Source: Diplolepis rosae
Taxonomy: Eukaryota > Arthropoda > Insecta > Hymenoptera > Diplolepididae
Length of the DNA stretch: 64,000 nt
Direction: 5' to 3'
Assembly: GCA_030998225.1 (NCBI GenBank)
Contig: JAPYXD010000738.1
Span: 1,426,001 to 1,490,000 of the forward strand
Of the stretch, positions 1 to 64,000 are shown piece by piece. The translations under genes were made by a program, and so were the position numbers. The notes beneath the pieces were generated by a model that ran no database searches, was not told where the DNA came from, and worked only from the letters and a program-made list of their open reading frames with translations. Numbering within the stretch: the first letter of the stretch is position 1; each line of letters begins with the position of its first letter.

Positions 1-261
1 GCAGTGTACTTCTGTCTAAATGTTACTGAAGATATAGATGCAAGTACATATATAGTATAAAATTACAAAGGATTATTTATGAAAAAATAGCTGAGAATTG
101 CCCATACAAATTCCACAATGTCAGAAATTCCCACCACAATTTCGCGAAACATGTGACTGGAGTTTTATTTTATAAAATTTATTTTTATTTATTTTATAAA
201 ATACCTACGAAATAAATTTCAAATATTCATAGAAATTAAATGCTTTTAATCTATATTCCAG

Positions 262-468
262 AAAAAAGAATCAGAAGATATCCCAGAAGCAGGAAGCAGC
301 AAGGATGTACTTGCAGAAGACTTTCACACAACACCGAAGAAAGCTATCTTGACCCCACAAAGTGTTCGATTATCTTGTAGTACAAAAATCAACGCAAACT
401 GTGCTAAGCAACTATATTTTCTGAAAATAAAAATACAAATTACAGATATTTTTGATTCTTATTTATGA
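262..468 (+). CDS. Candidate 3' terminal exon of an unidentified gene
   Basis: A splice-acceptor-like TATATTCCAG ends at 261 and is followed by 68 open codons to a TGA at 466-468. The peptide is acidic at first (ESEDIPEAGSSKD), then has TPKKAILTPQS and a basic tail, a composition seen in linkers of THAP or other transposase-derived proteins. No domain is recognisable. It could be a real last exon whose upstream exons lie before the window, or chance. Confidence is low. Confidence 0.3.
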   Translation, partial: KKESEDIPEAGSSKDVLAEDFHTTPKKAILTPQSVRLSCSTKINANCAKQLYFLKIKIQITDIFDSYL

Positions 469-478
469 CGAGAAAACC

Positions 479-582
479 ATGATTTAAGGCAAAATTGTGA
501 AAATGTAATTAAAGAGTGAGTTGATATCAATATAACTTCTCACTCTTGAATTAAATTTTCACAATTTTGCGCTAAATCTTCA
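479..582. repeat. Short inverted-repeat hairpin (MITE-like)
   Basis: Bases 481-520 and 539-580 are inverted copies of about 40 bp (GCAAAATTGTGAAAAT against its complement) around an 18-base spacer, with a few mismatches. The whole unit would fold into one long hairpin. It is probably a tiny foldback element or MITE. Confidence 0.75.
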
Positions 583-733
583 ATTTCCTTTTAATTTTAT
601 TTGAATATATTCTTTGTAACACATTTAAAGAACGTACGTATGCATGTATATGCACTAACACGTGCACACATAATGGTAGTTCATGCGCAGTGCTGTACGC
701 GGCGCTAGTTGCTAACGGTCCACCACCTTTCCA

Positions 734-991
734 TTAGGTTTGCACGTCCTGGTCAGACGGTTTTCGAGACAACGTCTGATCATCACGTATTTGTGATTGT
801 GACGTGTCTAGTGTGTCGTCTTCTTCCCACGGTATATTATTATCGCCTGCTCTCTTTTTAATAAATCGAACTACGCGATCTCTTAAAATTGGTTTTACCC
901 CCGCTGCATTTATATTAAATGCGTTCGCGAGTCTACGCAGTTCTATTTCACCCAGCGTATACACCCACGATTCGGTCGCGTTAGAATCCAT
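734..991 (-). CDS. SAP-like ORF, possible retroelement gag N-terminus
   Basis: An 85-codon ORF starting MDSNATESW. Residues about 14-46 (ELRRLANAFNI...GVKPILRDRVVRFIKK) have the helix-turn-helix spacing of a SAP motif, which occurs at the N-terminus of some insect LTR-element gag-like proteins as well as host chromatin proteins. The rest is a charged Asp/Ser/Gln-rich tail. It stops at 734 without a longer gag domain, so if gag-derived it is truncated. The assignment is inference. Confidence 0.35.
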   Translation of the reverse strand: MDSNATESWVYTLGEIELRRLANAFNINAAGVKPILRDRVVRFIKKRAGDNNIPWEEDDTLDTSQSQIRDDQTLSRKPSDQDVQT

Positions 992-2249
992 TTTCGAGCT
1001 AATGAAAACAATTTAAACGACGTAAAATTGTTTAATTAAATAGTAATAATTTATGTTTTAAATTAATATACTTGTAATAAATTTTTAATAATCTAAAGAA
1101 ATTAAGAAATTCAACGAAACGTGAATTTATTTCTATATTTCCTCGCGCTGTGGTATCAAGTGACAGTTCGGCTGCTAGAAAAGGACCGCGATAATACGAA
1201 ACTAGCCGAGCGCAGTCACGAAGTTCACGTGCGCATCGACGAGTCGAGGCAAGAAGCCAAGATGGCGAAAACTAAAATTCACCGTTCCGTAATCGCGTCG
1301 GTTCCCGCGAAGCACGAAAGCGAGCGAAGACGTACGAAGTTCGTCGAGCCTTCGAGCGAGGTAAGATGGCGAGAACTGCGGAAGGCTGTCAGCTAGCAGG
1401 CTGAGACCACGTCACGCGAGTCGAACCGAGATGTCACGAGGAATACCGAAGGCGGTCAGGCGTCGTGCACTGTGTACGCAAGCTATGTCGAGTGACAGAT
1501 GCGAGAGAATTACTTTTATTCTCTTGGACGTTTCACTCGATTTTTATGTTTTCCAGGTTACTCTTTATCGTCCAAATTTTTGGAATAGTCTCATAAATAG
1601 TTTTACTATTTAATGAGACTATTTAGGATATTTTTCGATCGTGATTTTGATTGAAAATTAATTAAAATCGACCGAGCTGTCAACCGAACAGCTGTATAAT
1701 CGCACTCCCAGAAAAAAAGAGGTAAACACTTCACTCGCGTACACGATCTTTCGCGACCTATCACCGCCTACCCGCACTTTAAATTAATATGGCAGCTTTA
1801 TAGTGCGGAGCACTTTTATTCTTGTATAGCGCTTTAGCGCTTTTGTTCTTGTATAGCGCTTTAGCAATTAAAGAAAAATATACAAGATATAAAATGAGCA
1901 ACAGATAAAATACAAATCAATATTAAAAAATTACATATAAAACATAGAAAAATATAACACATAAAATAAATATTTTTCTAATTTGGAAAATGAAATAATC
2001 CAAAATCCTGCGCGGATAAGCGAGCGCAATCAAGCTGAAAATAAAATTCAGGAGGGAAAAAAATAAATAAAAATTTCCAAACAACTCAAAATTAAGAATT
2101 TGAGTTTTTGTTGTTTGAAATTTTTATTGGGTGAAATATTAAATTCACCGTGGTTTCAAACTTCAATACTAGTAAAGGAAGCTTGTTCACTTAACTTTTA
2201 TAAAGTTTTCTGTCGTTTTATTCTTCCTGATGATTCGAACTCCTTTTAG
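992..2249. other. No clear gene; CpG-rich patch and a 27-bp tandem pair
   Basis: Bases 1121-1500 are unusually CpG-rich for the window but show no convincing codon structure. A 27-bp sequence ending CTTGTATAGCGCTTTAG is tandemly duplicated at 1811-1837 and 1838-1864. The rest is AT-rich, with no recognisable domain in any frame. Confidence 0.5.
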
Positions 2250-2262
2250 CCGTTGGGCGCCA
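2250..2262 (-). other. Possible LTR-element primer-binding site remnant
   Basis: On the minus strand this reads TGGCGCCCAACGG. The first 12 bases equal the start of the tRNA-Lys-type primer-binding site, after which the match stops. A CCAAT-containing region lies at 2800-3119, which could be a decayed LTR beginning TGTAACCCC at 3119 (minus). No second LTR or polypurine tract was found, so this is weak. Confidence 0.2.
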
Positions 2263-2809
2263 TTTATAACGGGTGACCTCCGCTGAAACGTCAAAAATAA
2301 AAAGCATTTAACAAAGCGGACCCGAGAATTTGGGATTACCCTCGGTGTCACCGGCGTTACTAAGGCGGCTAAAATAATGAGCGCCTGGCGTCTCTCGACG
2401 CCATATTTATAAAATCAACGACCCTGAAAATAAAAGCTTAGCATGCAAAAAAAAAAGGCGAAGCCAAGCAGGGTTTCCGGCTAGGGTGATTATGGATTCG
2501 GGAGTCCGGATCAGGCAAGGTTTTAGGTTAGGAAAGGAATCTTAACCTAAACATAGAAGCTCTTGTGCAAATAAAATAATAAAATAAATTAAGCAAATAG
2601 GAACTAAAATACAATTTATTTAGTTATCGGGCAAGGCCCAGGCTCGATACAAATTCAAAAGAGCTGACAACAAAAATTATCAAAATATCGTGGCCAACAT
2701 GGCTCGTGGTACAAGAAAAGAGGCAGAGCTCTAAGAGAGCCTGAGAGCAACGGTTTAAAAAAGAATAAGAATTTTTAATACAGCCCGGAATAGAGTCTCA
2801 CAGACTTAC

Positions 2810-2872
2810 CGAGGATCTGGCCGCGATCTCGCGCCTAACTTCGTCCAAATTAAAATCTCCGGTGGCGTCCAT
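2810..2872 (-). CDS. Candidate first coding exon (21 codons) with strong splice donor
   Basis: Read on the minus strand, an ATG at 2872-2870 opens 21 codons (MDATGDFNLDEVRREIAARS plus one) that run into a perfect donor, TCG|GTAAGT. Upstream are CCAAT boxes in both orientations (around 3055 and 3093). This fits a 5' exon of a host gene or of an LTR element. The downstream exon was not identified, and the family is unknown. Confidence 0.35.
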
Positions 2873-3119
2873 TAGGAGATAAAAGAAAAATTTTTCCTCT
2901 TTGGCTGTTTGCCACTCGGATCGCAACGACAGAATAAAGCTGCGCGCCAAAGGTGTCGCGCAGTTTTATTACATCAGCTGGAAAGGCTAGCGCACGCGCG
3001 TGAAGCTCAGGTTTGCGCGGGCGACTCGTCTTGTGAGGACGACGGCGCCAGGCAACCAATGAGCTAAAGCGTCTATCGGTCAGCTTGCCCCATTGGCTTA
3101 AAACGTAGAGGGGTTACAA

Positions 3120-3462
3120 ATAGACAAGGCTAATTTAAAATGTATAATACAATTTCTAATTGTTCCAACCCGTCATGCCCTCTCTATATTAGTTATAATA
3201 ATAATGGTGCGACGGTGTTGGAAATCATGGGCTGCAGCACGTGGTCGTTTCAGATGCCATGTCTGCTGGGTGATGCCCTCTGTGGCTTGCCTGTGAACCC
3301 CTCTGCATGCGATGGTAACACAGCGATCTCCTTGGCGGCGCCTTTCAAGCTGGTGTTTTTCAATGAAGCAAATAAAAAAAGAAAACGGCCAGATAAACAA
3401 TAAAAAAATAAAAGAATTTTGTGAGCAGCTCTCAGACTATCCCTGACAGTTTTGAGTTTTAA
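3120..3462. other. No supported gene
   Basis: Overlapping short ORFs exist on both strands (3140-3403 plus, 3173-3400 minus), but neither has a recognisable domain or splice context. Confidence 0.5.
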
Positions 3463-3956
3463 TTAAAAGGTGGCTTGGGCTCGATCCTGTCGTTGCCGGT
3501 CGAGGTAAAAAAAGTTAACGTAATTTACCACGTTACAAGTTTCATTTGATTCCTTCTGATTGGTGTAGATATGCTTGGTTTTCTTATTTGGGTCAAGATG
3601 AATATTACTTACTTCTGCTTTTATTATGTGTGTTTGTTTTCCTATTATTTTACAGAGGTTATTTTTTCTTTCGTGGATATCATTTACTGACTCGTAATTT
3701 TCTGTACCGTTGGAGGTTATTATTCCTATTACGAGTCGTAGAATACTGCCTATAAATCCTGAAAGAGGTGCTCTTAGTTTATGCATGGTCCTTGGACGAA
3801 TTATTTCGTTGGTTCCATCCTGATGTATTTACATTACTATTCCACTCTAATCCCCAATTATAATTATAGTTTCTGGGGATCCACGAATACAACAAATATC
3901 CAATGGTTTTGGGTAGTATATACGGTTTCTAATTTCTCGTAGAATAATCCTGGGTT
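3463..3956 (-). pseudogene. Errantivirus/gypsy-type env remnant, downstream part
   Basis: Minus-strand remains of an insect endogenous-retrovirus-type envelope gene. The first segment (3956 to about 3785) contains PGLFYEKLETVY, typical of the ectodomain start of gypsy-class Env. After a frame change, 3816-3463 holds a furin-like basic stretch (RPRT..KLRA), then LSGFIGSILRLVIG, resembling the post-cleavage fusion-peptide region of Env and related baculovirus F proteins. Most of the surface domain between them is deleted. The 5' end of the same gene lies at 5263-5395, separated by a nested insertion. Frame shift, deletion and insertion make it non-functional. Confidence 0.6.
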
Positions 3957-4009
3957 TGAAAAAATTATTTTCTTTTTTCCTGTGGAAAAAGGAACGCTTG
4001 CATTCCACT

Positions 4010-4075
4010 GGGTAACGAGCCCAGGACCTTTCGATTGCCGGTCGAATGCTCTATCATCTGAGCTACGGAGGTACG
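4010..4075 (-). other. tRNA-like segment with pol III A/B-box resemblance
   Basis: On the minus strand, TAGCTCAGATGATAGAGCAT resembles a tRNA D-arm/A box. It is followed by a 7-base loop flanked by TTCGA/TCGAA and then GGTCCTGGGCTCG in the T-arm/B-box position. Loop position 33 is C rather than T and no acceptor stem closes, so this is a tRNA-derived SINE head, not a functional tRNA. A degraded direct copy is at 5038-5076. Confidence 0.5.
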
Positions 4076-4224
4076 GAAAATTTTCCAAATCATTTCAGTC
4101 GATTATTTCGATAATTATAAGAGTGTATTACTCACCATGATATCCGAACTCTACCATATCGACCTTATCAACCTGTGATTCAAAATTAACGCCATTTAAG
4201 ACCAGATGGGATTTTCAATATATA

Positions 4225-4981
4225 AAGGGTTTCCCAATAGGGGTGATATGATTTTGAATGTCCCTATCGGGCTCATTTGAACTGAAATTTTTGACGTCTG
4301 CTGTCAGTTGTCATCAGTAAGGTTTGCCATTTAATCATGAGTAGTTTCACGCTTCCACAACGTTTGGAAATTGTCCAATTATTTTATCAAAATTCGAGAA
4401 GTTTTGTCGGTGTTCAAAGAGCATATCGTGCAAAATATGGTCGTCATTCTGCTCCATCCGCGCTCTCAATTCGTCGAATAATCGATAAGTTGGAGAGTGA
4501 ATTTACTCTATTGGATACTAAGCCTAAAAATCGTATGCGTACCGCACGTTCTACACAGAATATAGCCGCCGTACAGGCCAGTATCGAGGAAAACCGTGAA
4601 TTGTCCGTGCCACGCCGATCTCAGGAATTGGGCCTGTCCAGGATGACTACCTGGCGTATTTTGCGATTGGATCTTGGCCTGCATCCCTATAAGATGATTC
4701 TGGCCCAAGAACTGAAGCCTAATGACCATCGTTTGCGTCGGGAGTTCGCGGATTGGGCTCTGGAATCAATTGAAAATGATCCCAATTTTCATCAAAAAAT
4801 CATCTTTTCTGATGAGGCGCATTTTTGGCTCAAGTCTCGGGGGACATTTAGCCGATATATTGTTTAAATAATAAATGGCTTATATTATCAAATATAATTA
4901 ATAAGTTTTAGATCAATTCATAATGATTATTCAGTGTTTTTTTTCAATTTCAAAACATATCACCCTTATTGGGAAACCCTT
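4225..4981 (+). mobile_element. 757-bp Tc1/mariner-superfamily deletion derivative, copy 1
   Basis: The termini are inverted repeats starting AAGGGTTTCCCAATA and matching over about 30 bp. TA dinucleotides flank at 4223-4224 and 4982-4983, the canonical Tc1/mariner target duplication. It contains the 176-codon truncated transposase ORF at 4337-4867. A second copy of exactly the same length lies at 52221-52977 in the opposite orientation. Confidence 0.88.
4337..4867 (+). pseudogene. Truncated Tc1/mariner-superfamily transposase (N-terminal half)
   Basis: 176 codons. Residues about 5-60 form an insect-type helix-turn-helix (TLPQRLEIVQLFYQNSRSF...) like the DUF4817 domains of this superfamily. 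Residues 85-130 form a second HTH (SVPRRSQELGLSRMTTWRIL). The first catalytic Asp is present in FSDEAHFWL near residue 160. The ORF then runs into unrelated residues (GTFSRYIV) and stops, so the remaining catalytic core is missing. The protein may still bind ends but cannot cut. It is nearly identical to the copy at 52335-52865; the visible residue change is Ser/Gly in GTF(S/G)RY. Confidence 0.85.
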
Positions 4982-5262
4982 TATTTGAAATTTTTTGTGT
5001 TTTTTTTTCTGTGAAAAAAGGAACGCTTCTACTCCGCTGGGTAATGAGCCCAGGACCTTTCGATTTCCGGTCGAATTTTTTAGGAAAAATTTTAAAAATA
5101 TATATTGAAAATTCCATCTGGTCTTAAATGACCTTAATTCTAAATCACAGGTTGATAAGATCGGTATGGTAGAGTTCGTTTATCATGGGGAGTGATACAC
5201 TCTTCTAATTATCAAGATAATCGACTGAAATGATTTGGAAAAATTTGTATATAATCCTGGGT

Positions 5263-5395
5263 TGTTATTGAAACGTAGAATTTCGTAGAGGCTCAGATCT
5301 CCTAATGCGCCTGTCATAATGAGTAGTATTCCTCCAAAGATTGTTGTTGCTCGGCCTAAGGGCTGATCCCTTTTTTTAATAAGTGGGATTCTCTC
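5263..5395 (-). pseudogene. Errantivirus/gypsy-type env remnant, 5' segment
   Basis: The minus-strand frame runs through a basic stretch (PLIKKRD), then a hydrophobic segment TTIFGGILLIMTG that would act as signal peptide or membrane segment, and ends with NNNPGL at the insertion point. The same Pro-Gly-Leu codons restart at 3956 on the other side of the insertion. An in-frame stop lies just upstream (about 5400), so the true start is unclear. Confidence 0.55.
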
Positions 5396-6655
5396 TGCTG
5401 CTATTTAGTTTGACGTGCACATTTTTACTACCGTGAATCTTTGATCCACTGGGCATTTTACAAGCTGTAGGAGGTGCTACGGATATGCCAGTGATTGATG
5501 GTCGCAAATTTATTCGAACATTCACCATTCGTCGCACATATTTTGATATCTTGCTTTTTTAACGATATTTCTTTACTTTGTGGCATGATATTTCATTCAA
5601 TTTTCTGACTTTGAAAACTTCTTGTCTTACTCTGTATTTCTGGGATATAAATTTGACAATGTTGAGGATTGGTCTACTTACAACTTACTCAAACTATATC
5701 TGTAGTTGATCTACATTTTTGACTTAATTTTTTTATAATTATGGATTACACAAAAAGTTGCCGTTTTTATTTTTAATATGTACTAGATGAATAAAATAAA
5801 GCATGAGGTATAATGTCAATTACCTCAAATCTATGTCTTTTTTGCGGAAAAAATTGAAACAATTTAAATTTTTAAAATGGTTTCTTGTAACCCTTAGTTT
5901 TTTCTTCTTTTGCGGCCCTGACCGTGTGGTCGCGATTTTTGACTTTTTGAGGTTCTAAAGGGGGTTCAAAGGTTCGGAATGCCTAAAACCTTTTACATCA
6001 TCAAAATATGCAGAATATACAAAATGGATTCTACAACCATCTACGACAGGAATATAACCAACAATTCGTTACGGATATCAAAATTGATAAACAATCTGTT
6101 TCTAACCTAAAAAAAAGAGAAATACAAAGAAAATTTATTCTGCAATGTAGATCGTGCAACTTACTTCGAAACCGTATTTTAAATCAAACTTATACCTTCC
6201 AAAAATCTTAATTTTTTGTTAAGTTTAAACCTTTCACTTGCACAATTTTGCTACAAAGAATTCATGCAAGGTTTATTCGGGGTAATTCCCTGATTTTATT
6301 GACAATGGCAGAGCTTGCTATCACGCGAAGTATACCAACGCTTAAAATAAAATAATTTATTTCAAGATTTATTGCCAGACATTTAAATTTTGACAAGTGG
6401 AAATGTTCAAATCGTTCAAAAGTAATAAAAGTCACGTTCGTTCCAAGAATTGTAACTTCTTCCTATTTCTATTTTTTTGACATAGTCAAGAATGAGTTTA
6501 ACCTTTGTTGTTTATGAAACATTAATTAATGTTAATATTGACAGTCTTACTAATTATTGATAACAGCTGATCAACCACAATTAATTAATAATAGATACAT
6601 ATGATATTATAGATCATAGATAAAGGATAAGGGTACAAATAGTACTTCAAGTGCG
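5396..6655. other. No supported gene
   Basis: AT-rich sequence. A plus-strand open stretch at about 5440-5560 (GILQAVGGATDMPVIDGR) looks codon-like but matches no family I recognise. The ORF at 6008-6211 has no domain. Upstream errantivirus pol or gag, expected on the minus strand here, could not be seen. Confidence 0.5.
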
Positions 6656-6658
6656 GAA

Positions 6659-6817
6659 TCCGGCGAATTTTTATATTTAACCATAGACACTCAACGCGAA
6701 ATTGCCAACGTTCCGGTCGAAATGTGTGTCAGAGTGGTGGAAAATTGGGTCCAAAGAATCGACCGCTGTAAACGGGCTCATGGTGGTCATATGACCGATA
6801 TGGAATTTCATTCATAA
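6659..6817 (+). pseudogene. Tc1/mariner-superfamily transposase C-terminal scrap
   Basis: An open frame ends REIANVPVEMCVRVVENWV, then QRIDRCKRAHGGHMTD, and stops at 6815-6817. This is the conserved C-terminal tail of insect Tc1/mariner-superfamily transposases of the HTH/DUF4817 type, the class seen at 4337-4867. The catalytic core is absent, and no TIRs were identified around it. Confidence 0.6.
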
Positions 6818-7608
6818 AATATAATGCTTGCACTACACCCACAATAAATTTGAACTCAATATCTCAAATATTTCTGTGTTTTATTCATAGATACGCACTT
6901 AGTCCCGAAACCCGAGAATTTTTCGGTAAAGCCTGGTATGGACTGTCTGGCTCATAGTCTGATTGATAAGACATGGTGGCCAACCTTGGTAGTCAACAGC
7001 AGGACTTTCGCCAAGAATAATCCTGGGGTGCACCGCAGTAACTCCTGAGTTTGTCCTTGGACACCTGAAATAATTTAAGAAAAACGTCAAGACAATCATA
7101 ACAAACTGCAATAAATACTAAAAATCCTAAAGGAAAACAAATTTTGATTGCAGTTTAGACAGACACCTACGCAACATCTGCCTCGTACCCGCGCCATTTT
7201 AAAACTTCTCTAGCTGCGTTTTGAAAATAAAACTGATTGAACACGAAGTAACACCCCATACCGTCTGCGGTCCAGCGGTCCTCGCTTACAAAAGCGAGAT
7301 CGGCCTCACTAACTTACCAGCTCAGTTTCTTGTGGCACAAGGATGTTATTAAGGATACCGTTGCACTAGGAGACGCTTGTCAGAGTACAATTTGGCGCAC
7401 CCCTGAAGCATCTTTGATCTCTGAGATATGCACGTCTGTGTTACGTACAGCTATTATTAAATTAAATAAAATGCAAAAAGTTAAAATAATTATTCTTAAT
7501 ATATTTTATTCATTAGTACAATAAGTACGCCGAAGTCGTTCTAACTGCCGAATTTAGTTAATACAAATATTATTGATTTAGTTTATAGTTTATTTATTGT
7601 TTTGCATT
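6818..7608. other. No clear gene; one exon-like segment on the minus strand
   Basis: On the minus strand a TTATTTCAG acceptor at about 7063 precedes sequence open for a few dozen codons toward 6899, but no domain is recognisable. The rest shows nothing identifiable. Confidence 0.35.
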
Positions 7609-8150
7609 GCTCAGAAAAAGTTGTATGCTGTTTATGGTGAAAAATAATTAACAGAACGCCAGTGCCACAATTGGGTTGTTCGATTTCGACCCCGAGATTT
7701 TGACCTTGAAGATGCACCACGCTCTGGATGCCCAACTGAAGTTGACGACGACAGAATAAAAGCAATGATAAAAAATAACCGGATTATTACGACACAGGAG
7801 ATCGCAGAGAAGCTTGACATATCACATACATGCGTTGAAAGACATTTAAGACAACTTGGTTACGTTAATAAGCTCGTTATTTGGGTTCCTCACAAATTAA
7901 AAGAAATTCAACTCACTAAACGAATTTCAATTTGCGATTCACTGCTCAAACATAACGAAACCAATCCATTTTTAAAGAAAATCATAACGGGCGATGAAAA
8001 ATGGATTGTTTACGATACAGTCGTGCGAAAAAGATCATGGAGCAAGCAAGATGAGCCTACAAAACCGACATCAAAAGACAATATTCATCAAAAGAAGCTT
8101 ATGCTGAGTGTTAGGTGGAATTTTAAAGGTATTGTTATTTTAAAGTCTTC
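7609..8150 (+). pseudogene. mariner transposase, 5' half (broken)
   Basis: Mariner-family (DD34D) transposase. The frame from 7609 has an in-frame TAA at about 7645, then the first HTH region (NWVVRFRPRDFDLEDAPRSG), the second HTH (TTQEIAEKLDISHTCVERHL), the linker WVPHKL and the first catalytic Asp in ITGDEKWIVYD. After LMLSVRWNFKGI (about 8140) the sequence departs from mariner and runs open to 8259 in unrelated sequence. The second and third catalytic Asp and the 3' TIR are missing. Confidence 0.85.
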
Positions 8151-8629
8151 GACCCGAGCTCTGATGAGCTGCATCAGTGGTCTTGTCAAGGTGCTCGGGT
8201 TAAGGGCGCTTCAAGTGGGATACAAATTCAATTTTCGACTTTATATTGCATTTTTTTAGAAAAATTCAGCCACCGTGACATGTTTTTAACAGTATAGGTT
8301 AAACTCACCATCGAAAACTGATCTACGATCAAAGTCTTTCGAATTTACAATATTATTCACGGAAAATAGGAAACCGAAAAATTTTTTCGAAAGAGAATCA
8401 AAAGAATCAGACCAATTAAGAGAACCCGCTATCCCACGTAACACCAACTTCAGACTGTCTGCTTAGCATCTATCTAGACCTACCAAATTCAAAGCATAAA
8501 TGCACAAGACATCATGATGACGTTATGACATTATTTAAAATTTCCCACTAAAACAACAAGATAATTCATACGTGCACTAAAACATAGAGTAAACCACAAA
8601 AACCGAACGAAAACAAAACAGAAAAACGG
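8151..8629. other. Unrelated sequence after the mariner breakpoint
   Basis: The mariner homology ends abruptly near 8150. The following sequence (CGACCCGAGCTCTGATGAGC) is GC-rich for about 80 bases, then AT-rich. No gene or repeat was identified before LINE copy A begins. Confidence 0.45.
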
Positions 8630-10590
8630 CATACCTGTTAAAACCAAAAACTCTCTATTTTGAACCATATTACTGCTCGCGGAATCGCCTTTTGGCTTTG
8701 AACTTCACAAGCGTCTGGTTCTAATTTTCAGTTATGAACGAATCCTCCACTATCCGTTCGACCGCGACCCTCCCACACGCCCGCGCGTCCATCCGGCGAA
8801 CCAGGGTTCGCGAACAATTTACGCAACGCTACACTGCTCGGTCGCGTCGTTCATTTCCACACTTCGACGTTACAGTAGATTACGTGGTCCGTAGCCCACG
8901 GGAACACAGTTCAATAACCCAATAGGCGGAAGTCTGAATGAAGAAAGTCTGAGATATGACGCATGCACAAACAAGTTTAAAATAATCGTTTACATCACTG
9001 CAGTGTAATACGTTCGTGGTGCCTTGGCTAAAAACACGTGGCAGGGCTATTGGCTGCAATTATTGGAAGAAGTATCGCACCCCAAACGATCCACTCTATT
9101 ACAAAATTCTCACCTCACTTCACTATTCCTCTCGTCGTCCACTTGTCTTTTTCTTTTCGATTCTACTTCGGGTGTATTCCTCTAAAATTTTGGCCTCTAT
9201 CCTTTTTCCTTACAACTTCGATTGACTTAAATACTTTCCTTTCCAGAATTCACACGCAACTTTACAATATTCTTTTATTCTTATTTCTCTTTACCTGTCT
9301 CTCATGAGCTCACATTACTAGTGCCGATCTTTTCATGCCTGCTCGACAAGCCAAGACATTCCTTGTCTTCATCATCTGTTGTGAGTCGTAGAATTCTACG
9401 AAATCACAGAGTCTACTTGTGGAAACAAGCTTCGCACGATATACTTGACGCTGAGGCTTTCCTCAAAAAAGAGAATTTGAGTCTCGAAGACCTTGAAAGG
9501 ATTTCCCGGGGAGAAGTTAATGCATTCTAGTACCAGGCAGGGTTTTCGGGCCATTAGTACTGCTCAGTGATGAACAGCACGTTGGCCCCTTGCTCTCCAG
9601 CTGTCTTCATCGGGAGGTTTAGGGCTCCCCCTCCCCTGCCACGGTTGAGCTGTAGGAACTTCACTTCCCAGCCCTTAACCTCCAAAATTCAGCCCGAAAC
9701 ACTGGGCAACAACCGCTCCAAAAAACATCAGAGATATCTTTTCCACCCCTAGGAGTGCGTTTCAAACACCTAGGGGAGACCTTACACTCTTTTGCCCTGT
9801 GCGTCGTGTCTCAACGTCTTAAGAAGGCATCATTCGAGCCAGGGCGCGTGTAGCCCCGCGATACGTGGCCATATCCCTGGCGCCTGTGACAGCCGGAACA
9901 CTGCAGTTTGTACATCGCTGACGCGTTTGTGAAGCTGGCAGGGAACTTCATGGTCGAGCATTCCAGTGCAATTTAAAGCGCAGCAACAACTTCCTCTTTT
10001 GTCATGGTCTTTTAGAGGTCCCTGATTCGGAGAGACCTCCTCGAGACCAAAGACCTAACTTCAGCCTTTTCGCCGTCCGCCTGGCCAAGCACCTCCTCAA
10101 AGTCCTTTCTTTTCTCCACTGTCCATTCCTCTGGGGGACAAGGTGTTTCCCTCTCCACCCCTTGGACAGTGTTTTGGGGGAATCTCCCAGAGACGCCAAC
10201 CTGGGTCTCCAGAAAATTCCCATTTTCCTCGAGTGGGGGTGGGACTGTTCTTAGTCTTGGACTGCAGAGGTTCTGTAGTGTCCCCCCAGGAGATTCTATT
10301 CACCACTTAACTTTTACCTTTATTCAGAAGAAAACTCGTTTAAGACTCTTCTCTCGCATTAAAAGGACATTTATGACAGTCTCGTGACGTTGTCATTTAT
10401 CACCCGTTTATAGGGCGCCCCTCTTGTACCTGGGAAGATTCCCGTTTATATTCCCATTTATATGCATGTTTCCACCGATTCATGGGAACAATAGAACCTC
10501 CATGGCCAAATGACCGTTTGCTAAGCCCTACCACCCGTCCTTTTTTGGTATAGCCACGAGAAGGACTGCGTCAAGATGTTAGTCCAAGGA
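8630..10590 (-). mobile_element. R1-like LINE, copy A (decayed, internally deleted)
   Basis: Minus-strand non-LTR retrotransposon. Its 3' end (about 8635-8830) shares GCATACCTGTTAAAACC and the following GC-rich block with copies B (38772-40871) and C (46408-46670). Its 5' end (about 10300-10590) shares the CCCGTTTATAGGG motifs and the ACCCGTCCTTTTTTGG block with copy B. Between them are ORF1 with zinc knuckles, the start of the ORF2 endonuclease and a short piece from just upstream of the reverse transcriptase. Most of ORF2 is deleted. No clear target duplication or poly(A) was found for this copy. Confidence 0.7.
9405..10350 (-). pseudogene. LINE copy A ORF1/ORF2 remnants (zinc knuckles, endonuclease start)
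   Basis: Minus-strand coding remains in broken frames. Around 9920-9860 is QCSGCHRRQGYGHVSRG, a CCHC knuckle, and around 9815-9770 is HRAKECKVSPRC, a second knuckle, as in R1-clade ORF1. From about 9665 to 9525, KFLQLNRGRGGGALN followed by TAGEQGANVLFITEQY corresponds to the apurinic-endonuclease start of ORF2. At 9450-9405 the sequence jumps to a segment that in copy B lies just before the reverse transcriptase, so endonuclease core and RT are deleted. Confidence 0.6.
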
Positions 10591-11409
10591 GAGGATTATA
10601 ATGAAAATTGTCTAGATAAAGACATCATGAAACGGCTGCGCTATGATCTCACTAACAGTAAACATAGAAAATAAAAAGACCTAGCATACTTTGTTTGTTA
10701 CAGAAGCTCATTAAATCAGTCCACTTCAGAAGTGCATTACGAATTTTACAATGAACATAATTATTGTACAAACAGTTGGGCTTAGATTGAAAGAGATAAA
10801 ACAGTTATTTCAATCCTCTACAAATTACACAATCCAGAAAAATGATCTATGTCTCGCTGAATGCGACATATCATTTCCGAAGTACTCTTCAATGCTAAAC
10901 ACGAATCTGGCTTCCGATTTTTGCTATCGCGCCTAGTTTAACAGATATTTGCAATTCAAATTGCTGATAAAAACTGTTCAACAATTTTTTCAAAAGTAAA
11001 ATTTTTTTTCGGAATTAACGCAGGGCATTTCGCTGCATTTTCACGTAGTTTGCAAATATCATCTTACTTTTGCGATATGCATAACGGTTTTTGAAATATT
11101 ATTAAAAAACTGGAAAAAATGCTAAAAATGTACTGAAAATTCAGCGCTCTGTAATTCAGTGCACACTTACTTTTTTTACTAAATAATACTTAGATTTGTT
11201 TGTTTTTTCACGACGAATAATCATCTGGAAAAACAATTTAAATTCGAATTGTCCGTTTCTGAAATATCTTGAAAAATGCGTACCCTTCTTTTCGATGTCC
11301 AAAAACTAGTACTAAATGCTGTACTGGGAATCAGATCTTCATTTATCCATATTAAAATGTTCGACGTTTGCTTGAGCGAATATGTCTTTCGATCGAATCG
11401 TGATGTTAT

Positions 11410-11620
11410 CGTGAGTGAAGTGAATGAAATTTCAATGATCGTTTTATGTGTTAGAGTTGTATGAAATTCATAATCAATTAACATAAGACGCATACTCACA
11501 CTGTCATTTGCTTCTGAATTTCATGAAGTTATGAAACATAAGATGACCTCTCACATTTCATTCGTTTCTGAAATTCATGCATTTGTGAAGTATAAGACGA
11601 TCAACCAAATTTCTCACTCT
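11410..11620. repeat. Degenerate ~63-bp tandem repeat, three units
   Basis: Three consecutive units carry CATAAGA(C/T)G, then TCACA, then CTGAA(A)TTCATG. Their starts are near 11415, 11485 and 11540. Divergence is moderate. The array sits inside the left part of the candidate TIR element. Confidence 0.5.
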
Positions 11621-11831
11621 TCGGTGAAACTTGTCTTCAATCATAGTGAATACATTTATTTTTCTTTCCCTTGATGGGTTTCTACTATTTGTGTTTTTGT
11701 GTTATTAGATTTAATTCATTAAATATAAGGTGAACATATTTCTGTTTTTCGTTTTGAGTCAGTAGATACAAGGTCTGTACATATAAGTTCGGAATTCAAT
11801 TCTTTTTCTTGAGTTGAAATAAGCTGAGAAA

Positions 11832-12213
11832 ATGTCGGACAGGTCTAAAAATAATCCCAACTTTTTCTGTTTCGCCTGTGGTCTTTATACGCAAACGAAG
11901 CAAAGACAACTATTTACCAACGCGATTAAAACAGGATATCGATTATCCATCGATAGAATTTTGAAAAATGGCAATCAGTCATGGGAACCTCGGTATTGCT
12001 GTCCTACTTGTGCGATTGAACTAAAGTCTGCATGTCAAGGAGATCATCCAAATCTCAATTTTTGTACACCAATGCTTCGAAATGAATCGCCAAATCATGA
12101 TGTGGATTGTTATTTCTGTAATACCACATACATTAAGAGGTTTAATGCAAAGAATAAGCAACAGATTGTTTATGCTGATGACCCATCCATGGCCAAGCCT
12201 GTTTTAATAGATG
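11832..12213 (+). CDS. Cys-rich (zinc-binding-like) protein, N-terminal part
   Basis: The ATG at 11832 opens a frame with paired cysteines: FFCFACG (residues about 12-17), CCPTCAIEL (about 56-64) and DCYFCN (about 93-98), then FNAKNKQQIVYADD. The spacing suggests treble-clef or zinc-ribbon-like metal binding. The frame is native up to the TA at 12214-12215, where a Tc1-like element is inserted, and then runs on to 12311 in transposon sequence. Across the insertion the same frame resumes at 13471. I recall similar proteins annotated as uncharacterised in many invertebrate genomes; the function is unknown. Confidence 0.6.
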
Positions 12214-12215
12214 TA

Positions 12216-13468
12216 CAGTACAGTCGGAAAGTATTAGAACAAGATAAAAAAGGTTGTTTTTGTCAGTTTATCGTATCAATTATTGAAATATTATTTACAG
12301 ATTCGCAGTAGTTTTGAACCTTTAATGTAGCTTCATGATTCGAAGACATTTTTAATGCATTTTACTGAAATTTTCATCAAAATTTATAAGGAAACAGTGT
12401 ATATGTTACTTCAAGCGATTTTCTTCAAAATGGCCACCTTTTGCTTTAATGGCTGCAGCGCACAATTTTGGCATTATACAATACAATCTGGTTTGAATCT
12501 TTCATTGACTTTTCTGCGAACATATTGACGCCGATGGCTACCGAAAAGTTCGAATTTTGATTCGTTTGTCCATAAAACTGATTTCCACTGATCAATCGTC
12601 CAGTCAACATGTTCTTGAGCGAACTTTAGTCTTTTTTGTTTATTCACTGGCCGTAGAAGTGGCTTTCTGACAGAAATGCGTCCAATCATACCTTTTTCTT
12701 TAAGCCGGCCTTTGACTGTCGTGAGCGATATTGGTGAATCCAAGTCTTCATTGATTTCAGCACGGATTTCTGATGCAGATTTCTGGCGATTGCCCTTACT
12801 TATTGCATATATTTTGTTGTCGATTCTTTGATTTGTCTTTCTTGGAAGACCAGATCGTTTTCTATGAGTATTTTGTCCAGTTTGCGGATATCTTCTTATG
12901 GCGTATGACCTGAACACAAAGATATTTTCAATATTTTGGCTATTTCTCGATAGTTTTTGCCTGTTTATTGCCAAATAATGATTTGGGCCCGTTTTTCGAC
13001 CAATGTTTTCTTTCGTTTGACCATTTTCAATCTGGAAAAATACAATTCTGAGGCTATTTCAACGAAAAAGTCGGCACAATTATGCATAAACGCAACGACT
13101 GTCAAATTAACAGATTTACAGTTTTTTACGACACTTCAATGCACCAGACACGATAATATCATCTTTTTTTGTTTAAATGATTGACATCTAACCTTTTAAA
13201 CCACAGCCGAATCGATTTTTGTGCGAAAAGCAACTGAAAACGCAGTGCGGCAGTTTTGGACACTTTTTACGATTTTCGGCCATAGGCTGTTTTCTTATAA
13301 ATTTTGATTGAAATTTCAGTGAAATGCATTAAAAATGTCTCCAAATCATACAGCTACGTTGAACGTACAAAACAACTGCAAATATGTGAATAATTTTTTA
13401 ATAAATGATACGATAAACTGACAAAAACAACTTTTTTTATCATGTTCTAATACTTTTCGACTGTTCTG
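12216..13468. mobile_element. Tc1-like element with long TIRs and TA duplication
   Basis: The termini are inverted copies of roughly 190 bp (left 12216-12410, right 13280-13468), starting CAGTACAGTCGGAAAG with a few mismatches. TA at 12214-12215 and at 13469-13470 is the target duplication. Deleting the element restores the host reading frame of the Cys-rich gene exactly. The interior holds an internally deleted transposase on the minus strand. Confidence 0.88.
12415..13024 (-). pseudogene. Tc1-like transposase, internally deleted
   Basis: From an ATG at 13024-13022 the frame encodes a basic HTH start (KRKKTLVEKRAQII), breaks at least twice, then reads 12974-12474: the second HTH (SASEIRAEINEDL...TTVKGRLKEKG), the linker RKPLLRPVNKQKRLKFAQEH and the catalytic-1 region VLWTNESKFELFGS, where the expected Asp is Asn. 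After RRKVNERFKPDCIV it jumps to the family's C-terminal tail (MPKLCAAAIKAKGGHFEE, in another frame). The second and third acidic catalytic residues are lost in the deletion. Confidence 0.85.
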
Positions 13469-13470
13469 TA

Positions 13471-14505
13471 CCTAAAGCAGATAAAGCTGAATTGTTTGGA
13501 TCTCGATTAGAGGAAAAAATTTATCAATTTAAGAATTTCCTACCACAATCGTGAAAAAGATCTGGACAAATTGTTTTCTGACGAAGACGGTCTTATTTAT
13601 TGTAACGACGTAAATAAATTGATGAAAGCTGTCGGACATAAGCACATAGCCAGCGAATGGCGTTCAGTCATCGATGCAAATAAGACTAGTCTGTAAGGAG
13701 TTCTTCTGCATAATAGCAATGAGTGCTACTAAGTTATGGAAATGCTTCTTCTGAAAGTAAATTATCACGCACACTGTTGGTCAATCTGTTCAGACGTTAA
13801 AGTGATTGCTATTCTGTTTCAACTGCAGACAGGATACACGAAGTATTATTGTTTCTTTTGTTATTGGCACAAGCGTGCTAGGAACAAATATCACAAGGCC
13901 AAAGTTTAGTCCGAACACGACTCGTTTGAAACAGGTCAAAGAAGTGTCGCTGAAGACCCTCTGGTAGCCTCTAAAAATGTTATTCTGCCGTCTCTACATA
14001 TCAAACTCGTGATAGTTTAAAATTTCGTGAAAGCATAGTTCGAAACGGAATCGCATTTGGCGATCTAAAATCAATTCGTAAGCTTATGCAAGGCTCAGAA
14101 TTTGACAAATCCTTGGGCAGTGAAGAGAGAAAAGTCTGGTTATCCGTGAAAAATGTGATCCGAAATTTCCTTAGAAATCACACATCTAAGAACTGCAAGC
14201 GGTATGTGAGTACAATTTCGACAAAATTTCATGGCTTAAATATAAAAATATCATTGAAAATACATTTCCTACATTCACACTTAAGGGCTAATACTAATTT
14301 TCAAAAAATCGATTCTTTTTTGGCTAAAATGGTGGACGATTATGTTGGAAATGATTTCCCGAAGCGATTTTCCAAACAAAAAAAAATTTTCACGGAGTTA
14401 CGAGCCTCAAGCGTATGGCACCTCGCTACGCGGTTGGGCCGCTCGGAGCGCTCGTCGCTCCGAAATGTTTACCCGAAGCAGATATCTCTTACGGACTATA
14501 CCTTA
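13471..14505 (+). pseudogene. Degenerate continuation of the Cys-rich element gene
   Basis: This continues in frame from 12213 after removal of the Tc1-like insertion. Recognisable stretches, in frames broken by stops and indels, are KADKAELFGSRLEE, then SDEDGLIYCNDVNKLM, then ASEWRSVIDANKTSL, then LLHNSNE, then a segment ending YTKYYCFFCYW, then DPLVASKNVILPSLHIKL and finally MQGSEFDKSLGSEERKVWLS to SLKIHFLHSHL (14086-14285). These are spaced as in the uncharacterised repeat-associated family. At least five in-frame stops make it a pseudogene. Confidence 0.6.
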
Positions 14506-14509
14506 TAGT

Positions 14510-15289
14510 GAATAGTATACACAAGTATCTACATGTATTTCTAGTTGAAATTTGCACTGTATTTAAAAATCGTCGTAAGCCTATAATTGGAAAATTATGT
14601 ATCACTTTTCTTGTTTTCAAACTGTAAACACGTTTTTCTCAAAACCACTTTTTTCTATCTTACCCCCAACTTTATTTTGTCAGTTTTGATCCAATCAATC
14701 TGAAATTTCAACTGCATCTCAAGTACATCATTTTCTAGCAAAGTACGCAGTGGTTTTTTGAAAAATTGAAAACTTTCTTTTTGTTAAGGCTTTTATGACG
14801 ATTTTTTATGACAAATTTTTTTTTTAAATCATATAATTTTTTTTTTAAATCAATATTTTTGAAAACCCCTGCGTACTTTGCTTCATTTTCAGTCATACAT
14901 TTAGAAAATATTTTATTTTTCAGTTGCAGATCAATACCGACAGCTAAGACTGGGGGGGTACTGAAGGCATCTCCGAAAAATAACCTGTGGCTTCTGACTC
15001 TCTCTTGGCGCCATTTTGTTTTTGAAATCATAATAAAAATTAATTTTCGTACTTGGAAACATGTGTAATAAAGTTTTGTAATCAGATTTTTAATAACATT
15101 CAAACTTTCTTGAAAAAAAAATCTCAAAAATGACCTTAAAAAATAGGACTCCACATAGGTATTATCCCTTAAATTTCTTTCCTGGAAAGTTGTGATCAAT
15201 CAGTGACAAGCAAGGAAAAGGATTTCACCAAGATATAGCAACTATTGAGAAGAGATATCAGGGTGAATGGAGTGCCAGTAGTCTTGCTG
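14510..15289. other. No supported gene (interior of candidate TIR element)
   Basis: AT-rich and homopolymer-rich. The minus-strand ORF at 14735-15199 is low-complexity Lys/Phe/Leu sequence with no domain and is not considered a gene. Confidence 0.5.
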
Positions 15290-15599
15290 ATTAATGTTGG
15301 AGCCTCATCCATGACGATCCGATCAAAAAACGTGTTCGCTCAAGCAAACGTCGAAAATTCTAATATGGATATTCGCAAACTACGTGAAAATTAAGCGAAA
15401 TGCCCTGCGTTAATGACGAAAAAAATTTTTACTCTTGAAAAAATTGTTGAACAGTTTTTTATTAGCATTTCAAATTGCAAATATTTATTAAACTAGGCGC
15501 GATAGCAAGAATCGGATGTCTGATTCATGTTTAGTATTGAAAAGTACTTCGGAAATGATATGTCGCATTCAGCGAGAGATAGATCATTTTTGTTGATCA

Positions 15600-16545
15600 C
15601 ACTGGAAAAAAAAATAATTGAAAATTGTCACATTAATCAGCAGAAATAAAGATAACTCTGATTAATCGAGGTAATATTACCAAAATGGTGTGAAAGTAAT
15701 TGGAAACTTGAAAATTACATTCGGAGATAAAAATTCCCGTCACATCATTTTCAGACAGTGTACTTTTACGTTCCCGATGTAAAATTCAACTCTCAGTGTA
15801 AAATGGCAGAGGTGTATTTCATTGCGCATGCGCTAGGGTATCACAAGGATTTTAACATTGAAAACTATTTCACAAAGATATCTAAGATTTCATACAAATT
15901 TTATATGACGGATAAAAAAATCTAAGAAATGACCACAAATCGTGAAAATACATACGTAACCTTAAAATGTACAAGCCGCATAATCTCTAATTGTGCGGCC
16001 TCGCGACAACACTATTTCTACACAAACTTAACAGGGAAGTTTTTTATTTACCGTATTTCTTATTCGCATATCACATTACACAGAAGAAACAAATATTTTA
16101 TATCTTGTGAATAGTAATGAAAACAGGCGTCAGCCGGCGCGCCTTTTATTTATTGTCGTGCGCCAATGTCGCAGCGCCACGATTCACGAAACGTTTAACT
16201 CTGGAATTACAAATAAATTGTGGTAAAATTCCCGTCATTCTACTAATTTACACTTTCCTTGTAATGCGGATTATATTACATTTAGTGAATTTAAAGAAAT
16301 CTTGCAAAAGTGCACAATAATATCGGTTACAGTATGGTTGAAATTTACCACACTAATCGTAGTTATCTTTATGTCCACTGATTAATTATAGTAATTTTAC
16401 AGTTTTAGGATGAAATTAATACAACTATTGTTAAATTCTACAGTTAATGGCTACAAGTTTACCAAAAATTTCTAAAATTAAGCCATTAATTATAGAGAAA
16501 CGATTACAAACCGACTTGTAATTTTCAACCACTTTTTTTACAGTG
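15600..16545. repeat. MITE-like element with CACTG termini
   Basis: It begins CACTGGAAAAAAA at 15600 and ends in the complement of CACTGTAAAAAAA at 16545. Subterminal motifs are inverted too: TTGAAAATT near both ends, and ATTAATCAG, then ATAAAGATAACT at 15634-15665, against 16345-16395. There is no coding capacity. The superfamily is not assigned; CACT-type ends occur in several. Confidence 0.5.
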
Positions 16546-17527
16546 CAGTGTTATCTTCATCGGACTTATTCCCTTTCAATTCGCGATTCAATTACATTAA
16601 TCTCAAGCATATTCTCCTGAATCGCAGTAATTATAAAATAGTACTGAATAGGAAACTATTTTTTAGTTTTGATTTAACCCCTTAACTTCGAGAAAATGTG
16701 CCACACATAACCACGCAAAATTCACCGCATTTTATTAACATTCGGGTGAAAAATCTTAACTTATCTTTCAGAAAACTTCGAGTTGAGGTTCAATATTTTT
16801 TGCAGTATTCAATTTCTATCATGAGGAATAAAAATATTGCAAAACTTCAACGAAAAAATGTGCACCTTCCCAGGAAACAAAAAACCATTCACTTGCGTTA
16901 AATTTGAATGGGCCTTGAGGTGTTCTGAATTGCGTATCTGTCACTGGAATTTCAGCATTAACAGATTGAAAACCAATATTTCCGATAGAAAATAATGTAT
17001 TTAAAGTGAACAATCGTTTACAATACAATTCGTATTCTGTTTTTATTGTATTTCTCTTATTCAGAGTGACCTTTTTAGACTTCCATTTCATTTGGAATTT
17101 CAACCGATTCATCCGAACATCAATGAATTGTACATTGCCATTAGAAGTTATTTGAGGTTAATCAGTCTTATTCAACCCTATTCAGTAAACGATTTAACCA
17201 ATGTCGAATGGCAGATTTAAAACATTGCGCACAAATGGCAGATTCCAAGTGTCACCATCCGATTGAATTTTTATTTCCTGAATATGCAAATGACAGATAC
17301 ATAATTCAAAGAGACGCGCGTTCTATCGGTTTTTTTTCCTGGGTTGGTAAATTATATAAGGATACATCTCATTTTTTCGACTTTTTTATACCGAAAATTT
17401 TGAATCGATGAGAAACACTTTTACGCGTTCTTGAAAATGTGGCAAGGTTTTTTTATCCCGGCTCTTGATTGTTAGCAAGTGCGAGATTATACAATTTGAA
17501 AACAACATGTTGATCAATGAGATATTC
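16546..17527. other. No supported gene
   Basis: AT-rich. The ORFs at 16698-16901 (+) and 16819-17112 (-) overlap each other and show no domain. Confidence 0.5.
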
Positions 17528-18565
17528 GATGCTTCCGAGCTATTTTGACAAATCTCTAACGAGTACGTACAAAGTGAAGTATCTCTCTGATGCGTTGGAC
17601 AAGTGTAGTATCTCGCTGCATCTTTTTAAAAGTGTAGTATCTCCTCAGGATCCTTAAAATCTGCCGTAAGTCGTTTTTTATCGGAATTGGATTTTTTTTA
17701 TTGCTTAATAAGGTGAAGTGTGGACAATCATATGATATTATTACTAATTATTTTATAATTTCTTATACCTTGAACAACGTAATAGGAAATTCAGGAGATT
17801 TGAATTTCTATACCGATTTCCGTTCTCTACTGTAGTAATTGGTGCACATGACGTGTGTGCAGTGAACGTAAAAGCGTCATTTGATCAGCGTTCATTTGTT
17901 TCCGCAGAATTCTGCGGTGCAAGAGAGATGCAATAGAGATGAGAAATCCGCCAGTTATAAAAAGATAGAAAAAAGAAAGAAATTAACGCTGTATATGATA
18001 CACAATGTAAAAAATAAAACTTTCCCGAATTTTTTTGTCAAAAAATGTATCAGAAATGGATAATAATTTTTCTATGCTTTTTTTGCATTATTTACTCGGT
18101 TTCAGGTTATTTTTTGTTCACCGCAGACTTTATTCGAATCAATCAAGTGAATTTTGTTGAAAAATAAAGATACGGAAGTAACAACAAACCATTATTTGAA
18201 TATCAAAACAGTAAGGAATGTTTTACGGAATAATATTAATAATATAATTATAATATATTATATATAATATAATATAATTATAATTATTAATATTCATGTG
18301 AAATTTGTCCTATATAAAATGACGTATTTTTTTAAACTCTCAAATCCGAGGTTAGAATCAAATGATGATTTTTAAATTAATTTTAAATTTTGTAGTGGTG
18401 CGTTCTTTAAAAGAGAAAAAACGAGTTACTGCAGATTTCAAGTCCCGAAGAGATAATACACTTGTAAAATGGCGCAGCGAGATACTACACTTGTCCAACG
18501 CATCAGAGAGATACTTCACTTTGTACGCACTCGCTAGAGATACTTCAAAATAGCTTGGGGGCATC
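17528..18565. repeat. Foldback element with ~170-bp inverted arms
   Basis: Bases 17528-17700 and 18385-18565 are inverted copies sharing AGCTATTTTGA, then GTACAAAGTGAAGTATCTCT, then GATGCGTTGGACAAGTGTAG. Each arm holds three spaced copies of AAGTG(A/T)AGTATCTC. The centre includes a nearly pure AT palindrome at 18232-18292. It is non-coding and probably a MITE or foldback transposon. Confidence 0.7.
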
Positions 18566-20785
18566 CATATGTTCCCCGATAATGTGAGCTTTAAATAAAA
18601 GAATAAACACAGAAATATCCCACTTTGATCCGAAATTATAGGGAAATCAATGCAAAGCCCATTGTTTTGCCCACCTCTCCCCTGCATGATAATCTGACAG
18701 AAAGATCAAATTCATTATGCTCTGTTGAAGAAATCCATGTGTTATATTCGGACAAGATTCACCCGAAAAATTATAAGAAAAAAATTGGGTGAAGAGTGAT
18801 TTGAAAATATAGTAGTAAAAACTTGACTGCAGTATCGTCAGAATAGTTCAAGTAATACAAGATAGGTATTTCAGTAATTATTTTATGCAACTTGAGTAAA
18901 CTTTTAAACTCAACATATACTCAAGTTAACTTTTATATGGTAAGGACCCTCTGCCGCTAATTGAAGTTTGATCATGTAAAGAGAGTATGTATGTAGATTT
19001 CGAATTGCCGCCACGAGAATGAATTCATTGAACCTCGAGTTCCACCCTTCTATAGACGCAGTTTTGCTTTGGCCGGGTCGCAGCGGCTACTGCGCACTCA
19101 GAATCGAAGCTAGAAATAGAGGTAGAGGAAGAGGCAAGTAAATGACCTACCAAATATACAAGCAACTCACTGGGCATGCGAGTGACCCCCGTTCACCCTT
19201 CCATCCCTTGTTGTCCGTTCATCCACCCCTTATTCCCAGGACGATCTTCCAGAGTATTTCCTTCGTTCGTTACGCGAGTCTCGAAAGGTTTACATATACA
19301 AAAAACAAAGATTTTCCGCTACAGAACCTTTCTATTCTAGCGCAGTGTTATCGTACTTACTAATGCTGATCTATCATACGCTTTTACACTGAAATGTAGA
19401 TCAAGAATTAGAATCTATCGCAATACTATGTCTATGCACTACGTTTAACGTGAAGTAATGATACTCATTGTTGTGTTACCGGTGATAGGATATAAGTGAA
19501 ATAAACTCTAATTGTGCTAAGACCTTTTTCTTCTTACTCTTGAAATTCTTGCCTACAAGTGTCATTAATATGAATGAAGATTTTTAACGTCACCAAACAT
19601 AGGACATGTAAGTGATTGATATTTGATGTTTATTTTTTAATAGGTAGAATTCTGAAAAAGTGTAAGAGAGGTCTCAGTGCGATCGAAACAAATGCAGATA
19701 GCAAGATGACAGAGTTTTAAGAGGGAAATTTCCCTCTTATTTTTGGGGAATCCATGAGATAGGTTTTCTTATTTCTGAAATTTGAATAAAGAGTATTGTT
19801 GTGAACATTGTTTTCGATAAAATTGGACTCAATTTAGGAGAGTTATTATTCCAGTAATTTCCTACTGCAGATGTGATTTCCTCGAAGTAAAAAATAAGGG
19901 ATGAAAATTAATTTTGAATGTTTACAATATTCTAATACAATTAAATTCAAGTTTTGAGATAGATTATTTCATCTTATTTTTTAATCAACGAAACCTACAC
20001 CTTACAACCTTAACCAACTGTCAAACCTTGAGCACGTATCTGTTCGTTCGAAAAATCCATATTCTTGAGATTTTTCTGATTAAAACGATGTCTAAAACAA
20101 AAATAAATCGCAGTCACATTGGATCGATTTTAAACAAATTTTTATTTATTTACATGCGCATTAATGCATTGTTAATCACCATAAAATTGTCTTCCTTCCT
20201 AATCATATGAAATCTTTGAAAAAGTTGTTTTGCATTCTCTACTTTTATAAAACCTCTTTTTTGAACCTATTCTCAAAGCGCTGAACAATTTGCTAAAAAT
20301 TTCAAAAAATTATTGCAGTATCGTTAAAGTTCCCGTAGTGTGAAGAAAGGATTAAAAAATGAAACATATTTATAATAATAATAATAATTATTATTATTAT
20401 TATTATTTATATAAAAAATACTTCTTTTTTTCAGTTAATGTTAACACGTTTATATAATTCATATAAAAAAGTACTCAGTATGGCACAATGAACAATAGAG
20501 ATTCGGTTTTGATCAACCACAAGTATAATATATAGAGATAGTCGGTCTAGTTGGGGGTTGAACAATAATTAAATGAAGTATAATGTTTAATGCATGAGTG
20601 AATATGATTCGCATAATTTTAATTGCAATCAGCTATAAATGACTCCTTCAAGGAAAATAGAAAGCATAAAAAGGATATCGGTTTGTTTTGGCAGCAGACA
20701 ATAGACTCAATCTGTCCTTAATCAAAAACTCGAATTCAAACGGCCGGGGCGGTTCTAGTACATTTATATATGATAAAAAGGTTAA

Positions 20786-20952
20786 TTGAAGGTTCCGATG
20801 CAATAAGAGCAGAGGCGCACGGCCTAGTAGGAACGCGAAAGGATACGCAACGCTGCGATTGAAATTCAAAGTGAACGAATCCTAGTGCTGCGTAACTCCT
20901 CCCGTTCCTACAAGGCCACGTGCCTCTGCTGTTATTGCATCGGACTCCTCAA
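20786..20952. repeat. Long hairpin (two ~75-base arms), copy in unit 1
   Basis: CCGATGCAATAAGAGCAGAG at 20795 pairs with CTCTGCTGTTATTGCATCGG ending at 20943, and pairing continues inward through AGGAACG/CGTTCCT and ACGCA/TGCGT. The foldback resembles a small MITE. It is repeated at 23691-23860. Confidence 0.7.
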
Positions 20953-21052
20953 TTTTTGGAGGAAGGACGTTCATTTCTTCTGTATATGATTATCTAATTT
21001 TGTGTACACTTTTAACTGGAGATTTTATGTGGATGCTCACAACTGCTTCAAG

Positions 21053-21430
21053 TCATAGCAGACACTCTTTGACACCTTTGGACCTCTTACGATCATCAAA
21101 AAAATTAAAAACGAGGTATATTTGAAATTCCAATATACCGAGTCTCCCATCACTTGTGTGCCAGCCAATAATGGGGGAGTAAAAAATGAGAAAATGAGAA
21201 ATTAAGACGAAAACTCTCATACAACAATGTTGTGCAGTGCTTTGTTCAGAAACTACAGAGCGATCACGAGTAATCGTTTCACCAGGATTTATGACTTCAT
21301 AGTACACAGCTCCATTCTGATCTCACCAACTATACAGCAAAGTCTCATTTCCATAAATATTGCGTACCAGTTGTGATGCTGATGATTGGCTGGGGTCTAC
21401 TCACGATTTCTTACGCTTGGGATTGTAACA
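21053..21430 (-). pseudogene. mariner transposase fragment (in unit 1)
   Basis: The minus-strand frame shows NPKRKKSWVD and, after a shift, AVYYEVINPGETITRDRS, the segment between the first and second catalytic Asp of mariner transposases (DPG...GAVYYELL.PGETIT). The downstream catalytic residues are not recognisable. The same fragment is at 23960-24337. Confidence 0.65.
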
Positions 21431-23690
21431 ATACAATGCAAAAATGACTTTATTTAGAAGCGATCAAGAAAAACTTCACGTGTTTTTTTTAGGGCGGTTG
21501 AGATTATTTTCAGTCAAGGAAATCAATCCTAATAGCTTGGGAAATATTGTCATTACTTTTATTTTAAAATATATTCAAATTTGCATGATAATCTGACAGA
21601 AAGATCAAATTCATTATGCTCTGTTGAAGAAATCCATGTGTTATATTCGGACAAGATTCACCCGAAAAATTATAAGAAAAAAATTGGGTGAAGAGTGATT
21701 TGAAAATATAGTAGTAAAAACTTGACTGCAGTATCGTCAGAATAGTTCAAGTAATACAAGATAGGTATTTCAGTAATTATTTTATGCAACTTGAGTAAAC
21801 TTTTAAACTCAACATATACTCAAGTTAACTTTTATATGGTAAGGACCCTCTGCCGCTAATTGAAGTTTGATCATGTAAAGAGAGTATGTATGTAGATTTC
21901 GAATTGCCGCCACGAGAATGAATTCATTGAACCTCGAGTTCCACCCTTCTATAGACGCAGTTTTGCTTTGGCCGGGTCGCAGCGGCTACTGCGCACTCAG
22001 AATCGAAGCTAGAAATAGAGGTAGAGGAAGAGGCAAGTAAATGACCTACCAAATATACAAGCAACTCACTGGGCATGCGAGTGACCCCCGTTCACCCTTC
22101 CATCCCTTGTTGTCCGTTCATCCACCCCTTATTCCCAGGACGATCTTCCAGAGTATTTCCTTCGTTCGTTACGCGAGTCTCGAAAGGTTTACATATACAA
22201 AAAACAAAGATTTTCCGCTACAGAACCTTTCTATTCTAGCGCAGTGTTATCGTACTTACTAATGCTGATCTATCATACGCTTTTACACTGAAATGTAGAT
22301 CAAGAATTAGAATCTATCGCAATACTATGTCTATGCACTACGTTTAACGTGAAGTAATGATACTCATTGTTGTGTTACCGGTGATAGGATATAAGTGAAA
22401 TAAACTCTAATTGTGCTAAGACCTTTTTCTTCTTACTCTTGAAATTCTTGCCTACAAGTGTCATTAATATGAATGAAGATTTTTAACGTCACCAAACATA
22501 GGACATGTAAGTGATTGATATTTGATGTTTATTTTTTAATAGGTAGAATTCTGAAAAAGTGTAAGAGAGGTCTCAGTGCGATCGAAACAAATGCAGATAG
22601 CAAGATGACAGAGTTTTAAGAGGGAAATTTCCCTCTTATTTTTGGGGAATCCATGAGATAGGTTTTCTTATTTCTGAAATTTGAATAAAGAGTATTGTTG
22701 TGAACATTGTTTTCGATAAAATTGGACTCAATTTAGGAGAGTTATTATTCCAGTAATTTCCTACTGCAGATGTGATTTCCTCGAAGTAAAAATAAGGGAT
22801 GAAAATTAATTTTGAATGTTTACAATATTCTAATACAATTAAATTCAAGTTTTGAGATAGATTATTTCATCTTATTTTTTAATCAACGAAACCTACACCT
22901 TACAACCTTAACCAACTGTCAAACCTTGAGCACGTATCTGTTCGTTCGAAAAATCCATATTCTTGAGATTTTTCTGATTAAAACGATGTCTAAAACAAAA
23001 ATAAATCGCAGTCACATTGGATCGATTTTAAACAAATTTTTATTTATTTACATGCGCATTAATGCATTGTTAATCACCATAAAATTGTCTTCCTTCCTAA
23101 TCATATGAAATCTTTGAAAAAGTTGTTTTGCATTCTCTACTTTTATAAAACCTCTTTTTTGAACCTATTCTCAAAGCGCTGAACAATTTGCTAAAAATTT
23201 CAAAAAATTATTGCAGTATCGTTAAAGTTCCCGTAGTGTGAAGAAAGGATTAAAAAATGAAACATATTTATAATAATAATAATAATTATTATTATTATTA
23301 TTATTTATATAAAAAATACTTCTTTTTTTCAGTTAATGTTAACACGTTTATATAATTCATATAAAAAAGTACTCAGTATGGCACAATGAACAATAGAGAT
23401 TCGGTTTTGATCAACCACAAGTATAATATATAGAGATAGTCGGTCTAGTTGGGGGTTGAACAATAATTAAATGAAGTATAATGTTTAATGCATGAGTGAA
23501 TATGATTCGCATAATTTTAATTGCAATCAGCTATAAATGACTCCTTCCGAAGGAAAATAGAAAAGCATAAAAAGGATATCGGTTTGTTTTGGCAGCAGAC
23601 AACCGGAGACTCAATCTGTCCTTAATCAAAAACTCGAATTCAAAACGGCCGGGGCGGTTCTAGTACATTTATATATTATAAAAAGGTTAA

Positions 23691-23860
23691 TTTGAAGGGT
23701 TCCGATGCAATAAGAACAGAGGCGCACGGCCTAGTAGGAACGCGAAAGGATACGCAACGCTGCGATTGAAATTCAAAGTGAACGAATCCTAGTGCTGCGT
23801 AACTCCTCCCGTTCCTACAAGGCCACGTGCCTCTGCTGTTATTGCATCGGACTCCTCAAT
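23691..23860. repeat. Long hairpin, copy in unit 2
   Basis: The same foldback as 20786-20952, with a few single-base differences in the left arm (for example AAGAACAG for AAGAGCAG). Confidence 0.7.
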
Positions 23861-23959
23861 TTTTGGAGGAAGGACGTTCATTTCTTCTGTATATGATTAT
23901 CTAATTTTGTGTACACTTTTAACTGGAGATTTTATGTGGATGCTCACAACTGCTTCAAG

Positions 23960-24337
23960 TCATAGCAGACACTCTTTGACACCTTTGGACCTCTTACGAT
24001 CATCAAAAAAATTAAAAACGAGGTATATTTGAAATTCCAATATACCGAGTCTCCCATCACTTGTGTGCCAGCCAATAATGGGGGAGTAAAAAATGAGAAA
24101 ATGAGAAATTAAGACGAAAACTCTCATACAACAATGTTGTGCAGTGCTTTGTTCAGAAACTACAGAGCGATCACGAGTAATCGTTTCACCAGGATTTATG
24201 ACTTCATAGTACACAGCTCCATTCTGATCTCACCAACTATACAGCAAAGTCTCATTTCCATAAATATTGCGTACCAGTTGTGATGCTGATGATTGGCTGG
24301 GGTCTACTCACGATTTCTTACGCTTGGGATTGTAACA
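23960..24337 (-). pseudogene. mariner transposase fragment (in unit 2)
   Basis: The duplicate of 21053-21430, carrying the same AVYYEVINPGETIT segment. Confidence 0.65.
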
Positions 24338-24490
24338 ATACAATGCAAAAATGACTTTATTTAGAAGCGATCAAGAAAAACTTCACGTGTTTTTTTTAGG
24401 GCGGTTGAGATTATTTTCAGTCAAGGAAATCAATCCTAATAGCTTGGGAAATATTGTCATTACTTTTATTTTAAAATATATTCAAATTTG

Positions 24491-24789
24491 ACCCCTTGTT
24501 GGGATAGATGAGAGGTAATGTACAGGCAAATCGCACATCACTGTAAAGAGGAGTACGTCATATGTCTTGGTCTCAGGATTTGGGAATAGCTGAGAGTTTA
24601 TTTGTAAATTGCACAATAAAAAAAATATATAAGTCACGATACCAGGATGATAACTGCCGCCCAGTGACTTATTATATTATTCAAACCTAGCAATAAAATA
24701 GAAGTAGAAGGCAAGAAAAGAAAAAGGGAGAACAGAGAATTTTATTTATGTTTCAAATAATATTTATTTAGCAGTCTTTTTTTATTTTA
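24491..24789. other. No supported gene
   Basis: AT-rich unique sequence between the tandem duplication and the dispersed repeat. Nothing recognisable. Confidence 0.5.
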
Positions 24790-25240
24790 ATGACGCAGGA
24801 GACCGAAGCCGAGGCGCGATCGGTCCTGCGAGCATTTTGAGCGAGTCTCGTAATTACCCGAATTGCGTGCATTGGCACATATTCTATTTTATGTGACCGC
24901 GGCGCATATACGAGTTTTTATGCGTACACTCGAATCCAATCTGAAAAGGTCGAAATTGCCGCGATTATCGCCCATCTCACTTGATATTTCGCGAATACTT
25001 CCGGCCATTTTGATTTTATCGATTTTGTGTAGTAGTAGCGTATTGTAACAGACGCAAGCGCAGTTCAAATGTACACGGCTTTGTCAGTAGGGTAATACCA
25101 TATTGATTATTTTATTGATCTGTAGATCTAGCTCTAACTTGCGTCGATAAAATCACACACACGGTAATGCTATCTTGATTCCTTCATTCGTTTCTTGATC
25201 TTTTAGTAGCTTGAGTCGATAGAGTCGCGGGACGTGACAC
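24790..25240 (-). repeat. Dispersed repeat / possible LTR fragment
   Basis: Bases 24826-25060 match the complement of about 48960-49190 at roughly 80 percent by eye (CGAGTCTCGTAATTACCCG, then TGTGTAGTAGTAGCGTATTG). The upper end reads, on the minus strand, GAGGGGGAAGG followed by TGTCACGTCCCGCGACTC, which looks like a polypurine tract followed by an LTR start. No partner LTR or internal region was found. Confidence 0.4.
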
Positions 25241-25279
25241 CTTCCCCCTCGATAGACCTTTTTATCTTGAAAGGCGCTG

Positions 25280-27516
25280 GTGCGCATGTGCCGAAATTTG
25301 AAAATTGAAAAAGTGCAAATGGAAAAGAATAAGAAAATTCAAGGCATTTCTGGGAATCGGGGTGAAAACTCTTGCGAAAAATCACGAAAAGGCGCAATAA
25401 AGCGATGTTGTTATCGTCTGTGCAATAGTAGCACTCGTTTACAATTGTACGAACAGGGACAATATTATTTTATTACATTCCCAAAACCTTGTTACCAATT
25501 TAGAAAAGGCAACATTAGTGATGGCAGTTTAAAAGAACACTTAAAAGTTTGTGAAGAATGTGCCAAGAGTTATTGGTGGTTGGGGTTATGTGGACGCCTC
25601 GACGATGAGAAGTTCAATCATATCAAGAAAATAAATAAAGATACGTATATTTGTTCTCTCCATTTTTTTGGTGAAAGCGGTCCAAGTGAAATTTTTCCAG
25701 ATCCTTTACAATTTAAACCCGGAGAAAGAATTGAAAAGGTTTGTAACTTTATTTTTGGAATTAATAGGTTATGTTATTTATAATTTACGAAGCCATATTG
25801 CATTTTATAATTTATAGAAAGTTATACAGAGAAGGTCTTTGGAGGAAAAATATGGATCACACAAAGATTCGGCGGAAGGAACAAAAAACCATTTATCTGT
25901 CACTTGCAAGAAAGAAGTTCAACACTCACAAAAAGAAATGGAGTACTTGAAAGAAAAGGTAATTTTGCTTTTAAATATTGACGAATGAAATTTTCTAGAG
26001 CATTAATATTGTGTCAAGTTTGCATGGCCACCCTTTTGGTCATGTTTTAAATCATTGCAACAGAACAAAGTGTATACATGTTCTTCTATTTACAATTAAA
26101 AATTTGTTATTTACAGAGGTATTTTATGCAAGAGGACGAAGGAAGAAATGACTGCGAGAATGATATAATTGAGACTGAACTATTTCCTCAACAAAAATCG
26201 ATGCAGGTGGATAAAGAGGTAATTTATACACAATGAAAAGTTTTAAATTTATAGCATATGAAAATTGTTATTTTATTTGTAAAATAAGTTTTAGAATAAA
26301 AAAAACGACAATGGTGTAGGAATCATAAGAAGATATTTGTCATATTTGTATCATTGCTCGATTCAACAATAATTCATTAAAATATGTAATTTTATAGATC
26401 TCAGTAGTGTAGAAAGAAGAATTCCCCAATGGAAAATTAGATATTTATCTACATGGGAATAAATTCTCTCGCAAATGTGTTACACGTAAAATTCTCACAA
26501 GAGACCAAGGAGTGCAAACGCGTGAAGATTTTCCTACGTTCTCTGAGGAAAATCCATGTCATAAAACTAAACAGAACAATAGAAGCGCCATACAAGTGTT
26601 GGAAAAATCTTTAAAGGAGAATAAAAAAAAGTGTATTTTCTATACAGGATTAGTATTTCAACAAATTTTAATCATCTTCGAATTTTTGAGTCCAGCCTGT
26701 TTGAGTATGAGTTATTGGAATTCGAAGAGAAATGCGAAAACGAGCAAACCTGACAGGCGAAAATTTACCATTCTGCAAGAATTTATAATTGTCCTTATGC
26801 GATTACGTGGCGGTTTTCTTATACAAGATTTGGCTTACAGATTTAATGTTTCTCCAAGTCTCATAAGCAACATATTTATTACTTGGATTCAATGCATATA
26901 TGCAGAATTTACAGAACATTTAAAACCTAAAATGTTTCCATCCCGAGAACAAATTGCACAGAACAAACCGGCAGTTTTTAAAAGTTTTAAAAATATCAGA
27001 GTGATTTTAGATTGCATGGAAGTGCTTTGTCAGCAGCCGAAGAATTTTGAGCACCAGGGTAATGTTTATTCACAGTATAAAGCTCATACAACTTTCAAAT
27101 TGTTACTAGGATTCACGCCAAATGGTGCAATTTCCTTCATCTCAGTAGCGTTCGAAGGGTCTATATCTGATCGACAGATAGTTACAGACTCTAATCTACT
27201 CGATTTATTAGGACCAGGAGATTTGGTTTTAGCTGATAGAGGCTTCACAATTGAGGATATTTTAGGCGCGAGAAAAGTCCAGTTAAACATACCACCTTTT
27301 TTGAGAAAAAAGTCGCGCTTGATAGCTTCGGAAGAAATACAAACAAATCTTATTGCGAAACAGCGTATTTACGTCGAACATGCAGTAAATAGATTGAAAA
27401 GATTTAGAATTCTCCAGCATATTATTCCTTCAACTTTGAGAGGTATGATATCACAAATGACGTTTGTAATCGCATGCTTGGTAAATTTCCAAAAGCCAAT
27501 AGTTGCAGAAGATTAG
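25280..27516 (+). CDS. THAP-domain DDE transposase (ISL2EU-like), 4 exons
   Basis: Predicted exons 25280-25738, 25818-25958, 26117-26218 and 26413-27516 join in phase 0 with GT-AG introns and give about 601 residues with no stop. Exon 1 has a THAP-type C2CH zinc finger: RCCYRLCNS (Cys44, Cys48) and YICSLHFF (Cys125, His128), with an insertion lengthening the middle. Exons 2-3 encode a Gln/Glu-rich linker. Exon 4 has an HTH (FLIQDLAYRFNVSPSLISNI), then a DDE_Tnp_4-type core with Asp in VILDCMEVL (about 27010), Asp in VLADRGF (about 27235) and Glu in IYVEHAVNRLK (about 27375). Family knowledge: such proteins cut and paste ISL2EU/IS4EU elements. The exon-4 acceptor must be GTGTAG at 26407-26412, because the earlier TTTATAG would meet a stop. 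The start codon is uncertain; a later ATG at 25319 is possible. Confidence 0.8.
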
Positions 27517-28182
27517 TTACGAAGAGTGATTAGAAACTGCTTTAAATGATTTTATCTTTACCACGCAATGCACATTGCTTAGTTGTATAATAATAATATT
27601 TTTAGTTCATTTTTTATTGGAAAATAATCAATTCAATTTTTGTACTATATTAAAAATTTATTGAATGCGATTAATTTTATTACTATAACATAAACATTTG
27701 AAACAGAACTCCTATCATACAATACTTTCATATCCGTCAGTATCACATTGTATCACATTGCAGCACATTTTTAAATGTACTCTTTCATTTTTACATTTTT
27801 ACATTTATTTATAAAAACAAGCTTTTACTATACTATGTAGACGTAAATACCTCAATAATATTAAAAATAACATCTTTATAACTCTTCAAAATGAAATAAA
27901 CTGAATGTTTGACATGTTTTTTTCTTACTTTTACTACAGTCTGCAGAAATAAATATGTTAATAATATTAAGAACATTTTTGTAACTACAGTATAGTATTT
28001 CACTGTAGTATGTAGTAATAAATATCTTAAAATTAAAAAAAAATTTGTAGCTTTAACAAAAAATTTAAAATCTACTTTTTTAAACATGTATTTTGTAATT
28101 TTTTAAATTTAATGTAAATTTCTAAAAGCTAGTGGAGGAATGTACGTAACGCAGGTACAATATTTATCAACTTCTACTATAA
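27517..28182. repeat. 3' part of the ISL2EU-like element with degenerate tandem repeats
   Basis: Bases 27825-28110 hold about three degenerate 65-75-bp units (ACTA..GTA..TAAATA..TTAATAATATTAAGAACA..TTTGTAACT). A similar unit follows the BEL provirus at 35630-35700 (AATATTAAAAAACATC, then TTTATAGC), so the provirus landed inside this array. No protein gene. Confidence 0.5.
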
Positions 28183-28187
28183 CGTGT

Positions 28188-28772
28188 TGTTACGTTGCGG
28201 ATTGAATTGTTGAAACACAAGTTTTCGTTATTTGGTTCCTTTCAATCACTCCTTGGAATTAAGGTGAAAATTCAAGGATCTCGATTACAGTTGCGATAAA
28301 ATGAGTCGAATGAAGTTAAAACTGGGTTTATTTTACATGACTTAAATTAAGAGTTGTACAAAACTGAGACTAACTGGTTGAGAAGTGTTTTCTATATCGC
28401 ATTGTAATTGTGACTGTTGTCTTGGGTCAGTGTCACGACAGAGATAGGAAAAACTAAGGGAAAGGAGGGAATGGTTTACAAATTTGAGTGGTGGGGTAGA
28501 GATTCGATGCAATGTAAGTTGGCTCGTTCGATGATTCACAAAGGTTGGGGAAAATCCGGGGAAAAACCCAAATTGGTTCGTAAACACAGAAGGCCGATCT
28601 CCAGACAGGGAGGTGCGCTAGTACAATAGGTTAGGTAGACAAGGCCTTCAAAGAGACAGTCTATTGTGAAGTGACATTGTAAAGTTTATAGTAATTTGGA
28701 TCAAGAGATTGTAGAAAACGAAATTATCACATAAACCTAAAAGTATAAAAATTATTTCATTACGCTTCAACA
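28188..28772 (-). repeat. BEL/Pao 3' LTR
   Basis: 585 bp, TG...CA ends on either strand, about 1 percent different from the LTR at 35046-35629. Differences include ATCAAGAGATT here for ATAACAGATT in the other LTR, and a few single substitutions. Confidence 0.95.
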
Positions 28773-29006
28773 TATGCCGGCCCCCTTGAACGGTCACGTT
28801 CAATAAACATAGAATTTAATGAGTTTATGATAATTATAATAACAAGTATCCTAGTCCGACAAGCATGCGAGAAGGCGATAGTTAATAATTGTAAGGTTGA
28901 TATTTGCATATAATCCACACGATGAAACGGAAATGGCCGACTTAGGCGACATAAGATTCCTGCGTCGGACATTAGTTAACTTGCGTACATGCATACAGAC
29001 TTAAAT

Positions 29007-32000
29007 TTAGACGGTGCCGCTTGCTTGTATTGGCAGAGGAGAGATTTTTTTTACACTTCGTTTATATTCTCCTCTATGTGTTTTTACTGAAACCACTCGG
29101 ATGATATTGTCGCTGCCTGGATGAACTGCAGTAATTCGACCAAGCGACCATTGCATTGGAGGTAGATTATCCTCCCTGAGTGTGACAAGGTCGCCAATTT
29201 TGATATCGTTGATTTTGCCGCTGTGCCATTTCTTTCGGACATTTAACTCGTTAAGATACTCCTTGTACCAACGATTCCAAAAATGTTGGCGCATTTGCTG
29301 GACGTGTTTCCAAGATGATAGACGTCCTGAAGGAATGTCCACGAGGTTTCGTTCCGGCATATTATTAAAAGAATCACCGATAAGGAAGTGACCAGGTGTT
29401 AGAGCGGATAAGTCGTTAGGATCGGATGAGATAGGAGTCAAAGGACGTGAATTTAAGATTGCTTCTATCTCAGTGGTCAAGGTAGGTAAGTTTTCATACG
29501 TGAAAAGAGTGTTGCCGACAACTCGCGAAAAATGATGTTTGAATGACCTAACAGCCGCTTCCCACAACCCGCCGAAGTGTGGCGATCGAGGAGGAATAAC
29601 GTGCGATGCAATATGTTTTTTGGCGAGAGTTTTTTCTACCGATTTGTTGTGGATGTCTGATGATAAGAGCTCTTGAATATCTCTGATTTCGTTTCTAGCA
29701 CCCACGAAATTTGTGCCATTATCAGAGTAAATGTCAGAACTCAAACCTCTTCTACTAAAAAATCTGCGTAAAGAGGCTAGAAAGGCTTCAGTCGTGAGGT
29801 CGCTGACCAGCTCAATGTGAACAGCTTTAGTTGCGAAACAAACGAAAATAGCTACGTAAATCTTAATTTTGTTTCGGTTTCGATGTCGTTTTTCCTTTAC
29901 AAAAAAAGGACCACAATAATCAATGCCGGTAACCAAGAATGGACGATCAAGAGAGAGACGCTTCTTTGGAAGATTCCCCATCACGTACTGTGGGATCGTA
30001 GGTCGAGCGCGAGCGCAAAGAATGCATTTATGTATAACGTTTTTTACTGTACTTCGACCGTTAACAATCCAGAAATTTCTATGGAGTGCGTTAAGCGTGG
30101 CTTGCGTACCGCCGTGCATTATATTCACGTGTTCTTCACGAATAAGAATTTTAGTAAAATGATGGTTTTGTGGTAGCAATGCTGGATGTTTTTGTGAAAA
30201 TAGAAGATTGGAATTGTCAAGTCTGCCTCCTACCCGCAAAACTCCCTCAGAGTCAATGAAGGGAGCTAGATTAGCTAGCTTTCCTTCAACTTGTCGTTTG
30301 TATTTTAAAGATTTCAATTCGTTAGAGAAGCCTTCTTTCTGGATAATTTTTACTATTTTCGTCATTCCGTTTCTTAGTTCGCTGATTGTTAATTCGCCTT
30401 TTACCATTTGACCTAACTTAACATTTTGAGTAACTCGTTTGCAACATGCAATGAGTCGTTTTAACTCGTCAGAAGAAGAGAAAATTGTTAAAATATCGAT
30501 GTCAAGCTCTGCAGTTTTTTTATTTCGTTGCACTACGTTCGTTTTCGCGACTTGACACTCAAGATTAGAGTTGGAAATTTCATTTTCCTTGAGTGCAAAG
30601 GATGTTGTGGCCCGCTTAATTTCCGGTAGTTCTGTGAATTCTAATACCGATTTTGGCCAGGAATTTACACAATCACTGATCCATTGTGGACCATTTTGCC
30701 ACAAAGTAGCAGTACTAAATTCGCCTGGTAGAAGACCGCGGGAGATTAGATCTGCAGGATTGCTTTCCGAACGGACGTGTCGCCATTCACAGTTTTTTAT
30801 CGTGCTTGTAATTTCGATAATGTCCGAGACTCGATTTCTAACAAATGTTTTCAATGAATTAAGAGGAGTGTTAATCCAATGTAGTGTTATGGTCGAATCA
30901 GACCACAAGATTGTTTTTTCAAATTTTAAATGTTTTAAAGCTTGGGATGTCGCTTTGTGCAATTGCGCTAGAAGAAGAGCTGCGGACAGCTCTAGTCGTG
31001 GCAACGATATCGTTTTGAGGGGTGCGACTCTCGATTTAGAGCAGACTAAATGTGTTTCGCTTTTTCCATCAGATGATGAGGATCGAACGTAGATACAAGC
31101 GCCATAGGCTCGCTCACTTGCATCACTGAATCCGTGCAATTGAAGATTGGTATAATTATCTACAATGATTTTTCGATTAAATTGTAAAGTAGAAAGTAAT
31201 GGTAACTGATTTCGATATTCACGCCAAGCGTTATAAATTTCGGTTGGAACAGCTGTGTCCCATCCTAACTCTAGAAGCCATAATTTCTGCATAAGAATTT
31301 TCCCATGCACTGTGACGGGACCCATCAGTCCCAACGGATCGAATAATTGTGCGATTTGTGATAAAATAACACGTTTCGTTATAGTTTTATTTTCGTTATT
31401 TGGAAACACTGTGAATGCAATAGAGTCGCGTTTTGGATTCCAGTGAATACCTAGCGTTTTTGTTTCAGTTTCCAGGTTCAATTGGAAAAACGATTCGCTG
31501 GAACGACTTGGCAAGGTCTCGATTAAGTGTAAATCATTCGAAGCCCACTTTCTCAAGTTTAGACCACCCTTGCGCGTGATTTCGAGTAATTCGTCGCGAA
31601 GCTGTTCAGCTTCCTCGCGTGTCGATGCTCCGGTGAGCATGTCATCGACATAAAAATCACTTTTTAGGATTGCTGCAGCTTTAGGATAAGACTTAGCTTC
31701 ATCATTCGCTAACTGATGTAAAGATCGAATTGCTAAAAAAGGAGCAGCGGAAGTTCCGAACGTTGCGGTGTTCAACTCGAACGTTTTGACTGGTTCAGAG
31801 GGATCCTCACGCCACAGGATCCTTTGATATCTACGATCCTCGGGATGTATTTTAGTTTGTAAATACATTTTTTCTATATCCGCTGTTAGAACATAGGCAT
31901 GTGAGCGGAAACGAACAAGCAACGAAAAGAGATCATTTTGTATAGTGGGACCTACCATCAAAACATCATTCAATGATAAGCCTGTAGCCGATTTCGATGA

Positions 32001-34418
32001 ACCGTCAAAGACGACTCGCAATTGTGTCGTTGAACTGGACCCTTTTATGACAGCGTGATGAGGCAAATAATAGCCTTCACGTGGAGAAGCTGATTTTACC
32101 TCAGTCATATAGCCATTAGTTAGATAAGACCTAAGATTTTCGATATAAGGCGCCCTTATTCCCGGTTTTTTAATAAAAGAGCGCTCGAGTGCATGTAATC
32201 GTTTTATGGCACTTGAATACGTTTCTCCTAAGTCGTCTACGTTTTCTCTAAAGGGAAGTTTGACACAGTATTGTCCATTTCCTGGATCTCGGAAAGTATG
32301 CTCCTGATAGTGAGCTTCGCATTCGCTTTCTTCGATAGAAAGAACTTTCTTTTCTGGACAGTTTTCGATTGTCCAGAATTTTTCTAATTGTTCGTTTAAC
32401 GTTGCTGTAATAAAATGACACGATACTTGATTCCGAGGATTAGGTAGAATTATATTACCAGCCACGATCCACCCGAAAACAGTATTTTGAAAAACGATAT
32501 CTTGACCAGGAATCTTGAATTGTCCCTGTTTCAAGAGCTGAAGAAAATATTCGGCACCGATAATACCATCAACCGGACCCGGTGAATAAAACGTTGGATC
32601 TGCTAGTCTTATATTCCGCGGAATATTCAGATTCGATTTATCTATCGGGCGTGATGGGAGAAGTTCGTTCACTTCGTTTACAATGAGAAATTCGAGGTTC
32701 AAAGAGAAATTGTTCAGACGAGATTTTACGGTAGTGGTGGCAGAATATTTTATGCACGAGGATAAGGAGTTTACGGCTCCAAGAGGAACGTTAATTTCAT
32801 GTTTTTGCAGCTTTAATTTTGATGCCATTCGTTCGGTTAAAATATGAGGCTGGGAACATGAATCAAGTAAAAATCTACACTCGTGGAAAGCTCCCTTTAG
32901 ATCCATTATATGAACGATCGCGGTCGTTATTAGTTTTTCAGTGTGAGTGTTATTTTTTAATGGAAACGTATTCACATATGTCGATTGATTGGTATTTTCC
33001 TTTTCAAAATGCAACAAGGAATGATGCTTTTTATTGCAAGACTTACAATGTGTCGATTTGCAGTCCTCAATTCGGTGGTTAGATTTCAAACAATTGAAAC
33101 ATAAATTCGCTTTTTTGACGATATTTATTCGCTCGTTAACAGTCGCGTTGGTGAGTTGTTCACAATATTGCGTAAAGTGAGAGCCTTTACACAAATGACA
33201 AAAGGCTTTAAATTGAGTCGCGTATGAAGAATTGGAAGGAATATTTTTAGTAAGCGCGTACGTTTGACGATTTGACGAATTTTGACTCGCAAAGGCTTTG
33301 GAATTATTTTTCGCGAAATTGTCAGACCTTTCGTTTTTATTAGTTCTGTGCGTTTCCAGCACCTTTCTACGCGAGTGTAGGAAATCTAGCAATTTCGTCA
33401 TTGATGGAGAAGAATCGTTTTGTGTTTGTTCCTTCCATTTTATTCGCGTTTGATGATCAAGTTTTGATAACACAAGATAAATAGGAAATGCCTCTAAGAA
33501 AGGTTTGTTGAGAGCTTGAAGAGCACGGTAATGTTTCGTAGCGTTATCTAGAATATCTCCAAGAGCAGAAGCTGATGCATTTTGACACGGTGTCAACTCA
33601 AAAAGTGCCCGTATACGATTATTGATTATTGCGGCGGGATCATCATAGTATCTTTCTAATATACCCCAAGCTACTTGATAGTTCGCCGAAGTAGTCTCTA
33701 GAGATTCTATTTTTTCTGCTGCCTTCCCTACTAAACACGATCGTAAGTACATTAATTTTTCTGCGTCCGAAAACTTGGTACTATTGTGTACAGCCGATTT
33801 GAAGGTATCACTAAACCCAGGCCATTTTCCGTAAGAGCCCTCGAATTTCGGTAAATCGGCTTTCGGTATCCTATAATTCGATTCACTTCCAATAAAACCA
33901 ACATCTATAAGAGGCGCTGTTGGGAAGATTGTTCTGTTATTCGTATTTGAGAGGCTGTTTGTATTTTCATCGATATTCTGAACCGCGTTCGCAATGTTCG
34001 AACTACCCACGTTTGCGATATCCGAAATACCCGCGTTTACAATATTCGAAGTACCCGCGATAGTGACCGTAGATGAATCGATTGAATTAGCAGATTGCGC
34101 GGACATAAGTGCTGCATGATCATTTTTAATGTACGCCTTTGACCTTGCGAGTACTGAACACAGTTCTTCCTCGAATGTCTCTCTCTCGTTGGTTTCATTT
34201 TCAAACCTTTCGTCTGTAACTAAAGATTCTATTTCTGACTGAATTATTTCAAATTTTTCGCGTATTCCATCAAGATTTTCGTATCTTTCGATTAATTCAC
34301 CTCTAAATTGCTCCTCAGCAGGCCTATTCATATAATTTTTAAAGCTGGTTATTCTACCTTTCAACGGAGCACGCTTTCGGACGAGTTGTTTGAAACGAGC
34401 TACAGAAGTCTCATCCAT
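29007..34418 (-). CDS. BEL/Pao gag-pol polyprotein, intact ORF
   Basis: 1803 residues, the usual size for this family. In order: coiled Glu-rich N-terminus (about 40-100); short repeats SNIVNAGISDIANVGSSNIA (125-144); gag core of DUF1759 type (about 190-360); CCHC knuckles C407-C410-H414-C419 and C440-C443-H448-C453, and a third Cys pair at 458/461; aspartic protease at LLDSCSQ (517-523), where the usual Asp-Ser-Gly is Asp-Ser-Cys; reverse transcriptase (about 760-960) with FDGSS, then TADIEKMY, then YVDD (923-926); RNase H with GFSDAS (Asp1099); integrase with Cys pair 1465/1468, Asp1500, Asp1566 and Glu1620; and a DUF5641-like C-terminal module (about 1695-1795). Gag would assemble particles, protease process them, RT/RNase H copy the RNA and integrase insert the cDNA. 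The protease change may disable it. Confidence 0.95.
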   Translation of the reverse strand: MDETSVARFKQLVRKRAPLKGRITSFKNYMNRPAEEQFRGELIERYENLDGIREKFEIIQSEIESLVTDERFENETNERETFEEELCSVLARSKAYIKNDHAALMSAQSANSIDSSTVTIAGTSNIVNAGISDIANVGSSNIANAVQNIDENTNSLSNTNNRTIFPTAPLIDVGFIGSESNYRIPKADLPKFEGSYGKWPGFSDTFKSAVHNSTKFSDAEKLMYLRSCLVGKAAEKIESLETTSANYQVAWGILERYYDDPAAIINNRIRALFELTPCQNASASALGDILDNATKHYRALQALNKPFLEAFPIYLVLSKLDHQTRIKWKEQTQNDSSPSMTKLLDFLHSRRKVLETHRTNKNERSDNFAKNNSKAFASQNSSNRQTYALTKNIPSNSSYATQFKAFCHLCKGSHFTQYCEQLTNATVNERINIVKKANLCFNCLKSNHRIEDCKSTHCKSCNKKHHSLLHFEKENTNQSTYVNTFPLKNNTHTEKLITTAIVHIMDLKGAFHECRFLLDSCSQPHILTERMASKLKLQKHEINVPLGAVNSLSSCIKYSATTTVKSRLNNFSLNLEFLIVNEVNELLPSRPIDKSNLNIPRNIRLADPTFYSPGPVDGIIGAEYFLQLLKQGQFKIPGQDIVFQNTVFGWIVAGNIILPNPRNQVSCHFITATLNEQLEKFWTIENCPEKKVLSIEESECEAHYQEHTFRDPGNGQYCVKLPFRENVDDLGETYSSAIKRLHALERSFIKKPGIRAPYIENLRSYLTNGYMTEVKSASPREGYYLPHHAVIKGSSSTTQLRVVFDGSSKSATGLSLNDVLMVGPTIQNDLFSLLVRFRSHAYVLTADIEKMYLQTKIHPEDRRYQRILWREDPSEPVKTFELNTATFGTSAAPFLAIRSLHQLANDEAKSYPKAAAILKSDFYVDDMLTGASTREEAEQLRDELLEITRKGGLNLRKWASNDLHLIETLPSRSSESFFQLNLETETKTLGIHWNPKRDSIAFTVFPNNENKTITKRVILSQIAQLFDPLGLMGPVTVHGKILMQKLWLLELGWDTAVPTEIYNAWREYRNQLPLLSTLQFNRKIIVDNYTNLQLHGFSDASERAYGACIYVRSSSSDGKSETHLVCSKSRVAPLKTISLPRLELSAALLLAQLHKATSQALKHLKFEKTILWSDSTITLHWINTPLNSLKTFVRNRVSDIIEITSTIKNCEWRHVRSESNPADLISRGLLPGEFSTATLWQNGPQWISDCVNSWPKSVLEFTELPEIKRATTSFALKENEISNSNLECQVAKTNVVQRNKKTAELDIDILTIFSSSDELKRLIACCKRVTQNVKLGQMVKGELTISELRNGMTKIVKIIQKEGFSNELKSLKYKRQVEGKLANLAPFIDSEGVLRVGGRLDNSNLLFSQKHPALLPQNHHFTKILIREEHVNIMHGGTQATLNALHRNFWIVNGRSTVKNVIHKCILCARARPTIPQYVMGNLPKKRLSLDRPFLVTGIDYCGPFFVKEKRHRNRNKIKIYVAIFVCFATKAVHIELVSDLTTEAFLASLRRFFSRRGLSSDIYSDNGTNFVGARNEIRDIQELLSSDIHNKSVEKTLAKKHIASHVIPPRSPHFGGLWEAAVRSFKHHFSRVVGNTLFTYENLPTLTTEIEAILNSRPLTPISSDPNDLSALTPGHFLIGDSFNNMPERNLVDIPSGRLSSWKHVQQMRQHFWNRWYKEYLNELNVRKKWHSGKINDIKIGDLVTLREDNLPPMQWSLGRITAVHPGSDNIIRVVSVKTHRGEYKRSVKKISPLPIQASGTV

Positions 34419-35024
34419 CTTAGAATTTTGTTTAAATTAACGCACTTCACGACTGAGATAGAATAATAATCGATAAGAGTATGAAAGAGGACTAATAACT
34501 TTAAGGAAATATCGGGGATTCAGATAAAAACATGACAGACTTACTTTATCGTTGACTGGAGCAGATGGTGCGGATGATCTTCTCGTTCAGAGTATGTCCA
34601 GCTGATCTCTAAGTTGTGGTCGGTCGATTGTAAATCTGCAAGTGCAATCTGTATTAGCACTTGCAGATTTACAGAGTCTCGTTTTTCGCTATAAAACACA
34701 ATTTATACTGCGCACAGGTTTGTTGCATAAGTCACAACATACACTTTAGAATATCACTTGAGCTTTCGTTTTCATAATAGTCACAGTTTCGTTTACTTCC
34801 ACGATTTTGTTAAAGCTTCGTTATTGCTGTGGAGTCGTTTCGATATATTCGCTACTCGATCTACGAATAAAGTTTTATTTCATAATGTTCACTGACGATT
34901 TTCGTTCGCTTACACAGAGCTCACACGCGTTTACGTTCACGTTCGTTTTTCGTTGATCACCAGGAAAATTTTTCAATGAAGAGCTGCCCTCAGGTGGTTG
35001 TTTCATGTGGATATGATTTTTATC
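34419..35024 (-). other. BEL/Pao 5' leader
   Basis: Untranslated leader of about 600 bases between primer-binding site and gag-pol ATG. It contains a perfect stem-loop at 34630-34672. The small ORF on this strand (34875-35078) is not supported. Confidence 0.8.
34630..34672 (-). promoter_or_regulatory. Perfect 16-bp stem-loop in the BEL leader
   Basis: GTAAATCTGCAAGTGC (34630-34645) and GCACTTGCAGATTTAC (34657-34672) are exact complements around an 11-base loop. It lies in the transcribed leader downstream of the primer-binding site, the usual place for dimerisation or packaging signals. The role is inference. Confidence 0.6.
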
Positions 35025-35044
35025 AAATCCGGCTCGAAGGACCA
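35025..35044 (-). promoter_or_regulatory. Primer-binding site (tRNA-Tyr type)
   Basis: One base inside the 5' LTR the minus strand reads TGGTCCTTCGAGCCGGAT, the complement of the 3' end of insect tRNA-Tyr (ending ...CCGGCTCGAAGGA plus CCA), as I recall that tRNA. First-strand DNA synthesis would start here. Confidence 0.8.
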
Positions 35045-35045
35045 A

Positions 35046-35629
35046 TGTTACGTTGCGGATTGAATTGTTGAAACACAAGTTTTCGTTATTTGGTTCCTTT
35101 CAATCACTCCTTGGAATTAAGGTGAAAATTCAAGGATCTCGATTTCAGTTGCGATAAAATGAGTCGAATTAAGTTAAAACTGGGTTTATTTTACATGACT
35201 TAAATTAAGAGTTGTACAAAACTGAGATTAACTGGTTGAGAAGTGTTTTCTATATCGCATTGTAATTGTGACTGTTGTCTTGGGTCAGTGTCACGACAGA
35301 GATAGGAAAAACTAAGGGAGAGGAGGGAATGGTTTACAAATTTGAGTGGTGGGGTAGAGATTCGATGCAATGTAAGTTGGCTCGTTCGATGATTCACAAA
35401 GGTTGGGGAAAATCCGGGGAAAAACCCAAATTGGTTCGTAAACACAGAAGGCCGATCTCCAGACAGGGAGGTGCGCTAGTACAATAGGTTAGGTAGACAA
35501 GGCCTTCAAAGAGACAGTCTATTGTGAAGTGACATTGTAAAGTTTATAGTAATTTGGATAACAGATTGTAGAAAGCGAAATTATCACATAAACCTAAAAG
35601 TATAAAAATTATTTCATTACGCTTCAACA
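35046..35629 (-). repeat. BEL/Pao 5' LTR
   Basis: 584 bp with TG...CA ends. On the minus strand it begins TGTTGAAGCG, with TATA-like sequence (TTTATACTTTTAG) about 25 bases in. It is near-identical to the 3' LTR. Confidence 0.93.
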
Positions 35630-35775
35630 CGTGTAGTGGAAAATTCTTACAATATTAAAAAACATCTTTATAGCTTTTCTTAAGAATAAAATACTGTTTA
35701 TAAAATCACATACTAATTCTTGGCAAAAGCACTGTACCGTAGCAAAAAAAGTCACCAGCACCATTTCAGGCTCAT

Positions 35776-35979
35776 TTACAGAGCATCTAAAATAAATGGA
35801 ATTAAATTTCTGGGTGTTCTCATTTCAAAGTATTCAGGAGCAATAATAGTCTTCCAAAATTTTACTGCCTTTTGTACCATATCTTCAACAAAATCGGTGT
35901 CAAAATAAACCCTTTCTACATGAATTCCTTTGGTTGTCCAAATGACGTAATCACACCACAAACGTTCTGTTACAGCCAT
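35776..35979 (-). CDS. YqaJ-like nuclease, last exon (ISL2EU accessory gene)
   Basis: A minus-strand acceptor TTTCTTACAG precedes AVTERLWCDYVIWTTKG, then HVERVYFDTDF, then KFWKTIIAPEYF, and a stop at 35776-35778. AVT.R.WCD..++T..G...ER++FD..F is the conserved C-terminal region of YqaJ-type (lambda exonuclease-like) domains in insect transposon proteins; Asp and Glu in this stretch belong to the nuclease fold. ISL2EU elements are known to carry a YqaJ gene beside the THAP transposase, which fits the convergent gene at 25280-27516. Upstream exons with the rest of the active site are not seen before the gypsy relic at 36479, so the gene is truncated. Confidence 0.65.
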   Translation of the reverse strand: MAVTERLWCDYVIWTTKGIHVERVYFDTDFVEDMVQKAVKFWKTIIAPEYFEMRTPRNLIPFILDAL

Positions 35980-36478
35980 CTGTAAGAAAAATAATACGGT
36001 ATGATGATATTTATGATAACTTTCGTCAATTAAGTTAAAAAATTGTCACTTTTTTCATCACCATAAACTTTTTTTGACTGATTATAGTTTTCACAAAATC
36101 TATCTTTTTGGAAGTAACTACTTATCACCACTGCAGTGCAAGTTAAATTGTATGACTATTACAAGATTTAATTGTTGTCACGACAGGCTTACCTCGTTGT
36201 AAAAAAAGGAAAGTTATACTTGATTTGTCTAGCGCAACAGCGAACGCTGCGGTTGGAGTAACCAAAGGAGCTTGGCAGTGCATATAAAGAAAATGTATGT
36301 GTACTAACCGTTGGGGTACGTATAAAGCTGATTCTAATCATCAACTTTGATCACAACAACCGAATACACAAAAAAATCCACATTACTGTCAAGATATCTA
36401 TAAAAGTAGAAGCTTCACTGAACTTTTTTGGTCAAGACAACTACTGTACAAAAAAATGTATGTGCTATGTGCACTGGA
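35980..36478. other. No clear gene; possible YqaJ intron/exon remnant
   Basis: On the minus strand, ACAACGAG|GTAAGC at about 36190-36205 is a good donor and could end an upstream YqaJ exon, but the preceding sequence has no recognisable domain. The rest is AT-rich. Confidence 0.35.
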
Positions 36479-37520
36479 ACCAAAGCCGAAAAACAGAAAA
36501 ATATTAAACAATTTTTAGCCTTAGCAGGATATTATCGACGATTTATTGATGGATTTTCAAAAATGGCAAGTCCTTTAAATTAACTTCTGAAAAAGGGTAT
36601 ACCTCTGAATTGGCCAGAAAAACAACAAGCAGATTTCGATATTTTAAAAGCAAAATTATATGAAGAACCACTTTTACAACGACCTGATTTTTCTCAACCT
36701 TTTATACTCACAACAGATGCCTCAGGATTTGCAATAGGAGGTATATTATCACAAGGTAAAATAGGTAAAGATAAACCAATAGGATATGCTTCACGTAGTC
36801 TAAGTGAAACTGAGAAAAAATATGATAAGTATGAGAAAGAAGCCCTTGCTATAATATTTTGTGTAACTCATTTTCGTCCTTATTCGTATGGGAGAAAATT
36901 TACTTTAGTGACTGATCACAAACCTCTAGTTTAGTTTCAAAATTCTAAAGACCCTTGTTCACGAGTTTCACGTTGGAGATTAAAATTCGCAGAATATGAT
37001 TTTGATGTAATTTACAAAGCAGGAAAAATGAATTTAAATGCAGACGCTCTCTCAAGAAACCCTATTGACGATAACAAAGAGAAATCAAGATATGTACAAG
37101 TTGATGACAATGATACTTTTATTACTTTTCAAGAAAAAACGTTTTCCAAGAAAACTTTTACAAGAAATAAACAAGAAAACTCTAAAAATGAGGTAAGACC
37201 TTTAAAACGAAAAAACTTGAATCCAGGAATGGTACCAGACGACGTAGATCATTTTAGTGAAATTCCAGAAGCCCAAATATTAAATATTGACACAAAAATT
37301 CCAGAATTTTTACAAGAATTCCTTAGTGAAGTATCATTTAGTGAGATTGGTACGAATATTTTAAGATACACAAATTTATTCAAAAATATGGCTTCAAGAC
37401 TTATTTTTATGACAATATTTTTATTAAGTCCAATGTTTTCCAAAAACACGAAAATTTATCAAGGAAAACTATTACTAAAAGAGCTCAAAAGAGAATACAA
37501 AAAGAAAAAGCAAAAAATTT
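36479..37520 (+). pseudogene. gypsy pol: RT connection and RNase H, into accessory region
   Basis: It begins KNIKQFLALAGYYRRFIDGF, the end of the gypsy RT thumb/connection. RNase H follows, with Asp in ILTTDASGF (about 36715), Glu in YEKEALAIIF (about 36833) and Asp in LVTDHKPLV (about 36910), then GKMNLNADALSRNP. Premature stops occur at 36581-36583 and 36932-36934 (after PLV, where Trp is usual). From about 37080 to 37522 the frame stays open through a Lys/Asn/Ser-rich sequence with no recognised fold. Confidence 0.85.
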
Positions 37521-38280
37521 GAATCGAAATGAAACTCAAGAAAAATTAGACGAGAATTTTGCTTCTAAACTTCTTGTGAAAAAACCACGAGGTAGGCCAA
37601 GAAAAAATCTACTTACAAATTAAAAAAATATTCCCTCAAACAAAAAGAAAGAGAGGTAGACCAATAAACAAATATATGAAGATTAATTACCAGAATGAAA
37701 TATGCAAAACGGAAGCCGAACAAAAGTAGAATCAGATTCCGACTCTGATCTTGTATATTTAGATTATTTGAAACAAACTAAAGCAAGAATCACAATATAG
37801 AAGAATGCCAAGAAGCCAAAAAATATTAATGAATTTGAAAGCGAAGAAAGTGAGGAATTATTTTTCGACCTCAGAAGATGAAATCAATGACATTGAAACC
37901 TCACACAAAGGAAATGATGAAGAAAATTATGAAGAAAATTTGGAAGAGAATTTTGAAGATGATCTTGAAGAAAATTTCAAAAAGAATTTTGAACAGAATT
38001 TTGAAGGAAATTTCGCAGAAATGTTTGAAGAAAACCAAGAAGAAAACTTGGAAGACAAATTTTATGAGCCTTATTTTAAAGAAAATTTGAAACTAAACTG
38101 AAGATCTCAAATAAATTGTGGAAAAAACGATAATGATCATGATGATTATAATCGTCCACCCCCAGAACGCCCTCCTATAAACTCAAAAACAGAAAAAATT
38201 ATAACGAAGAAAGATATAGTTGAATGTCGCGATCAATTAACTGAGCGAAAAGATAATTATGCATATTTTGTTACAACAAA
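37521..38280 (+). pseudogene. gypsy accessory insert: AT-hooks and ENFE acidic repeats
   Basis: Between RNase H and integrase, in shifted frames, are two AT-hook-like motifs, KKPRGRPRKN (about 37580-37607) and KKRGRPIN (about 37641-37670), then a 12-bp tandem repeat encoding about 12 units of E-N-(F/L)-E (37917-38060), then IVECRDQLTERKDNYAYFVT (about 38215-38275). AT-hooks bind AT-rich DNA, and acidic repeats often recruit chromatin proteins. The last segment resembles the start of an extra domain I remember in some insect gypsy pols. Stops and frameshifts are frequent. Confidence 0.55.
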
Positions 38281-38292
38281 TGGAACTCCTCC

Positions 38293-38771
38293 AAGGCAGA
38301 GATTTTTTAAGTAATTTATTGAAAAGATTGGCAAAACGTTTTAGAATTAAACAATTTCGTACCACAGCTTTTCACCCTCAATCAGACGAATAATTGGAAC
38401 CTTCACACCATGTTTCAGGAGAATATCTCAAGCAATTTGTTGCGAGAAATACAGAATGGGATGATTGGCTTGAACTCGCAATGTTCTCATATAATACTAG
38501 TGCACATGATGGCACAAAATGCACACCCTATGAATTAGTTTTTAGTAGACTAGCTCGTGAACCTTCCAGTGAATCTTTATCACAACAAGATAAATTACAA
38601 ACATATGATGATAATTTACGTAATTTTGTAACACAACTACACGAAATGCGATCACAAGCAAGAGAGAATCTTATTTCAGAGAAAGAAAAATCGAAAATAT
38701 ATTATGATAAAAAAATAAATCCTTTAGAAGTGAAAATTGGCGATAACGTATTTTTATTCAAAGGAGGTAAA
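38293..38771 (+). pseudogene. gypsy integrase, C-terminal half (broken)
   Basis: It starts inside the catalytic core at QGRDFLSNLLKRLAKRF, then TTAFHPQS, a TAA at 38391-38393, and LE...SHH, which keeps the catalytic Glu region; then WDDWLELAMFSYNT, TPYELVF and KIGDNVFLFKGGK. The HHCC finger and first catalytic Asp are deleted. A LINE insertion begins at 38772; the last module continues at 40872. Confidence 0.8.
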
Positions 38772-40871
38772 TTTTTTTTTTTGTTGAACAGGAAAAATGG
38801 CAAAATCTTTTATAGACGTTGTACAGGACTCTCCTAGGACGGGTCTAGGCATACCTGTTAAAACCAAAAAAATCCCCTCTCTCGAACCAATACACCACCC
38901 GCGGAACCGCCTTTCGGCTTTAAACTTCGCGGGTGGTTGGTTCCATTAAAGTCGCGTACGACTCTTCCGTCATCCGTTCGCTCGGAACTTCCATCCGCGG
39001 CCACACGCCCACTAAGCAAACCGACTAGTCGCGCCACCCAGGGGAGAAACGAACAGATTCCTCCCCCGAACGACGCGGATAGCCAAGTCTACCCGAGACG
39101 CAGGACCGCGGGTGCAGGCCCCGATGCGATTTCTACTGGTCCTCCCCGTTATTTCGCTCTCGACGCCCATCAAGCTCTCTCGTCTTCATCACAAGTGTGA
39201 CGAATGACTCGGTGAGCGTCCAGAACCGTTCAGACTGGAGCATGAGAGGGACCATCGTGTCAGCAGTAAGTTCGGAACCCACCGCCTGGACAAGGACCTC
39301 CCTAGCCACACCCTATTTTGCGCAGACGAAGAGTGCGTGCTCTGCGTTATCCACCGGGAAATCGCAGTAGCAATACGTCTCCTCGTCTCTCTTCTTAAAG
39401 AGCCTCAGGTACGCGTTAAAACAGCCATGGCCCGAGAGCGCTTGCGCCAAGTAAAAGCCGACTTCCCCGTGCTTTCTGTTCAGCCAGGTGGCGAGCTCCG
39501 GGATCAGGCGGTAGGTCCATCTCCCTGTCTGCTCACCATGCCTGTTTTCCACTCGACTTCATGGTCTCCGAGAACGATCCTGGGGTATTGGTTGGATCTC
39601 CTGTCCGTAACGAGCAAAGCTTCGGTTTTCTCAAGGTCCACTTTAAGGCCTCTGCTATCCAACCAGCGCTTTGCTCGCCACAGACTTTCATTGATCCTCA
39701 GCTCTAGGATTCTGACGTCGTCAGCGGCGCACACGACAAGTTCGTCATAGACATCTATCATTCGCAACAGGTAGTCTGGAACCTTTTTCCGAATCATCGC
39801 CTCGATGCAGATGTCCCATCTCGCGGTATTGAACGCATTGCGTATGTCAATGCTAATCAACGCACAGAATCCCTTACGCTTACCAGTTCCTTTTCTTGCA
39901 TTTGCGGCGATGTTAACCACAGCTTGGATGGCGTCCACAGTGGACCTGCCTTTCCTGAATCAGAACTGGTTTTCCAAGAGCCCGATCTCACCGACCAAGA
40001 GAGCCTGAAGCCGTTGTAAAATCAACTCCTCCAGAAGCTTCCCCATCGTATCCAATAAGCATATGGGTCTATACGACAAGGCAACCCCTAGAGGTTTGTT
40101 GCCCTTCCTCACCAGGACCACCCTCTGCTTCTTCCAATCTGCGAAGAACCTCCCCTCCCGAAGACAGGAGTTAAAGGCTTCTAAGAGGTTCTCCGGCTAT
40201 GCCCCGATCACCTCTTTGAGGATCTTGTTCGGCACCCCGTCGATACCCGGCGCTGTATTTGCCTTAAGCCTTCCGCCCGCTGTCTTTAGTTCTTCGAGAG
40301 TGAAGAGTTCTTCGCGCCGGACCACGCAGGAACTTCGGTCCTGTCTTTGGAACGGCTCCACGTGTGGAAACAAGCCTTGCACAACGTACTTGACTCGATC
40401 GATATTGTTTGGACTGTTCTTGGTCACAGACTGCGGAAACTTTGCAGTGTCCCCCAGGAGATTCCATACACCAATACGCTCTTAGCCTCTTTCAAGAGGG
40501 AGACCGTCTATAGGTTCTCCTCTCACATTCGAAGGACACATATCACAGTCATGCGGCGCTGACATTCATTTAGTTCACTCATTCCTCACAAGCACTCTCA
40601 GCGCCGCTACCTGGGGCATACATCCTTCTCCATGCATGGGTATGGACGCGTTTATAGCGTCCCCCACTCTCAACCTGGGATAGACCCGTTTATAGGGCAC
40701 CCTTCACGCAATGGGAAGATGCCCGTCTATAGAGACCCCTGCATTTGTTCACCGATTCATCGGGATACTACAACCTCCATGACCCGAGGGCCGTCTGCTA
40801 AGCCTCCCCACCCGTCCTTTTTTGGCATAGCCAAGAGAAGGACTTCGTCAAGGTACCAGTCCGAGGGGTGG
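38772..40871 (-). mobile_element. R1-like LINE copy B, with poly(A) and 11-bp TSD
   Basis: Inserted in the gypsy integrase. AAGGAGGTAAA is duplicated at 38761-38771 and 40872-40882. The plus-strand T run at 38772-38783 is the poly(A) tail, so the 3' end is on the left. The 3' UTR (about 38785-39300) and 5' UTR (about 40430-40870, with repeated TATARACGGG-type motifs) are both present. ORF1 and the endonuclease are absent and the RT is gapped, so the copy is internally deleted rather than 5'-truncated. Confidence 0.85.
39300..40430 (-). pseudogene. LINE copy B reverse transcriptase remnant
   Basis: Minus-strand frames, in order: VKYVVQGLFP, then FTLEELKTAGGRLKANTAPG, then GIDGVPNKILKE (RT motif 0/1); LVRKGNKPLG and SYRPICLLDTMGKLLEELI; RKGRSTVDAIQAV; LISIDIRNAFNTARW (RT motif A Asp). 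A deletion follows, then CAADDVRILELR (motif C region) and GLKVDLEKTEALLVTDR. The end is WTYRLIPELATWLNRKHGE, then YLAQALSGHGCFNAYLRLF, characteristic of the R1-clade C-terminus. At least two frameshifts and a UAG are present. Confidence 0.85.
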
Positions 40872-41023
40872 AAGGAGGTAAAATTAAAAAACAAGATAAC
40901 TATTATACAGGGCCTTATGAAATATTGGAATTGTTAGGAAAAGGAAATGTCAAAATAAGCTATAAAGGCAAACCTACTGTAGTTCACATAAATAGACTAA
41001 AACGCTCACATAGACAAGTTTAA
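40872..41023 (+). pseudogene. gypsy integrase C-terminal module (GPY/F-like)
   Basis: After the LINE the frame resumes with KIKKQDNYYTGPYEILELLG, then VKISYKGK, then VVHINRLKRSHRQV and a stop at 41021-41023. GPY is the signature of the chromodomain-like integrase C-terminal module. The open frame is intact here. Confidence 0.85.
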
Positions 41024-41096
41024 AAGTAAATAAATAAAAATAAATAAATGAACAAAAAACAAAATATCTTGACATTAATTATGAAAAAAATATATA

Positions 41097-42102
41097 TGGG
41101 TCATTTCATGGAAGATCTACAGTCAACTTTTTTTTTTCGACGAAATATTTTTTTTACCTTCTTCGAAAATAATTTACACGTTTTTTTTTTCAATGTGATA
41201 CTTGAAAATTTCGAGATATAATTTTTTTAAGTTTGACACTCGGGAAAAACTTTTTTTTTCTAACAGCTCACTATAAAAGCAGTTTTGAATATAAAATGTA
41301 ACCCTTACACTTGAAATGCGCTAAAGAGTACAAGCTTTCAAAAAAGTTATAGCACACATTTCGTTGTTTTTCTTGTAATAGCAACATAGTACATTTTTAT
41401 AAACAATTGAATTTTTTTCAAATTTGGAAGTAATTTTTTTCCGATTTTTTGTTTGTAAATTTTTTTGAAGTTTTTTCAATATGCAGGCAAAATTTTGGAA
41501 TGCAAAAATGAAAACTGTAGGTGCAATTAATTTATAAAATCTGTCCCGCGCGTTGCAACAAGCGAGCTCGCACGCTGTAACTACGCTTAAGCTTGTTTAG
41601 GCATGCTCTGACTCGAAGCACGTGTGGCTGTGAACCGCTGCAATGGGCGGGACAGATTTTATAAATTAATTACACCTATAGTTTTCAGTTTTCTATTCCA
41701 AAATTTTGCCATGCATATTGAAAAAACTTCAACAAAAATTTAGAAACAAAAAAATCGGAAAAAATTAGTTCCACATTAAAAAAAATTCAATTTTTTATAA
41801 AAATGTACTACATTGTTATTACACAAAAACAACGAAATGTGTGCTATAACTTTTTTGAAAGCTTGTACTCTTTAGCGCATTTCAAGTGCAAGGGTTACAT
41901 TTTATATTCAAAACTGCTTTTATAGTGAGCTGTTAGAAAAAAAAAGTTTTTCCCGAGTGTCAAACTTAAAAAAATTATATCTCGAAATTTTCAAGTATCA
42001 CATTGAAAAAAAACGTGTCGATTATTTTCGAAGTAAGAAGGCAAAAAAAAATATTTCTCCGAAAAAAAAATTTTGACTATAAGTCTCCCATGAAATGACC
42101 CA
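41097..42102. repeat. 1-kb palindromic (foldback) element
   Basis: It starts TGGGTCATTTCATGG and ends CCATGAAATGACCCA. The arms are ~450 bp and almost exact inverted copies (both contain GCACACATTTCGTTGTTTTT and GAGTACAAGCTTTC in opposite orientation). A 105-bp GC-richer spacer lies at about 41549-41652. TATA flanks both sides, consistent with TA or TATA target duplication. It is non-coding and located just after the gypsy pol stop. Confidence 0.88.
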
Positions 42103-42243
42103 TATACATATAAAATTTAAACAAGATATAGAAATTTTATTTTGTCAATGAATGGTAAAAATAAAAAAATAAAAATTGATATAAAAATATATACAACAAA
42201 AAAACATCATGAAATTTAGACATAACACATTATTCCAGATATA
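42103..42243 (+). promoter_or_regulatory. Leader with candidate splice acceptor before the third-ORF cluster
   Basis: CACATTATTCCAG ends at about 42238, five bases before the ATG at 42244. Errantiviruses express env from a spliced mRNA, so an acceptor here would suit a retroelement third ORF. This is inference. Confidence 0.4.
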
Positions 42244-43198
42244 ATGGATCAATTTCATCGCAAACGCATAGATGATCTCATTGAAATAGTTCCCTGTTTT
42301 ATCGACATGGTAGCTCTCTGGCCGTATTTAATTCAAACTGGAAGTTTTAAGCAAGATGACTGTAATATTTCCACATGGAGCAGAAACCTAAATAATCGAA
42401 GTACAATAAAGGATATTTTTTCAGCAATGAAAACAATATAAATCCTTATAAAATAAAAAGAAATAATATCTCTACTACATCGCCCTTTTCGGGAAAAAGC
42501 TTTAAGAAATGTTTTAAATGCGGATATAGATCCGCCAATCAGTACAATAAATTCTAATACAAATATTTCATATCGATGCAGTGAATCATGTGCAATGGAG
42601 CATTACTATGGTGAGCCTACCCACGTGCAAAGTTACAAAAAAAAGATATGTAGAACAGACTCTATGGGACTTTTAAACCACGAGGAAATTTTAAGAAATT
42701 TTACGATAAAATATCGATTACCGTTACCACAATACATCGTTTATCCTGATCCAAATTCAAAAACCAAATCATTTTTTCTTGCTCCAGTTAATACAAACGA
42801 TCATTTTGTTGTACAAGCGGGTCCTACAAGCGAGTTAGCCGAAAATAGAGCTGCTTTGAAATTACTACAACTATAAATAAGATCTTATGATCTTTGCGAT
42901 GAGGATTTTTACAATAATACCTGTAAAAAAACAAGAAAGACAAAAGATCAAAGTGTTCAAACTGATCCAAGACCGAAATTAGTATCATGGAAAAATTCAT
43001 GTAGATATTGTAACACTCGTATGCATGCTACAAAAGAGTTCCGTAGACGGAATGTTTTTAGAGCTGATAAATCAACACAATTTCCCCCTCCGATTCCGCC
43101 TCGAAACTCCTCAACATTTAGTAGTCTCTTTTCCCCTTTTTTCCAAAAAACTTCTAGACCTAAATTCAACCATATGTACCCTAGCGGACCCGGCTGAG
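42244..43198 (+). pseudogene. CARD-like / dsRNA-binding / Cys-motif protein, broken by stops
   Basis: One reading frame runs 318 codons with stops at 42439, 42454 and 42874. Residues 1-65 (RIDDLIEIVPCFIDMVALWP, then LIQTGSFKQDD, then TIKDIFSAMKT) plus the following ISLLH...ALRNVLN have the six-helix hydrophobic pattern of a CARD death fold. Next comes SYRCSESCAMEHYYG. Then LNHEEILRNFTIKYRLPLPQ, with FFLAPV and ELAENRAALKLLQL (about 42690-42873), matches a double-stranded-RNA-binding domain. After the third stop are a Cys pair with a nearby His (CRYCNTRMHAT) and a Pro-rich tail. The protein may have bound dsRNA and a death-fold partner. It is probably inactive here. Confidence 0.5.
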
Positions 43199-43647
43199 AG
43201 AACGGTCATAGAATACTCTGACCGTTCTATGACCTCGTATTATTACGGCTAAGAACGGTAAAAAATACATTAAAAGCATTGCAATTATGATTCTGTGGCG
43301 AAATTTGGATTAGAAGGTGAAGCAATAAATACTATTATCTTATTTTTCAGCGATAAAAACTAGGAAAACATCATGTACCTGTCATTGAAGGCAGTGAAGT
43401 GGTTCACCATTTGCGGAATGTCTCCACCCATAATAAAACTTCATGGTGGAGACGTTCCGCCAATTGTAACAGTATTGTAATATAAGAATTGCTTTTTTAA
43501 CGGAGAAATAGAATACCCTTCAATAATGTAGAACTTCTATTAGAATCAAATTTTGGTACATCTGCACGATTTAAATGGATAAAGTATAAAAATTATATAA
43601 TCAAGCGTATACTTGAGTAGAATTAGATCCTTTTCTTTTTTAAATTT
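43199..43647 (+). pseudogene. Interrupted coding remnants between cluster ORFs
   Basis: Short open stretches with coding character: KLGKHHVPVIEG (about 43357-43392) and NNVELLLESNFGTSARFKWI (about 43520-43580). A splice-acceptor-like TTATTTTTCAG ends at 43350. Two small hairpins occur: GGTCATAGAA/TTCTATGACC at 43206-43235 and CGGAATGTCTCCACC/GGTGGAGACGTTCCG at about 43414-43459. No family assigned. Confidence 0.35.
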
Positions 43648-44010
43648 ATGGAATGCTTCCGACTGCGGCAGAACCGATCCACATATGGACACTTAATAAA
43701 TAGTTTTTGTTTCGATTTAGAAGCATCAACCTTATTCATTTATTGCAGTCAAGAAACAAAAAAGAAATTTTGCCAATTTTGTTTCGAAAAATTACCAATA
43801 ATAGAACAAAATAAATATGAATTCTGTACCTCATGGCACTCAGTTTGTAAAATACAATGCATTAATATGAATTGTAACGGTTGTAGAGAAGCATTAATAA
43901 CACCACGCTGTAGGGCAACGGACTGTAAAGGTTGGATTGAGCAATTCTTAAGAAATAAAATTCAACTTCAGGTAGGAAAAGAAGTTATAGTCGAAAATGT
44001 TTCCCGATAA
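43648..44010 (+). CDS. Cys-rich small protein, function unknown
   Basis: 120 codons from ATG 43648. Cysteines come in pairs and singles (KKFCQFCFEKL; CKIQC; MNCNGCREALITPRCRATDC), a pattern of two or more zinc-binding modules. There is no signal peptide or membrane segment. It lies in the same orientation as its neighbours and is intact. I do not recognise the family. A short exon of a larger spliced gene is an alternative. Confidence 0.45.
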   Translation: MECFRLRQNRSTYGHLINSFCFDLEASTLFIYCSQETKKKFCQFCFEKLPIIEQNKYEFCTSWHSVCKIQCINMNCNGCREALITPRCRATDCKGWIEQFLRNKIQLQVGKEVIVENVSR

Positions 44011-44130
44011 AATATTAGTGATTGTAAACTCATAAATAAAATTTCGAACATGTCTAAAAAATTCTTTTTAAGCAAAACACTGTTAGAATATAATTAGTAT
44101 TTTAAAGCCCAATATCGAATTTGTTTATAG

Positions 44131-44496
44131 AAAAATGCTGCCGCAAGATTTCGAATCCATTTAAACCGAAAACCCAAAAAACGACGAACAGTCTGCCAAC
44201 CGTATATCGATCAAATAATTATAAAACATTTTTGTTGCTACTCTTCAGAAAACGAAATATTTCAGAATACTTAAGATTATAAATTCATATGTAAAGAATG
44301 TTACAGATTTAAAATTAACTTTTTTGAATCAGAAATATCTGTACCTTACTTTAACCGCTATATTGTGACGACGGATCTTAATGAATCAAAATGTTCTGTC
44401 TGCAAAGAGCAAATTTTTTTCGTACGTTTTAGAGCAGACCAGTGTTTTCTTTGCACTGAATATCTCTTTGAGTTAGCAAACGCGGAAAACGAATAA
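44131..44496 (+). pseudogene. Second Cys-rich ORF, with one in-frame stop
   Basis: Open from 44131 (just after a TTGTTTATAG acceptor-like site) to TAA 44494-44496, broken by TAA 44272-44274. Motifs: basic start (HLNRKPKKRRTVC), KHFCCYSS, FICKECYRF, then KCSVCKEQIFFVRFRADQCF and a final Cys (a CxxC...CxxC zinc-ribbon/RING-like arrangement), ending in an acidic tail. It resembles the preceding Cys-rich ORF in style, not in alignable sequence. Confidence 0.4.
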
Positions 44497-44593
44497 TTTA
44501 TGATCCATATACATAATTCTTAATGATATTAATAACTAATTTCCATTAGATCAATTCAGTCACCAACAACTCAAATAGATAATTCTTTTGCAG

Positions 44594-45229
44594 ATAAGGA
44601 CAATGGCAATGCAAGAAAAAGATTTGACAAAGAGTAGCGCAGTACAAATACTTAATGAAATAAGTATTCAATACGATTTTGCAGAGTAGGTATACATTGT
44701 AACATATTTTCAGTTGCCCAAAGTTTCAATTGCCCATAAAATCACCAGAAGTCACTATATTTGAAAAGCAGTGTTAGACGAAGATTATGAAAGGAATGTG
44801 TTGGCAAAAATTGCGAGGATTGCAAGATGCAGGATTGCTGTACATTTCCCTTAAGCGCTCTCTACCGCCTATATTTTATATATACTCGCAATTTTTGCCA
44901 ACCCATTCCTTTCATAATCTTCGTCTAACACTGCTTTTCAAATGTACTGACTTTTGGTGATTTTATGGGCAATTGAAACTTTGGGCAACTAAAACTATGG
45001 TACAATGTATACCTACCATTTTACAATACCAAAGTACAAAATAAAATCGCTTGGAATACACCAGGAACTACCGCCATTCGAGGCAACTTGCGAAATTTTT
45101 AAAGATAATTTAATCTATGCTTGTATTGGGGAACCTGCATCCCAAAAGAAAGTAACAAAACAAAACGCAGCAGCTGAAGTCATTTTTATGACATCCAAAA
45201 AATTATTGATATTGGAATGTATCAAATAG
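44594..45229 (+). pseudogene. dsRNA-binding domain gene split by a MITE
   Basis: After an acceptor-like TTCTTTTGCAG (ends 44593), the frame gives SSAVQILNEISIQYDF, the first helix of a dsRBD, and stops at 44687-44689 at the edge of a foldback element. Beyond the element, 45017-45229 gives IPKYKIKSLGIHQELPPFEA, then CEIFKDNLIYACIGE, then SQKKVTKQNAAAEVIF, that is the beta strands and second helix with the conserved K(K)xAKxxAA-type motif. Together the two parts make one complete dsRBD fold interrupted by the insertion. Confidence 0.6.
44686..45016. repeat. 331-bp foldback MITE inside the dsRBD
   Basis: The ends are a perfect 16-bp inverted repeat (GTAGGTATACATTGTA and complement). The inner arms also pair (GTTGCCCAAAGTTTCAATTG, then GTGTTAGACGAAGATTATG and complements) around a short centre at about 44818-44878. 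No coding capacity. Confidence 0.8.
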
Positions 45230-45403
45230 TAAAATGCAAAAAAAATACGACTTGTAAAACAAACGCCGAAATCAATGTTATATTTACCATTCACATACTG
45301 TTACTATATAAAAAAAAAATTTTAATGTATTTCTTCAAACATGAACTAATGTATTCTTCTTCCGAAGATTCATTCGCGGTAGCCTTGGCCCCTTGCTCGA
45401 ACT
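45230..45403. other. Spacer between cluster and polypurine tract
   Basis: AT-rich; an ORF at 45217-45405 has no domain. Confidence 0.4.
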
Positions 45404-45414
45404 GAGGGGGGAGC

Positions 45415-46183
45415 TATCACGTCCCACGACGTATTTGATTGTATTAAATACACACAGACTGGATTGAGTTAGAAATCTATGAGAAAATCGATAAATGGAA
45501 ATAAGGAGTAGGGGAAGTAGGGAGCAGTATTGGGTCCCTTCTCCTATACGAAAATATGACTACGTCACGATTTACGCTGACCGTCAATTTGTATGTAAAA
45601 ATATAAAAGAGGGTCACACCAAGAGCAAGCTGGCAGTTAATTCTTCGTCTGGTTCGTCACTTAAATTTTCCTTCGGAATTATCACCGGTCTCGCGGCAAT
45701 AGTTCAGTATGGTTTTCAAATTAAACTCCAAAAATCTCTTAGTTTGAGACTAATAAAATTCGACCGGGACAATTTGAAATCTAAGTTCGAGAGTCGTAAA
45801 AGTCATCGTGGACTCGTATAGATCTTTGTAAAGATCTTCGAACAGTGTCATAAATTAGGATCACCGCCTTTACGGAATATACCTGTGCGGCCTATATCTC
45901 CGTCTCTCCTACACACCTTGACTACATCTGTGGGGATCCTGCGTACCACGTATTCACCGCCGTGTGGATCCCCCCCCCCCTCCAACGCACCAACCAGCCT
46001 CTGCCTACATTTATGTATAAATTTTGTTAAATGTGTATGGTGACCTTGTATTAATTTGTATTATTTAATAATCGTTGTGTCTTTCATTGACATATCCTTA
46101 TCCCTAAGCGAGGATCATTCGATCCTAACTTAAAACGAGAAACCTTTGATCAAAGTAAGTATTTACTCAGTTGTGACGTAACA
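45415..46183 (+). repeat. Candidate gypsy 3' LTR with promoter and poly(A) signal
   Basis: It immediately follows GAGGGGGGAG (45404-45413). It begins TATCACGTCCC and ends GTGACGTAACA, imperfect inverted ends of TGTYACGT type. Inside are TATAAAAG (45602-45609), a likely initiator near 45636 (GGCAGTT) and AATAAA at 45752-45757, in promoter/polyadenylation order. A run of ten or more C occurs at about 45970-45980. No partner LTR lies in the window, so limits are tentative. Confidence 0.5.
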
Positions 46184-46407
46184 CAAATATGACAGTCTTC
46201 AGCAGTAGTCCGATGTGAATATTATATCCCATAAACAAGCCGCTAAGCGTTCAATACATACGCGTGTACTTCTCGCAAAACATAATCTCAGTGATATTTG
46301 ATTTCAGCGCCCGGCGTCGGTATAAAATAGTGGATACTTTAAGCACACGGAGAAAAATAGTTAGAGTAATTTTACTCAACTCTGTCAATTGAACTTGGGA
46401 CATAAGG

Positions 46408-46670
46408 ATATTTTTTTTTCGTGAAGAGGAAAAATGGCGAAATCTTTTAAAAGCGTTGTACAGAACCCTCCTAGGACGGGTCTAGGCATACCTGTTAAAA
46501 CTGAAAGCACCCTCTCCCGAAATAATACACCGCCCATGGAACCGAGTTTCGGCTTTAAACTTCGTGGGCGTTTGGTTGCAACTTGGCTTAAAAGCGCGTA
46601 CTACTCTTCCGTCATCCGTTCACCAGGGACTCCTATCCGCGGCCACACGCCCATATATATGGACATTTGA
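46408..46670 (-). mobile_element. R1-like LINE copy C (5'-truncated, 3' end only)
   Basis: A plus-strand T run at 46409-46418 (poly(A) of a minus-strand insertion) is followed by GGAAAAATGGCGAAATCTTT, then CCTAGGACGGGTCTAGGCAT and ACCTGTTAAAACT, shared with copy B, ending near GGCCACACGCCCAT. About 240 bp of 3' UTR remain. Confidence 0.75.
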
Positions 46671-48879
46671 ACATTTATTAATCATAGACAGGTAACATGA
46701 ATTTGATAAATATCCAATTCATCCAAAATGAATGACAATAAGCGTTACATAGGAAATAGTAAGGAGCTGAGTAAAACGTTATCGACGACAGGGCATCAAC
46801 ATGCGTCAGCAGGTCAACATGAAATGTATAAGTATATCACCAACGCTTGAGGAGCTTCAAACTGTAGTTGAGTAAAATGAGCATCGGGCGTATTATTTCA
46901 ACTAGCAATGGTATGGTTCTCTCAAATGAAAAAAAATTCTTACCTCAAGCCTGCCATTAGTCATCCGATACATACATGCATGCATGAACACCATACAAAT
47001 ACATTAATTAATTAATTTATTCATTCAAACATATAACCTTACATATATAAACCCAATAAGCCTATTCTTCTAACGAATATAACTTATTTCTTTTGGATAG
47101 AGCAAAAATTACTTCATATGTTTTCTTCAGACTTTTCCGTGATCTTTCAAATAGTTGTAGCCATTTTTTTAAAATAATGAAATTTGACCTCCATTTGCGA
47201 AAATCATAAATAAATTTGACTTTTTCTCAAATTTGGACCCATTTTCTTTTTTTAAATCATTAAGTTAAAAAGCTTAGATTTTTTCCTATAAAGTAGCAAA
47301 ATTTCAGGATGGCGTTTTATTCTTGTTTTCGAGCAATTGTGCGATAAATTACCGGATACTCCGCCAGAACTGAGGCCGCGCGACCGTTTGCTACCGTCTC
47401 CATGCCGGGGAACCCGTAAAACACCTTCAAGCTAATTTTTTACATCACATAATATCACATTCAAATAACTCATCCAGATAAACAGAAATATCACTTTCCT
47501 ATCCATTCAATAAATAAATATAAATTCAATAGATTTAATTTTTAAAACATATTCCAAATCAATCTTACACTGACTGTAATTGAGGTATTTTAACTTGTAA
47601 CATAGCAATGACATTCCCAACTGTGTAAATGCAGATAGCAGTTACACTAACCGCGTATGATATAATGTAATGTAAAAAATTAGCTTCCGCGTTCGTGTGT
47701 TATGATCCTGTGAAGGGAATACTTCTCAAAGGTGTTGTGGGCCCCCCTTATGGATTGTGATGTTTTTCCTGTAGAATCTGTGTTCAATTTTTTATAGAAA
47801 ATATCAGTGTTTATGAGTAGTTCTTGTGTGTATCTTTGAGTAGGTTCGGCTTTACGGTTACACTCTTCACGAATCTGCTAAATAGGAGTTTTTTCACGTT
47901 TTTTGAGGACTGTGTTTGGCGCGGTCTTGTTCCTAGACGCCTTGGAGCTTGCCAGCTTGCCCTCTTGCATGAGTTTTTTGCACCTTTTCTATAAAATATT
48001 ATATTTAAAAAAACAAACAACAAACAACAAATCTAATGCTACTATTTATCATACGATGTAAGCAAAACTGGTATTACTGGAAAGAGGTATGTCACAACTT
48101 TCAAACGCTGGTCTGAAGACATAGATGCTGCTACTAGTTACTCAAATATGGTTTTAGTCTCGGAACTTATTTGTCGCACTGTGCATGATGAGTCACTCTC
48201 CGATGAAATAGTTATGTAATATGGGGCGAATATATATTTGATACCCATCCATATTTGGTGTTGAGACCTTTTAGTAGCTACACGCTTGTATTGATGATTC
48301 GTATATAATGATAAAATCCATTAATTAGTGTAGGATAATCTCGATTTCTTACTCAACCTTAACCTTCTTCCAGAGTCATTTAGTTTATTTATTAGCTAGC
48401 ATGGGTGTCCCAGAAAATATATCAATTCCATTAGAATTTTACTTTTGATTTCAACGTTCTTCCTATTGATTTGTAGATCTTGCTGTATCTCGAGTGAATA
48501 GATTTGAGAGACGTAACACAGGGTTGGGAACGGCAAACATCCCCGCAAGGCATGAAAATGGAAATATTTTCGTAAGCAATGGACACTAAATTCTACGATG
48601 TTCAGTTCTAAAATTTTTGGTATCGAGCTTTGTTTGATTTGTAGGTTTTTTCATGGTTTTTGGTATGCAAAGGATGAAATGCATACGGAAGAGTTCTTTT
48701 CGTGCTACAATGGCATGTAGACTTGATTAAAAGAACTATGCGATTAAGTTGAAAACCCTTTTAAATAGACAGGTTTCGTCTACAAAATACAGTTACTGCA
48801 ACTTAAAAATCATTTTATGTGCCTCCAGCGCGTAAACCCGTTTTTAAGCTACAGTTGAAAATAGCGTAATGTTGTGCAT
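46671..48879. other. No supported gene
   Basis: Over 2 kb of AT-rich sequence. Short ORFs lack domains. GACGTAACACAG at 48510 resembles the LTR end at 46174-46183 but has no partner. A CATGCATGCATG run occurs near 46975. Confidence 0.5.
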
Positions 48880-49250
48880 TACGATACAGAGGAATGTAAT
48901 GTAAAAATTGAACTACGCATGTACCTATAACCATAAAACAGAGCGTAATCTATTACAATACGCTGCTACTACACAAGATCGAGAAAATCAAAATAGGCGG
49001 AACTAGTCGCAAAATATCAAGTGCAATGGTCGAGAATCATGATAAATACTAGATTAGATTCGAGAGTACGCATAAAAACTCGTATACGCACCGAAGTCAC
49101 ATAAAATAGAATATGTGCCAATGCACACAATTCGGGTAATTACGAGACTCGCTTAAAATGCTCGCAGGACTGATCGCTTGGGCTTCGTCTCGGCTTTGTC
49201 TCGGCTTTGCCTCAGCTACGCCTAGACTACGCCTTGGCTTCGATCTCCTG
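48880..49250 (+). repeat. Second copy of the dispersed repeat, with ~10-bp minisatellite
   Basis: About 48960-49190 is the inverted counterpart of 24826-25060 (TACAATACGCTGCTACTACA, then CGGGTAATTACGAGACTCGC). It ends in degenerate CTCGGCTTTG(C) repeats at 49187-49240 bounded by inverted GCTCGCAGGA/TCCTGCGAGC. Confidence 0.6.
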
Positions 49251-49922
49251 CGAGCATTGTCGCTCGTCGCGTAATAAGTCTCATTATGCGCCTAGACACA
49301 TAATATACTATTCTCTCCAAATAGGAATGCATTTTATAAAGTTAAGCTATCACAACCACATGTTATTAAACAATTCTAAGAATTCTCAAAAATCGTCCGA
49401 CTTCGGAGCAAGAATATTTTAAGAGCCCTAAATTAGCCTGAATTTACGTGACAAGAAATAGTGGATTCTAGAAAATTCTCCGTGAACTTTTTATAGTATG
49501 CATCTGGCACAACCACATGTTTAAGAAAATTTTTTTCAATCTGACGACTTCCGGGCAACAAATATTTTGAGTCTTACATGAACCTGAAAATGTAATGGAG
49601 AAATAAACGTGTTAAATTGATCTCTTCCTGAAGTCAGTTCAGGCCGTTTTTTATGCAGGGATAAATTCTTGGGAATCTTCGGCAGATATACCACCCCGAA
49701 CACATTATTTATTTATCATAGTTTCAAAGATACTTATATTTTTCAATTCATTCTTCCACGTTTTCCCACCCACAAATATAATTCTAAAAATACTATTTTC
49801 AGAATTTAAAAATCAAAATAGATCGACTTGAACCAAAGATATGAAATTTTTGATAGCAAGTTAATCATTAAATAGTATTTTATAGAGCGATAATCAATCA
49901 TAACATTATGACTTTGTTTCAG
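49251..49922. other. No gene; degenerate direct repeat
   Basis: Bases 49333-49445 and 49491-49595 share ATCACAACCACATGTT, then CGACTTC(C)GG, then GCAAGAATATTTT-like motifs at about 158-bp spacing. Otherwise nothing recognised. Confidence 0.4.
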
Positions 49923-50234
49923 GGTGAGGGGGCATGTTGGTCTGTCGGCGGTTGCTAATCGCAGCCGCGCTCGTGGCCTTTTCCGAAGATCCCGCTTCGT
50001 CCGATACTTTTTCAAAAATCTCCGAACTTCCTGAATTTTCCGGTTATTCTGGTTTTCGCGTCTACGCTCGTTCAGCAAATTCTTCATCTGTTACCTTCAC
50101 ATCAACAGCATCCAGCACTGGCTGCAGATTATCAGAGTTCCTCTGCAATACTGGTTACTGTATATCGCAGGACAAGTATTGCGATGGTGAAAATGACTGT
50201 GGTGACAAATCTGACGAACCGAAATACTGCACTC
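49923..50234 (+). CDS. Exon of a secreted/receptor protein with one LDL-receptor class A module
   Basis: Bounded by acceptor TTTGTTTCAG (ends 49922) and donor CACTC|GTGAGT (50234/50235). The ATG at 49934 has an in-frame TGA upstream (49925-49927), supporting it as the start. Residues 4-16 (CRRLLIAAALVAF) fit a signal peptide. Residues 64-99 form a complete LDLa repeat with six Cys (CRLSEFLC, then CISQDKYC, then DGENDCGDKSDE, then C), including the acidic calcium-binding residues. The exon ends in phase 1. The continuing exons were not found. This is the most convincing host gene piece. LDLa modules mediate calcium-dependent protein or lipoprotein binding outside the cell. Confidence 0.8.
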
Positions 50235-50939
50235 GTGAGTACCCACAAAATGAATATATTACTTCATGCAGCGCAAAATTTTCAATTTATCAAGCTTCAT
50301 TTATATTTCTTAAATATGATTGAAATATATGTATAACATAATATACAGAGATTATTGGGAACAAATTGTTTGAAAAGAAAAACTAAGTTCTATTTCATAT
50401 ATCTGGTCAAGCAACCTCGGAGTATTTAATAAACTTATTGCATGACTTGTGGTTCTTCAGACATTTGTCCAATAGAGAGTATTGATAAATCGATCATCAA
50501 ATGCCCATGAATAAGAACTTTATGCACACTCGTTGTCATGTAAAACCATGAGTACAGGTCGACGAATTTTCTGGAAATTTCTAATGCGAATACTCAAAGT
50601 TTTTCATCGTCTATTTAAAAACCATAAGAAATCATTTGCAATATATCAGGAAACTTTTCGGTCGAATCTCCAACAATTTCCGTAATTGACGCAGAAATGT
50701 TTAAATTTTCGAAAAATCATAGAGCAGTATTACCATTGTTCGTGCTACCATAACTATGTTCAGGTAAGGCAATAATAAGCCCTGATTGTTTTCAAAACTG
50801 TATTTGTATACTCTGTTTTCTTAAATCGACTTCTTCTTCATCAGTTTTGCGAATTTGCTATTCTTTCTTACAATTAGATACGATACATATATACAGCATT
50901 GGAAACACCGTATCCACGCTTGAGCGAAGAAGTTCCAAA
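50235..50939. other. Presumed intron of the LDLa gene; nothing recognised
   Basis: AT-rich without coding signal on either strand. Confidence 0.4.
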
Positions 50940-50989
50940 CTTCAAATTATAATTAGAAATCGGTCGCTGTAACATTTTTTCAATATTGT

Positions 50990-51560
50990 TGAATTCTGAA
51001 GAAAATGCTTACCAAAGGTAATGCCTATTAAATGATGTGCCGGGAAGTGATCAGTGTTTGTCGCCGCCTTCTCGCCGATTGCCTGATCAAGCACCCTTTC
51101 AAAGGTTGGACACCCCCCCCCCCCCCCGAAAACTAGGATGACATTCTCCTTTCTGATCCTCTGGATGAAAAGGGCCTTCAGTCTCGCCTTCTGGGAATTG
51201 TCTCTTGCCTTCAATTCCTCCAAGATGCTAGCATTAGACTGACCGTCCCTTGCCAACGCCTTGACGGCATTGCCCGATCTGCGCCTTCGTCCTTTTTACT
51301 TCTTTCTTCTCTTCCTTTTCCTTCTTTTTTTCCACTCATCACCAGTCATTCCCCTCTTGGGAGGGCTGGCTTTCGGTGGCTTCAACATATAAGGGCGATG
51401 TGCTACCCTTTCTTCTTGCAATTCGGTTGTCAGGAGTTGAGTAGGCATCTCTTTTTGCCCCCCTTAGACCGAGTGATAGGTGTATTAACCAAGAGACGTA
51501 AAACGGAGTCTCTGGAACATCGCAATTACTCCAGTAGCAGGGTGCGATTTTAGGCTCCAT
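50990..51560 (-). pseudogene. LINE ORF1-like fragment (R1-clade type)
   Basis: The minus-strand frame has basic RRRRSGNAVKALARDG, then SILEELKARDN, then ARLKALFIQRIRKENVILVF, a G run from the 15-C tract at about 51113-51127, then TFERVLDQAIGEKAA. This is the arrangement of the central part of R1-clade ORF1 (E.L+..+, then RRT+.G..+++, then F..AL...LGE.A). Upstream (51339-51560) is open, N-terminal-like Ser/Pro-rich sequence. No target duplication identified. Confidence 0.5.
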
Positions 51561-52218
51561 TGGATCTCTCCACCCCTTCTTTCACTAAACACTTGTGAGT
51601 GATGGAGATGCCACTAACAAACAAAAAGACAAAAGACAATAAAGCGCGTCTGTTAACTTCTTTTGATTGAAAATTATGAAAAAAATTCAAAAACTTATCG
51701 AAAATTACAGATAAGTGTAAAATGTTTTGCAAAATTTTCAGTCAATCGAAGTTGACAGACGTGATTTATCATTTTCTGTTGTATGTTCTAAATTTCCAGA
51801 AAAACATTTTGTAAAATAAAAAAGTTTTCTCACATGAACTTTTACAGGGATTTTTTCAAGTGATCTAAATGATCCATGGCATTAATACTTTTTCTTGCTT
51901 TAATCGAAAAATTTAGTCAATAAATGTGTTTTGTGCTGAATGTGGTCCTGTTTGTTGCTTAAAACTGATTTTTTTGCAGAAAATGTGTGTAAAATGAAGT
52001 TTAATTTCATCAAATAATATCTAGTCATTGTTTTAACAAATAATAATAACAGTATTAAATTAATATCAGGTGAGCAAATAATTTTCCGCCTTTTTTTATC
52101 AAAAAATGGGCTTTTCTTGTGAAAGAACGGAACCTTATATTTCATTCAAAGTATCGTCGATCGTATTGTTCTTCTTGCGTTTTACACGAATCTTCATCCA
52201 ATAATATCAATATCAATA
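51561..52218. other. No supported gene
   Basis: AT-rich unique sequence left of TcMar copy 2. Confidence 0.5.
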
Positions 52219-52220
52219 TA

Positions 52221-52977
52221 AAGGGTTTCCCAATAAGGGTGATATGTTTTGAAATTGAAAAAAAACACTGAATATTCATTCGGAATTGATCGAAATCTTT
52301 TTTATTATATAGGATATTCTATGCCATTTATGATTTAAACAATATATCGGCCAAATGTCCCCCGAGACTTGAGCCAAAAATGCGCCTCATCAGAAAAGAT
52401 GATTTTTTGATGAAAATTGGGATCATTTTCAATTGATTCCAGAGCCCAATCCGCGAACTCCCGACGCAAACGATGGTCATTAGGCTTCAGTTCTTGGGCC
52501 AGAATCATCTTATAGGGATGCAGACCAAGATCCAATCGCAAAATACGCCAGGTAGTCATCCTGGACAGGCCCAATTCCTGAGATCGGCGTGGCACGGACA
52601 ATTCACGGTTTTCCTCGATACTGGCCTGTACGGCGGCTATATTCTGTGTAGAACGTGCGGTACGCATACGATTTTTAGGCTTAGTATCCAATAGAGTAAA
52701 TTCACTCTCCAACTTATCGATTATTCGACGAATTGAGAGCGCGGATGGAGCAGAATGACGACCATATTTTGCACGATATGCTCTTTGAACACCGACAAAA
52801 CTTCTCGAATTTTGATAAAATAATTGGACAATTTCCAAACGTTGTGGAAGCGTGAAACTACTCATGATTAAATGGCAAACCTTACTGATGACAACTGACA
52901 GCAGACGTCAAAAATTTCAGTTCAAATGAGCCCGATAGGGACATTCAAAATCATATCACCCCTTTTGGGAAACCCTT
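52221..52977 (-). mobile_element. 757-bp Tc1/mariner-superfamily deletion derivative, copy 2
   Basis: Same ends (AAGGGTTTCCCAATA and complement), same length and TA target duplications (52219-52220, 52978-52979) as the copy at 4225-4981, inserted in unrelated DNA. Confidence 0.9.
52335..52865 (-). pseudogene. Truncated transposase, copy 2
   Basis: 176 codons with the same start (MSSFTLPQRLEIV) and the same premature end just after FSDEAHFWL as 4337-4867. The shared breakpoint shows both derive from one deleted ancestor. Confidence 0.88.
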
Positions 52978-52979
52978 TA

Positions 52980-55345
52980 TATGACTTCTCTCACTGAAGG
53001 GATCTTTCGGTGTGAAGCTCGAAAGAAAGGTGATTTTTCAGGATGTTTTTTACGAAAAGAAAAATGCATAGACAGTTTATTTGAAAGGTATATTTGAAGT
53101 AAATTTTGAATATTAAAAAAAAATTCATGAAAAAGTTAGAAAATGGCGGAATAATCTACAGTGAACTGGGGCGTGTCGCTGATGAATTGGTCCGATTGTG
53201 TACAAGATATTATTTTGAGAAAACACGTTTTAAAGTTTTGGTCTATCTCACGAAAGGTCGACATGTCCCAGCATTCCTGACTATATATTCCGAAACACTG
53301 AACTCAGAGCTGACATGTTTTAGGGATGTTTACAGAGAGTTTTGTGTACGATTAAGTTAAAAAAAATTTGATTTTTTTTCGATTCACACCAGGAGACCCC
53401 TTAAAGCAGCCTGACGATATGTTTCTACAAGAAATCCATGCGCCTCAGCTGCAGATTTCTTTAAGTTGAAAAATTAATTTAAAAGTTCCCGCAAATGACG
53501 CTTATTCGGCCCAAAACTCGACATTTGCTCATTCAAAAGAATATATTATACTGATGAAAATTCTCTAATATTTCCAAGTTATGTTGTTGACAGATTTCCA
53601 ACCTTACTACAGTGACATTTTTCATCTGTCAATTTTAACCAAAACTTACTGGTGGAACCAACTTTTGTCAAACGGCGGAAACTTATTAGTACACTTGCTA
53701 GAATTCTAGGGAGGAACCTAAAATGAGGGGGAATTCGCACTCATATTATCTAGAAATTTACAGGCTAATAGGGGAGGTCAGTTATTATGAGGGCGGGGGG
53801 CAGTCGCCCGCATTAATTCACCCCTATTTTAGTTTGAGGATTCTCAATTCGATCCTTCCAGCACATGAATGGTGAGAGGAGGGGGATCTTAACACTCTGG
53901 GTTAGTTTACCGCATACGCAATTTCAAAGGGGAAAAATGGGGGATTCTTTCTTGAAGTGCTCCAGGACTGATTGTAAGCCAACTAAAAGGTATTCTGGGA
54001 TCCAGACGGGGAACCCTGCAGAAGTACACATGTCTCTTTTAGCTATTCACTGAACAAAATTTTGGCAGAAAGGCCCTTTCTTGTCCTTTCCAATATTATT
54101 CCACTCCTTCTTTTCCTTTCCGATATAATTCAACTGGGAAAGCGACAGTGTCAATTCATTAATTATGTTCCATCCTCAAGGAAAAAACTATCCTACCCGG
54201 AAAGAGACCACAGAGTTCTTCTTCTTCTTTGTAAAATTTTCTTAGCACTAGATCCTAGGGACATCACAATTTCCGCAGTGGACATCCCTTGCTGAAAACA
54301 GCGAGACCTATCCGGCCATAGCAAGTAGATTTATGTTTTGTTTAAATTATCATCAGTAGATAGTTTCAAGCAGTGTGTATAGATGGTATAGGTGGTGTGG
54401 CAGTGCTTAGTGTGCAGTAGGCGGGAGATTCAAAGTAGAATAGTTGTGTCCAATTTGTGTAATCCGCAACTTGTGGGGTTTACGTGCCATGAAGCGTGAA
54501 AGATGCAAAACATGAAGTGTATGTATAGCGAAAAGAGTAGCAGATATTAAAAGCCATTAGTAGAATGACGATATTTACACAAGTAGTTCACAATCTTTAA
54601 GGAATTTAAAAAATGGTAGGCTTTTATATAATTGACGATTGCCAAAGTTATTTGTTATAAGTTAATAATTATTTAAAAGAAAAAAAAAATTTTTTCTGTG
54701 AATTTCAAATAATATATTTTCTTCATAAAAAACAGAAATTTTCTTTTCCTCCATTACATTGGCATACAGTTGCTAACTTGCCGTATGTGTACATAAAATT
54801 TTGTTTTACAAATTTGGGAAATTGCAGGAAAGATCAAAACGGATGTAGATAGACCAATTTTGGTTCAGATAATGAAAAAACAAATTTCCCATATATTTTG
54901 TGAAATTGAACTTTTTATTTTCATTTTCGAAATGGAAAGTAGTCAACGTCCATTTCTATCTTCCCCTCAATTTCCTGAATTTTGAAAACACAATTTCATG
55001 CATTTTTTACACAAACGTGTAGAAAATTATAATCAGCAAATTCTTCTAATTTCCTAGAAATCACATGACCTTAAATGCTTAGATAATTTTAAATTAAAAT
55101 GATTTGAAAAAAGCAGTTCAAATAAATAATCTTCCAAATAGAAATTTAATTTCTTAAATCTGAATTGGTTATAAATTAAATAATTCACAAGTTATTTAAT
55201 TTATGACTAAATATTGATATTTCAATACTTATTCAAAAGTAATAATTAATAAAGAGCAAGGCACTTTTTTAATGTGCATATATATTAATTTAAAATAACT
55301 CTGAGTTAAAGTTTTGAAATTTTGGAAGCTTTAAGTTTGAAATAC
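52980..55345. other. No supported gene
   Basis: ORFs at 53106-53360 and 53865-54295 show no domain or splice context. Bases 53700-53950 are G-rich on the plus strand (several GGGGG runs). The rest is AT-rich. Confidence 0.5.
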
Positions 55346-56065
55346 TTAATTTTCATCCGTCGTCTCATATTCTTCCTCTTCTTCAGTTTGCTCCTCTTCC
55401 ACGTATGACTGTTCACCTTTCACCTCTTCATTACGTTCCTCCTCCTCTTCAATATGTTCGTCCTCCTCTTCAATATGTTCCTCTTCGTCAGATTTACTTT
55501 TGGTTTTGCCCAAGATTTTATTCTCTTTCTTGGCTTGAAACGCTTTTTCTTTTGTGTCCTTAACTTATGCAATTTTTTTACTCATATACTGATAAGTCCG
55601 GTCAGCCTCCAATTCGGTTTTTTCAGGGTTAAATCCCCTTTGATGAACGAGCCAATGTCGATAAATATCTAAAAAGAAGTCATTTATATTATCTATTTAA
55701 TATTTATTACAGCAAATAATATTTTTAATTTTCTACAAAGTAAAATTAATGTTAATCTTTACATTTTCAAATTAATTTTAATTAGTACTCAGCACCAATT
55801 TTACGATAACTTTAAAGTACAAACGGCTTGGGGAAATACCTTTTATAGCCAGAATTTTTGTAGGCTCTAACTTCTTACGTGGATTTTTCGTCCCGCGATT
55901 TCTCTCGCTACCCTGTCTGGTGACTGAGCTCACAGACAGCAGTTCGTAGCCATACATAGCAACCAGCAAATTTTTTGCAAAAGTTGGATTCTTTCCTTGG
56001 GTTAGCGTGGATTCGGCCAGTTTATATGCTTCCAGAGACATATGCATTCCACGACCTAGGTGGAT
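55346..56065 (-). CDS. BEN-domain protein, last two exons (one premature stop)
   Basis: Minus-strand exon 56065-55840 follows a TTATAG acceptor and ends AAAAG|GTATTT. Exon 55668-55346 follows CTTTTTAG. They join in phase as K|DIYRHW. The BEN domain spans IHLGRGMHMSLEAYKLAE, then FAKNLLVAMYGYELLSVSSV, then KLEPTKILAIK and IYRHWLVHQRGF. BEN domains bind DNA and chromatin partners and act in transcriptional repression. A TAA at 55567-55565 follows SKKIA; beyond it the same frame continues into an acidic tail with EEEHIEEEDEHIEEEEE. Either the protein ends there or the gene carries a nonsense mutation. Upstream exons were not located. Confidence 0.7.
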
Positions 56066-57160
56066 CTATAATGATCAATAAAGAAATTAGTTCTTCATGT
56101 TGCACGCACACATTTTTCGGTAACCAATGAAGAGTACTTTAAAGTAAAAAAAAAAATCGTCAAAAATTTTGAACATTGAACACGTTGGTCTTGAAGGAGG
56201 AAAAAGTTTGACTGAAATGGATTCAAAATCGGATAGATATATGTTACCAATTATTTTTAATTTCTACTTAATACAACTTATTGAAGCGTCGATATCTTGT
56301 GAAAGGGATCAACTAGGATTTCGATTCTTCAAGATTTTGATCCTATAAGTGATTTAGAAACTCCCTGTGAAACCTAATTTTGGATCCATTCTGGTCTGTT
56401 TTCCCTCTCTCATGACCAGTATAGGGAAGAAAACCTTTACAGCGACCATGTTCTTAGTTCCTTTAATTCTAAAAATTCTTTGATTGTTATTTATAGTAGG
56501 TGAGGGAAATTTCATCACCAATAAAATATGCCATAAAAAGTTTTAATCACTTAAAAATTAAATATCTTTTCTGTTTGAAACCGATAGACAAATTTTAGCC
56601 ATTCCAGCTAAAACGTTTACAAATAGAAAATTTTGGCATAAGATTAAGAACTTAGTAACAGTAGTCTCGTAACTTTGTTTTATTATGTAATCGTAAAATA
56701 GATACAGCAAGGCAAACCGATTCAATTTTATTCATTTTGTTTTAAGATCTTAATTCAAAATGTTTGTTATTGTAGACATGATTTCATTTTCATAGTCTTA
56801 TTATCATCATCATCATATATGATCAAGATCTTTCTAACCTTTGAATTATCTTCGGAGATTTCACCGACAGGCGGATAAGCATGATTTGGAGAGGTATTAT
56901 TACATTGTGACCTTGGTGCTATGGAAGAGAAGGGTTCATGTTTTAAATTTTAGATGAAAAGTTGTGGTAAGAGAGGATGTTTGTAGAAAATTTTCTTGCT
57001 TGTTAGTTCCTTAACCAGTTAACTGTGATTGACGTGTATACTCGTCATAAATACATGGAACTTGCCATAGTCGCCACAGTTAACTTGTTAAGCTTTATGA
57101 TTCCGCTCCTCTGCCATTTGAACCGAAACATTCAAACTGAAACAATCTAATTCGAAAATA
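56066..57160. other. Upstream intron of the BEN gene; nothing else recognised
   Basis: AT-rich, with a short (TCA)n run near 56808. No further BEN exon seen. Confidence 0.45.
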
Positions 57161-57504
57161 TTAAGGTCATAGCTAAACTAGACCATATTATCGATATGGT
57201 AATTTTTTTTGTTTGTAAAATTTTGTTCATGTAAAATAAAATATCGAGACAAACATTTGTGAGATCAAAGAAAAGGCACTTAGAAAGGTCTGTCAGCTCT
57301 TGATATTTTATAATCATAAAAAAATATATTTCAAACAACATTTTTGTTAACTTTTTAAAAAATTTGAGAGTTGACAGATATGTCTTAGCGCCTTTTCTTT
57401 GAACTCACAAATATTGGACTTGACATCTTTTTTTGTATGTATAAAATTTTACAGACGAAATATTACCATATCGATCATATGGTCTGGTTTAACCATGGCC
57501 ATAA
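57161..57504. repeat. Foldback MITE with ~150-bp arms
   Basis: TTAAGGTCATAGCTAAACTA at 57161 pairs with the complement ending at 57504. The arms also share CATAT..ATCGATATGGTAAT, then GATCAAAGAAAAGGC(A/G)C, then CTGTCA(G/A)CTCT. No coding capacity. Confidence 0.75.
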
Positions 57505-57923
57505 CTAAAATAATGATATTTTGGTATTATTCTAATCATACTTTGCAATTACTTCCTTTCCTCTTGGTCGGAACATTTTTCAATTGAGCATTTCCTTTAA
57601 GTTCGTCGTCGGTAGATTCGCTTGCAGACAGTAGAACTCTATCAGGGGGTTGTCTCGTTCGGTGGGTTACAATTTTATGGTCGAGTTTCTGTTCGGTATC
57701 TATTATTACGAAAAAAAGTGAATGTTTTTTTTTTCAATGACACCCGATGATAGCGCAATTAATATTCAACAACACTTCTTATCGCTAAACTAAGTGGATC
57801 ATATGATCAAAATAAATTTAAGTTTTCCTCGAGATTTTTCCTCAATAATGAACACTTCTGCCACTAACCTCAATTAGTTTAGATTAATTAAATCTAAAAA
57901 ATTAAATCTCAATTTCTCAAAAT
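57505..57923. other. No supported gene
   Basis: AT-rich flank of the MITE and the minisatellite. Confidence 0.4.
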
Positions 57924-58270
57924 GTATTAACGAGCATTCAATTTTAAAGCCACTTGACTGCATTAAATCGCATTCGCCTTCTTTCAATCTGAATCCCTAA
58001 AAACGCATTAACGAGCATTCAATTTAAAAGTCACCAGACAGAATTGAATCGAATTTGCCTTCTTTCAATCTGAATACCTTAAATCTCATTGATAAGCATT
58101 CGATTTGAAAGTCAACTGACAGCATTAAATGGCATTGGCCATCTTTCAATCTAAATTCTTCAAAGAGCATTAGCCGGCATTTAATTTTGAAGTCACATGA
58201 AAGCATTAAATGGCATTGGCTTTGTCTCATTTTTAATTCCAGCCAAGGGCATTAAAAAGCATTCATTTGT
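57924..58270. repeat. 81-bp minisatellite, about four units
   Basis: Unit starts (GCATTAACGAGCATTCAATT and variants) lie at 57924, 58005, 58086, 58167 and 58249, that is periods of 81, 81, 81 and 82. Units are roughly 75-85 percent alike by eye. Because 81 is a multiple of three, the minus strand stays open across 58230-58024 as 27-residue repeats (CHLMLS..F.I.C..M.F..FRLK). Expression is unproven. Confidence 0.85.
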
Positions 58271-59317
58271 ATCGAGGAGTGAGTTGGATTGATATGATAA
58301 AATTTGAATTCGGCCAAACGCATTAACTAGAATTCGGAGAGAAACGGAATTGGGCTGGCATTCATATGGATTGATTTGTTCAACATTTTGAATATCGTTT
58401 AATTCATTTCAATCCACCTCTTCTTACCGGGACGAGAAGATATTCTTCGAGAAGCCATATTAAGGTTATAAACGATTAAAAGTGGAGAAAGAACACAATT
58501 TAGAATTTCTGTTTTCTTTCTTGTTCGAAACAATCCATCTTTTAATTTTTATAAAATTAACAAGGAAAAAGTGTCGGCAATTCGTGTGCGTGTGTGTTAG
58601 TTGCAACCACGTGCAACCGGTGAAAAATGAACAAGAGTGACTAGGTTTAGTCACGCATCACAGAATTTTTTAAAGCCCGGTTGAGTCAGGAAATTAAGGG
58701 TGACATCTAAGACAACCTTCTTCTCCAGCCCTTGTCCTACCAACTGGTAGAATTAACTATAAATATCGGTAAGCTGTATCGTTCTAAATTTATAATATTT
58801 TGTTCAATATAGAAGCAAAACCTTTTGATTGAGCTCCTTTGAAATTAAGTAGATATTTTTTTCACAGAAATTCTAACATATTATATTCTATTCTGGTAGC
58901 CAGTAGAGATAGCGAAGACTCCGAAAAAGATCCTACTTAAAAATAAAAAAAGGGACACAAAAGTTTCCTACAGTTTGTAAGCCTCCGCGTACACTTTTTA
59001 TTCTTATAAATAAATATTATTTTATTGTTTATAATATTTAATTATTTATTTATCCCTACTACCCGTACGTAACAATGCTAAACCCTCCTAGCCAATATTT
59101 TTGAGCTAATTTATTTATATAATGATTATTTTCCAGATCGAGAAGTTGTACTTCTATAGCATAGAGTGATTCTTCCGTATGCAGATTTTTAAATTTTTCA
59201 TCTTTTTCAGTTTTCCATGAAAATGATTTTATTCTACGAATATACATAGTTTAATAAATGATTGGGGAAACTTCTGATATATTTAATCAAAATCCTGGGT
59301 TCCTGAATTCTTTTGAG
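58271..59317. other. No supported gene
   Basis: AT-rich. A minus-strand ORF at 59059-59247 (LLDLENNHYINKLAQKYW) could be part of the neighbouring retroelement relic but has no recognisable motif. Confidence 0.4.
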
Positions 59318-59680
59318 TCAACATTTACTTGGGTTCAAATCAACGTTGTGTGTTCCGTTCTGGCTACAGGTGATGCTGATTGGCTCTGGTATTTTGGTTG
59401 AAAATATCCATGCTTTTAATGATGAAATATGCTTCCAGAAAACTGAATTTTCTGTGTTTATTTTAATATCACATTGCTGTAAAATTTTCATTGAAGGGCG
59501 TGTAAGCATTAGACATTCGCAGGATGTAGTTGTGATTATTTCGTCTATTGCTTGGGTGGTATATTGTTTTTTGGCAAGTATCATAATAATATTTATCTGC
59601 CAAAAAGAATTTTCTTTCGTCTTCTGTCAGGGCAATACGGGGTCTGTTCAAATAATAAGGTGACTTCATTTTTTCCAAAA
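59318..59680 (-). pseudogene. Errantivirus-type env fragment (C-terminal ectodomain)
   Basis: Overlapping minus-strand frames give PRIALTEDERKFFLADKY, then CQKTIYHPS, and, after a frameshift, CECLMLTRPSMKILQQCDI, then WIFSTKIPEPISITCSQNGT and a final Cys. Spaced Cys with P.IALT...+.F and the W.FST...P..I.+.C pattern are typical of gypsy-class Env. It is frame-shifted and lacks the transmembrane tail. Confidence 0.5.
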
Positions 59681-59689
59681 AATATTAAT

Positions 59690-60305
59690 TTATTCACGAA
59701 TTCCTGTGTCATCCCCTTCAAAGAAATCCCCCTCAGATATAATACACTTGTGCCAGCGTTTTTCCCAATCCTTGAAGCACTTCTGATATGCATTTTTTGG
59801 TATGTCTTTAAGCTCTCTCAGCGATTCGGTTTTTATCTCCTCAATCGTGTTAAAATGCTGTCCTTTAATTGGTCTCTTCAATCTTGGGAACAAGTAAAAG
59901 TCACAGGGGGCTAAATTTGGTACATACGGTGGCTGAGGCATGATTGTCGTGTTGTTTTTCGCCAAAAAATTACGAATAAGCAATGCTGAGTGAGCAGGTC
60001 AAAATTCAGCAATTTTGGAAAGGACTTCGCTGCCACACGCTTCAGACCCAAAATATCCGAAAAAATTGCATGGCATTAGCCAACCGATATGCCGACATCC
60101 TCAGCAACTTCTCTAATAGTGATTCTATGATTCTCCATAACAATTTTCTTCACTGCTTAAGTGTTTTCATTGGTTGTTAAAGTGCTGGGTGGGCCAGGGC
60201 GAGCGTTGTTATTATCTTTTTCTCGACCTTCTGTGAAGAGCTTGTACCACTTGTGAACACTTTTTAGACTTACAGTACACTCACCGTGTACCACTTGCAA
60301 CATTC
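59690..60305 (-). pseudogene. mariner transposase, internally deleted
   Basis: The N-terminal part (about 60300-60000) reads ECTVSLKSVHKWYKLFTEG, then NARPGPPSTLTTNE, a stop, then KKIVMENHRITIREVAEDVG (HTH). It then jumps directly to RNFLAKNNTTIMPQPPYVPN, then LAPCDFYLFPRLKRPIKG, then KCFKDWEKRWHKCIISEGDF, the end of the catalytic core (third Asp in the APCD motif) and C-terminus. The first and second catalytic Asp are deleted. It is inserted within the errantivirus relic. Confidence 0.8.
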
Positions 60306-60319
60306 TAAGTATTTTAAAG

Positions 60320-61020
60320 CACTTAATTCCATTTTTTACACAAGATATAATATAATATAATTGTATATAATTCGTAATCTTCCATTTTGGTGTGTATTTC
60401 GATGATTACTTCTTGTAGTTGGGCTTTGGAAATTGTTGAAGGGTGTAATTTGCCTTCTCGTGCCCATCTGAAGCTATGACTTTTTCTCATCTTTCTGGCA
60501 ATTTGTGGATTCCATCCCAAAATAACTGCGCCAGCTTGGCAGCTGTATGCTAGCTTAGGCTTATCGAAATGTTTTTGAAATAATTTGTCGTCAGGTTTTT
60601 CTAGTATGGTGTTGTGCTTATTTAGGATTTTAGAACAGTGCAGGGTCCATGATATTTATTATCTAATTTTCCGTATGTATTGGCTTCCTATTTGACGTTC
60701 TTTCGCGGTGATCAAATTTCTAGCTGCTATTAATTTTATTTCTGACAATCTTAATATGTGACCTGCCACGAGAAAATAATAATTTAATTCAGGTCCAACT
60801 AACACTCTAGAAATACCATATATGCTACAGCGAGATCCATTCCATGTCTTTCTTGGCTCAGGACGGCTCCTATTGCGTAATCTGAGGCATCAGTGGTTAC
60901 TGTAAAGAGTTTTTCAAAATCAGGGTATTGTAGTATTGGGCTTTCGCACAGATCTTGTCGTAAGTCCTTGAAGCTATTCTCTCATTCTGGTCCCCATTTA
61001 CCAGGGGTGTTAGTTGAAAT
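60320..61020 (-). pseudogene. Errantivirus/gypsy pol fragment (RNase H)
   Basis: The minus-strand frame near 61000-60850 reads NSFKDLRQDLCESPILQYPD, then FEKLFTVTTDASDYAIGAVL, then SQE, the RT-RNase H junction with the first RNase H Asp (TTDAS). The rest down to 60320 is degraded; an open stretch ILGWNPQIARKMRKSHSFRW shows no known motif. Confidence 0.65.
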
Positions 61021-61139
61021 TTGCCGTTTTTACTCATAGATGTCGCTAGAGATATGTATACATTTTTATGATTTGACATCTATGTCATATTTTTCTATGG
61101 ACAATAACCTTCAAAAATACACAATTACAACGCGCCGTG

Positions 61140-61422
61140 TCACAAGTCGCTCGCTACCATGGCGAAATTGAATGAATTGAGCTTCGAATTGCTTCCGCAC
61201 CCACCATATTCATCGGATCTGGTCCCCAGCCACTACTACCTGTTTACAGACCTCAAAAAAATGCTCCAAGGAAAGAGATTCTACTACAATGAGGAAGTCA
61301 TCACCGAAACGAACGCTTATTTCGAGGCCAAAGATAAATCGTTCTACAAGAAAGGTATTGAAATGTTAGAGAAACGCTGGACTGATTGTGTTGCTTTTGA
61401 AGCAGACAATGTTAATGAATAA
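61140..61422 (+). pseudogene. mariner transposase C-terminal fragment
   Basis: The frame to the TAA at 61420-61422 gives AKLNELSFELLPHPPYSSDL, then VPSHYYLFTDLKKMLQGKRF, then KDKSFYKKGIEMLEKRWTDC. The third catalytic Asp (expected in AP(S)DY) is His here (VPSHYY). It is a different mariner subfamily from the copies at 7609 and 61624. Confidence 0.8.
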
Positions 61423-61623
61423 AGACACAGTGTGTCCCAAAAATAACCGAACTTTATATTTAAATCATACAAAATGCAGTGCCATCTATTGAAAATTTAC
61501 AGCAGTAAAAAGATACATTCATTCTCTTCCAAACGCACTTAAGGTCATGTGAATCGGATGACAGATGTGAAAGTTACAGCCTTTCCAATAAAAGAAAAAG
61601 TGTGCTAATGTTACAAAACAAAA

Positions 61624-62935
61624 ATGGAACAAAGAGCAAATATAAAATTTTGTGTTAAACTCGAAAAAAAATTCGCTGAGACATACGAATTGATGAAAAA
61701 AGTTTATGGTGATGACTGTATCAGTCGTACTTAAGTTTATACGTGGTTTACACGATTTAAAAATGGTCGTGAGGATTTAAGGGGGGAGATACCTCTAGAA
61801 CCCTTGAAAAAAGCAATTTCTTTTCAATTTTATTCTGTGAGAATGAAAACGAAGCAAGTCCGGATTTTTTGCATATATTAGAAGGCATTATTTAACTTCA
61901 AAAAAACAATTTTTTCATGATAGAAAAATACAAAATGGTGGAAATATGACGGATCCCGTCAATAGCGTCGCTGCTAAAAATTTTTGTGGCCGTCAACTTC
62001 CTGGCTAGGTTTTTCATCTGAAACGAGCCTCAAAGTTTTTGTACATGAAAAAATATGTTCCATTCAACTTATGGGTTACCAATAGAACTTTGGGATTATA
62101 TTTTTGAATAGTTTTTTAATCGATTTGAGCAAAAAAAAAATTTTTGATTTTTTGAAAGTTCTAGAGGTATCTCCCCCCTTAAATAACGACCTAAGGACAG
62201 GTCGTCCAGAAGTTAGTAATCGTGCTGAATTGGTGGAAAAAGTTCGTGAAATCATTGGTATCGATGCAAATTTTACTACGAGAATGTTGGCTGAGGAACT
62301 AAATACGAGTAAAAACACTATTTGGAGAATGTTAACTGAAAATTTGGGTAGAAGAAAGGTCTCTGCGCGTTTCGTTCCACATGAATTAAATGAAGACCAA
62401 AAATCGCTCGTGTGGAGCATTGCAAAGTCATTGTTGAAACTGCTGAAAATGATCCAGAGTTTCTTGATTTGATCATAACTGGTGATGAGTCATGGTGCTT
62501 TAAATACGATCCTGAAACTAAGTGTCAATCTGCTGAATGGAAGTCCGAAGGCGAGCCAAAACCGAAAAAAATGCGTTTTCAGAAGTCTCGAATCAAGACA
62601 ATGTTGATTACTTTTTATGATTCGAAGGGTATTGTCCACAAGGAATTTGTTCCAGAACGTCAGACTGCTAATGGAGAATACTATTTAGGCGTTTTCGATC
62701 GTTTGTAGAAAAGAATTGGTCGTGTTAGACCTGAATATCCAGCAGGAAAACAGCTGCTTTTATTGCACTATAATGCACCACCTCACAAGACCAAAAAAGT
62801 GAACAAATTTTTGATGAAAAAACGGATTTCTCTCATCAACCATCCTCCGTATTCGCCTGATCTATCACCATGTGACTATTTTCTATTTCCAAAACTGAAA
62901 ACCAAGATGAAAGGAGTATTTTATGATATTTGTCT
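61624..62935 (+). pseudogene. mariner transposase, nearly full length but inactivated
   Basis: ATG at 61624 (MEQRANIKFCVKLEKKFAET). Defects in order: TAA at 61732; a 398-bp MITE at 61781-62178; a single-base frameshift near 62407; TAG at 62706. The frame resumes exactly after the MITE (NNDLRTGRPEVSNRAE, HTH TTRMLAEELNTSKNTIWRML). First catalytic Asp in ITGDESWCFKYD is kept, the second is Tyr (LLHYNAPPH), the third is present in SPDLSPCDYF. Homology ends at KLKTKMKG (about 62920). Confidence 0.88.
61781..62178. mobile_element. 398-bp MITE with TTAA target duplication (piggyBac-like)
   Basis: TTAA at 61777-61780 and 62179-62182 flanks inverted ends GGGGGGAGATACCTCTAG and complement. TTAA target choice is the hallmark of piggyBac-type transposases. 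No coding capacity. It is inserted in the mariner gene, and precise removal of the MITE plus one TTAA restores the reading frame. Confidence 0.85.
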
Positions 62936-63259
62936 TCTAAAGCCGCCTGAGCTCCGGATTTAAGTAGGGTGTTTCTGTCATAAAACTCGCTCACACTTTC
63001 TAATTGTGGATATCTCGTGCAAGTACCACGAGTAGGTTCTGTGGGGGCCAAAGCGCTGTTTAAGATGATGTATCAAATCGGTTATCGTAGAAAATGTTTT
63101 TCCGTGAGTACTATGCCTTGCAGCACCCTTCAGTCACGCTAAAATCGCCATTATGTACTCTCTTTCGCAATTTGCAGGTACACTGGATTCTCCATTTAAT
63201 ATATCCTGAGTAAAGTCCCTAACGGGCATATTTTTTCCGGTAAAAGTGGGTACATTCAT
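62890..63259 (-). pseudogene. Errantivirus-type gag fragment
   Basis: The minus-strand frame from 63259 reads NVPTFTGKNMPVRDFTQDIL, then NGESSVPANCEREYIMAILA, a TGA at 63136-63134, then LKGAARHSTHGKTFSTITDL, then IHHLKQRFGPHRTYSWYLHE. After a frame change, SVSEFYDRNTLLKSGAQAAL follows. This matches the capsid-like region of gypsy/errantivirus Gag. Homology ends near 62900, where sequence meets the mariner. Confidence 0.65.
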
Positions 63260-64000
63260 TACTTCCTGTTATATAGCAAAACATTCCGCCATTGAAGTGA
63301 CCATGGCGTCGCCAAGGGTACGTGAGATGTTTCCTGTGAAGTCTCTACCCTGTGTTTTGTCATGAGTGGTATTATTTTCGTCGTGAGGCATCCTGATTTT
63401 ATAAAATTCCTAAGATCTAGTTTTTGTAAAAAGATTGGAGTTCTGAACGATAAATGTGTTGTAAACAATTTATTAATAATAGTATCGGATACCAAAGTTG
63501 GATTAATGCTAGAAAACCAAGTCTTTCTAAAAAAAAATTCCTGAATTGGGTTTTTCGAAAAGCGAAAATTTTGTTGTTGTTGTTATTTTATTGCTAAACA
63601 TAATTTATAGATGCCCTCTCTCCTTTTGTTTATTGTTTATCGTTTATTGTTTATTACAGTGGATATAGTGGATTGCTGCGTTTAACCTTAAATTATATGT
63701 ATGTCTTCAGTGATATAAGGCGGGTCAGGCCAGAAGTAACCGCGAATTCCTGAGCGAATTTTTGTAATAGTTGAATTAATAAGATGTTTATGTGTACTAA
63801 CAACTTGCGTTTTCAATGATACAAGGTCAATTAAGCCAGACTAAAGTACAAATGCTTAATTAATCTTTAAAATCACAGAAAGTGTTTAATGTTAATAAAA
63901 AATAAAAAAATTTGTTTAACCTCACAAAATTTTAGAGATGCAAGATTGGACCAGCTAGACTCAAGGACAAACTCTTGGACAATCTTTGCAATCAAAAAAT
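63260..64000. other. No clear gene; possible upstream gag or leader of the relic
   Basis: The minus-strand ORF at 63259-63495 continues upstream of the gag fragment without a motif. GTTTATTGTTTATCGTTTAT repeats occur at about 63628-63656. No LTR identified before the window ends. Confidence 0.4.

What the first reader, a model, noticed from the sequence alone, without database searches (positions are those of the whole stretch)
42238..45229. CARD-like and dsRNA-binding gene cluster in the third-ORF position of a gypsy element
Between a gypsy pol stop (41023) and a polypurine tract plus LTR (45404-46183), where env would lie, are a CARD-like domain, two dsRNA-binding domains and several Cys-rich modules, all on the same strand and with splice-acceptor-like sites before several of them. 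dsRBDs commonly bind RNAi precursors and CARDs act in cell-death or innate signalling. A retroelement carrying both would be an unusual, possibly undescribed accessory system. The alternative is a captured host or DNA-virus gene cluster next to the relic.
Basis: partly seen in the sequence, partly recalled or inferred. Interest (0 to 1): 0.9.

Follow-up and report, generated by a model that had tools for sequence, protein, structure and literature searches.

The report
Giant gypsy provirus with accessory genes
The window holds a wrecked copy of a roughly 17-kilobase virus-like jumping element that, in better-preserved copies in the same genome, carries two different cell-entry proteins plus a cell-death-signalling domain (CARD) and several double-stranded-RNA-binding proteins, which suggests that some endogenous retroviruses of invertebrates carry their own kit against host defences.

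Summary
The window cluster (42244-45226) is a decayed, internally deleted piece of a giant Ty3/gypsy provirus family. Two copies elsewhere in the genome span 17.2 and 17.6 kb between paired LTRs with 4-bp target duplications. After pol, better-preserved copies carry in order: a stand-alone CARD; a Monjiviricetes-type fusion glycoprotein (813 bits); a two-dsRBD protein; dsRBD + CCHC knuckle; a Baculo_F-type env; two related Cys-rich proteins; a second dsRBD + CCHC protein; 3' LTR. So env was not replaced: there are two glycoproteins of different families, and the window copy lost both. 11 of 12 fetched copies keep the order IN to env, env being partial in some. The order recurs in a family only 47% (CARD) and 27% (dsRBD) identical, seen in one locus. 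Most 3' ORFs show purifying selection and acceptor-like sites. The CARD fits initiator-caspase CARDs (Dronc best, E 0.0012) and is 48-56% identical to a two-exon host gene whose intron it lacks, suggesting capture of a spliced host mRNA. Anti-apoptotic and RNAi-suppressor roles are inferred, not shown.

The parts
36486..38771 (+). remnant of gypsy pol: RNase H, linker with AT-hook-like RGRPRK motif and acidic 12-nt repeats, part of integrase; 5' truncated
   Evidence: RT_RNaseH_2 117.6 bits; 88-92% nt identity to three other copies, starting at 36486
38772..40871 (-). LINE-like (non-LTR) insertion inside the integrase end; absent from the fetched copies that span this point
   Evidence: copies jump from 38771 to 40872; RT-like minus-strand frames read by eye, not tested with a profile
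40872..41023 (+). integrase C-terminus and pol stop
   Evidence: PF22938 26.8 bits, just under its cut-off of 27
41056..42143 (.). palindromic repeat (MITE-like) between pol and the CARD; a similar one lies at another point of L019, none in the other 11 fetched copies
   Evidence: inverted repeats I1, I3-I6
42244..42438 (+). CARD ORF, N-terminal 65 codons only, cut by a deletion
   Evidence: 85-89% nt identity to fuller copies up to 42436; those copies carry the CARD; acceptor-like ttattccag 5 nt before the ATG (read; scored in other copies)
42431..42436 (+). junction of a 2.9-kb deletion (glycoprotein and two-dsRBD protein lost), shared with relic L019; no GT/AG at the break
42595..43178 (+). 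dsRBD + CCHC-knuckle protein (relic): dsRBD about 42697-42870, stop at 42874, last Cys of the knuckle changed
   Evidence: dsrm 15 bits; 150 scored matches in the genome; knuckle read by eye
43180..43463 (.). short interspersed repeat standing where about 2 kb of Baculo_F env lies in other copies
   Evidence: 43218-43428 is 86% identical to L021:5323-5534, outside the element
43627..44010 (+). Cys-rich protein 1 (relic)
   Evidence: 89-91% nt identity to L025/L026; 135-138 aa frames in other copies
44135..44496 (+). Cys-rich protein 2 (relic, frame broken; start read by eye)
   Evidence: CysR1/CysR2 paralogy score 26.5, best of 30 column shuffles 17.8
44603..45226 (+). second dsRBD + CCHC protein (relic), split by a hairpin insertion
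   Evidence: dsrm 21.8 bits for the 3' part; 27.2-31.6 bits in other copies
44686..45017 (.). hairpin repeat inserted in the dsRBD
   Evidence: I2, 135-nt arms 94% complementary; not in the 4 copies compared
45402..45414 (+). purine-rich tract (PPT)
   Evidence: read; same place as in L025, L029, L030
45415..46183 (+). 3' LTR (family: TGTCACG...GTAACA; here TATCACG...)
   Evidence: GTAAGT donor-like motif inside it (read)

Best explanation
The cluster is the wreck of one copy of a large, recently active Ty3/gypsy provirus lineage that works like a complex retrovirus. Shown: relatives carry gag, pol, two fusion glycoproteins of different families and at least six small accessory proteins between pol and the 3' LTR (CARD; two-dsRBD protein; two dsRBD+CCHC proteins; two Cys-rich proteins), within paired LTRs with 4-bp target duplications; the 3' ORFs are preceded by acceptor-like sites. 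Inferred: the 3' genes are made from spliced subgenomic RNAs. The CARD-only protein, related to the CARD of initiator caspases and probably captured from a spliced host mRNA, acts as a decoy that blocks CARD-CARD recruitment of the Dronc-type caspase by the Apaf-1/Dark-type platform, so that infected cells survive. The dsRBD proteins bind element dsRNA and shield it from Dicer-type RNAi or related sensing; the CCHC knuckles tether them to element RNA or particles. The two glycoproteins give two modes of cell entry.
Confidence: 0.72

Rival explanations
1. The dsRBD and CCHC proteins are not RNAi suppressors but RNA-handling factors (export, packaging or reverse-transcription chaperones) needed for an unusually long, multiply spliced 17-kb RNA; the CARD is a separate decoy.
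For: two proteins pair a dsRBD with a retroviral-type CX2CX4HX4C knuckle (sequences; profile support only for the second); several dsRBDs look degenerate; the large genome must be packaged
Against: four dsRBDs are more than packaging obviously needs; the only PDB match of the two-dsRBD protein at E<=0.01 is Loquacious (E 0.0017), an RNAi cofactor, although that is only the nearest solved dsRBD
Confidence: 0.35
2. The CARD moved the other way: the host domesticated an element CARD, which later gained an intron, perhaps as a host anti-element factor.
For: tree support for the host position is weak (0.385); element families differ from one another (46-88% identity to subfamily A) about as much as from the host gene
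Against: the host gene has a canonical 89-nt phase-0 intron, and of 11 element proteins only the CARD matches in 7 kb around it; intron gain is rarer than loss through mRNA capture (general knowledge)
Confidence: 0.2
3. The extra ORFs are passenger host sequence caught between pol and LTR, without function for the element.
For: capture of ORFs and other DNA by LTR elements is known (PMC6431247, passages)
Against: purifying selection, same order in a family at 27-47% identity (one locus), acceptor-like sites
Confidence: 0.04
4. A host or DNA-virus gene cluster that happens to lie beside a gypsy relic.
For: the window copy alone could look so; it has inserts and deletions
Against: 11 of 12 loci and 87 of 150 listed dsRBD copies show linkage; paired LTRs enclose the cluster
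Confidence: 0.01

Closest known systems
Errantiviruses / envelope-carrying gypsy elements of insects (Metaviridae)
   Same: gag-pol-env order, Baculo_F-type env (PF12259), TG..CA LTRs, 4-bp TSD, acceptor-like site before env
   Different: about 8 kb (estimated from offsets in separate copies) rather than one env ORF after pol; second glycoprotein, CARD, four dsRBDs, Cys-rich proteins; 17 kb in all
Anakin (BEL/Pao element with a chuvirus glycoprotein; seen in citing passages of PMC10084718 and PMC12440569, and as a listing with abstract start, PMC7642597)
   Same: negative-strand-virus-type fusion glycoprotein captured by an LTR element
   Different: BEL rather than gypsy; no second env or accessory suite mentioned in what I read
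Jingchuvirales glycoprotein EVEs flanked by Gypsy in Hymenoptera and Coleoptera (PMC10084718, passages)
   Same: glycoprotein of the same broad class beside Gypsy sequence
   Different: the authors state no clear evidence of capture by Gypsy; here the gene lies inside LTR-bounded gypsy proviruses
Gypsy elements with type III fusion glycoproteins (PMC13172572, passages)
   Same: gypsy carrying a fusion glycoprotein of another class than F
   Different: no accessory genes or two envelopes in the passages read; the source set (Chary and Hayashi 2025) is not held
Burro giant gypsy elements of planarians (PMC6431247, passages)
   Same: giant gypsy with a mononegavirus-like env and a cell-death-related (BCL-2) domain
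   Different: different domains, env within the gag-pol frame, another phylum
Iridovirus CARD-only proteins (PMC4457926, abstract; structural neighbours)
   Same: stand-alone CARD of about 91-93 aa in a virus
   Different: large DNA virus; its anti-apoptotic action was tested, here it is inferred
MERS-CoV 4a (dsRBD accessory protein; listing and abstract starts)
   Same: small accessory dsRNA-binding protein
   Different: RNA virus of vertebrates; no zinc knuckle known to me (recalled)

Membership tests
Metaviridae (Ty3/gypsy) | pol order PR-RT-RNaseH-IN | tested here: met
   RVT_1 123 bits, RNaseH 134 bits; rve and H2C2; the protease is weak (14.9 bits, under the cut-off)
Metaviridae (Ty3/gypsy) | paired LTRs TG..CA, PBS, PPT, 4-6 bp TSD | tested here: met
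   seen in 2 of 4 copies tried; in the other 2 the fetched 3' piece began inside the LTR, so ends and TSD were not seen; PBS TGGTGCATCGGCCGGG read (match to tRNA-Gly recalled)
Metaviridae (Ty3/gypsy) | RT phylogeny within gypsy/errantivirus | not tested
   no reference RT set used
Errantivirus-like | F-type env after pol | tested here: met
   Baculo_F 82.2 bits
Errantivirus-like | env from spliced RNA | tested here: inconclusive
   strong acceptor-like sites before env in 2 of 2 copies scored; no transcripts
Anakin / BEL-Pao | BEL-type pol (Peptidase_A17, DUF1759, DUF5641) | tested here: not met
   pol pieces hit RVT_1, RNaseH, rve, H2C2 and Integrase_p58_C, no A17 or DUF5641; the neighbouring BEL element hits A17
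CARD (PF00619) | profile score over the curated cut-off | tested here: met
   met in families C, D, E (30.5, 30.1, 29.3 bits); not reached by subfamily A (19.2 bits)
CARD (PF00619) | six-helix death fold | tested here: met
dsRBD (PF00035) | profile score over cut-off | tested here: met
   44.2 and 41.7 bits for the two-dsRBD ORF, 27.2-31.6 bits for the last ORF; dsRBD of the middle ORF 18.2-20.2 bits, below cut-off
viral suppressor of RNAi | inhibits RNAi | not testable with these tools
   needs an assay
CARD-only inhibitor of apoptosis | blocks caspase recruitment | not testable with these tools
   needs an assay
free-standing host gene cluster | occurs without pol and LTR | tested here: not met
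   on capped or chosen samples; the two-exon CARD gene alone occurs free

The most novel reading that the evidence does not exclude
This is a lineage of complex endogenous retroviruses of an invertebrate: a gypsy provirus with two unrelated entry glycoproteins and a multi-gene counter-defence suite, in which a CARD captured from a spliced host mRNA blocks apoptosome assembly and a set of dsRBD/zinc-knuckle proteins blunts RNAi, the genes being read by alternative splicing as in complex vertebrate retroviruses.
Probability: 0.5. Interest if true: 0.93.

Novelty: new variant of a known kind. Interest (0 to 1): 0.86.

Why it matters
Insect-type gypsy proviruses are generally described as gag-pol-env elements kept down by piRNAs, without accessory genes (general knowledge). 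A lineage with a decoy-like CARD, four dsRBDs and two envelopes, with about a thousand candidate places in one genome (964 and 1,172 first-look candidates, 150 scored each), would make two open questions testable: whether endogenous retroviruses fight host cell death and RNAi with their own proteins, and how gypsy elements acquire genes. The host CARD gene with an intron beside an intronless proviral version would be a rare case of host-gene capture by a gypsy element. It also bears on a stated gap: PMC10084718 saw Gypsy beside Jingchuvirales glycoproteins but no clear capture (passages).

Tried and rejected
Relatives elsewhere: viral-contig scans with the dsRBD ORF (41 pattern stretches, none confirmed) and with the CARD alignment A4 (73, none confirmed) gave nothing. 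Protein searches found only unnamed ENA proteins: 49 of 55 candidates, 53 of 55, 21 of 23. Of these I read 15 of 49, aligned 20 of 53 (A1) and 15 of 21 (A2), and put 5 of the 53 in the tree; the rest I left out by choice. The 12 copies were chosen by me from 150, mostly near-intact ones, not at random. Of the 61 CARD places I fetched 11.

Troyka (PMC12440569, parts 1-3 of 5 read) was considered and rejected: CG..CG termini, 3-bp TSD, no env. CysR1 structure: pLDDT 43.8, no use; I did not search with it. Is the 2.9-kb window deletion a retro-copied spliced RNA? Rejected: no GT/AG at the break. Tree of CARDs: the first run timed out; FastTree left the host position unresolved. The host two-exon CARD searched alone matches caspase-9 best, at only E 0.062. 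Host caspase, host dsRBD and mitochondrial COX1 searches did not complete, so the host species, host Dronc and host dsRBD sources stay unknown; that the host is an insect is inference.

Literature: no paper in the held library joined the terms CARD (written out) + LTR retrotransposon + double-stranded RNA binding, or dronc + retrotransposon + CARD, or five ERV/RNAi-suppressor terms. Other searches were seen only as far as listed: 20 of 25, 20 of 31, 8 of 8, 9 of 9, 15 of 20, 6 of 6, 15 of 2,006. The most relevant paper, Chary and Hayashi 2025 (eLife 108449), is not held, so absence from print is not established.
Full report
What the window holds. The gypsy piece runs from 36486, inside pol, to the LTR end at 46183. 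No 5' LTR, gag, protease or RT of the family was found in 33001-36485. A LINE-like insert interrupts the integrase end (about 38772-40871), a palindromic repeat (41056-42143) separates pol from the next ORF, and a hairpin (44686-45016) splits the last ORF. Its two dsRBDs are real but decayed: 15 and 21.8 bits against a Pfam cut-off of 23.

The cluster is a repeat family. The dsRBD ORF 42457-42873 has 964 first-look candidates in the same genome (757.7 Mb), of which 150 were scored, all 150 matching; the subfamily A CARD ORF has 1,172 candidates, 150 scored and matching, 60 of these 100% identical over 99 residues. Between the two capped lists, 87 of 150 dsRBD places have a listed CARD upstream on the same strand, 83 of them 2.5-3.3 kb away; within 8 kb none lies on the other strand or downstream.

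Full-length anatomy. I fetched 12 copies around the dsRBD, chosen by me and mostly near-intact. 11 of 12 hold IN, CARD, glycoprotein, two-dsRBD ORF, dsRBD+CCHC ORF and env in this order on one strand; env covers 80% or more of the query in 9 of these 11 and 47% and 28% in L015 and L017; 9 of the 12 show the first Cys-rich ORF inside the fetched stretch; the twelfth, L019, is a relic without the glycoprotein. Pieces from other copies show the 5' LTR, gag (628 aa, zinc knuckles), pol, and at the 3' end two Cys-rich ORFs, a second dsRBD+CCHC ORF and the LTR. For four copies I compared 5' and 3' LTR pieces. Two gave full LTRs and ends: a span of 17,205 bp (LTRs 99.4% identical, 2 mismatches in 854 columns, TSD ATTT) and one of 17,621 bp (97.9%, 17 mismatches in 851 columns, TSD AATA). 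In the other two the 3' piece began inside the LTR; the overlapping parts are 98.6-100% identical but ends and TSD were not seen. I did not read the two spans through; their CARD and dsRBD lie where expected. The primer binding site reads TGGTGCATCGGCCGGG, which I recall as the complement of a tRNA-Gly 3' end.

Two glycoproteins. The ORF after the CARD matches Pfam Monjiviricetes_fusion over residues 31-682 at 813 bits; the later one matches Baculo_F at 82 bits. These are different protein families (that their fusion classes differ is recalled). So env was not replaced in this lineage; the window copy lost the first glycoprotein by a 2.9-kb deletion that it shares with L019, and the second through a deletion with a short repeat in its place.

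A host counterpart. At C395:2883302-2883693 (L042, L044) lies a two-exon gene for a 101-residue CARD-only protein (27.8 bits): exon 1 of 138 nt, an 89-nt GT..AG intron in phase 0, then exon 2 to a stop. The gene model is mine, from sequence alone. It is 48-56% identical to the five element CARDs (E 1e-31 to 2e-38) without a gap at the exon junction; of 11 element proteins only the CARD matches within the 7 kb fetched. The simplest reading is capture of the spliced mRNA by the element; a tree with Dronc and CED-3 as outgroup leaves the direction open. A second host-like CARD gene (L035) is distant: 15% identity.

dsRBD and Cys-rich proteins. The two-dsRBD ORF scores 44.2 and 41.7 bits in two copies; the last ORF 27.2-31.6 bits in three, with a CCHC knuckle in two; the middle dsRBD+CCHC ORF only 18.2-20.2 bits, its knuckle read by eye. 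The two dsRBD+CCHC ORFs align with each other at E 5e-7, and the two Cys-rich ORFs score 26.5 against at most 17.8 in 30 column shuffles, so both pairs look like old duplications within the element (the dsRBD pair had no shuffle control). Only the last dsRBD has a clear KKxAK-type motif (QKKVAKQNAA, read). The two-dsRBD protein's only solved relative at E<=0.01 is Loquacious (E 0.0017).

Selection and expression. Between subfamilies A and B (one pair of copies per gene, picked for open frames) dN/dS is 0.08-0.33 for gag, IN, CARD, both glycoproteins, the dsRBD ORFs and CysR1; the PR-RT stretch is 0.68 [0.37-1.33] and CysR2 is saturated; env and CysR1 have dS above 1, so their ratios are rough. 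dS is 0.06-0.21 in IN, PR-RT, CARD and the first glycoprotein, 0.27 in the two-dsRBD ORF, 0.5 in gag and 0.6-2.1 further 3', so the subfamilies look like recombinants (inference). CARD pN/pS is 0.25-0.45 in all 10 pairs of five families. The eight 3' ORFs have an acceptor-like AG 1-16 nt before the ATG in both subfamilies; 14 of 16 score in the top 7% of 509 background ATGs, the other two at 17% and 19%; gag 0 of 2 (the score is a simple one of my own, and the start codons are my reading).

Mechanism. Shown: gene content, LTRs, TSDs, conservation, predicted fold class. Inferred: the CARD as a decoy in the Dark/Dronc step, by analogy with the iridovirus CARD that lowers caspase-8 and -9 activity (PMC4457926, abstract); the dsRBD proteins as dsRNA shields or RNA-handling factors; two envelopes as two routes of entry. 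I rate the anatomy at about 0.95, the decoy model at about 0.5, and the RNAi-suppressor model at about 0.4.

Known or new. Chuvirus-type glycoproteins in LTR elements, F-type env in gypsy, and extra ORFs after pol are each known. [quoted passage not shown] I saw no report of a gypsy element with a CARD or dsRBDs, or with two env classes, among the papers listed by searches of the held library, several of which listed only part of their matches; a key paper is not held. I therefore file it as a new variant of a known kind.

Noticed in passing
window 28188-35629: An apparently intact BEL/Pao element on the minus strand: 1809-aa frame with Peptidase_A17, DUF1759, DUF5641, RVT_1 between near-identical LTR stretches (97-99%).
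   Followed up: partly
window 4220-4984 and 52218-52982: Two inverted copies (98%) of a transposase-like fragment with a DUF4817 helix-turn-helix, nearly the same 190-aa frame.
   Followed up: partly
window 18683-21090 and 21582-23997: About 2.9-kb tandem duplication, 100% identical in the three 300-nt stretches reported; recent or an assembly duplicate.
   Followed up: no
window 25271-27516: THAP-like frame (21.7 bits, below cut-off) followed by a DDE_Tnp_4 transposase frame (134 bits).
   Followed up: no
window 49928-50323: Frame with an LDL-receptor class A domain (45 bits), perhaps an exon of a host gene.
   Followed up: no
window 57902-58225: Four tandem copies of an 81-bp unit, 74-80% identical to the first.
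   Followed up: no
gypsy pol linker, e.g. L028:5930-7147: The RNase H-integrase linker carries AT-hook motifs (RGRPRK; 18.7 bits, over its cut-off) and a variable acidic 12-nt repeat; perhaps relevant to targeting.
   Followed up: no
L019 (C386:996300-1006100): A relic that shares the window's 2.9-kb deletion junction but has the palindromic repeat at another point: the deletion derivative seems to have been copied or duplicated.
   Followed up: partly
L042/L044, C395:2883302-2883693: A host CARD-only gene of two exons (my gene model), itself a possible regulator of apoptosis worth study.
   Followed up: partly
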